DNA from: a virus
IMG/VR virus record: IMGVR_UViG_3300042154_000564
Location: 1-36,462 of that record
Strand: one strand, 5' to 3'
DNA: 36,462 nucleotides
Each line of letters starts with the position of its first letter. Position 1 is the first letter of the stretch. The notes beneath the pieces were generated by a model. It had not been told where the DNA came from, made no database searches, and was given only the letters and a program-made list of their open reading frames with translations. Shown here in pieces: positions 1 through 36,462 of this stretch. The position numbers were made by a program, and so were the translations under genes.

Positions 1-80
1 ATAACCAAATCCTCAACTAGAAGTTGTTCTGGTGTGACTTGATTTACAGGAAAATTATTAAAATAGAAGTTTGTTGACAT
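1..80 (-). CDS. 14: T4-like neck protein gp14, N-terminal fragment
   Basis: The gene enters the window only with its first 26 codons and runs off the left edge. The ATG lies 2 bases after the gp13 stop, with GGATAG just upstream acting as a weak ribosome site. The N-terminus begins MSTNFYFNNF and continues through a QLLVEDLV segment, which resembles the start of T4-like marine phage gp14 proteins. T4 gp14 forms the neck with gp13 and joins filled heads to tails, and it directly follows gene 13 in T4, as here. The call rests on that position plus the short N-terminus; no domain can be checked. Confidence 0.72.
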   Translation of the reverse strand, partial: MSTNFYFNNFPVNQVTPEQLLVEDLV

Positions 81-82
81 GA

Positions 83-1033
83 CTATCCGACGTACATATC
101 GCCTGGTAACACATTTGTGCTAACCAAATCTTCTTCTAGTTTATCTATCTCTGTTTGTGCTTCGCCCATGATGCGAACGCCATCTAGCGTTACACCACCA
201 GGCATTTGAATACCTGAAAACTTACTTAGGTTATTACCCCATTGAAGTTTGAATAATGCTGTGCCGTATCGTTTTAACCATCTATCATTCCAAACGTCTG
301 ATATACCTGTCTTTGTCATAGTGACCGAGCCACTTGTAGCAAACGGACTATCAACCTCAACTTGTGTTGGTGAAATGACTTTAGTAATACGTTTAGTTTC
401 TGTGCCAAATACAACTTCATCGTCAGGAATAACCTGTTGATCAAAAACTGTTGATGTGCCTGTGACCGTGTTTGACGATGTACTGATTGCACCTGTACCA
501 GATAACGTTATTGAATCTGGAGACATAGTACGATAGCACTCAATCACAACGTAATCACCAACTTTAACGTCACGAGTCCAGTCAATATCTAATCTCAATT
601 TATTACCGTGCCGATTGAATCTATACTGAGGAGTACCCGAGAACAACAAGTTTAGTGTTTGTAAATGTTGCATCGTGATTTCGTATGATACGTACGATAC
701 AGAAGTAAAGTCGTATAGATCGTGTAGACGCAACTGATATCTCATATCAAACATATTGATAGATGAGCTTGCTTGATCAAACGGAAGAACTCCAACGACA
801 AAAGTAATAGCTTCAGGAGTATAAATCCAACCCCTATCAATATCCGATTGAGTGATACAGTGCTTCATGAAAATTCGTTCAGCGCCGTCGTAATGATAGT
901 CGTTGAAGAATTGAAGCGCTTGGTCAATTCTATCGTCCATTTGGTCTTCATCTATGTTAATTTGAATAACAGGATGACCTAACTGTCTTAAACAGTAGTC
1001 TCTGAATTGTGCTCGTGTGGTAGGAGTTGCCAT
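83..1033 (-). CDS. 13: T4-like neck protein gp13
   Basis: This 316-aa protein matches T4-like gp13, the neck protein that with gp14 closes the packaged head for tail joining. Visible hallmarks are the N-terminal TRAQFRDYCLRQLG helix (7-20), IDEDQMDDRIDQALQFFNDY (27-46), a central FDMRYQLRLHDLYDF segment (95-109) and the C-terminal DRWLKRYGTALFKLQWG block (250-266) followed by LPG-type motifs. T4 gp13 is 309 aa. Residues about 175-242 look like an inserted Ser/Thr/Val-rich beta module, because the flanks (VVIECYR before, DVWNDRWLKRY after) read as a continuous gp13 core; a similar module occurs near the end of the 918-aa baseplate protein. The ATG has GGAATAAT upstream and lies about 31 bases below an exact late promoter box. 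gp14 follows directly. Confidence 0.9.
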   Translation of the reverse strand: MATPTTRAQFRDYCLRQLGHPVIQINIDEDQMDDRIDQALQFFNDYHYDGAERIFMKHCITQSDIDRGWIYTPEAITFVVGVLPFDQASSSINMFDMRYQLRLHDLYDFTSVSYVSYEITMQHLQTLNLLFSGTPQYRFNRHGNKLRLDIDWTRDVKVGDYVVIECYRTMSPDSITLSGTGAISTSSNTVTGTSTVFDQQVIPDDEVVFGTETKRITKVISPTQVEVDSPFATSGSVTMTKTGISDVWNDRWLKRYGTALFKLQWGNNLSKFSGIQMPGGVTLDGVRIMGEAQTEIDKLEEDLVSTNVLPGDMYVG

Positions 1034-1063
1034 ATTATTCCATTTGTTTTAAATAGTATCTTC

Positions 1064-1071
1064 TATTTATA
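1064..1071 (-). promoter_or_regulatory. T4-type late promoter for gp13-gp14
   Basis: The minus strand reads TATAAATA, an exact T4 late -10 box (recognised by the phage late sigma factor gp55 in T4). It spans the gap between the upstream 2OG oxygenase stop at 1075 and the gp13 ATG at 1033. The last bases of the box also form one arm of a 7-bp inverted repeat (1063-1069 with 1050-1056), which would exist only in read-through RNA. Confidence 0.75.
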
Positions 1072-1074
1072 TAA

Positions 1075-1647
1075 CTAACTCCACTTAGGTCCATCAAACC
1101 AACAAGCTAGACTATATCTGGTGCCTTTAGTTACTGGATTTGCTTGATGTTCTATAAATGACGGTAAGAAGAATGCTGTTCCTTGCGATCTGATTTCACT
1201 AGCGTCAGGATATTGAGTAATATTAAACATCTCAAAATCACCCCCTTCATATGTAGAAGGATCTGTTAATTGAACAACCGCAGTCAATTTTCGATGGTAG
1301 TCAGGATCGTTATTCATCCAAAAGACGTCATGATGTCTTTTATATTCACCTTGATATGATTCATCATACTCAGCTAGCTGTATATAAGAGATTCTTGTTA
1401 CGTTGAACTTAAAGAAATCATCGTTAGCTTGAATTGCTAATTTCCACATAGTATCAAAAAGAAAAGCAAAATTAGGATCGGTTTTTTGAATGAACCTAAT
1501 TTTGCTTTTTCTAGTTTCATTTACTTCGAGATTACCATTAACTCCAATTTTTGCATCTTCTGCAGGTAACTTCAAACCTAATTCTAAAATATTAGCACAC
1601 ATCTCTGGAGTAAAATACTCCTTAAAGTAACACCACTCACCTTTCAT
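1075..1647 (-). CDS. 2OG-Fe(II) oxygenase, prolyl-4-hydroxylase-like
   Basis: This 190-aa protein has the full signature of a non-haem iron, 2-oxoglutarate-dependent dioxygenase of the PKHD/prolyl-hydroxylase type. The H-x-D pair is H105 and D107 (in KRHHDVFW), the distal histidine is H167 (FIEHQANPV), and the 2OG-binding arginine is R177 (GTRYSLACWF). A YEGGDFEMF strand lies between them, as usual for the double-stranded beta helix. Such enzymes hydroxylate protein or small-molecule substrates using O2 and 2OG. It directly follows the 2132-aa fibre gene, with GGAG about 9 bases before its ATG, so a role in modifying that fibre (which carries Gly-Pro-Thr collagen-like repeats) is an attractive inference, but no substrate is shown. 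It is not a close copy of the five oxygenases in the cassette at 15631-19584. Confidence 0.9.
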   Translation of the reverse strand: MKGEWCYFKEYFTPEMCANILELGLKLPAEDAKIGVNGNLEVNETRKSKIRFIQKTDPNFAFLFDTMWKLAIQANDDFFKFNVTRISYIQLAEYDESYQGEYKRHHDVFWMNNDPDYHRKLTAVVQLTDPSTYEGGDFEMFNITQYPDASEIRSQGTAFFLPSFIEHQANPVTKGTRYSLACWFDGPKWS

Positions 1648-1661
1648 AACAACACTCCAAA

Positions 1662-4600
1662 TTATTTAGACTTCTTTAACTCATCTACTTCTGCTTTTAA
1701 TTCTTTAACTAATTCTTTTAACACAACAAGTTCTTTGGCTAGCTCAACCGCAGAAGTCATCGCCGCATTGCCGTATGCTACAGATAAGAAGCCATCTGCA
1801 TCCTCTATAACTGCTTCAGGTAATAATTTTTGTAATGATTGTGCTGAAACACCAACTTGAGTTATAGCTTCGTCTGTACGGTCATATACCCCAGCTTTTA
1901 CATTGGCTAATTTTTCAACAAAGTTTTCTGTAACAAGACGCCAGTTTTTCTTTTTACGCTCGTCAGAATACGCAGTGACGTTGCCAGCCATAGTCAAGTT
2001 GCCTGACATGTCCATTTGCAATCTATTTGCACCAGCAGACCATCCACCAATACGAAACACATTATCTGAATCAAGCCCCATATTAACAGCGTAATAGCCG
2101 CCACGATGGAAAGACATAATCGCGCCAGTATTTCCTGTTGAATATGCTTGTAATGGCGGGCTGTCGCTTGTTGTATTTCTATTTGATTGAAAATAATTAG
2201 CGCCTGTCCACGTGTTGCTTGTACCTAGTATCGAAGCACCAGAAGGACCAGTTGGACCTGTAGGACCGGTGGGTCCTGTAGGACCAGTAGGACCAGGAAC
2301 CGTTGATGCTGCACCAGTTGGACCTGTTGGACCTGTTGGACCAGCAGGACCAGCAGAACCGGTTGGACCAGTAGGACCTGGAACCGTTGATGCTGCACCA
2401 GTTGGACCAGTTGGACCAGTAGGACCTGTTGGACCAGTTGGACCTACTGCCCAAGATGATGCACCGGTACCAGTGTTGTATGTGACTGTCGCACCTGTTG
2501 TTGGTAAGTTAACTTGACCAGGGTTCCATCTTAGATGTCCAATATTAGTACCGTCAGCGTTAGTAGACGCTAAACATATCCAGTTTTCATCGGGCGACCA
2601 AGTAGCATTTACATAGTTTACTACTCTAAACTTCGTTGTGTCTGATGTAGAACCCTGACCTGGAGTAATCACATAGAATAAAGCTTCCCATCCAGCAAGA
2701 GGAATACCTGCGGCAGTTGCAGTAACTGTTGTTGTTGCGCCGGCGGCATTAAAATAAGTTATGGTGCCTGAAGTCGGACAAGTAATGTCAAAATATCCAG
2801 CAGAACCATATTCTATATTTTCAACAGGAATTGCGATAACTCGAGTACCCCAAAGTACCGAAGTGCCTGACCACGTAACAAGACCACCTCCAGATAGCGT
2901 AAACTGAGCTGCTTTGTTACGTATGAAGTTAGCTAGTTTTGTTGTTTGTGTTGATAGGTTTGTAGTGGCAGTATTTGCAATACCAAAAGCAGCATTTGCA
3001 TAGACGCCAGCAGAGACTGCTTTTTGGTCAGCCGTGGCGGCATTACCCGTTGCTGTGTTGGCTTGTGTGTAAGCGCTATTAGCATACGATCCGGAAGTCA
3101 CTGCTCGTTGATCTGCAGTAGCTGCATTGGTTGTAGCCGTGTTAGCTTGCAAGTAAGCACTATTAGCATACGAGCTAGCACTAGCGGCATTTGTTGTAGC
3201 TGTGTTAGCTTGTAAGTAAGCTGAGTTAGCATAAGAACCAGCACTTGAAGATCCACCAGTGTTAGCCTGGTTATAAGCTGCTTGCGCTAGTATGGTGCCG
3301 GTGTTAGCTTGTAAGTAAGCTGAGTTAGCATACGAGCCAGAAGTTACGGCTCGTTGATCGGCTGTAGCAGCATTAGTCGTTGCAGTATTAGCTTGCGTAT
3401 ACGCACTGTTGGCATAAGAGCCTGCACTAGTGGCGTTTACTGAAGCGGTGTTAGCTTGAGTGTAGGCACTGTTAGCATAAGAACCTGATGTTACGGCTCT
3501 CTGATCAGCAGTTGCTGCGTTAGTTGTTGCTGTGTTGGCTTGCGTATATGCACTATTAGCATATGAGCTAGCACTTGTTGCAGTTAGATTTGCGGTGTTA
3601 GCTAAAGCAAATGCAGCATTAGCATAAACGCCAGCACTTACACCTTTTTGATCAGCTGTAGCTGCATTAGTTGTAGCCGTGTTAGCTTGAGTGTAGGCAC
3701 TGTTAGCATATGAGCTAGCACTTGTTGCGGTTAGATTTGCGGTGTTAGCTATACCAAAAGCACTATTAGCATACGAGCCAGAAGTGACTGCTCGTTGATC
3801 GGCTGTTGCGGCATTGGTAGTCGCAGTGTTAGCTTGAGTGTAGGCACTGTTAGCATACGAACCTGCACTCAAAGCATTAGTCGCAGCTGTGTTGGCTACA
3901 CCAAAAGCAGCATTAGCATAAACACCAGAATTTACAGCTCTCTGATCGGCAGTAGCAGCGTTAGTTGTCGCAGTATTAGCTTGAGTGTAACCCGCAATAG
4001 CATGAGAGCTTGCTATATTTGCTGTTTGAAATCCTGCTTTAGCAGTTTCGTTTGTATTATTTGCTACATCACCACCTACTGGATGAGTTAATTTCTCGTA
4101 TGCGGCTGCAGCAGTATATTGTGTCCAAGTACTAAATGTTTTTTCTGAATGTAGAATATGCCCTTCTGGATACGCACCATCTTCAAACATCACCCATTCG
4201 TTGATATCTTCAGCCCATTTAATGTAAACGTTAGCTGAAGTGCCTCTGTTTACTATAATTTCCGCGTTAGATGTTGGGGCTCCAGTAACAGCGTCATTAA
4301 GAATGATGGTATTACCGCCAACTGTTAGTTGAGATGTTGTAATCGATTGAGCGTTTGAAACTAGTAAGTTACCTGAAATTGTTACGTTACCAGTAAATAA
4401 TCCAGATCCCACAACGTGTAAGTTTGCTGTTGGGTTATTTGTACCAATACCCAACCTATGATTTACATAATCGTAATATAATTCTGTGTTATCTTGGTCA
4501 ATTTTATTTTCACGAGCGAACAGAATAGAACCTGTAGTCTTGTTGGCTCCTTCCATTAAATGAATATTAACAAGCATGGTGCCGTTAGTTAAATCTGAGC

Positions 4601-7600
4601 TAGTCACATACCCAATAGTTAATGGAATATTTGGAGTAGCAGGAACAGAAGTAGTAAATTTACCAGGTTCACTAGCAGATAAGAATAATTCTGCACCCGC
4701 AGTAAGTAATGATGTATTTAATCCTTCAAGTCTACCAGCCGTTAGAGCAAACCCATAAGCGTTGGGAGGAATATCTGTAGTCGTTACTCCAATAACTTCA
4801 GCATTTGCAGCCAAAGATGCATTAGCTAGATATACGCTTGGGTATCCGTTTGCTGAAGCTCCGCCTGAAATAAATACACAGTTTGCTCTAGGCAATGTTG
4901 AACCGGTATTGTTCCAAACTCGTATTACTATATCCTGACCAGCGTGAACGTAAGATGAACTATCGTTAAAATACGCTAAAGATTTTGCGCCTGAGTCGTA
5001 GAATACCCTACCTTCTTTGTATGAAGGATCTGCTAAATCTGTAGCAATATCTATATACGTACCAACAGACAAATTACTAGACACGTTGGCAAAACCAGTA
5101 ATAGTTCCACCAGTAGAATTAAACTTAGTATTTGCTGTATCGAATGCAGATTGTGCCAGTGTATTAGCTGTATTTGCTTTAGCGAAAGCGCCATTAGCGT
5201 AACTACCAGCACTTGTTGCATTTACTGAAGCTGTGTTAGCTGTTGAAAAAGCACTGTTGGCGTAGGATCCTGAAGTGACTGCTCGTTGATCAGCTGTAGC
5301 AGCGTTGGTCGTAGCTGTGTTTGCTTGAGTGTAGGCTGAGTTAGCGTATGACCTAGAAGCAGCATCGTTAATATTAACCGTGTTTGCTAATGCGTAAGCG
5401 GCATTGGCATAGACGCCAGCGCTAACACCTTTTTGATCGGCAGTAGCAGCATTAGTCGTAGCCGTGTTGGCTTGTGAATAAGCTGAGTTAGCATATGAGC
5501 TAGCGCTTGTTGCTGTTAAGTTTGTGGTGTTAGCTATACCAAAAGCGGCATTAGCATAATAACCTGATGTTACGGCTCGTTGGTCTGCTGTTGCTGCGTT
5601 CGTAGTCGCTGTATTGGCTTGACCGTAAGCACTATTAGCATAACTACCTGATGTTACGGCTCTCTGGTCGGCTGTTGCGGCATTAGTCGTAGCCGTGTTA
5701 GCTTGACTATAAGCACTATTAGCATATGAACTAGCAGTTGTTGCAGTTAAGTTTGATGTATTAGCAATATTAAAAGCGGCATTAGCATAACTACCTGATG
5801 TTACGGCTCTCTGGTCAGCGGTTGAAGCATTAGTCGTTGCGGTATTAGCTTGACTATAAGCACTATTAGCATATGAACTAGCACTATTAGCAGCACCACG
5901 AACCCAAGTGTCGACAGAATTGTTGGCGGCATCGTAAGCAGATTGCGCTAATGTTGTTCCTGTGTTAGCTTGAACGTATGCACCGTTTGCATGATGATAC
6001 GCAGCTTGAGCAGAGCTTCTTGCAACAGAGTCTGTTCCACTTGAACTTGCTAATAAATCTGTTCCTACTCCAGCGCTAGCAGACGTTAAATCAATAAACG
6101 CACCACGAGCTGAACCGCCTTGCTCAAATATTCGCAGTTTGTTTTGATATACGTCAATGGTTACACCCGCACCAGACAGAGTCGTGTTAGACAGAGCCCT
6201 CCCAAGAAGAATCTCACCACCTTCATCTCCGCCTATTGTGTTGGCTGTTATTTTTCCTTCAACAAAAACATCACCTGAGATTGTACCACCTGAGGTGTTA
6301 AACTTAGTGTTGGCTAGAGAGTAAGCACTATTAGCATAAGAGCCTGCTGAAGACGCGTACTGTGTTCCGGTATTTGCTTGAGTATAGGCACTATTAGCGT
6401 ATACCGATATTGTGTTGGTTGTTGGGCTATAAAATTGAGAGTTTACATGGACTAGCTTCTTAAACGTTGTGTTTGAATTTGAAATTGTTAGAGCAACGTT
6501 CTCAGTTAAATACCCACCAGCAACAATATCAATTTGAGTGTTTATTGCTGTAGCACCAATCACCATGTTACCGCCGGGTTGGCCAATGGTGCTTCCTTGT
6601 ACTATGAAATATCCGTTCAAAGGACCAAAAGGAGTATCTTCTCCTTGATAGAAGTTATAGGTGCTTCCACCCATACCCATATCAGTATAGTAGTCTGTAT
6701 CCGTACCAACGTCTGCGGTAATAACAAAGTCTGCTGACCCGTTGCCGTTAATATTTTGTTGATTAGTCTGAATATAAGTCTCAGAGTTACCAGTAAATTG
6801 AGCAATCAAATCTGGAAGAATCGTTGCTGACTCTGTTGCAATACCTGCAAAGAATTGAGTGTTAGCAATAATATTATTTGCTCTAACATTTCCTGACGTC
6901 GCTAAAGAACCCGACATCACGTCGCCAGATTTGCTTACCTTGGTATTAGCTGCATTAAAAGATGCTTGACTTAGAGCGTTAGCTGAGTTGGCTTTATCGT
7001 GTGCGCTATTAGCTTGAATATACGCGCTATTCGCTTGGGTAGAAATTCTAATAGTAGTATTAGATGTAATCTCAGGAATAAAACTAATACCGTCTTTACT
7101 AAATTCAGCAATTACATTAGATGATTCTGTACCACCGGAAACAATTTTAGTTTTTATACCTGAAGTTTCTGTTATAGTACCAATTATTAAATTACCACCA
7201 AGCTGACTAGTGTTTCCTTGAACAATTAGATAACCGTCTAACGGAAATAAAGCTCCTTGCTCTAACTGAGAACCTTGAATTCCTAAGTCGATATAATTTT
7301 TTTCGTCGGTACCAACGTCAGCAGTAATAACATAATCTGCAGAGCCATGTGGATCAATATTTTGAGCGTTGACTTGAACGTATGAATCCGTATTACCAGT
7401 AAACTGAGCAATTAGATTGGGTAGTGGAGTAGATGATGTTGTTGCTATACCAGCATAAAATTTATTGTATGCAATTACATTTTGAGCATCTAAGTTCTGT
7501 ATCGCCTTAATGTTAGTTACATAAAGTGTGTTATTTGAAGTCTCAAAATATAAATTACTAGACGCACCATAAGCGCCGTTTAAATTAAATTGAATTTGTC

Positions 7601-8060
7601 CATTAGCACCTGAGGCAGTGTTTGCTTTACTGAACGCACTATTAGCATATGATCCTGCACTGCTTGCAGTATTACTCGCGCTGTTAGCAGCATCAAAAGC
7701 ACTATTAGCATGAACATAAGCACTTGAGCTGGTGTTTATTACTTGAGTTAAAGCAGTACCGACATCATATCCACCAATTGCACCGTATGATGCTTGGATA
7801 TTAGGTACTGATAATATGCCACTAGTATAGTCGTACGTGAAATCTGAATTGGATCCAAACGAACCCATATTGTTAAATTGGATCTCGCTATCCAAACCTG
7901 CAGGCTCAGTAACAGCATCAAATAACGTTACGATACCATTACTATTACCATAATACAAATCACCATCTTCGACGTTGATTGCCAACTCACCAGGCTGTAA
8001 TACTGATGGTACGTTTCCACTTACCGTAGACTTTTTAATTTGAATTATTGTATTTGCCAT
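1662..8060 (-). CDS. Giant tail fibre with collagen-like repeats and C-terminal S74 chaperone
   Basis: This 2132-aa fibre protein begins [15 protein letters not shown], an attachment-type start shared with the 705-aa fibre. It then has two copies of a beta domain (about 195-330 and 398-535, each with LIAQFTGN and [13 protein letters not shown]-like motifs), a first Ala-rich heptad array (roughly 690-985), a globular region to about 1330, and a second heptad array (about 1340-1700). A beta domain follows, then collagen-like GPT triplets (about 1870-1940) and a C-terminal peptidase S74 intramolecular chaperone. The S74 start is [10 protein letters not shown] with candidate catalytic S2032 and K2037 and about 101 residues after the cleavage point, ending in a Leu/Lys coiled coil. 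S74 domains help fibres trimerise and then cut themselves off before the Ser. It is preceded by a coiled-coil protein 12 bases upstream and followed by a 2OG oxygenase. It probably contacts the host surface. Confidence 0.88.
2235..2450 (-). repeat. Collagen-like Gly-Pro-Thr triplet repeats
   Basis: Within the 2132-aa fibre, residues about 1870-1940 are runs of G-P-T (with G-P-A and G-S-A variants), interrupted twice by the same AASTVPGP linker. On DNA this is a GGACC-rich tract, locally much richer in GC than its surroundings. Collagen-like triplets form trimeric rods in several phage fibres. The open frame on the opposite strand is a by-product of the triplet composition. Confidence 0.9.
2960..4010 (-). 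repeat. Heptad-register Ala-rich array 1 in the 2132-aa fibre
   Basis: Tandem protein units such as [15 protein letters not shown] followed by [13 protein letters not shown] recur in 21- or 28-residue steps, always whole multiples of seven. Each heptad has the form x-A-[N/A/V]-[ST]-[AS]-x-x. The underlying DNA copies encode almost the same peptide with shuffled synonymous codons. A second array of the same kind lies at about 5110-5990. Confidence 0.85.
5110..5990 (-). repeat. Heptad-register Ala-rich array 2 in the 2132-aa fibre
   Basis: This is the same 21/28-residue modular repeat as the array at 2960-4010, here containing units ending in [10 protein letters not shown] or [12 protein letters not shown]. 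It is nearer the N-terminus of the fibre and separated from the other array by a globular region of roughly 350 residues. Confidence 0.85.
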
Positions 8061-8072
8061 TTATTCTTTTCT

Positions 8073-8576
8073 TTAAAAGGAGCCACCATTTTTAACGATG
8101 TCGTCCTTGGATTCAAATTCAGATTTTAATTTTTTTAGTTTGGTCACAGGAACCAACGGCTCTAAATTACTAATGTATTTATTAAGTGTAGAAATAGAAT
8201 TTTTCAAATCGTTTGATATTATTTGATTTTCTGCCTTCTCATCCTCAAGTTTCTTAACTTGCTTCATATAATCGTTGACTGCAGATTGAAGTCTATTTCT
8301 ATCGTTGATTGCATTTTCAGAACTTCGAATTTGATTGCTTTTATTAGCGTTATCGACAATCAACTCGTTTTTTTGACTTGATACTTCTCCAAACCTAGAC
8401 TCACAATCTCTATAACGGTTATTTAAATCCTCTAGTGCTTTCTTAGTATTTACTAATTCCTCACTAGTATCGTTTAACGTTTTTAATTGTGCTTGAAACA
8501 TAACGTTTTGCTTGACAACCGATAAAAAATTGTCAAGCAAAACTTCCACATAAGCGTTTTGTAATTTCACATCCAT
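8073..8576 (-). CDS. Coiled-coil phage protein with C-terminal NGGSF tag
   Basis: This 167-aa protein is not recognised by family. It is predicted from its composition to be almost wholly helical. Residues about 28-150 are rich in Leu, Lys, Glu, Asn and Asp with heptad-like Leu spacing (SEELVNTKKALEDLNNRY, QVKKLEDEKAENQ, LKNSISTLNKYISNLEPL). There is no signal peptide or membrane segment. It ends VKNGGSF, almost the same tail as the 705-aa fibre just upstream (LNGGSF) and the 86-aa protein before it (INGGRF), which suggests all three dock to, or are processed by, a common partner. AAGGAAG before its ATG is a good ribosome site. Its place between two fibre genes suggests a structural spacer or fibre assembly factor; this is inference. 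Confidence 0.7.
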   Translation of the reverse strand: MDVKLQNAYVEVLLDNFLSVVKQNVMFQAQLKTLNDTSEELVNTKKALEDLNNRYRDCESRFGEVSSQKNELIVDNANKSNQIRSSENAINDRNRLQSAVNDYMKQVKKLEDEKAENQIISNDLKNSISTLNKYISNLEPLVPVTKLKKLKSEFESKDDIVKNGGSF

Positions 8577-8603
8577 TACGAACTTCCTTTTTTCAAAACA
8601 TTT

Positions 8604-10721
8604 TTAGAATGAACCACCATTTAAGTGTTGGAACGTTGGGGCACCACCAGAACTAATTGTTAATATATGACCTTCAGTAGATGAGCCTACTGTTAATACA
8701 GGACTAGTTCCGTTACCTATCATAACTCCGTTGGCAGATAAAGTTTTAACACCCAATCCACCATCTGATACTGAGATCGCATTAAATAATCCTGATACGT
8801 TACCACCAGTAAAGTTAGCATCAAGTGTTGCTCTATTTTCTACTCCGTAAGAAACTACATTACCCGTTGGATTTGAAGTTTCACCTGTGAATAGCTTGAA
8901 TAGGCCATCAGAAGCATCTCTAATCAAACCAGAGAATTTATCAGTGCCGTCGTTATACTGACCATAGAAACCAATGTCTAGTATATCAGCAACGTTATTT
9001 GCCGCTAATTGTAATAGAGAGTCTTCTGTTCTAACTGTCGATGTGTCCAGGGTTACAGTATTACCAGAAACGTATAAATCGCCAGTAATAGACACATCAC
9101 CAGAAATTGTACCACCCGCTGAAGCAAACTTAGTGTTAGCGTGAGCGTAAGCGCTGTTTGCATAATCACCAGAAGTTACAGCTCGCTGATCAGCGGTGTT
9201 TGCGGCAGTGTAGGCTGAGTTAGCGTAAACGCCAGTAGTGTTTTGACTTACATAAGCACTATTAGCGTGTAGATAGGCAGTGTTAGCATAAACACCAGCT
9301 GAAGTAGCGTATTGTGTACCTGTGTTTGCTTGATTGTATCCTGCGTTAGCGTGTAACTGAGCTGTGTTTGCTTGATTGTAGGCGCTGTTGGCGTAAGAGC
9401 CAGCACTTGTTGCGTATTGTGTACCAGTATTAGCTTGTGTATAAGCACTGTTAGCATAATCGCCTGATGTAACTGCTCGTTGGTCTGCTGTGTTAGCTCC
9501 GGTATAAGCGCTATTAGCGTGTAAGTATGCTGTGTTAGCATAAACACCAGTAGTATTCTGACTTACGTAGGCACTATTAGCGTGTAAGTATGCTGTGTTA
9601 GCATAAACACCAGTAGTGTTTTGTGAGATATACGCACTATTAGCTTGTAGATAAGCGCTATTTGCGTACTCACCAGTAGTGTTTTGACTTACGTAAGCAC
9701 TATTAGCATGCAAGTAGGCAGAGTTGGCGTATACGCCAGCGCTTGTTGCGTATTGTGTACCTGTGTTCGCTTGACCGTAAGCACTGTTAGCATAAGACTC
9801 CGCAGCACTTGATGCTATATTACTGTAGTTTGTACCGTCGTTTGTAAATGTCCATGCATCAGTTGTTTCATTCCAGATAATACCAACGTTTGCTGACGAT
9901 CCTCTGTCAATCTCAACGCCAGCGTCTTCAGAAGGGGCTTGACCTTGTGGAATGTCAGCGTTTAGAGTGATAATATTATCACCAAGGTTTACTGTTGTTG
10001 TGTTTGCGTAAGTCGTTTGACCAGATACTGTTAAATTACCAGTTAAGACTACGTCGCCAGAAATAGTACCACCAGCACTTGCAAATTTAGTATTAGCGTG
10101 AGCGTATGCACTATTAGCGTAGTCACCTGATGTAACCGCTCTTTGGTCAGCTGTATTGGCTGCAGCAAAAGCAGAGTTAGCATAAACACCAGTAGTATTC
10201 TGACTTACGTAGGCGCTATTAGCTTGTAAGTATGCAGAGTTGGCATAGCTACCTGTAGTATTTTGACTAACATAAGCTGAGTTGGCGTGTAAGTAAGCTG
10301 AGTTAGCATAAACGCCTGTAGTATTCTGAGACACATAAGCACTATTAGCATGCAAGTAAGCACTATTAGCGTAACTACCTGCAATCGTACCACCAGCTAC
10401 GTAAGCAACGTTTGCGGCTGTGAAAGCTGAATTAGCGAAGTTGTATATGTCGTAACCAGATACGTATATCGTATTTGCTGTAATAGTGTTTGCTGAAAAG
10501 TTCCCGCTCGTGTCTCGTTTAACTATAGTGTTTGCTGTGTTGTTAGCTGTTGACGCGTCAATTGTATCAGTATAGAATTTACCACCAATTGCAACTACAC
10601 TAGAACCATCATTCATCCAAAGTTTATTTGAAACGTTTGAATATGCGGGTTCAGCAATATTGAGTAATGGAGGAGTTCCAGTTACATTAGAATACTTGAG
10701 TTGAATTACGGTATTTGCCAT
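8604..10721 (-). CDS. Tail fibre with Ala-rich heptad arrays, no S74 domain
   Basis: This 705-aa fibre begins MANTVIQLKYSNVTGTPP, an N-terminal module it shares with the 2132-aa fibre and which resembles the N-termini of other phage tropism and fibre proteins. Two heptad-register arrays (about residues 100-220 and 305-535; units such as YANSAYLHANSAYVSQNTTG) flank a beta domain at about 220-305 (GDNIITLNAD, EIDRGSSANVGIIWNE, WTFTNDGTNYSN). The same domain occurs in the 1030-aa fibre. The C-terminal 170 residues are beta-rich and end HLNGGSF. Unlike the other two long fibres it has no S74 chaperone, so trimerisation must be driven in another way, perhaps by the neighbouring coiled-coil protein. 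AGGAAA lies 8 bases before its ATG. Adsorption or short-tail-fibre function is inferred from domains and position. Confidence 0.85.
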   Translation of the reverse strand: MANTVIQLKYSNVTGTPPLLNIAEPAYSNVSNKLWMNDGSSVVAIGGKFYTDTIDASTANNTANTIVKRDTSGNFSANTITANTIYVSGYDIYNFANSAFTAANVAYVAGGTIAGSYANSAYLHANSAYVSQNTTGVYANSAYLHANSAYVSQNTTGSYANSAYLQANSAYVSQNTTGVYANSAFAAANTADQRAVTSGDYANSAYAHANTKFASAGGTISGDVVLTGNLTVSGQTTYANTTTVNLGDNIITLNADIPQGQAPSEDAGVEIDRGSSANVGIIWNETTDAWTFTNDGTNYSNIASSAAESYANSAYGQANTGTQYATSAGVYANSAYLHANSAYVSQNTTGEYANSAYLQANSAYISQNTTGVYANTAYLHANSAYVSQNTTGVYANTAYLHANSAYTGANTADQRAVTSGDYANSAYTQANTGTQYATSAGSYANSAYNQANTAQLHANAGYNQANTGTQYATSAGVYANTAYLHANSAYVSQNTTGVYANSAYTAANTADQRAVTSGDYANSAYAHANTKFASAGGTISGDVSITGDLYVSGNTVTLDTSTVRTEDSLLQLAANNVADILDIGFYGQYNDGTDKFSGLIRDASDGLFKLFTGETSNPTGNVVSYGVENRATLDANFTGGNVSGLFNAISVSDGGLGVKTLSANGVMIGNGTSPVLTVGSSTEGHILTISSGGAPTFQHLNGGSF
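9130..10430 (-). repeat. Heptad-register Ala-rich arrays in the 705-aa fibre
   Basis: Two arrays (about 9130-9800 and 10060-10430) of 21- and 28-residue units built on [YH]-A-N-[ST]-A-Y-x heptads, with the recurrent unit YANSAYLHANSAYVSQNTTG plus one residue. The stretch between them encodes a shared beta domain. Synonymous positions differ between copies while the peptide is nearly constant. Confidence 0.85.
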
Positions 10722-10747
10722 TTTGATTTCCTATTGTTTTTATTATT

Positions 10748-11008
10748 CTAAAATCTTCCACCGTTAATATTTTCAATATTAACTTGAGCTTCTTGTAATG
10801 GAGATGATTCAAAGTCTCCTGTAATTGCATTATATAATAAAACATCACCATCTTGTCTAGACACAACGTTTGCGCCGTATATATCGGTTATTGCTACATT
10901 AACTTTTGGAGTAAAATTTGGAGCCGCAATAGTGGTTTTATTTGCGGGAAGTACTTTGACTTTACCTACAACACCTTGCTGAGGATTGATCGTGCCTTTA
11001 ATAGACAT
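10748..11008 (-). CDS. Small virion-type protein with NGGRF C-terminus
   Basis: This 86-aa protein begins MSIKGTINPQQGVVGKV and contains the phrase DGDVLLYNAITGDFE, a strand-rich 'GDVLxYNxxTGxFE' pattern common in tail and fibre proteins of T4-like marine phages. It ends ENINGGRF, matching the tails of the 705-aa and 167-aa proteins downstream. Its ATG overlaps the stop of the 110-aa gene (TAATG), so translation is probably coupled to it and shares the late promoter at 11361. No catalytic motif is visible. I read it as a minor structural or adaptor protein of the fibre complex. Confidence 0.7.
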   Translation of the reverse strand: MSIKGTINPQQGVVGKVKVLPANKTTIAAPNFTPKVNVAITDIYGANVVSRQDGDVLLYNAITGDFESSPLQEAQVNIENINGGRF

Positions 11009-11340
11009 TATCTAGTCACCGACGGAAGAACTGTTGCAATACCCTCAATAACACGAGTGACTGTGTTTGCGTTATCTCTTATAATTAAATCGTAAACGTA
11101 ACGACCAGCAGTAATGTTTGCGGTATTTGCTGCTGTAATAGATATTGTGATTTCACCATTAGCCGTACCTGTCACATTTGCTGTGATTGTGGTGGCTGTT
11201 GTGGAATGATACGATTTACGCATCATTGATGATGCTGTATGATTCGTTAAATTTACTGCTGTACCATAAACATCTTCAACCGTAACTGTCGATGAAAATG
11301 TTGCACCTTGTTCTATTGTAATCTCTGAGTATGCCGCCAA
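11008..11340 (-). CDS. Beta-sandwich structural protein, TTG start
   Basis: This 110-aa protein starts MAAYSEITIEQGATFSST and has alternating beta strands (TVTVEDVYG, ANGEITISIT, AGRYVYDLIIRD, VTRVIEGIATV). The pattern is like the small baseplate/upper-fibre BppU-type domains that recur in T4-like marine phages. No ATG is available upstream or near the N-terminus; the start is TTG with AAGGAG six bases before it. It is the first gene of the second fibre block, directly below an exact late promoter box, and its ribosome site falls in a 9-bp hairpin (see the regulatory entry). The downstream 86-aa gene overlaps its stop. Family assignment is moderate; reality of the gene is strong. Confidence 0.75.
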   Translation of the reverse strand: MAAYSEITIEQGATFSSTVTVEDVYGTAVNLTNHTASSMMRKSYHSTTATTITANVTGTANGEITISITAANTANITAGRYVYDLIIRDNANTVTRVIEGIATVLPSVTR

Positions 11341-11365
11341 AATAGACTCCTTTTATAGTCTATTT
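11340..11365 (-). promoter_or_regulatory. RNA hairpin masking the ribosome site of the 110-aa gene
   Basis: In the minus-strand RNA, AAAUAGACU (11365-11357) pairs perfectly with AGUCUAUUU (11348-11340) around an 8-base loop AUAAAAGG. The ribosome site AAGGAG is half in the loop and half in the stem, and the first base of the UUG start is paired. The left arm overlaps the end of the late -10 box, so RNA started there would lack that arm. Confidence 0.65.
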
Positions 11366-11368
11366 ATA
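11361..11368 (-). promoter_or_regulatory. T4-type late promoter for the second fibre block
   Basis: The minus strand reads TATAAATA followed by GACTATAAAAGG in the 32-base gap between the APS-kinase-like gene and the 110-aa structural gene. Exact match and placement support a late promoter driving 11340 to about 1075. Initiation six to eight bases below the box would give a leader of about 15 nt starting near AAAAGGAG. Confidence 0.78.
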
Positions 11369-11372
11369 AGAT

Positions 11373-11777
11373 TTAGCTTTCTATTTTAGATAAAATATCT
11401 TTGATATTGTAGTTGAAATCAGTAATAATTAAATCAACTTTTTTAGGAATCTGAAATATATTATTAGTATCTTCGAATCTACCACTAGATATGGTATTCA
11501 TCCATATCATATAATCAGGTTCAAATATACTTCTTATTTCATCTGTAGGTGCAACAAAGTCGCATATCACATATTTAAAACCATATGTTTGACTATCTTC
11601 AGCAAGATTTTTCATTCTTAGCGATTGTCTAATTCTACCTTCATTAGAAAAGTCCCAGTCATTTTCACTTGCTCTTACGTCATCAGCATTGTACCATTTA
11701 CTTGGTAAATGTTTATTTAATTCTCTAGCTAGAGTTGTTTTACCTGAACCAGGCAATCCCATTACCAAAATTTTCAA
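11373..11777 (-). CDS. APS kinase-like P-loop kinase (CysC family)
   Basis: This 134-aa protein is a small P-loop kinase. Walker A is GLPGSGKTT (7-15). It is followed by WYNADDVRASENDWDFS and GRIRQSLRM, the nucleotide and substrate region typical of adenylylsulfate kinase-like proteins, and by CDFVAPTDEIR and GRFEDTNNIF, phrases also found in that family. APS kinase phosphorylates adenylylsulfate with ATP to PAPS, the donor used by sulfotransferases. It is shorter than a typical CysC of about 200 aa, so a related kinase activity is possible. The start is TTG; no ATG exists before the Walker A strand, and an ATG at codon 6 would delete that strand. It is the last gene of the cassette, two bases after a sulfotransferase-like gene, which fits a joint role in sulfate transfer. 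Confidence 0.75.
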   Translation of the reverse strand: MKILVMGLPGSGKTTLARELNKHLPSKWYNADDVRASENDWDFSNEGRIRQSLRMKNLAEDSQTYGFKYVICDFVAPTDEIRSIFEPDYMIWMNTISSGRFEDTNNIFQIPKKVDLIITDFNYNIKDILSKIES

Positions 11778-11779
11778 GA

Positions 11780-12412
11780 TTACTCTCTCTCACTAAATTT
11801 TTTAAGTCCTTTTTTGACTGTCTCATCCAACCAATAATCCTCAACATATTTTACATATTTTTTATTAGGTGATTCATCTAAGAATTTAAAAACATTTGGA
11901 TTATTATAATCTAAAGGGAAATCAATTACTTTTGCTAACCATTTTAAATAGTTTTGTTTGTGTAGAAATAATGATTCTAAACTTAGATATTCTAATTCAT
12001 AATTTAATTTATTATAAGTGTCAAGGGCTATATCTAAAGTTCTACCTTTTCTTAATCTTTTTTGTTGTTCTGTATTAATGTGTTCATCTCTTACTATGAT
12101 ACCAACAATCACTTCAATTCCAAAACTCGACACTTTATCACAAAACTCTTGTATTTTTGGAACAGTAATGTTTCCATCATAGACAAAGGGACAACTAATA
12201 TCAGTTACGAAATAGTCCGAAGCATCAAACATTTCAATAGTTAATTGTGAAGGGTCGACAAAGTACTGAGCAAAGTAATCTTCATCAGTCGGTACCCAAT
12301 AATTTTCCAATATTGCGTCCCATCCTTTAACTTCAGAGTGAACGCTATAAATTCTACCGAATATATGATTGCCTGAACCTTGAGGACCAGATAATAATAA
12401 TAGTTTTTTCAT
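11780..12412 (-). CDS. Sulfotransferase-like P-loop protein, tandem copy B
   Basis: This 210-aa protein begins MKKLLLLSGPQGSGNHIFGR, followed by HSEVKGW. The GPQGSGNH loop sits where sulfotransferases carry the 5'-phosphosulfate loop, with the H-x-E-V-x-G-W pattern after it, and VRDE at 107-110 resembles the 3'-phosphate-binding segment. It is a paralogue of the 211-aa protein immediately upstream (same MKK-LLSGPQG-GNH start, DNYW/ENYW at 36-39, ISCP at about 72-75, an internal LYKQ/LHKQ-type YLK segment), and its ATG overlaps that gene's stop (ATGA). PAPS-dependent transfer is inferred from the loop and from the adjoining APS-kinase-like gene; a nucleotide kinase-like role is the alternative. 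It is not a canonical Walker A because the Lys is absent. Confidence 0.6.
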   Translation of the reverse strand: MKKLLLLSGPQGSGNHIFGRIYSVHSEVKGWDAILENYWVPTDEDYFAQYFVDPSQLTIEMFDASDYFVTDISCPFVYDGNITVPKIQEFCDKVSSFGIEVIVGIIVRDEHINTEQQKRLRKGRTLDIALDTYNKLNYELEYLSLESLFLHKQNYLKWLAKVIDFPLDYNNPNVFKFLDESPNKKYVKYVEDYWLDETVKKGLKKFSERE

Positions 12413-13044
12413 GGTTTATTAGCGAACGTTATACCAAATTTGTTGCCTTTATCTAGTTCAACATATTCTACATTATGAATATATTTTTCGTTAGCATCAT
12501 CTTCTAGTATTTTGTTTAATCTTACATCATCATATGCAATAGGAATATTTAAGTTTAAACTCTTTAAATAATCTTGTTTGTATAGATATAAAAGTTCGTA
12601 AGATAAAAATGTTGGACTATCTATATTGTGTAGTTGGTCTAGCAATATGGGTAATGTAAATTTATTTCTAATTCTATTTTGTTGATATGATAGAATTGTT
12701 TGGTCTCTACCTACAATAGCAAATTCAATCGTGATGCCGCATTCTCTCACTACATTTGCAAAATCCATTAAATTTGGAACATATATAGGATTCGTTTCTG
12801 AATTGTATATACCTAGAGGACAACTAATACTTGTAAAATAATAATCACTTTGCGACCAGTCAAAATCTCTAAGTAAAGATGTGTCTTTCCAATGTTTAGC
12901 AAAAGGCTCAGAGAATCTGTGTGCTTCCCAATAATTGTCTAATAAAGATTTCCATCCATAAACTTCAGGATGTAAACTAAAGACTTTACTCCATAAATGA
13001 TTACCTGCTCCTTGAGGACCAGATAGTATCAACATTTTTTTCAT
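12409..13044 (-). CDS. Sulfotransferase-like P-loop protein, tandem copy A
   Basis: This 211-aa protein begins MKKMLILSGPQGAGNHLWSK and continues VFSLHPEVYGWKSLL, which is very like the sulfotransferase pattern G-x-x-x-[SA]-G-[TN]-x followed by HPxVxGW. IVGRDQTILSY (110-120) could be the 3'-phosphate-binding R...S segment, with R113 and S119. Walker A Lys is missing, which argues against an ordinary kinase. Its ATG follows the glutamine amidotransferase stop by three bases and it overlaps copy B by four, so the two copies are translated as a pair. Acceptor unknown; a host surface sugar or phage fibre residue is inferred from location. A tandem duplication followed by strong divergence is evident from the shared anchor motifs. 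Confidence 0.62.
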   Translation of the reverse strand: MKKMLILSGPQGAGNHLWSKVFSLHPEVYGWKSLLDNYWEAHRFSEPFAKHWKDTSLLRDFDWSQSDYYFTSISCPLGIYNSETNPIYVPNLMDFANVVRECGITIEFAIVGRDQTILSYQQNRIRNKFTLPILLDQLHNIDSPTFLSYELLYLYKQDYLKSLNLNIPIAYDDVRLNKILEDDANEKYIHNVEYVELDKGNKFGITFANKP

Positions 13045-13047
13045 AAT

Positions 13048-13602
13048 TTACTCAATGATAAAGTTTAATATTTCTTTTGGAATAAAAGATTCTTTCATTC
13101 GTTCAGGATGCCACACTATTGCACCAATTTTAAATTGATTATGTATCCAACATTCTACATTATTTTCTTCATCAACGCAAAGTATTTTTGTTTTTGGAGG
13201 AGTACTTGATATTTTTAGATTATGATATGAGTTGACTAACATCGATTTATCAAAATATTTAACATGATGATTGACACCCCATTTTATAGAGGCATCTCTT
13301 TCAACAACGCCTTCAAACAACTCAGATAATAGAAAAGCTCCATGACAAACACCTATGATAGGTTTATTTTTAGTCATCATAAAAGAAATAAGTCTAGTTT
13401 CAACAATTCTGCGAGTCACAGTATCGTTTCCACCAGACAGTATTAATAAGTCTATATCGCTATATAACTCTTCTTTTATATTGACATTATTTGGAATAGG
13501 AATAATTTCATGCTTATCAAATAAATCGTACCAAGATGGTTCTAATGAGTCATAATTAAAACCATTATGTGATATTATTCGCTGAGTTATTCCTATTCTC
13601 AA
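13048..13602 (-). CDS. Class I glutamine amidotransferase (peptidase C26-like)
   Basis: This 184-aa protein has the class I GATase triad: nucleophile C86 in GVCHGAF, and H165 and E167 in WHPERM. ILSGGND (54-60) supplies the oxyanion strand. The start MRIGITQR with a later EPSWYDLF resembles the glutamine amidotransferases of bacterial surface-polysaccharide clusters, including the Campylobacter capsule phosphoramidate type, which release ammonia or glutamate from glutamine or gamma-glutamyl intermediates. There is no fused synthetase domain, so it may feed the asparagine-synthetase-like protein at 18038. It starts with TTG directly after an in-frame stop, five bases below the ferritin-like gene, with only a weak ribosome site, so expression is probably coupled. 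Fold confidence is high; substrate is unknown. Confidence 0.85.
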   Translation of the reverse strand: MRIGITQRIISHNGFNYDSLEPSWYDLFDKHEIIPIPNNVNIKEELYSDIDLLILSGGNDTVTRRIVETRLISFMMTKNKPIIGVCHGAFLLSELFEGVVERDASIKWGVNHHVKYFDKSMLVNSYHNLKISSTPPKTKILCVDEENNVECWIHNQFKIGAIVWHPERMKESFIPKEILNFIIE

Positions 13603-13607
13603 TTATC

Positions 13608-14300
13608 TTACCATGCGTAAGCTTGTTGAATATATTCTGTACCTTTTTTAGATTGTACAGTATTTTTACAACTAATTTCCCAAAGGTCTTTACGAATCAT
13701 GTCAGCTAATTTGAAAACTCTAGACTTAACATCATCAGATTTAACAATTTTGCTTAATTGTGATGTACCAATTTTTGAGTGGAAACCTTCATCCTTAGCG
13801 ATCGCACGATATCTTGAACTGATGAATGTATCATCAATTGTTTCAGCCATTTGATTCCAAACAGCTTCAGCACGACCCTCTGCAATCATTTGATATACAG
13901 GAAGAATGATATCTTCATATTCAGTACCATATTTTTCTAAAAGAGTAGCACCTTTAGCTGTATTCATGCTTTGTTCTTTTTCGATCGCGGCTTTAACATC
14001 AACTTCTTCGCCTGTAATGTGTTCAATAACTTCTTTTACCATACGAAAATGTTTTGCTTCATCCATTGCTTGTTTGGTTAACATAGTTAAATGAACTGGG
14101 TCTGCGTCATTAGGCATTTCAGAGATTTGTTTAGAAATCTCCACCATGTTCATACGCTCGTTCACCATACGACCAATAAAGTGGTCAACGAGGTGACTGT
14201 GGTCTGGTTTAGATTCAAAATACTCTTTAACGTTGGCTTTACTTGCTTCAAATAAAGCAGTATTTTGTTGTTGTAATTCTTTTATAAAACTTTTTGACAT
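13608..14300 (-). CDS. Ferritin-like di-iron protein
   Basis: This 230-aa helical protein shows the four-helix di-iron carboxylate pattern: E48 (VNERMNMVE), E81-x-x-H84 (MDEAKHFRMVKEV), E141/E145 (AEGRAEAVWNQ) and E171-x-x-H174 (KDEGFHSKIG). Families with such E and ExxH pairs include ferritin-like oxygenases, MiaE-like hydroxylases, N-oxygenases of the AurF type and ribonucleotide-reductase-like proteins; I cannot choose among them. Length fits an enzyme rather than an iron store. Its ribosome site is the strongest of the cassette: AGGAGA at 14309-14314, nine bases before ATG, inside the end of the upstream gene. A TATAAATA box 55 bases upstream may give it extra late transcription. It is noticeably less AT-rich than its neighbours, which may indicate a different origin. 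Confidence 0.75.
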   Translation of the reverse strand: MSKSFIKELQQQNTALFEASKANVKEYFESKPDHSHLVDHFIGRMVNERMNMVEISKQISEMPNDADPVHLTMLTKQAMDEAKHFRMVKEVIEHITGEEVDVKAAIEKEQSMNTAKGATLLEKYGTEYEDIILPVYQMIAEGRAEAVWNQMAETIDDTFISSRYRAIAKDEGFHSKIGTSQLSKIVKSDDVKSRVFKLADMIRKDLWEISCKNTVQSKKGTEYIQQAYAW

Positions 14301-14301
14301 A

Positions 14302-15042
14302 TTATCTTTCTCCTGATAAAGCTTGTGAATAATTAAAATTTAGTATGTATTCTCTATTTATAATAGATATTTTGCATGAAAATTTTTGACGGGTGATAAT
14401 ATATGTATTTTCATCTATAAAGGATTCTGGTTTTTTTATATCAACAGCTTCGAAAATATCTTCGATTGTATAATATTTAAATTCACCGTCTCTGTCTATA
14501 TTAAATTTCAATATTCTGCTGTTTTCTTCTTTGATACTTTTAAGCATCTTCTCATCATTTTCATACCATTCATAACTAGGAAATGGTAACCCCCATCCAC
14601 CAACTTTTTTCCACCAAAAATAGCAATCATCATCGTTATCATAACAAGAAACAAAAGTTGCTTTAGGAAATATATTGTGTAGAAAATCTAAATGATATGC
14701 AAACCAATGAGATTTTATAATTTTTATCTTTTTCCAGTTATCAAAAGCATTCATAAATTCTGATATAATTTCTTCTTTCGATAGTGTGTTTAGTACATCA
14801 AACTTTTGTCCGTGTTCGTTGTAAGGACCCCAATAAACTCCTCTATGATTACCAATAGACATAATTTTATCATTAACGTCAATCTTTCTGCTCCACTTTC
14901 TCTTTTTAGATAGTTCAGTTTGATTTATGTCGTCGCTACTAACCAAATATCGGTGAACACTACTCCATTTTGAACCTGGTGTTCCAACTAGAAGAATTAA
15001 ATCTTCGCCTTGATAATTGTCAATATCTATATCAAATTTCAT
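14302..15042 (-). CDS. Sulfotransferase-like or degenerate P-loop protein
   Basis: This 246-aa protein has an early strand-loop LILLVGTPGSKWSSVHRYL (15-33) in which GTPGSKWSS matches the 5'-phosphosulfate loop of sulfotransferases better than a kinase Walker A. A central KIIKSHWFAYHLDFLHNIFP segment is followed by ATFVSCYDNDDDCYFWW, the place where sulfotransferases have the 3'-phosphate site (normally Arg...Ser); the usual Arg is not evident here. Aromatic-rich WWKKVGGWGLPFPSYEWYEN follows. It starts with ATGA overlapping the methyltransferase stop. It is not a close paralogue of the pair at 11780-13044. Function is inferred from the loop and from the nearby APS-kinase-like gene, so the call is tentative. 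Confidence 0.5.
   Translation of the reverse strand: MKFDIDIDNYQGEDLILLVGTPGSKWSSVHRYLVSSDDINQTELSKKRKWSRKIDVNDKIMSIGNHRGVYWGPYNEHGQKFDVLNTLSKEEIISEFMNAFDNWKKIKIIKSHWFAYHLDFLHNIFPKATFVSCYDNDDDCYFWWKKVGGWGLPFPSYEWYENDEKMLKSIKEENSRILKFNIDRDGEFKYYTIEDIFEAVDIKKPESFIDENTYIITRQKFSCKISIINREYILNFNYSQALSGER
14355..14362 (-). promoter_or_regulatory. Possible internal late promoter before the ferritin-like gene
   Basis: An exact TATAAATA on the minus strand lies inside the C-terminal codons of the 246-aa gene, 55 bases above the ferritin-like ATG. In DNA this AT-rich a few chance matches per strand are expected, so this coding-region box is weaker than the three intergenic ones. The unusually good ribosome site downstream makes it worth listing. 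Confidence 0.35.
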
Positions 15043-15620
15043 TTTTTATATTTCCAAAATAATCTAACATTACTAAGTTTAACATCGTTACCTTTTCTGA
15101 TATATTCACTAGGTATTCTGTGCTCAATTTTTATAGAGTCATCGATAATAGTTAAATTATTATCTAAAGCTACTTGATATATATCTTCTAAAGTCCAAGA
15201 ATAAAACTGGTCTTTTATCTGAGATGATGGAGAAAAAGATGGATTGACTCTCATATAGATAACTCCATTTGGTTTCAATTTGGAACTTATCCAAGACATT
15301 TGTTCATATACTAATTGTTTAGATATGAAGTTGATTGAACCTAATGCTAGTATAATATCGTAAGAATTATCGCTGGCTGGATAATCTAAAATGTCTCCAA
15401 CCCAGTCTGCATTTTCATTGGCTAAATCGACACCTTCAATTTGAGGGAAATAAGATTTAAATTCATTATATCCACAGCCAACATCCAAGATCTTATCATT
15501 TGAATGTAGTTTGATATCTTCTACCAAATTTATGCCAGAAATAGGATAACAAGATAGGTCTGTGTTCCACAATTCAGGTAAATTTTCTGGGTTAGATTTA
15601 AAGTAATCAATAATTAACAT
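15039..15620 (-). CDS. Class I SAM-dependent methyltransferase
   Basis: This 193-aa protein has the Rossmann methyltransferase core: motif I ILDVGCG (44-50), GVDLAN (63-68) as the following acidic strand, GDILDYPASDNSYDIILALGS-type motifs through 75-95 (split here as the SAM-binding and motif IV strands), and a late WSSKLKPNG-like turn (ISSKLKPNGVIYMRV). Length and layout are like UbiE/Methyltransf_11 small-molecule methyltransferases rather than DNA methylases; no DPPY or target-recognition region is present. It lies 11 bases after a 2OG oxygenase and overlaps the 246-aa gene by four bases. The acceptor cannot be told; a sugar or metabolite of the same cassette pathway is a reasonable inference. 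Confidence 0.82.
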   Translation of the reverse strand: MLIIDYFKSNPENLPELWNTDLSCYPISGINLVEDIKLHSNDKILDVGCGYNEFKSYFPQIEGVDLANENADWVGDILDYPASDNSYDIILALGSINFISKQLVYEQMSWISSKLKPNGVIYMRVNPSFSPSSQIKDQFYSWTLEDIYQVALDNNLTIIDDSIKIEHRIPSEYIRKGNDVKLSNVRLFWKYKK

Positions 15621-15630
15621 ATGTAATATT

Positions 15631-16242
15631 TTATTTTTTAGTTTTTATAATGTAATTAGCTGAAATTGAAATTCTAGGGGTTTTATTTAAATTTTTTGAC
15701 ACACAGTGACTCAAGCTAGATGGAAAAATAATCAATCTGCCCTTTTCAGCTTTATATCCTATTGTAGACGAATTAATTTTGGTTTCTTCCACAGAATATT
15801 GATTGTCTACGTAATTTAAAGAACTTTGAAAAGGGGAATTAAATAAAATGTTTCCTGACCCCTCTGGTGTAGAAACATAGTAAACTATACTTAAATGAGT
15901 TCCTAAATGTGTATGAAATTCTTGATACGTATTTTCATAATTGACATTATACCAACTCTCAGACAATCCCACAGAATCTGTTTTAAATCCTGAGTGATTT
16001 GAATATAGAAAAACTCTTTTTGATATTTCTTCAAATAATTTTTTAAAATTATCATTTCTATGAATACTCGTTTCAGAGTGAAAAGACTTTAAAGTATCAC
16101 CAAGCCAACCATCTTGACCCTCAGTGTGTTGGTGTTGCTCGCTGTTCAACAATATATTTTCCCAAATTGAATTTTGTTCTTTATCAAATAAATTGTCTTC
16201 TACATAAATGGCTGTAGGAAACCAATATTCAAAATTATCCAT
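15631..16242 (-). CDS. 2OG-Fe(II) oxygenase, Oxy_5-like
   Basis: This 203-aa protein belongs to the putative 2OG-Fe(II) oxygenase group with N-terminal WFPTAIYVEDNL and the late strands LIIFPSSLSH and PRISISANY. Candidate metal ligands are H110 and H112 (FHTHLGTHLSIVYYVS) and H179 (SLSHCVSK), with R190 as the 2OG-binding residue. The H-x-H arrangement is usual for this subgroup. AAGGAT precedes its ATG by nine bases. It sits between two other cassette genes and resembles the 203- and 175-aa oxygenases at 16849 and 17469 more than the prolyl-hydroxylase-like ones at 16280 and 19048. Substrate unknown. Confidence 0.82.
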   Translation of the reverse strand: MDNFEYWFPTAIYVEDNLFDKEQNSIWENILLNSEQHQHTEGQDGWLGDTLKSFHSETSIHRNDNFKKLFEEISKRVFLYSNHSGFKTDSVGLSESWYNVNYENTYQEFHTHLGTHLSIVYYVSTPEGSGNILFNSPFQSSLNYVDNQYSVEETKINSSTIGYKAEKGRLIIFPSSLSHCVSKNLNKTPRISISANYIIKTKK

Positions 16243-16279
16243 AATTTATATCCTTAATTTAAACGAACTAAATGTTTCA

Positions 16280-16852
16280 TTACCAAGCCCATGAGACAAA
16301 AGAATATCTAACACCAGAAGTAACCGGTAATACCAGATGAGGATAAAGAAAATTAGAAGGAAAAACTATTATTTCACCCTTTTCTATGTTTAATTTTTCG
16401 TCTCCCCACATAATAAATTCTCCTCCTTGATAATCATCATTTAGGCAACCAAGTACAGTTAAAATAGGTATTCCTTTTCTATTACCATCGAAACATGAAT
16501 GAATATGGTCGCAGTGTTCACCCATGATTTGATTTTCGCTATATCGATTAAACCTAACGTCGGAAAAATCTGTCCAACCACCAAACCACGAAAAATTAAG
16601 GTCAGTAACATATTGTTTTAAACTATTATATACTGCTTTAGTTACATAATCGTTTAATTCAACAGAGTCTGTGTAGGAAATTTCTAATTCTCTATCTCCG
16701 TTGAGTGATGATGAAATATTAGTATTCGGGTTATGATATGCGTGTTTACTCCATTTATTATTTTCTATCGCACTTATAATTCTGTCACAAGAATCATCAC
16801 TGATAACTTTATATACTTTTACGTAACTTTTTATGTCGGTGTCAATTTTCAT
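16280..16852 (-). CDS. 2OG-Fe(II) oxygenase, prolyl-4-hydroxylase-like
   Basis: This 190-aa protein has all expected residues of a PKHD-type dioxygenase: H113 and D115 in GEHCDHIHS, distal H172 in YPHLVLPV and R182 in GVRYSFVSWAW. YQGGEFIMWG (141-150) is the usual strand between the two metal-binding parts, and IIVFPSNFLYPH precedes the distal His. A catalytic enzyme is therefore likely. Its ATG overlaps the previous oxygenase stop (ATGA), so the pair is co-translated. It differs clearly from the same-type proteins at 1075 and 19048, so these are not recent copies. Confidence 0.88.
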   Translation of the reverse strand: MKIDTDIKSYVKVYKVISDDSCDRIISAIENNKWSKHAYHNPNTNISSSLNGDRELEISYTDSVELNDYVTKAVYNSLKQYVTDLNFSWFGGWTDFSDVRFNRYSENQIMGEHCDHIHSCFDGNRKGIPILTVLGCLNDDYQGGEFIMWGDEKLNIEKGEIIVFPSNFLYPHLVLPVTSGVRYSFVSWAW

Positions 16853-17460
16853 TTTAAATATAGTCCTGTTAGGTTGTCGTTTGTTCCTAGTTGTCCTTTA
16901 ATAAAAGTATTAAAAGAAAGGCTAATTCTAGGATTCTTTGAAATTGTATTGACTACATGGTGAGGTAAATTTGATGGAAATATGACCAAATCACCAATTG
17001 ATAATTTTAAAAAATAATTACCAGAATTAAATTGATTTGAAATTTTTGAAGGAAATACAATTTCTCTTTCGTGTTTCTTAGAAAAAATAATAGAATCAAC
17101 TAATTCTTCAACACTGAAGTAAAATACACCTGATATGAAACTATTAGGATGCGTGTGATGATGATGTGATTCTGTGGGGTGTGTCACGTTAATCCAAGAT
17201 TGAGTGATGTATACCTCAATACTTTCTTTTGGAGATATAATATCTTTTACATAATTGTTGATATGCTCTTGTATGAAGTTTCTAATATCAAGAAAATAAG
17301 AGTCTAGTACATTTCTATTATTAGAAGTCCAGTTACCTGCATTTTTATGTAGGTCTTTAGAAATCAAGTCAACTGTGACTAGTTCTTCGGTTGTAAATTT
17401 TCTGTTGATGTTCGTTAAATAAAGGGCATCAGCAAAGAGAGGTATTATTTCACTAGACAT
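16849..17460 (-). CDS. 2OG-Fe(II) oxygenase, Oxy_5-like
   Basis: I place the start at 17460, giving 203 aa: the RNA reads TAGGAACTATGATG, so AGGA is correctly spaced for the second ATG, and the upstream stop provides the G-rich part. The protein begins MSSEIIPLFADALYL and has a run of four His before THPNS (H99-H102, H104), where the H102-x-H104 pair aligns with the metal site, then PHHVV (H167/H168) and PRISLSFN (R178). A run of consecutive histidines at the active site is unusual. It follows another Oxy_5-like gene and overlaps a prolyl-hydroxylase-like gene. Substrate unknown. Confidence 0.82.
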   Translation of the reverse strand: MSSEIIPLFADALYLTNINRKFTTEELVTVDLISKDLHKNAGNWTSNNRNVLDSYFLDIRNFIQEHINNYVKDIISPKESIEVYITQSWINVTHPTESHHHHTHPNSFISGVFYFSVEELVDSIIFSKKHEREIVFPSKISNQFNSGNYFLKLSIGDLVIFPSNLPHHVVNTISKNPRISLSFNTFIKGQLGTNDNLTGLYLK

Positions 17461-17468
17461 CATAGTTC

Positions 17469-17996
17469 CTAAAATATAGAACAATTAAAAGAGATGCTTA
17501 TTTTCGGTAAAGAATCTAAATTTACTTCGGTGTGATGTTTTAACCACGAAGGAAAAATTATCAAATCACCAACTTTCGGTGTTATTTGTATAGGATTATC
17601 TGAAAATAACGACATTTCTGCTCCACATCTAGGGTCTGTAAATACTAAAGACCCTGTATTTCCTGTGCAATGTAAATATATTATTCCTGAATATTCGGAC
17701 CCACCGTGAATATGGCTATGATTAAATGCTCCAGTTGGACAAATATTATACCACATTGTGGTTATTTTTAATTTATTATCTATTAAATTAGACAATTTGG
17801 ATTCTAAATCAGAAACTAATTCGTTTATTGATTTTATATCTAGAGTGTGTATATTTTTTATCGACTGAGTGCCTAACCTAGTACTAACTGAGATTGTGTC
17901 CTTAGGAACACTTACGTTCAGTAATTCTTCGGTCTTATTTAAATAAGCTTCAGATTCTATAAAAATTTTAGTAGGAAATATATCAAGGGTTTTCAT
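17469..17996 (-). CDS. 2OG-Fe(II) oxygenase, Oxy_5-like, with Lys in place of Arg
   Basis: This 175-aa protein begins MKTLDIFPTKIFIESEAYLN and carries H93, H95 and H97 in FNHSHIHGGSEYSGIIYLH, then H154/H155 (WLKHHTEVN) and PKISISFN. The residue where relatives have the 2OG-binding Arg (PRIS) is K165 here, which could weaken or change cosubstrate use. Its ATG has no clear ribosome site; the 41-base gap above it contains the perfect palindrome AGTATATACT (18006-18015). It precedes another member of the same subgroup, so local duplication followed by divergence is likely. Confidence 0.78.
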   Translation of the reverse strand: MKTLDIFPTKIFIESEAYLNKTEELLNVSVPKDTISVSTRLGTQSIKNIHTLDIKSINELVSDLESKLSNLIDNKLKITTMWYNICPTGAFNHSHIHGGSEYSGIIYLHCTGNTGSLVFTDPRCGAEMSLFSDNPIQITPKVGDLIIFPSWLKHHTEVNLDSLPKISISFNCSIF

Positions 17997-18037
17997 TTTA
18001 ATAATAGTATATACTTTTTAAAGCACCGTGTCAACAT

Positions 18038-19051
18038 CTATAATGATGGCATTTTAACTAAATTCAACTGAGAGTTTAGACCAGTAACACCTTGAATATA
18101 TTCTTTTGCCTCCCACTTATAGGTAAGTGCTGTTGTAGAATATAGTTCAAAGTTTTTATCTAAATTGGTCCAAGCCCATGCTTGATAATCTAAAGTGTCA
18201 AAAAAGTCATACTCATCGAAATCTTCTATCATCATTTTATGATTATTATATATATCATTCTTTATAGTTTTAGTCAATCTTTTTAAATTTCTATGATATT
18301 TAAAAATAAACTTAGCTAACCACTTTAATTGATAAAAATGCTCAAACTCCAATTTATTTTTATCTAAAATATTTAGTATATGGTCTATAACTTTTACTTT
18401 AAAATTTTTAGGAAAATTGTCGTATAGATTATCTATAGTATTTTCTAAGTGTGAGACAAGATTATTCTTAACTAGATAATCAGGTATATCTTTATTAAAT
18501 TCTTCAATGAAATTATCATAACCGACTTCTCTTGAATACAGACTCTTCATTCGGTTTTCACTTAATAGTAAATTATATCTAACAGAAGGAAAAAGTTGGT
18601 CTGCAGGATTGCCTGTTATAATTGCTCCTTTTTCATTAGTTAAATGTTCATATAAGTTATTAAACTTAGTCTCTTCTTTCAAACTTATGATTTCGCAATT
18701 TTCTAAAACCCACTCATATAAATCAGGATTCTCAAATCTACATCTGTTATGCATAACAGTAACTTTAAACTGTATATTGTTTTTGTGTAGTGCAGCCACT
18801 ATTAATGATGAGTCTATACCTCCAGACCAACAAACCGCTAGATTTTTGTCTTTATAATTTTTAGCAGTTTGGTCTGTTATTTCAGAAAATGATTTTGATG
18901 TTGACATTTTGTGTATATCAATTTTATTTTCATTATCATAAAAAATACCAAATCTATCTTGTTCGGGAGTTGTTAGATGTAATTCTTTAGTGATTATTGA
19001 TATACATTTTTGATTAAAATTTTGTCTATCAAATTCTGATAGATCTATCAT
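18038..19051 (-). CDS. Asparagine-synthetase-like ATP pyrophosphatase, no glutaminase domain
   Basis: This 337-aa protein has the PP-loop WSGGIDSSLI (75-84) of N-type ATP pyrophosphatases and, about 70 residues later, GNPADQLFPS (147-156), which matches the position and shape of the SGEGADELFGGY motif of asparagine synthetases but with changes. It lacks the N-terminal Cys-nucleophile glutaminase domain of AsnB. The C-terminal half is helical, as in AsnB. Such proteins adenylate a carboxylate and replace AMP with ammonia or an amine. The free-standing class I glutaminase at 13048 in the same cassette could supply ammonia. Its ATG overlaps the upstream oxygenase stop (ATGA). The product is unknown; amidation of a sugar acid or peptide carboxylate is inference. 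Confidence 0.78.
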   Translation of the reverse strand: MIDLSEFDRQNFNQKCISIITKELHLTTPEQDRFGIFYDNENKIDIHKMSTSKSFSEITDQTAKNYKDKNLAVCWSGGIDSSLIVAALHKNNIQFKVTVMHNRCRFENPDLYEWVLENCEIISLKEETKFNNLYEHLTNEKGAIITGNPADQLFPSVRYNLLLSENRMKSLYSREVGYDNFIEEFNKDIPDYLVKNNLVSHLENTIDNLYDNFPKNFKVKVIDHILNILDKNKLEFEHFYQLKWLAKFIFKYHRNLKRLTKTIKNDIYNNHKMMIEDFDEYDFFDTLDYQAWAWTNLDKNFELYSTTALTYKWEAKEYIQGVTGLNSQLNLVKMPSL

Positions 19052-19584
19052 CTAAATCTAGGTCCTATTGTCCAGGCTACAATAGATTTTCTTACACCTC
19101 GATAAACTGGTTCTACACCATGCAACAAAAAAGAAGGAAATACTATGGCTGTTCCTGGTGTTTGTTTTGGATATTTTTTAGATTCGCCATGTTGAATATA
19201 GAATTTTCCTCCTGCAAAATCATCATTTAGAAAAATAACAGTAGTCAATTTTCTGGAAATAGGAGAATCGTCTCCTAATGAAGTGTCTATATGAGATTCA
19301 TATTTACCATCAATTTCATAGGTTAAATATTCTATTTGATTTATTTCAGATATATCAAAATTCCATGATAATGAATTTACCTTTTCGGTTAAATACCATA
19401 TATTCGATGCAATATTACTGTATGTGGTAATTTCACTTTTTAAAACTTTTCTTACCGAAATATTAGTTTGATAGTCATGTACAGTCGCAACTTCTTTGGG
19501 TTTTTGGTCAAAAAATTTTGTTAAATTTTCAATTTCTTCATGATTTAAAAAATTGTCAACAATAGCATAATGTCTTTGCTTCAT
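19048..19584 (-). CDS. 2OG-Fe(II) oxygenase, prolyl-4-hydroxylase-like
   Basis: This 178-aa protein shows an intact PKHD-type active site: H98 and D100 in ESHIDTS, distal H155 in LLHGVEPV, and R165 in RGVRKSIVAW. FAGGKFYIQHG (123-133) and AIVFPSFLLHG are the typical strands. It begins MKQRHYAIVDNFLNHEE, the standard N-terminal helix entry of this family. AAGG lies 8 bases before the ATG. It is the first oxygenase transcribed in the cassette and overlaps the synthetase-like gene, so the two are co-translated. Protein or peptide hydroxylation is likely by family; the nearby adhesin is a possible substrate. Confidence 0.9.
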   Translation of the reverse strand: MKQRHYAIVDNFLNHEEIENLTKFFDQKPKEVATVHDYQTNISVRKVLKSEITTYSNIASNIWYLTEKVNSLSWNFDISEINQIEYLTYEIDGKYESHIDTSLGDDSPISRKLTTVIFLNDDFAGGKFYIQHGESKKYPKQTPGTAIVFPSFLLHGVEPVYRGVRKSIVAWTIGPRFR

Positions 19585-19585
19585 T

Positions 19586-20233
19586 TTAGCCTTCTAATTG
19601 TTTATTAAATTCATCAAGTTTTAACATAGACTCTTTATACTTTGGAGAAGATAAAATATCTTTAGATTTCTGAATTAGATTTTCCAATAACACAGGTTTT
19701 TCGATTAATTCAACAAGAGTGTCGTGATTGATAGTCATATCCATCAAAGCACCGTCGTTCGCATGATTAAAGGTTTTTGATTGGTCTAATTTTAAATGAA
19801 AGTGAAGACTTTCTTCTAATTCAAACTGTTCTCTTGTGTATTTTGGTAACTTCTCAAAAATATTATAAAGAGTTTCTATTTCATGAAGAGCATCATTTAG
19901 CAATTTTTCGGAGTAATTTTTACTTTTCAAAATTTCTTGAATTTGTAATTTAATTCTACGTTTTTCAAACTCATCAATCGTATCGAGGGTTAATTTATAT
20001 TCTTTTTCTTCGATGTCAATTTTTGACATTTCGTTGCTTATAAGATAACCTTGGATTGCTTGAATTTTACTGTATAATCTTAACCCAATCGTTCGATATG
20101 CTCTACCTGGGGTTAATTGTGAGGCCACTACGAACATTTCATTTTGAAATTTAGTGTTATCAAATGGAATGTCGAAGTATGCATCTTCAATATTAGTTAA
20201 AACTTCTTGTATGTTTTGAGTTGTAATTTTCAT
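19586..20233 (-). CDS. Unrecognised helical protein, coupled to the adhesin
   Basis: I do not recognise this protein. I set the start at 20233, where TAATG fuses the adhesin stop with this ATG, giving 215 aa beginning MKITTQNIQEVLTN; an ATG five codons earlier would overlap the adhesin further. It is mostly helical and charged, with a GRAYRTIGLRLYSKIQAIQG segment near residue 50, a long Glu/Lys helix (SKIDIEEKEYKLTLDTIDEF) and a C-terminal DILSSPKYKESMLKLDEFN region. No membrane segment or catalytic motif is seen. Translational coupling to the adhesin and position before the oxygenases suggest a fibre-specific chaperone or a helper of the modification enzymes; that is inference only. Confidence 0.72.
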   Translation of the reverse strand: MKITTQNIQEVLTNIEDAYFDIPFDNTKFQNEMFVVASQLTPGRAYRTIGLRLYSKIQAIQGYLISNEMSKIDIEEKEYKLTLDTIDEFEKRRIKLQIQEILKSKNYSEKLLNDALHEIETLYNIFEKLPKYTREQFELEESLHFHLKLDQSKTFNHANDGALMDMTINHDTLVELIEKPVLLENLIQKSKDILSSPKYKESMLKLDEFNKQLEG

Positions 20234-21369
20234 TATAATGCTCCACATTGAAAGCCAGCAATTTTATTTCTAGCTTGACTTAATGTTGCCGCAGGATTAA
20301 TAGCGGCTTCAGTATCAAATCTGATACCGGAGATGGTATTGATATATGCCGAGAGTGGTGTTGCTCCTCCACCAACAAATCCTCTAGCTGTCGAGTTTAC
20401 TCCACCTGCAACGGTTCTAGCTACACTTAAAGTAGCTGCTATCCTTGCACAGGCTTCAGTATCAAATCTAAAACCATCTATTACAACTGTTTGACCACCG
20501 GTTCTTCTTCGAGCTCTTCCACCAGCAAAAAATCCTTTTGTTTCTGAATTAAATGCCGCCGTTTCAGATCTTCCACCGAGGTGTGCAACTGGTGCATTCG
20601 GTAACGTTGCCGCAGGATTAATAGCGGCTTCAGTATCAAATCTGATACCATCGATTTCATTTGACCATTCTGAGGTACCTGCAATAGACGACTTGCCACC
20701 GCCAAAAAATCCTCTAGCTGACGAGTTCATTCCACTTGGAGCGGTTCTAGCTAGAGCTAACGTTGCCGCAGGATTAATAGCGGCTTCAGTATCAAATCTG
20801 ATACCATCGATTTCATTAGAATAACCAGTACCCGGCGCGGGCGTGCCACCGCCAAAAAATCCTCTAGCTGACGAGTTTACTCCACCTGGACTGTGTCTAG
20901 CTAGAGCTAACGTTGCCGCAGGATTAATAGCGGCTTCAGTATCAAATCTGATACCATCGATTTCAGTAGAATAAGAAAACAACGGTGGCGGATTGGCACT
21001 GCCACCGCCAACAAATCCTCTAGCTGACGAGTTTACTCCGGCCGCATGCGACCTAACTGCACTTAACGTTGCAGCAGGATTAATAGCGGCTTCAGTATCA
21101 AATCTGATACCATCGATTTCAGTAGAATAAGCAAGACCCGGTGCTAACGTGCCACCAGCAAAATATCCCTTTGGTATAAGAGATTGCGACCCGTAGAACT
21201 GTGATATACTAATTTGTCCTGAACTAGGAATAGCCCCACTGTTGCCCGAAGTACCAGCAGGTACAAAGCTACCACCAGAATAATATTCATTTATTCCAAT
21301 AGGGTTAGTACCACCAAACTCACCTTGAATCATTAATAGTGACAAAGCACCTGATGAAGGTAGTGCCAT
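20233..21369 (-). CDS. Tail adhesin with six propeller-like repeats
   Basis: This 378-aa protein opens MALPSSGALSLLMIQGEFGG and repeats the same short module at about 46-58 (IPSSGQISISQFYGS), a common N-terminal anchor of marine T4-like tail proteins. From residue 65 it has six repeats of about 50 aa, each with G[FY]F-G-G-x, IDGIRFDTEAAINPAATL and a GVNSSARGF exit, like kelch or propeller blades. Four internal blades are almost identical; blade five (IDGFRFDTEACARIAATL) has diverged. The two-base gap after the 331-aa gene and the TAATG overlap with the next gene make it the centre of a three-gene unit under the late promoter at 22394. Receptor binding is the likely job, inferred from the repeat fold and location. 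Confidence 0.82.
   Translation of the reverse strand: MALPSSGALSLLMIQGEFGGTNPIGINEYYSGGSFVPAGTSGNSGAIPSSGQISISQFYGSQSLIPKGYFAGGTLAPGLAYSTEIDGIRFDTEAAINPAATLSAVRSHAAGVNSSARGFVGGGSANPPPLFSYSTEIDGIRFDTEAAINPAATLALARHSPGGVNSSARGFFGGGTPAPGTGYSNEIDGIRFDTEAAINPAATLALARTAPSGMNSSARGFFGGGKSSIAGTSEWSNEIDGIRFDTEAAINPAATLPNAPVAHLGGRSETAAFNSETKGFFAGGRARRRTGGQTVVIDGFRFDTEACARIAATLSVARTVAGGVNSTARGFVGGGATPLSAYINTISGIRFDTEAAINPAATLSQARNKIAGFQCGAL
20281..21130 (-). repeat. Near-identical DNA repeats encoding adhesin blades
   Basis: A block of about 55 bases coding for IDGIRFDTEAAINPAATL recurs near 20281, 20603, 20760, 20910 and 21066. The middle copies are identical over GGATTAATAGCGGCTTCAG and beyond through the IDGIRFDTE codons. 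One diverged copy lies near 20430. Most spacing is 150-160 bases, so whole blades could be gained or lost by recombination between copies. Confidence 0.88.
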
Positions 21370-21370
21370 A

Positions 21371-22366
21371 CTAATTCTCTTCCGTAAAATTATTAATGTA
21401 AAACTCTTTAACTTGTTCTACCGTGTTTAGAGCACTTAGTTGCCCGGCAATATTAATTTTCCACATATTGCTGTCCTGTTTATTTTTATTTAACGCTTGT
21501 AAAATTTCAAATATTTTAGACTTGGTTAGTGGCACTGTTCCTTGTTTTGATTGCCAATTTATAGTATCGTTTTCTCCAATAAGTACATATTCCAACATTA
21601 ATTCTGGTATCTTATCAAAATCATATTTAAATCCTACAAAGTCGTCTTCAATTTCAACGTACACTTTTTGATTAAATCTTTCGTTGTATTCTGCTTCAAT
21701 ATATTCTTCTACCAGAGATTTTAATTCATCTACTGATTTATCAACAACATTGTCACCAACAAGAGCCATTCCAGTTGAAAAATCATATGTGTGTCCTCGT
21801 ATTAATTGATATCTAGTATCAATCTCAATAGGTTCAGTATATTTTACTTTATATAGAGTAGCATTTTCTGATACAACAAACGGTGTTGTGAAAGACAACA
21901 GATTTCTACGCATCATTGCAACATTATTTGGGAAAATGTAATTGATATTGTTTTCTTTTAATATGTTGTTTGCAGTTTCGCTATTCCAAACAAAAGGACC
22001 ATAAGTTTTATTATCAACAACAAGAACGTACTCATTATATGAATTGAGTGTTGGTTTGTCCCAAGGCACATCAGCTTCAGTTACAGAAGACGATTTTCTG
22101 TTCTCTAATTGCTGAACAAGTCTTTCTTTTATAATCTCAAAGTCTAATATTTCTTTTACCCAATCTATGATTATATCTGCTGACAAGTCTTCAAAATTAA
22201 TAAACTCGTCTCGTTGCACTAAGTTTGTAAAATCTGCTTGAACCAGCTCTTCAACAACATAAATGCCTTCTCTGGCTTCAAATCGGACTGTAGCCGAAGA
22301 AACTAATTTATCATTCTCTAAGTTTTTAATCTTTAAATTAAAAATTTCATACTTAATTTCTAACAT
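21371..22366 (-). CDS. Fibre-associated protein with DUF7936-like N-terminus
   Basis: This 331-aa protein is only partly recognised. Residues 1-120 (VSSATVRFEAREGIYVVEEL, DFTNLVQRDEFINFEDLSAD, IIIDWVKEILDFEIIKERLV, then VPWDKP) resemble the small phage DUF7936-type proteins found beside tail fibre genes, which share a beta meander, 'Ltxxxvi.Wl', a helix and a Pro-Trp end. The middle (YNEYVLVVDNKTYGPFVWN) and the C-terminal MWKINIAGQLSALNTVEQVK segments are unknown. It is the first gene after a textbook late promoter, with AAGGAAAC before its ATG, and is followed two bases later by the adhesin. A minor structural protein or adhesin assembly factor is likely. Confidence 0.68.
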   Translation of the reverse strand: MLEIKYEIFNLKIKNLENDKLVSSATVRFEAREGIYVVEELVQADFTNLVQRDEFINFEDLSADIIIDWVKEILDFEIIKERLVQQLENRKSSSVTEADVPWDKPTLNSYNEYVLVVDNKTYGPFVWNSETANNILKENNINYIFPNNVAMMRRNLLSFTTPFVVSENATLYKVKYTEPIEIDTRYQLIRGHTYDFSTGMALVGDNVVDKSVDELKSLVEEYIEAEYNERFNQKVYVEIEDDFVGFKYDFDKIPELMLEYVLIGENDTINWQSKQGTVPLTKSKIFEILQALNKNKQDSNMWKINIAGQLSALNTVEQVKEFYINNFTEEN

Positions 22367-22381
22367 TACTGTTTCCTTAAT

Positions 22382-22394
22382 AATAGTATTTATA
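22382..22394 (-). promoter_or_regulatory. T4-type late promoter, extended consensus
   Basis: The minus strand reads TATAAATACTATT, exactly the extended T4 late promoter consensus, in the 48-base gap between the 1030-aa fibre and the 331-aa gene. AAGGA follows, then the ATG at 22366. It should drive the 331-aa gene, the adhesin and probably the accessory cassette. Confidence 0.85.
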
Positions 22395-22414
22395 TATGGT
22401 CAGATAACTCAGTT

Positions 22415-25400
22415 TTATTTTTCTAAATTTTCTAATTTATCAATTTTATCTGATAATTCTTTTATTGCTTCAACTAGAAGAGCAACAACTCTTTCATACT
22501 TGATAGCTTTATAACCATTCGCTCTAGTTGCTACAATTTCAGGAAGAACTTCTTCAACTTCTTGAGCAATTAAACCAATATCATGCTTTCTAACAAAGTA
22601 GTCATCTTGACCACCTCTTTCTTCTATATATGCATCTATCCAATCATATTCAACACCATTAAGTTTTTGTACTTTCTGAATTGCATTCGAAATGTTAACG
22701 ATATTTTCTTTTAGTCTTCTATCTGAAGAAGCGTATGCTGTAATATTATCAAACGCAAGAATTTCACCAGGAACGTTGGATGGTGCTATACCAACACCAA
22801 TCGAGTTAAATTGTGAGTTTTGTGATGTGCTAGTGAATGTACCTGCGCTTGTAGCGAAGGCGCTCGCACTGTTTGCAACACCAAAAGCTGCGGCTGCGTG
22901 TGTTTGTGCTGTTGCTGCGTTGGTTGTGGCGGTGTTAGCTTGGTTATATCCAGAAGTTGCGTGGGTTGACGCTGTGTTAGCTCTACCAAAAGCTGAGTTA
23001 GCATATGAACTTGCGGACGCAGCATTGGATATACCAGTATTAGCAAAAGTACCAGCGCTAGTTGCTGTTGAGCTTGCTGTGTTGGCTTGGCCATAAGCGC
23101 TGTTAGCATAACTGCCTGATGTTACGGCTCTCTGATCAGCAGTTGCTGCGTTAGTAATACCTGTGTTGGCATAAGAACTTGCGCTTGCGGCATTAGTTGT
23201 AGCATTATTAGCTTGCAAGTAACCTGCTGTTGCATGAGTTAATGCAGTATTAGCAAAAGTTTCAGCGGCACTTGAAGCAACATTACTATAATTTGTACCA
23301 TCGTTTGTGAATGTCCACTTATCGATAGTTTCATTCCAAAGGAACGATGTTGCTGTTGATGAACCTCGATTTACAGTAATACCAGCATTTTCTGTCGGTG
23401 ATGTTGATCCTAACACATCAGCATTTAGATTGATGATGTTATCACCAACGTTTAATTCCGTTGTGTTAATGTACGTAACGTTACCAGAAACAGTTAGATT
23501 TCCTGATACAGTAACGTTATTTGCAACAACTAGATTACCACTAATTGTACCACCAGAGGCATTTAATTTTGTATTGGCTGTTGCAAAAGCACTGTTAGCG
23601 TATGAACCTGCTGAGACTGCTTTTTGATCCGCTGTCGCTGCGTTGGTTAAAGCTGTGTTAGCAAACGTTCCTGCACTATTAGCATGCTGTGTTGCGGTAT
23701 TAGCTTGTAGGTAAGCGCTATTAGCAAACGTTCCTGCACTATTAGCATGCTGCGTTGCAGTATTAGCTTGGTTATACGCTGGTTGGATTTGTGGTGCAAC
23801 GTTGTTTGCAGAATCAAAAGCCGCTTGAGCTAAGATGTTCCCGGTGTTTGCTTTAGCGAAAGCAAGATTAGCGTAAGTTGACGCTGATGTAGTGTTGATC
23901 GATAAAGTATTAACGTTAGCATCAACATAAGATTTCAAACTACTATTTGCAGTAACAATTAAACCGTTAAGTATGTTTACTGTGTTTGATGTCGCTAATG
24001 TACTTGTGCTAATAGAAGTCAAACTACTGCTAATTAAATTAGCTGTCAGTAATCTTGAATACGACGTCGAATCGTTTGTGTTTAAAACGTCTCGAACTTC
24101 CCATTGGCGATCGGGTTCATTCCATCTAATGTATGCGTTAGCGTTTGCTGTTCCTGATACGGATGAAGTATTACCTCTGTTTACGCCAATGTAAGAAAAA
24201 CCAGAACCGTTTGGTTGAGGAGTAACGCTTCTAAGAACAATAATATTACTATCAAAACTAGTTGGACCAGTAATAGTCAAATTACCTGTTACTTGTAAGT
24301 TGCCGTTAATAGAAGTATCGACTAGCGTTGTTGCCCCAGCCACGACTAAACTACCGCCAACATCCGCTCTACCTGTAGTTCTCAGCGTTCCTGTATGAGT
24401 TAATCCGGTTGTTACTAAATTACCTGAAGTCGTGTTTCCAGTTACTGTCAACGCACCACCAACAGACTCGCTTCCAGAAACAACAGATGCTCCAACACGA
24501 GACGTTCCAGCTGTTGTGACGTTTCCAGAAGTAGTGTTGCCAACGACGTTTAGAGTTGTTGATACATCAACTTGTCCAGAACTTCTCAAGGATCCAGTAT
24601 GAGTTAATCCGGTTGTTACCAAATTACCTGAAGTTGTATTACCAACGACATCGAGAGTTGTAGATACATCTACACGTCCAGTGCTTCTTAGAGTCCCAGT
24701 ATGAGTTAATCCGGTTGTCACTAAATTGCCAGAAGTAGTATTGCCAACAACACCGAGGGTTGTAGCTACGTCTACACGACCAGCGCTTCGTAATGTTCCA
24801 GTATGAGTTAAACCAGGTGTTACTAGATTACCCGATGTTGTATTACCTGTAACACCTAGAGTGCCTGCAACAGTTGCGTTTCCAGTTACACCAAGGGTTT
24901 GAATGCTTGCGTTTAAAATGTTACCTGTAATAATGCGGCTAGTGGTTACAGATTCGTCTGTAATCTCAGCGTAGGTTATCGTAGAATCGTTTGAAGTCAA
25001 AGTCCAAACGTTTGCTGTGTTGATGTATGCTGAGCCTGTGTTTATGAATAGAACACCACTTGTTCCATCTAATCTTAAAACACCGTTTACAGTTTCGTTA
25101 CCATTAACCGTTACATTACCATTAGCACGTACGTTACCAGTATAGATGGTACGAACTACTTGCATATCAGCGTTAACTAGAGCGTTATTAGCAACTTGAA
25201 GTGCTGATCCCCTACCTAAAACAACAAGAATATTACCAACAGTAACGTTACCAGTCTGTGATGATTGAATACCAACGTCTAACTCATTACCAATATTCAA
25301 ATCTTTCTGGATCAATGCACTGTTAGCAACTTGTAGTGAGGTGCCTTCTGATGTTAGAATTAATGATGATGTGTTAGTAAACGTTAAGGTGCCGTTTGAC

Positions 25401-25507
25401 TTTACATAAGCACCAGTTTCTAAAGAATTGAGAGCAGTCGCCTCTTGGTTGGTTTGAATTCGCCATTCATCAATAGTGTTGGTTCTTGATATTATTGGAA
25501 TTGTCAT
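22415..25507 (-). CDS. Tail fibre with beta repeats, heptad arrays and S74 chaperone
   Basis: This 1030-aa fibre begins MTIPIISRTNTIDEWRIQTN, a start often seen in T4-like marine fibre proteins. Residues about 200-390 are beta repeats of 34 aa (GNTTSGNLVTTGLTHTGTL then RSTGRVDVSTTLDV), likely a beta-helical or triple-stranded shaft. Two copies of a beta domain follow (about 410-490 and 650-740, with VNRGxxS and IRWNE or FLWNE then W), each before an Ala-rich heptad array. The C-terminus is a complete S74 chaperone: SSDRRLKENI with S928 and K933, GVEYDWIDA, DIGLIAQEVEEVLPEIV and a terminal coiled coil. S74 domains trimerise fibres and self-cleave before the Ser, which would leave a shaft of about 927 aa. 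It follows the small coiled-coil gene by six bases. Confidence 0.9.
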   Translation of the reverse strand: MTIPIISRTNTIDEWRIQTNQEATALNSLETGAYVKSNGTLTFTNTSSLILTSEGTSLQVANSALIQKDLNIGNELDVGIQSSQTGNVTVGNILVVLGRGSALQVANNALVNADMQVVRTIYTGNVRANGNVTVNGNETVNGVLRLDGTSGVLFINTGSAYINTANVWTLTSNDSTITYAEITDESVTTSRIITGNILNASIQTLGVTGNATVAGTLGVTGNTTSGNLVTPGLTHTGTLRSAGRVDVATTLGVVGNTTSGNLVTTGLTHTGTLRSTGRVDVSTTLDVVGNTTSGNLVTTGLTHTGSLRSSGQVDVSTTLNVVGNTTSGNVTTAGTSRVGASVVSGSESVGGALTVTGNTTSGNLVTTGLTHTGTLRTTGRADVGGSLVVAGATTLVDTSINGNLQVTGNLTITGPTSFDSNIIVLRSVTPQPNGSGFSYIGVNRGNTSSVSGTANANAYIRWNEPDRQWEVRDVLNTNDSTSYSRLLTANLISSSLTSISTSTLATSNTVNILNGLIVTANSSLKSYVDANVNTLSINTTSASTYANLAFAKANTGNILAQAAFDSANNVAPQIQPAYNQANTATQHANSAGTFANSAYLQANTATQHANSAGTFANTALTNAATADQKAVSAGSYANSAFATANTKLNASGGTISGNLVVANNVTVSGNLTVSGNVTYINTTELNVGDNIINLNADVLGSTSPTENAGITVNRGSSTATSFLWNETIDKWTFTNDGTNYSNVASSAAETFANTALTHATAGYLQANNATTNAASASSYANTGITNAATADQRAVTSGSYANSAYGQANTASSTATSAGTFANTGISNAASASSYANSAFGRANTASTHATSGYNQANTATTNAATAQTHAAAAFGVANSASAFATSAGTFTSTSQNSQFNSIGVGIAPSNVPGEILAFDNITAYASSDRRLKENIVNISNAIQKVQKLNGVEYDWIDAYIEERGGQDDYFVRKHDIGLIAQEVEEVLPEIVATRANGYKAIKYERVVALLVEAIKELSDKIDKLENLEK
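24393..24860 (-). repeat. 102-bp tandem repeats in the 1030-aa fibre
   Basis: The DNA word GTATGAGTTAATCCGGTTG or close variants occurs at 24393, 24597, 24699 and 24801, intervals of exactly 204, 102 and 102 bases. Each 102-bp unit encodes a 34-residue beta repeat. The copy expected at 24495 has diverged (GTSRVGASVVSGSESVGG). Copies are similar enough to recombine. Confidence 0.88.
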
Positions 25508-25513
25508 AATGGC

Positions 25514-25744
25514 CTAGTTTTCTCTTAGCATTAATTGTTTAAGCATTTGTTTTATTTCTGACAAGTCTTGATTGAGACCTGCAATTTGTGTTTTCATATT
25601 ATTTATGTCTTCAGCTTTAGTGTTTAAACTGTTGCTTAAACGTTTTCTAGCTTCGTTTTGCTCTATTGCTGTGCGGTTGACAGTCAATAGAGCGTTTGTG
25701 TTTGTATCCTTAACGTAAGGTGTTCCCTCAACAGGTACTAGCAT
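25514..25744 (-). CDS. Small coiled-coil structural protein
   Basis: I start this gene at 25744, giving 76 aa beginning MLVPVEGTPYVKDTNTNALL. GGAG lies about 9 bases upstream and the previous stop is four bases away, whereas the longer frame to 25798 would overlap the end of the DUF4815 gene. After the short N-terminal strand region, residues 30-74 form a Leu/Gln/Lys helix with heptad spacing (LSNSLNTKAEDINNMKTQIA then LNQDLSEIKQMLKQLML). Similar small proteins sit after the DUF4815 gene in T4-like marine phages, from memory of that gene order. It is probably a trimeric virion connector. Confidence 0.75.
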   Translation of the reverse strand: MLVPVEGTPYVKDTNTNALLTVNRTAIEQNEARKRLSNSLNTKAEDINNMKTQIAGLNQDLSEIKQMLKQLMLREN

Positions 25745-25748
25745 AATA

Positions 25749-28700
25749 CTACTCCGCAGGTAAAGCAATAATACGCAAGTCTTTAACCTTAGGTACAATT
25801 GCAGGATCCGTTGAAACCATCACTATTTTGATAGCAAATGTTTTGAATGTGTCGTACGTCACGCCATCATCAGACGTGTATGTAATTTGATTTGCTGTTA
25901 ATGACGGTCTATACTCATACTCACGATACTCAGTATCAGTTTTAGATGCTGTTGTGGTTGGATTTACACATTCGAGTTTTTGATATGGTCTATCTTTGAA
26001 CGCTGTGCCATCTAAAGCAGATAACGCTTTATAGAACACATGAACTTCAGAACTACCTTGTTTATTTGCAGATAAGAACACACGCAAATCACCAGAATCA
26101 AACCCATCAGCAAGTGTGATTGGTTTAGTAATATACCTTGCGTCAACAGGACCACCAGTACTATCGTACTCAGAATTTAATACTATAGATGCGTTAGCGC
26201 CTGTTGCTGAGTTAACAGTAATACTATAATCATCGATATAACCTGAACCACCAGAAACTACATTCACACCAACAACATTACCGTTTGCACCATCTACGAC
26301 TAAGTAAACGTTAGCACCAGAGCCTGTAGATGAATTTACAGTGATGGTGTTTGAGTTTGAGTAACCAGATCCTGACGTAATAATGTTGAAATCTGACGAT
26401 TCGATTACTGCATTATCTACAAAGTTTTCCCACGCATTTAGATACAAGCTCTCTAACGAGATTAATGGTGTAACTGCATCGTCTGTTGTAGACATTTCTA
26501 TCTGAACAGTGAAGTCTCCTTTTGCAAGTAACTCTTTACGACGAGTACCAACGATATATAAATCATCGTCACCAAACGAGTAAGTCAGTTGTGGTATAAA
26601 GTCACGATAAGACGTTTCCTTACTCAATCCCACAGGTTTAGAGATAAATGAGTAGTTTGTGCTTATAGCAGTTTCAGACATAGGGACAAGTGCTGTCTGG
26701 ATCAATCTAAATTTATCCATATAACGCAAACTTGATTGAGCAGAACTTTCAAGAGCAAACGTTGCTGGACTTGAGGAGAACACACAACGGTTTAATCTAA
26801 ACATCATGTCCTCATTAATATATGGAGTGTATTCCATACTGTTCTGAGATTTGTATAATGTTCCTAGATACGGTTGTGAAGCAACAAATTCATTATTCGT
26901 TGTTGTTGCACCCTTTTCAGCTACCCACAAAGATGTATCTGGTGTGTCTGAAAGAACTACAATAGCATACATACCAGGCTTCAAGAACACTGGTGATGGG
27001 AACGTGAATTTAGTTGCTGTTGCACTATTTGTTAGCGACGGGTTATCTGACACTACAATCTCTGAAGGATACTTAACAACAACAGATTCTGGATACCAGA
27101 AATCTGCAGATGGCGTAGCATTCACTGTAGGTCTAATTTGAACCATAATAGGGATGTCTTCGTCGTCTTTAGATTTAAAGAACAAATCAACACTTTCCAA
27201 GAACATACCGTTTGGATACACGGTATCATCAACAAAGAACGTTTGTGCCAACGGATCAACTCTCCAAGTTTGTGTGATTCTAGATGTTGATGATGTTTTT
27301 TGTAGTATAGGTGAAGTAACTTTTCCTACCAATTGAGGTTCAACATCAATGTTATAAACCGTGTTTAAAAGATTAGTTTTATCTACTTTCAAACCTGAAC
27401 ACACGTATGTTTTTTCGCTGAATGAAATTGCTTCAGTATCATACGTGTTATTGAACGACTCTGTTAATCTGAATTTTCTTTCGCCTGTGCGGAAAGTTGC
27501 TTTAGGTGGAATAAAGATACCGGACGCTTGACCTAGTTTATTAGTGACTGGATTACCAATACTATAAATCCAAGTGCCAGTTCTATTAGCGGTAGTAGTG
27601 GTGCCACTAATTGTAGCTACTTTGGTTGACGTATTATATCCTATAATGGTATATTGATTACCAACACCACCATCCACTGAAGTCTCTTCATACACTAAAC
27701 TAATAGTATTTCCTGATATGTTAACACTTGGTGCGTCAGACGCTAGAGTAATTGTGCTAGCACCTACAGCGCGAGTTAAACCAGATCTGTGATCATTTAC
27801 TGAGTTGATTACAAAGTATTTACCGGAATCTAACCCAAAAACAAATTTACTTGTTAGAGGTTTACCTGTGGCGTTAATAATACTTGCGTTGGCGGAGCCC
27901 ACTTCAGAGTTGGTCACAGTCACTAGATCGTAACTAGTGCCACCAGATATGAAGCTAGCTAAATTAGCAGCTAAATCTACGGTAGTGTTTGCTATCAAAC
28001 AATTTTCGGTTGATAGCAAGGTGACGTTTGCGTTTAGTGTTACTTTGTTTGGAACAACAATATATTTGTTAACATCAACGTCATCAAAGAAAGAATACAT
28101 CTTAGTATTCGGTCTCATAGCGTTAGCATTAAAAATAATAGGACTAGCCTTCATGTATGGTTGAATTGCTATATCAGTAACAAAACTGCCTACATCAACT
28201 TCACTTGATGATGTACTAATTTGTTTTTGATATAATTCAGCACCAGACGATATGAAAGTTGAGTCTGTTGTTGTTTGTAAATTACCGTTAGTTCTTTTAC
28301 CTAGTCTTACTGTTCGGTTTGTAACGGTTGTAATAGTTTCAAACCATTTATTATCAACAATCTTTGCAAAAGGATTATCTTTGTCGTTAATCCAATTAGG
28401 ATTTGTTTTATATTCTTGATCAGAAATAAATTTAAATGCGTCGTTAACAAAATTAAATGCGGACTCAAGACCTTGTGCTGAGTTTAAAGTAACCTGAGCG
28501 GTAATGTCGGTATCAACATCAGCAGCATATTCCGGAACAAGTTTCAAACTACCTTTAAAATTAGCGTATAAAGCGTTAGCAATTGGTATTGATTTTGTTG
28601 CATACGGTTGGGTTGCAAATACAGCGGTTGTGTAGTCTAACAATAAGGATTTCTTACTGTTGACACCTACAGTATTATAAGCACCCAAACTAGCCGCTTC

Positions 28701-31700
28701 GTTTAACTCAAGTTTAAACGTTCTCATTAAAGAGGCTGGTTTTAATTCAGAATCTTCAATTAAATTACGGTTATCAAAACCAACATCTGACCTTGTTGCT
28801 TGAGTGTCTGTAGTAATGAAATTGTCTGTTAAAATACCATACTTAGAACGCTCTAAACCATTAGCGTCAAGTATTTTAGAATCTGTTGCAGACTTCTCTA
28901 AGCCAGTCAAGGCTACATAATACTCAAGAGTTTTAATACGAGTCTCAAAAGAACCAATATCGTTCATAGTAAAGCGACGGTTGTTTTTAAAATCCGCTTT
29001 AATTTCTTTAACAGATTCTGTGTACGCTGGCACGTTTAGAGTGTAAATTAGCATATCCTGTTGATCTACAGGAGGAGCAATAGGTTTAACTGACGGTTTA
29101 CCTTTAACTACACCAAACTCGCGAGATGGTTTAACAACAACTTGATCAACTCTAGACAAGTAGTATTCAGCGCTTAATGTTGCTACACTATCAGAATCTA
29201 CGTTAACCGCACCGGTGATATTGTTTGAACCAATTCCTCTAGTAGGTCTAAAATCTAAAGCGGAACGTAACTGAGTGAATTTACTATCAGCTTTATTATC
29301 AAAATACGTAATGTCGTCGTACGTGAAATTAGAGCCTGCCTTCAGATAAGAATCGACAGTAAACAAACCATCAATTTGTGGTGATGGTGCTGATTGATGG
29401 CTTAGATACTTATACTGAACGTAAATTCTACCACGAGGAGAACTATACCCGCGTTTCAATTTAATTGTTGCGTGATCATAGTGAGTTCTTCTTTGGCCAT
29501 TATCAAACTCGTAATTTGATGTAACGTTATGAGCATCACTAGTTAACATAGCGGTAGTTACGTTGGCTGAGTTTGATAAAGAATCTGTAATACGAACAAT
29601 CTGATAAACATCAGGTACTTGTAAGCTAACTGTTTTACCTGGTGTTTTTAAATCGGTAAGTGTGCTAGCACCATTAAACCAAGTTGCTCCAATATCGTTA
29701 AACACGATACCCACACCAGACACTACAGTTTTATTGGTTGAATTGGATGCGTCTAACGTGTTAGTGACATCTAATTCAGCAGGAACTTTAGCGTGTAGGT
29801 CGACGTTTGCAGTCAGCGGTAATAATTGCTTACCTCGAATAGCACCTGAAGTGCCGTTTTCTGCATTATTTACTTTAGTTTTAATAATGAAGTCGGCTCT
29901 AACGCCAGATGTTCCTACATTGATACTTAGTGAAGATGTACTTACAGCAGTAACCGTAAAGTAGTTGTTAGCTAGACTTAATACTGTATTAGCAACGATA
30001 CCGGAAGTTCCGTTAGCAGCAGAGTTGTATTTAACAAAACAGGTAATGTTATTTAATATAGTGGTATCATCTAAAACTCCACCAGCACCCGCAAAAGCAA
30101 ATGTGTCGGTTCCTTCAGTTGATAATGTAATGATGCCACCAGCATCAGATAATTTATCGCTATACACTTTCTTAGAGTAAAAGTCTAGATTAGAAATGGA
30201 TCCAGCTTTGATAGCGTCAAAAGGTAAGTCAAAAACAAGAGCTTGTCTGTTTGGTTCTGTAACGTAAGCGTATCCTGTTAAAGTATCTTTCGAGTCTGTA
30301 TCAACATTTGCAGCAAACGTTTTTGAAAGACCTGAACGAATTACAACAGACTCAGCAACTTTAAAGTCTGAGTCGATAGAGAATGTGTTTGCGCTTGATG
30401 GTGTAAACGGTAGATTTTGCGATAGTGTAATTACTCGAGTCGATCCAACTGACGATGCAATTAAAATTGGCTGAACTGAAGTACCGCCAGCATCTGTAAT
30501 TCTAAAATACATATTAGCATAAGCGTCGTTACTTGCACTTGTTGAGAAACCTGCAGGTAAAGTAATTGTGTTTGCAGAAGCAGCGGACGCAATCGTTCCT
30601 GTAATAGAAGTACCTGTCACATCAAAAACACTAGTTTTCAATGAGTGGGTTTGTCCGTTTGCGGAATTGGTAGAGTCGTTATAGCCTAACGTACTTACTC
30701 GTAACGAACCGATAATAGTTGAGTTATACGCAGCAGTTGTTGAGACGTTGACGCTTCCTGTAGAAACACAGTGGATATCTAATTTAGGAAACGTTGATAT
30801 ATCCAACGAACCGTTAACAGAATTCAAAGTTAGAGTGCTTCTTACAGCGGTCGGTAAATCGTAATCGGAAATGTTAGACGTGTCACGCGCTCTATCAATA
30901 GCGATAGTCGTTGGAGCAATCGTTTGAAATTCGTATCCACCAACGTACGCTTTACCTGGATCAAGAACAGCAGAGAATTTACTTGCTTGAATGTTATTGT
31001 TAGCGTCGTAAGATTCTTCTTGTAACGAAATAACGAAAGGATCTACAGTATAATTACCTGATTCGTCGTACGTACGTCGAGCTAATGTCTTCTCAATTTC
31101 ACTGTATATAGGGTAATTAATTTCTTTAGTTTTTACACCATTAACGATACGAATGATTTCAAAGAAAGATGAGCTATCTGCAGAATCTAAAGTACGTTTA
31201 GATAGAGTTGTTGATATTTTAAATCTGTTTGCGCCTGGCGCTTGATAGTTGTATGCACCTTGAGCTGGATCTAGTAGTGAAGTGTCGTCAATATAATCAA
31301 CGATCAACTCTTCAAACTCGATACCAATCTTATATGATGGTTGAGAGAATACGGTTGTTGATAGATGTCCTTTACGATAGAAGGTTTCAAGAACCAAAAA
31401 TTGTGGGGTTACTTTAACAAATTGTCCTTTGAAATAATAAACACCTTCTTGGATACTTGCTACGTACGAACGACCGACAGCATTTGAACCGTAAACTTGA
31501 GCGTATATATTTTGACCAAATATTTTTATTTCGTCATCTTCAGCAAACAAGTTACCACTTAAATACTTAACAATAAGAATAGGTTGAGCAGTCGAAGTGT
31601 CTACAGCAATAACTTTTGCACGAACTTGTTTAGATGAGTTGTATGAGGTTATTGTCTTACCTAAAAAATCTGTAGGAGTGATATCGATACTGTTGTATTG

Positions 31701-31937
31701 TGTTTGAAGAGTAACGTAGTTGGCTCTATCATCCAAAGAGACTTTACCGCCAATGATAGGACTACCACTCTTAAAGATGTGGTTACCAAATTTTTCAATC
31801 TGATTAGATAGTATAGTTTGTAGTTGGGTAAGCTCACGCGCTTGGACCGAATACCCAGGTTGGAATAGAACTCGTAAAAAGTTCTTGTCCTCATCAAAGT
31901 CGTCATAATATGGATCGTAATTGAACGTAGTTGTCAT
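25749..31937 (-). CDS. DUF4815-type giant tail/baseplate protein
   Basis: This 2062-aa protein begins TTFNYDPYYDDFDEDKNF and continues FQPGYSVQARELTQLQTILS and FGNHIFKSGSPIIGG, the signature of the DUF4815 virion protein of T4-like marine phages. The middle is a long beta-rich region with many SSNTITL-type strands. The last 500 residues contain WRVDPLAQTFFV, ESVDLFFKSKD and PGMYAIVVLSDTPD motifs. A GSGY module (about 1849-1916) interrupts the C-terminal part. It occupies the T4 gene 9-10 position, between gp8 and the fibres, so an adaptor linking baseplate to fibres is likely; direct homology to gp9 or gp10 cannot be shown from here. It is ten bases after gp8. Confidence 0.85.
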   Translation of the reverse strand: MTTTFNYDPYYDDFDEDKNFLRVLFQPGYSVQARELTQLQTILSNQIEKFGNHIFKSGSPIIGGKVSLDDRANYVTLQTQYNSIDITPTDFLGKTITSYNSSKQVRAKVIAVDTSTAQPILIVKYLSGNLFAEDDEIKIFGQNIYAQVYGSNAVGRSYVASIQEGVYYFKGQFVKVTPQFLVLETFYRKGHLSTTVFSQPSYKIGIEFEELIVDYIDDTSLLDPAQGAYNYQAPGANRFKISTTLSKRTLDSADSSSFFEIIRIVNGVKTKEINYPIYSEIEKTLARRTYDESGNYTVDPFVISLQEESYDANNNIQASKFSAVLDPGKAYVGGYEFQTIAPTTIAIDRARDTSNISDYDLPTAVRSTLTLNSVNGSLDISTFPKLDIHCVSTGSVNVSTTAAYNSTIIGSLRVSTLGYNDSTNSANGQTHSLKTSVFDVTGTSITGTIASAASANTITLPAGFSTSASNDAYANMYFRITDAGGTSVQPILIASSVGSTRVITLSQNLPFTPSSANTFSIDSDFKVAESVVIRSGLSKTFAANVDTDSKDTLTGYAYVTEPNRQALVFDLPFDAIKAGSISNLDFYSKKVYSDKLSDAGGIITLSTEGTDTFAFAGAGGVLDDTTILNNITCFVKYNSAANGTSGIVANTVLSLANNYFTVTAVSTSSLSINVGTSGVRADFIIKTKVNNAENGTSGAIRGKQLLPLTANVDLHAKVPAELDVTNTLDASNSTNKTVVSGVGIVFNDIGATWFNGASTLTDLKTPGKTVSLQVPDVYQIVRITDSLSNSANVTTAMLTSDAHNVTSNYEFDNGQRRTHYDHATIKLKRGYSSPRGRIYVQYKYLSHQSAPSPQIDGLFTVDSYLKAGSNFTYDDITYFDNKADSKFTQLRSALDFRPTRGIGSNNITGAVNVDSDSVATLSAEYYLSRVDQVVVKPSREFGVVKGKPSVKPIAPPVDQQDMLIYTLNVPAYTESVKEIKADFKNNRRFTMNDIGSFETRIKTLEYYVALTGLEKSATDSKILDANGLERSKYGILTDNFITTDTQATRSDVGFDNRNLIEDSELKPASLMRTFKLELNEAASLGAYNTVGVNSKKSLLLDYTTAVFATQPYATKSIPIANALYANFKGSLKLVPEYAADVDTDITAQVTLNSAQGLESAFNFVNDAFKFISDQEYKTNPNWINDKDNPFAKIVDNKWFETITTVTNRTVRLGKRTNGNLQTTTDSTFISSGAELYQKQISTSSSEVDVGSFVTDIAIQPYMKASPIIFNANAMRPNTKMYSFFDDVDVNKYIVVPNKVTLNANVTLLSTENCLIANTTVDLAANLASFISGGTSYDLVTVTNSEVGSANASIINATGKPLTSKFVFGLDSGKYFVINSVNDHRSGLTRAVGASTITLASDAPSVNISGNTISLVYEETSVDGGVGNQYTIIGYNTSTKVATISGTTTTANRTGTWIYSIGNPVTNKLGQASGIFIPPKATFRTGERKFRLTESFNNTYDTEAISFSEKTYVCSGLKVDKTNLLNTVYNIDVEPQLVGKVTSPILQKTSSTSRITQTWRVDPLAQTFFVDDTVYPNGMFLESVDLFFKSKDDEDIPIMVQIRPTVNATPSADFWYPESVVVKYPSEIVVSDNPSLTNSATATKFTFPSPVFLKPGMYAIVVLSDTPDTSLWVAEKGATTTNNEFVASQPYLGTLYKSQNSMEYTPYINEDMMFRLNRCVFSSSPATFALESSAQSSLRYMDKFRLIQTALVPMSETAISTNYSFISKPVGLSKETSYRDFIPQLTYSFGDDDLYIVGTRRKELLAKGDFTVQIEMSTTDDAVTPLISLESLYLNAWENFVDNAVIESSDFNIITSGSGYSNSNTITVNSSTGSGANVYLVVDGANGNVVGVNVVSGGSGYIDDYSITVNSATGANASIVLNSEYDSTGGPVDARYITKPITLADGFDSGDLRVFLSANKQGSSEVHVFYKALSALDGTAFKDRPYQKLECVNPTTTASKTDTEYREYEYRPSLTANQITYTSDDGVTYDTFKTFAIKIVMVSTDPAIVPKVKDLRIIALPAE

Positions 31938-31946
31938 TTTTTACCT

Positions 31947-33275
31947 TTAAAAACTAACTATAAATCTAATTTTGTCTATCTGATTGTTGTCTCTACTAAT
32001 TTTTGCTTTGTCAGAAACGATTAAAGTTTTACCTGAGTATAATTTCATAGATGGGCTAGCTATTCTAGTAGCAACACGTGTTGCTCCAGAAGTGAACCCT
32101 TTCAACGCTTGGTTGAGAGATATAGTACCCTTAACATTATTCACGTACAATTCATTTTTAACTTCATCAAAGGATAACACATCAGCAGAAAATGTTGAGG
32201 CGCCGTACGTGATCCCTTGGAATACTATTTCATCGTTATTAAAATCACCTATACCTGGTGATGTATTTATTGTCGTGTATAAACTATAAAATTCATCTGT
32301 CGCTAGTGCATTCGTAGAAACAATTTTGGGGTTAGAAACTAACATCACTTCCCTAAAATCGTTATCTGTAGGATATATCGAATCTGGTCCTGGTCCTTCA
32401 AATTGAATACAGAACATAATGTTATTTGCTCTCAACTCATACTCAGGAGCGTATCCGTGACCATCTTGTGGAGATATTAGAATCTCAGCTGAAGCGTTTA
32501 ATCCTACACCACCACTAACGTCAGTAAAACTCACGTTTGCTCTAGTATAGTTTGATCCCCTGTCCTGGATAATAATATCTTGGATCTGACCGCCAGAAAC
32601 GTTAGCTTTCAATATAGCGCCAGTACCGTCACCTTCTACTGTAATAATATTCTGAACTGGACCATTCACATAATTATTACCAGAGTTTGTAATATTTACA
32701 ATATCAATACTTCCATTAATAGATGCATCACGAACGAATTTGTTAGTGAGAGCAGGCATCCAATTTTCATCCATAAACCATTGTTTTTGGAATGATGATA
32801 TGGTATACAAGTATTTCCATTTGTAACCATCTGCTGTCATCATATAAGGCTCTTCCATCGATGTTGTGGATAGAGTTAGTAATGGCTCTGAAGTAGACAC
32901 AACACCTTCATTATTATTTAAACACTTGAACACTTGGTCGGAAGAATTCTTAACGTAAAAGTTTGTTGTTGACTCATACGTGTTGTATACGGTGTTTGAT
33001 GTCCAATTAATTCTGGGTACAACTAAGTTTGCATTTACTAACGACGCCACTCTTGCACCGTACGCTCTACGCCAATATTCATTTAACTCATCAATTGACT
33101 CACCTGGTGTTGGAATAACCTCAGTACCTGTATTCCAGGGTGTTTGTTTACCAATAATAGCGTAGATATAAGATTTTCTATCATCGGGTAAATATGAATT
33201 GGCACCAATATTTAACAAGTTTAAAAATTGTTTTGCCATCAATACTCGGAAGTTTTGTGTAATTAGATTATTCAT
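31947..33275 (-). CDS. 8: T4-like baseplate wedge protein gp8
   Basis: This 442-aa protein has gp8 hallmarks: N-terminal NFRVLMAKQFLNLL, VVPRINWTSNTVYNTYES (108-125), FYVKNSSDQVFKCLNNN (127-143), TSEPLL, and DGYKWKYLYTISSFQKQWF (165-183). gp8 dimers form part of the baseplate wedge with gp6, gp7, gp10 and gp53. T4 gp8 is 334 aa; the extra hundred or so residues are mainly a GxGY-type beta insertion at about 185-268 (NSGNNYVNGPV, DRGSNYTRANV). It is preceded by the gp7-position gene by 12 bases. The upstream AT-rich run TAATAAATAAAG is too close to the ATG to count as a promoter. Confidence 0.9.
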   Translation of the reverse strand: MNNLITQNFRVLMAKQFLNLLNIGANSYLPDDRKSYIYAIIGKQTPWNTGTEVIPTPGESIDELNEYWRRAYGARVASLVNANLVVPRINWTSNTVYNTYESTTNFYVKNSSDQVFKCLNNNEGVVSTSEPLLTLSTTSMEEPYMMTADGYKWKYLYTISSFQKQWFMDENWMPALTNKFVRDASINGSIDIVNITNSGNNYVNGPVQNIITVEGDGTGAILKANVSGGQIQDIIIQDRGSNYTRANVSFTDVSGGVGLNASAEILISPQDGHGYAPEYELRANNIMFCIQFEGPGPDSIYPTDNDFREVMLVSNPKIVSTNALATDEFYSLYTTINTSPGIGDFNNDEIVFQGITYGASTFSADVLSFDEVKNELYVNNVKGTISLNQALKGFTSGATRVATRIASPSMKLYSGKTLIVSDKAKISRDNNQIDKIRFIVSF

Positions 33276-33287
33276 ATTCTTTATTTA

Positions 33288-36044
33288 TTATCTTTTTTCT
33301 AGAGTAGTTATTACTGAGTTAGAATTTGTTCTGAAATTTGTATCCACAATGATAGTGTTTCCAGATACACCAGTCACTGTTCTAACTTCGTTATAAACGA
33401 CGTTTATAGTAGTGTTGTTTGCTGTGACGTAGATGATATTAGACGTAATTAGATTATTTGCACTAATAACATTTGCAACAAAGGTCGTGTTACCAGAACC
33501 TAGATATATCGTATCACCATCATATAAGTCATTAATAAAGTTCGTATTTGTCCCTACAACGTTGTTACCTGATATATTAATCGTACCACTAATTTGACGC
33601 GAAACGCCTGTAAGGATAACAACATCTCCCACGTTTACTGTGTTTGCTAGATTAGCAGTCGTATTCATAGTCATTACGTTTGATCCGTTAGCTATATTGG
33701 ACGAGTTTGCCATTGTTTGTGCAGTCACAAGAATAACGTTTGCATTTCCTTGAACCCCAATCACGTGAGTTTCAATTCTAGTTGCAAACGCCTTCATACC
33801 AGCTGGATGAATAATATTTGATACGGTGTTCTTGTAGAATTTGTAGTCGTAATTTGATTTAATTGCGTACGTGAAGTTGTTGTATCTTACGGCGTCTTGT
33901 AATTTCTTATCCCAGTTTAAGAACCCTTCAGTATTTAAGTATATACCAGGATATCTAATTAATCCGTTTTCAAAAGTTGCATTTGCTTTAGCTAACCCGT
34001 TGCCGTAATAAGTAATTGATCCTGATACTACGTTTGCTGAAACTAGACCGTCATCGGATATCAGAGGTAAATTGTTGTTCAAGGTTCCTTTGTAATCAAA
34101 GATTCGTAGGGAATTGTTTGATGAAATAAATCTATCTACGTACGCAGTAAACGATGTGAGCGTGTTTGATGCACCTTGATACAATCTAACGTTTGAAGAA
34201 AACGTTTGTCCAACGGTTAAGTTTGCTATAGTTAAGTCAGCGTTTCGCAGTGAGATAGATGGAGTAGAAATATAATCGTATCCGTAGCTTGATATTTTTA
34301 GTTTGGTAATGGATCCAATTCTACTTGTTGATAGATCTAAATCTTCACCATCACCGTTGATCTCTGTTACAACAATTACAGCATTTGCTCCATTTGCTGA
34401 GGTTACTGTTACAGTCGGTAGAGCTTCTGATGAATATCCTTCACCACCAATAATGAATTGGTTATTAGCTGGTTGTATAAACGCGACACTCAAAATAGTG
34501 TTTGAGTTTGAATTGTCTACAGAAGTAACTTTGGCGTTTGCACCATAGCCAGTACCACCAGTAAATGTTAGCACATCGTTTACTGCATAATTAGAACCAC
34601 CAGTAACGATACTGAGTCTACCCAAAGAACCTAGTTTATCGAGTCTTCTTCTATAGAACGAATATATGTTAGCGTTAGAGATTGAATTCTCTAACTTCCT
34701 ATCGAATACAACGGTTGTTGCGGTAACGGATTCTACAAATCGAATAGCTTCGTAGCGAGCAGGAACTGCTATTCTAAAATAATCACCTACAGCAAACAAA
34801 GTGGTTAAATCGATAGACGCGCTAGTGAATTGCGTTGAGTTGTTTGATATGTTTACACCAGAAAGTAATAGTGTTTCAAGACTAACCAAATCCTCACCGT
34901 ACAAACTTAATACATCAGTTTCAGGCTCTCTTATATACCCACCGCCCTGACCAGACAAAACAACGTGGGATATTGAATATACGTTAAATGTTTGTAAAGT
35001 GGAGACTGTGTTTATTGCGTTATTCTCTAAGCTAGCAATATTTGACGTAAATATAGTTTCAATCAACGTATTGCTAACGTTCATCGTTCTTGTGAATGAG
35101 CTGTCGATTAATTCGACGGAAGCAACAGCCTCTGTGATGGACGAGATATTATCAAAGCCTCCTCTAAACACAATAATGCTTGCGTTAGATGATACCATAG
35201 GATCTCTAAAACCAAACCCACCAGACTTAACAGATATGTCGGTGATCGAACCGTTGGTAACTTCACCAACAGTAGCAATAGCGCCAACTGGTGTGTTTGA
35301 TGTAGGATTTAAACCACCTACAATAGATACCGGATCACCTACGTTATAATACAATCCTCTGTTTAAAGGATTAATCTCTATTTGAGAGAGTGCACCAATT
35401 AATCTACCAGTAACCGTTATAGGTGTCGTACCATTATAATACGTTGCGTAAACAGTCTCGCCAGTCTCAAACAATTTATTAACATTTGAAACGTAGACCT
35501 CGATATATGATATACCCAACTGCCTATCGACAGATTTAATAACAGTTTCAACAACAGCAGTTGATTTTGATGTTACTCCAGTGAGTAACGTTTTAGAAAT
35601 ATTGAATATATTTAAGTCAGCAGTATCAATCCTTAACGCTAAAGGTAAAGCCCAGCGACCATCAGACGCTTTAAATATATCGTCTTTTGGTAAGTAGATG
35701 TCGATATTTTCGTTGAATAAAGCTCTGAACAAAAACTTTATTGAGTTTACAGTACCTTTTGATTTGTAATACTCAGTAGCAAACCTTAGAAATTTTCTTT
35801 TATCTAATGCAGTGTCTACTGGGAAGAAGGGTAGCAGCTCTTTCTTTAATTCATTGAGATAGAATTCGCTGGATAGGTCGATATCGTTAGCGTTTGCTAA
35901 TTCACCAGTCTGAGCTAATACGTTGGTTGTGTTTTGAGTCCACTCGTAGTATTTCTCTAGAAATGTTATGAATAGGGGATATTCACCTCTAATAAAATCT
36001 GGTAATTGACTACGAACTAAACTCGAAATTAAAATATCTGACAT
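33288..36044 (-). CDS. Baseplate wedge protein in the gp7 position
   Basis: This 918-aa protein begins MSDILISSLVRSQLPDFIRG and continues YPLFITFLEKYYEWTQ, followed by LNELKKELLPFFP and KGTVNSIKFLFRALFNENID. This N-terminal pattern is characteristic of the large baseplate protein that lies between gp6 and gp8 in marine T4-like phages. Several GGxGY beta modules occur (about 255, 473 and 580), and residues about 817-875 carry the GTINISGNNVVGTNTNF module related to the gp13 insertion. Its ATG overlaps the gp6 stop (TAATG). T4 gp7 is 1032 aa and starts wedge assembly with gp10; equivalence is by position and size rather than by recognisable sequence, so I give no symbol. Confidence 0.78.
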   Translation of the reverse strand: MSDILISSLVRSQLPDFIRGEYPLFITFLEKYYEWTQNTTNVLAQTGELANANDIDLSSEFYLNELKKELLPFFPVDTALDKRKFLRFATEYYKSKGTVNSIKFLFRALFNENIDIYLPKDDIFKASDGRWALPLALRIDTADLNIFNISKTLLTGVTSKSTAVVETVIKSVDRQLGISYIEVYVSNVNKLFETGETVYATYYNGTTPITVTGRLIGALSQIEINPLNRGLYYNVGDPVSIVGGLNPTSNTPVGAIATVGEVTNGSITDISVKSGGFGFRDPMVSSNASIIVFRGGFDNISSITEAVASVELIDSSFTRTMNVSNTLIETIFTSNIASLENNAINTVSTLQTFNVYSISHVVLSGQGGGYIREPETDVLSLYGEDLVSLETLLLSGVNISNNSTQFTSASIDLTTLFAVGDYFRIAVPARYEAIRFVESVTATTVVFDRKLENSISNANIYSFYRRRLDKLGSLGRLSIVTGGSNYAVNDVLTFTGGTGYGANAKVTSVDNSNSNTILSVAFIQPANNQFIIGGEGYSSEALPTVTVTSANGANAVIVVTEINGDGEDLDLSTSRIGSITKLKISSYGYDYISTPSISLRNADLTIANLTVGQTFSSNVRLYQGASNTLTSFTAYVDRFISSNNSLRIFDYKGTLNNNLPLISDDGLVSANVVSGSITYYGNGLAKANATFENGLIRYPGIYLNTEGFLNWDKKLQDAVRYNNFTYAIKSNYDYKFYKNTVSNIIHPAGMKAFATRIETHVIGVQGNANVILVTAQTMANSSNIANGSNVMTMNTTANLANTVNVGDVVILTGVSRQISGTINISGNNVVGTNTNFINDLYDGDTIYLGSGNTTFVANVISANNLITSNIIYVTANNTTINVVYNEVRTVTGVSGNTIIVDTNFRTNSNSVITTLEKR

Positions 36045-36462
36045 TACATCGATTCTATGTTAGAGGAATATACGGGTAATAGTTGAACAACAACTGCAGT
36101 TGGATCGTCTGCGTCCAAAACCAACATTTTATTTTTTTCTGATTTAATTGTTGTTGCTTTTGGTCTAATATTTAAACTCAAATAACCAAACACATCATTA
36201 ACAGCAGACGGATTGAAATCGGTAATTGTAATTTTACCCATCACATAATCAATTACACCAACAACACCATTATTTCTATTTGCGTTCAACACAACTTTAG
36301 TGTTTTGACTTGAAACTTCGTCTGCTTTGAAATACACAATACGTAATTGTCCATATCTACCTTGGAGCACACCCTCACCAACACCCAATTGACCGTTACC
36401 TCCAATGATACGAATAGCAACTGAAGTGTAACCTATACCAGGATTTGTAACTGTAATTGATT
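36044..36462 (-). CDS. 6: T4-like baseplate wedge protein gp6, C-terminal part
   Basis: The open frame runs in from beyond the right edge; 138 codons are visible. The frame stays open through TVTNPGIGYTSVAIRIIGG and past a TTG at 36388 that is not a real start. The visible part has GRYGQLRIVYFKADEV, GVIDYVMGKITITDF, VFGYLSLNIRPK and KNKMLVLDADDPTAVVVQLL, ending SSNIESM. The 'GxIxYxxGxIxI.xF' and terminal 'D.DDP.AV.V.v' phrases fit the C-terminal domain of T4-like gp6, which forms the wedge core ring. The location immediately before the gp7-position gene agrees with T4 order. The upstream remainder must be checked outside the window. Confidence 0.7.
   Translation of the reverse strand, partial: SITVTNPGIGYTSVAIRIIGGNGQLGVGEGVLQGRYGQLRIVYFKADEVSSQNTKVVLNANRNNGVVGVIDYVMGKITITDFNPSAVNDVFGYLSLNIRPKATTIKSEKNKMLVLDADDPTAVVVQLLPVYSSNIESM

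Follow-up and report, generated by a model that had tools for sequence, protein, structure and literature searches.

Previously described systems

Sulfotransferases have so far been reported singly in phages, for example in marine OM43 phages (PMC10580990) and in Synechococcus phage S-SCSM1, and their role in phages was regarded as unclear in the OM43 phage study (PMC10580990). Genes annotated as adenylylsulfate kinase (cysC) are also carried by viruses in metagenomes, where they were described as auxiliary genes of sulfur metabolism, with no sulfotransferase mentioned in either paper (PMC8066274, PMC12766990). In the bifunctional PAPS synthetase, ATP sulfurylase and APS kinase are combined in one protein. 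A comparable 3'-phosphonucleotide donor is formed in the Campylobacter O-methyl-phosphoramidate pathway by an amidotransferase-type hydrolase and a nucleotide-diphosphoramidate 3'-kinase; Cj1415-Cj1418 produce CDP-phosphoramidate 3'-phosphate from glutamine, ATP, and CTP (PMC11800397).

The locus described here shares a phage-encoded sulfotransferase fold with the OM43 and S-SCSM1 enzymes, but its proteins belong to another family, and an APS-kinase-like gene lies beside them, whereas the reported enzymes were described without one. A first-pass annotation knew of no phage sulfation cassette of this form, and likewise we found no description of one in the literature.

Organization of the gene cluster

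The window, that is, the whole stretch of 36,462 nucleotides analyzed (IMG/VR record IMGVR_UViG_3300042154_000564), is a contig fragment of a T4-like environmental phage. The APS-kinase-like gene, the two tandem sulfotransferase-like genes, and the third sulfotransferase-like gene of the first-pass annotation were all confirmed as ORFs on the minus strand, ST2 and ST3 being separated by GAT and FER. The genes of the run and their neighbors are as follows.

KIN: 11373-11777, minus strand, 134 aa, short P-loop kinase assigned by profile to the APS-kinase family
ST1: 11780-12412, minus strand, 210 aa, sulfotransferase-like, paralogue of ST2
ST2: 12409-13044, minus strand, 211 aa, sulfotransferase-like
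GAT: 13048-13602, minus strand, stand-alone class-I glutamine amidotransferase / gamma-glutamyl hydrolase type
FER: 13608-14300, minus strand, putative helical diiron-oxidase-like protein, heme-oxygenase-like/ferritin-like fold
ST3: 14302-15042, minus strand, 246 aa, sulfotransferase-like by motif order
MT: 15039-15620, minus strand, SAM-dependent methyltransferase
Five 2OG-Fe(II) oxygenases: 15631-16242, 16280-16852, 16849-17484, 17469-17996, and 19048-19584, minus strand, Pfam 2OG-FeII_Oxy
PP-loop protein: 18038-19051, minus strand, weak PP-loop matches, phrog_424

The tight packing noted earlier was borne out by the intergenic spacing from KIN to MT, which was 2, -4, 3, 5, 1, and -4 bases (negative values are overlaps). 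The placement within a fibre locus also held, as PHROGs matches to tail-fibre, L-shaped-fibre-assembly, and baseplate-wedge proteins were found on both flanks. The 2OG oxygenase and PP-loop genes (15631-19584) continue the same run. Neither ATP sulfurylase (searched with Pfam on candidate genes of the window) nor a nucleotidyltransferase partner of KIN was found in this 36-kb fragment. Since ATP sulfurylase is absent, these genes could at most cover the second step of PAPS synthesis, and the PAPS synthesis proposed in the first-pass annotation is incomplete.

KIN, a short protein of the APS-kinase family

KIN matched Pfam APS_kinase with 29.7 bits (cut-off, 21.1), and AAA_18 also exceeded its cut-off. 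When the family profile was compared with the PDB, 22 of the 24 matches were APS kinases or PAPS synthetases (best, 7.3e-11), and hhalign against nine bacterial APS kinases gave 98.3% over residues 3-84, so that the alignment spans only the first 84 residues of KIN. By profile, KIN is a member of the APS-kinase family. Walker A, D-x-x-R, F-S-x-x-x-R, F-x-x-P...R, and FxxxxxxFExP are in register with CysC (PF01583), and D32, R35, F43, R48, P77, and R82 match family residues in the alignments.

KIN differs from CysC in its size (134 aa versus ~150-200 aa), in the invariant Gln that its family has in place of the conserved Asn of ENIRR, and in the lid. The lid segment RDxKGLYxKARxG, which is largely invariant in the nine bacterial enzymes, has no counterpart in KIN; within the region RDxKGLYxKARxGxIxxFTGxxxPYExP, only FxxxxxxFExP is in register, where in our reading FEDTNxxFExP of KIN would align gap-free with FTGxxxPYExP. 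The family assignment of the first-pass annotation thus stood, for a short form without the lid, and KIN would phosphorylate APS to PAPS.

ST1 and ST2

An alignment of 40 relatives indicated that ST1 and ST2 form one family, and the two genes adjoin in most relatives. The loop GPQG[AS]GNH was invariant in all 40 except for the A/S position, and HPEVYGW of ST2 has the counterpart HSEVKGW in ST1. As the motifs of the cassette were retained down to ~37% identity, they are not due to chance.

The AF2 model of ST2 (pLDDT 94.4) had as its best solved Foldseek matches tyrosylprotein sulfotransferases with bound PAP (E 8.1e-5, TM ~0.43, large rmsd); this low TM-score indicates a shared fold family and not a close relative. 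The best named viral matches of ST2 were also sulfotransferases, and hhalign of ST2 against Sulfotransfer_3 (PF13469) proteins gave 79% over the 5' loop and HPxV. The sulfotransferase order is kept, with the 5' loop first, then HPxV, and further on an RD...QQxR segment. The model thus supports a sulfotransferase-like fold for ST1 and ST2. These proteins differ from tyrosylprotein sulfotransferases and Sulfotransfer_3 in their length of ~210 aa, in the loop (GPQGSGNH versus PRSGTT), and in Gln at the sulfotransferase Ser position. The variant site, invariant in the 40 sequences, consists of the loop with R113...Q121/Q122...R124 instead of R...S. ST1 and ST2 had no significant sulfotransferase match in Pfam, and single-sequence searches of Pfam, PHROGs, NCBIfam, and PDB with ST1, ST2, and ST3 gave nothing useful.

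ST3

The loop GTPGSKWSS was present in ST3, and in 24 relatives gathered from gene neighborhoods G-P-G-S-W-S was invariant, with GxPGSxWS, KSH, and YRxDxxxxxWW conserved. The best Pfam match had an E value of only 0.14; hhalign against Sulfotransfer_3 proteins gave 63%, with the 5' loop, the K-S-H motif, and the Arg all aligned. The 5' loop, KxH, and 3' R...S occurred in order in most relatives, and the copy in the window has D135 in place of the 3'-phosphate-site Arg of nearly all relatives, as well as C140. A pattern search of the viral contigs with ST3 of the window gave no match. The hhalign comparison of ST3 with ST1 and ST2 was not significant, so a common family for ST3 and the other two is not supported. 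The sulfotransferase assignment of the first-pass annotation was therefore sustained at the level of fold for ST1 and ST2, while ST3 would be sulfotransferase-like by motif order only.

The conserved gene set

GAT matched Pfam GATase (4e-15) and keeps GVCHG and WHPER, and MT matched Methyltransf_23/11 above the cut-off. The AF2 model of FER (pLDDT 93) resembled a TenA homologue, UndA, PaaA, aldehyde-deformylating oxygenase, and PolF in Foldseek (prob 1.0, E 0.005 or worse). Its invariant residues are E48, D80-E81-x-x-H84, E141/E145, and D170-E171-x-x-H174; this combination of a predicted helical bundle with two DExxH motifs and Glu ligands is the diiron oxidase pattern, suggesting that FER is a putative diiron-oxidase-like protein.

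The set of ST1/ST2/ST3, FER, and methyltransferase recurs in ~40 viral contigs, and MT is present in 33 of the 44 viral loci with ST2. The conserved unit is accordingly this set, often with GAT, and not the combination of kinase and sulfotransferases that the first-pass annotation had singled out; KIN is an optional member. It is embedded in the set in the window and in locus L029 (between FER and ST2), lies near it in L041 (with a nucleotidyltransferase, 3.7 kb from ST2), and in two jumbo contigs is separated from it by ~75 kb, while it was not found in 26 of the 30 records of the set searched, many of which are fragments.

In bacteria, FER-cupin-ST was found on Massilia and Janthinobacterium chromosomes. 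A search of 294 Massilia-related genomes with FER gave one match only, indicating that the set is rare and probably mobile there. Cultured phages gave no match for ST2, FER, or the DNA, and ST3 was matched only in a single-cell marine virus. KIN was found in five cultured phages, of Stenotrophomonas, Xanthomonas, and Clavibacter, and no sulfotransferase was named near it in the two examined.

Linkage of KIN to sulfotransferases in other phages

In 4 of 21 phage lineages, a Pfam-confirmed sulfotransferase is encoded no more than 3.5 kb from the KIN relative; counting weaker matches raises this to 6 of 21. The window, L029, and L041 are further cases of linkage to sulfotransferase-like genes. 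By profile match, a sulfotransferase stands directly beside the KIN relative in L107 and L121 and at 2.0-2.8 kb in L112, L120, and L125; PF13469/PF00685 was confirmed in the three of these five that were scanned. PF03567 was found at 2.9 kb in L068, and weaker matches in c136 and c45. A motif control on 890 genes from other loci returned 1 match. For comparison, among nine full-length bacterial APS kinases examined, four have a Sulfotransfer_3 gene on their own strand within ~400 bp.

In other phages a small nucleotidyltransferase (CTP_transf_like) is frequently encoded next to KIN or fused to it, as in the fusion at L103:8001-8774. This arrangement recalls the bifunctional PAPS synthetase; however, the phage partner is an NMNAT/CTP_transf-like domain of only ~130 aa, and KIN of the window stands alone. 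The joint encoding of donor supply and transfer suggested in the first-pass annotation thus gains from the linkage in other phages, but ATP sulfurylase is missing and the pathway itself is not visible in the sequence.

Proposed pathway and alternative explanations

We propose, at about even confidence, that with the run 11373-15620 the phage encodes a sulfation-type cassette for group transfer, in which KIN would make PAPS and enzymes of the sulfotransferase fold would transfer the group. APS would be supplied by the host or by a phage enzyme encoded outside the contig, KIN would phosphorylate its 3'-OH, and ST1, ST2, and probably ST3 would transfer the group from the 3'-phosphonucleotide to an acceptor. 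FER, the methyltransferase, the amidotransferase, and the 2OG oxygenases would most likely make or decorate this acceptor. Given that fibre genes lie on either side of the cassette, the likeliest acceptors are a modified residue of the phage fibre, a fibre glycan, or a glycan at the surface of the infected cell. The family membership of KIN, the fold resemblance of ST2, the conservation, and the linkage were computed directly; each catalytic step, the donor, the acceptor, and the benefit to the phage are inferred. Counted against the cassette were the few loci of the set with KIN, the largest KIN group with no sulfotransferase found nearby, the missing lid, the alignment of KIN with APS kinases over its first 84 residues only, the low TM-score and large rmsd of ST2, the lack of a significant Pfam result for ST1 and ST2, Asp in ST3 of the window, and the absence of ATP sulfurylase.

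These findings suggest that certain phages come equipped with enzymes of their own to attach sulfate, or a group resembling it, to protein or sugar. A broader and more tentative reading is that a compact APS kinase, in many genomes with a miniature nucleotidyltransferase taking the place of ATP sulfurylase, might make PAPS or another 3'-phosphonucleotide-activated group, which a new sulfotransferase-fold family might place on an acceptor. This acceptor, on the fibre or on a glycan of the cell surface, might be prepared by the diiron oxidase, methyltransferase, and 2OG oxygenases. A donor-making kinase and several transferases, in a set found also on bacterial chromosomes, provide defined proteins for expression and assay. 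If sulfate is transferred, this would be the first self-contained phage sulfation system, as far as we found, with consequences for adsorption and host recognition.

The three ST proteins might instead be P-loop proteins with a different role, either kinase-like or without catalytic activity, in keeping with the small kinases in the Foldseek list of ST2, the lack of a significant Pfam match, and the Arg lost from ST3 of the window. We consider this improbable, since those kinases rank below the tyrosylprotein sulfotransferases, the top solved and named viral matches and the motif order are those of sulfotransferases, the GPQGxGNH loop has neither the Lys nor the Ser/Thr of Walker A in any relative, and hhalign to APS kinases gave 1% for ST2 and 7% for ST3, compared with 79% and 63% to sulfotransferases. 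That KIN is unrelated to ST1-3, a kinase of nucleotide salvage or replication with an NMN-adenylyltransferase-like partner that is here by chance, seems rather unlikely to us. Of the 80 KIN loci, 37 make up the largest group, which lies mostly among replication genes, between uvsX and a gp41-type helicase and near thymidylate synthase, with no sulfotransferase found nearby; the only solved relative found for the neighboring nucleotidyltransferase is MJ0541, an NMN adenylyltransferase; and most loci of the set have no KIN. However, several independent lineages as well as L029, L041, and the window have KIN near sulfotransferases, the motif control in other loci was almost blank, and its solved-structure matches are APS kinases and not salvage kinases.

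The main rival to the sulfation cassette has another 3'-phosphonucleotide in place of PAPS as the donor. By analogy with Campylobacter, GAT could cleave a gamma-glutamyl nucleotide amide, KIN could phosphorylate the 3'-OH, the ST enzymes could transfer a phosphoramidate-type group, and MT could methylate it. The Campylobacter donor is analogous to PAPS, the usual partner of KIN is CTP_transf_like, the conserved set includes a methyltransferase, and the best NCBIfam model for GAT is gamma-glutamyl-CDP-amidate hydrolase, at twice the score of the next (84 versus 42 bits). We nevertheless hold this to be improbable: 84 bits is far under the cut-off of 250, KIN matches APS kinases specifically, and the window and L029 are the only loci where the set includes both KIN and GAT. 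Furthermore, no glutamine-kinase domain was found in the phages: PF00391, the PEP-utilizer domain that occurs in glutamine kinase, was found in none of 12 phage records bearing the set (incomplete contigs) and was detected in all 14 control genomes. Transfer of a group other than sulfate would represent a new 3'-phosphonucleotide donor chemistry.

Gene run between fibre and baseplate genes

Seven packed genes occupy 11373-15620 on the minus strand, given here in order of transcription.

15039-15620, minus strand, MT, SAM-dependent methyltransferase
14302-15042, minus strand, ST3, sulfotransferase-like
13608-14300, minus strand, FER, diiron-oxidase-like
13048-13602, minus strand, GAT, glutamine-amidotransferase-type
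12409-13044, minus strand, ST2, sulfotransferase-like
11780-12412, minus strand, ST1, sulfotransferase-like
11373-11777, minus strand, KIN, APS-kinase-like

The contig is a 36-kb fragment of a T4-like virus, and the run lies among its fibre and baseplate genes.

1662-8060, tail-fibre proteins
11008-11340, L-shaped-fibre-assembly match
22415-25507, baseplate wedge and fibre matches
31947-33275, gp8-type wedge protein

The G+C content of the run was about 30%, versus 36-40% over most of the remaining contig. The whole contig has six 2OG-Fe(II) oxygenase genes (15631-19584 and 1075-1647), four of them consecutive, in a low-G+C run of the fibre locus. Five of the six lie upstream of the seven packed genes, as does a PP-loop protein. 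The PP-loop ATP-pyrophosphatase-like protein (18038-19051) weakly matches a PAPS reductase PHROG, asparagine synthase, and TilS.

Sulfotransferase-like proteins and FER

ST1 and ST2 are paralogues. Among 40 relatives, the loop GPQG-G-NH, which has no Walker-A Lys, and H25, G30, W31, R113, D114, Q121, Q122, and R124 were invariant. In hhalign, for which all ST percentages here are single pairwise comparisons rather than database searches, they gave 79% with sulfotransferase proteins (31 columns, loop and HPxV) and 1% with APS kinases. The predicted ST2 structure (pLDDT 94.4, pTM 0.89) ranked tyrosylprotein sulfotransferases with PAP at the top in Foldseek (E 8.1e-5, prob 1.0), followed by small kinases, with TM-scores of about 0.43 and large rmsd; its best two matches in a viral library were also sulfotransferases. 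We read ST1 and ST2 as sulfotransferase-like, with PAPS as a plausible candidate for their donor.

In 24 ST3 relatives, GxPGSxWS, KSH, and YRxDxxxxxWW occurred in the order of a sulfotransferase donor site. ST3 gave 63% with sulfotransferases, the elements being in register, and 7% with APS kinases; Pfam alone gave E 0.14. The window copy may be altered or inactive, because it has D135 where at least 90% of relatives carry Arg, and Cys in place of their Ser.

The FER model was a confident helical bundle (pLDDT 93). At prob 1.0, but with E no better than 0.005, it resembled TenA, UndA, PaaA, aldehyde-deformylating oxygenase, and PolF. The protein has two DExxH motifs and further invariant Glu residues, and is most likely a diiron oxidase.

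Conservation of the gene set

The first-pass annotation had proposed a phage-encoded PAPS synthesis and sulfotransfer set at 11373-15042, and the gene set proved to be real, conserved, and unusual. Among 44 viral loci found via ST2, FER was present in 39, MT in 33, an ST3-type protein in 33 (a cluster that takes in some neighbouring 2OG-type proteins), and GAT in 21, frequently in the order MT, ST3, FER, GAT, ST2, ST1. The contigs reached 329 kb and the surroundings differed. KIN occurred in four of 30 records bearing the set: inside it in L029, 3.7 kb away in L041, and about 75 kb away in two jumbo contigs. The fullest version was in L041, where ST3, an epimerase, a UDP-glucose/GDP-mannose dehydrogenase, MT, and ST2 are followed by a sodium:solute symporter, another MT, a 2OG-type protein, KIN, and the nucleotidyltransferase that often accompanies KIN.

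4189-13172 of L041, cassette on one viral contig

Other proteins in these loci, about 240-320 aa long (L019:1744-2649, L024:4947-5900, L041:8662-9390; from clusters c4 and c82 and a cluster like them), start with loops of sulfotransferase-like appearance (GAEGLDGANFL, YNAGSYGTFINW) and had no Pfam sulfotransferase match; c4 has several copies per locus.

A chromosomal FER-cupin-ST operon was found on contigs L129 and L130, of Janthinobacterium sp. and Massilia atriviolacea, and is rare in related genomes.

6437-7138 of L130, FER
7340-8002 of L130, cupin
7992-8651 of L130, ST

A sulfatase-superfamily gene lies near both, and an MT homologue near that of L129 only. The remaining Massilia-related genomes sampled gave no FER match, so the bacterial set looks mobile.

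KIN and the proposed chemistry

KIN scored 29.7 bits against Pfam APS_kinase (cut-off 21.1), and slightly higher against AAA_18. A profile of 24 relatives matched 24 sequences of solved structures at E<0.001, 22 of them APS kinases or PAPS synthetases (best E 7.3e-11). In profile-profile comparison (hhalign), it gave 98.3% with nine bacterial APS kinases over residues 3-84 and 33% with sulfotransferases, at the P-loop only. In two alignments read by eye, D32, R35, F43, R48, R54, P77, and R82 matched conserved APS-kinase positions, and FEDTNxxFExP aligned gap-free with APS-kinase FTGxxxPYExP, whereas the lid segment RDxKGLYxKARxG had no counterpart. Because of these profile matches and aligned residues, with the lid segment missing, KIN is, judged by sequence, a shortened member of the APS-kinase family.

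In the best reading, KIN would supply the donor for group transfer and ST1, ST2, and ST3 would perform the transfer, with acceptor-modifying enzymes alongside; we give this scheme an even chance. Its sharpest rival is phosphoramidate-type chemistry, for which the Campylobacter donor is CDP-phosphoramidate 3'-phosphate, the product of Cj1415-Cj1418 (PMC11800397). In favour of this rival, GAT is closest to gamma-glutamyl-CDP-amidate hydrolase. Against it, the PEP-utilizer domain that glutamine kinase carries was found in none of 12 phage records bearing the set, and KIN mostly occurs without GAT. Sulfation itself is a plausible reading, and better supported than the first pass could know, but the set does not make up a complete PAPS pathway. 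Viral cysC genes (PMC8066274, PMC12766990) and single phage sulfotransferases (PMC10580990) have been described; in the open-licence papers searched, we found no phage cassette joining a sulfotransferase and an APS kinase. The run holds known enzyme kinds in a new variant, as a gene set that we did not find described.

KIN relatives in other phages

KIN could instead be a nucleotide-salvage kinase not related to ST1-3, which we consider rather improbable. Among 80 viral loci (21 lineages at 70% identity), the largest group has KIN flanked by a uvsX-like recombinase and a DnaB-like helicase, near thymidylate synthase, and in most of its loci a small PF01467-type nucleotidyltransferase (GRWQPWHxGH...ISATKIR; only solved relative found, MJ0541) follows; in other lineages the two are fused. 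A Pfam-confirmed sulfotransferase lies within 3.5 kb of KIN in four of the 21 lineages, with weaker matches in two more. A sulfotransferase directly adjoins the KIN relative in L107 and L121, is 2.0-2.8 kb away in L112, L120, and L125, and in L068 is a PF03567 protein (E 3.2e-13) at 2.9 kb. The weaker cases are c136, which directly adjoins KIN in L114 and L122-L124 and whose PF13469 match (E 8e-4) fell short of the cut-off, and c45, which lies about 1 kb from KIN in the L065 group and shows the motif only, without a Pfam match. When 890 genes of the ST loci were scanned with that motif pattern, a single match came up, and it was spurious. As a yardstick, four of nine full-length bacterial APS kinases of Massilia-related genomes, two of which four may be orthologues, lay within about 400 bp of a same-strand Sulfotransfer_3 match.

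Fusions of a KIN-like domain with a GRxQPxHxGH...ISATxIR nucleotidyltransferase (L103:8001-8774, L072:3723-4520, L121:4854-5810, and others) are possibly miniature bifunctional PAPS synthetases or nucleotide-salvage enzymes. KIN homologues of Stenotrophomonas/Xanthomonas phages have a fusion-like length. A 413-aa protein of jumbo contig G300 (L136:1993-3234), divergent from KIN, carries the sulfotransferase-like loops RVGSTLL and CRRENLLEHALSW and had no Pfam sulfotransferase match. On large phage contigs, NodU-type carbamoyltransferase genes lie near the ST set and next to KIN (L025:10607-12031, L133:1911-3407).
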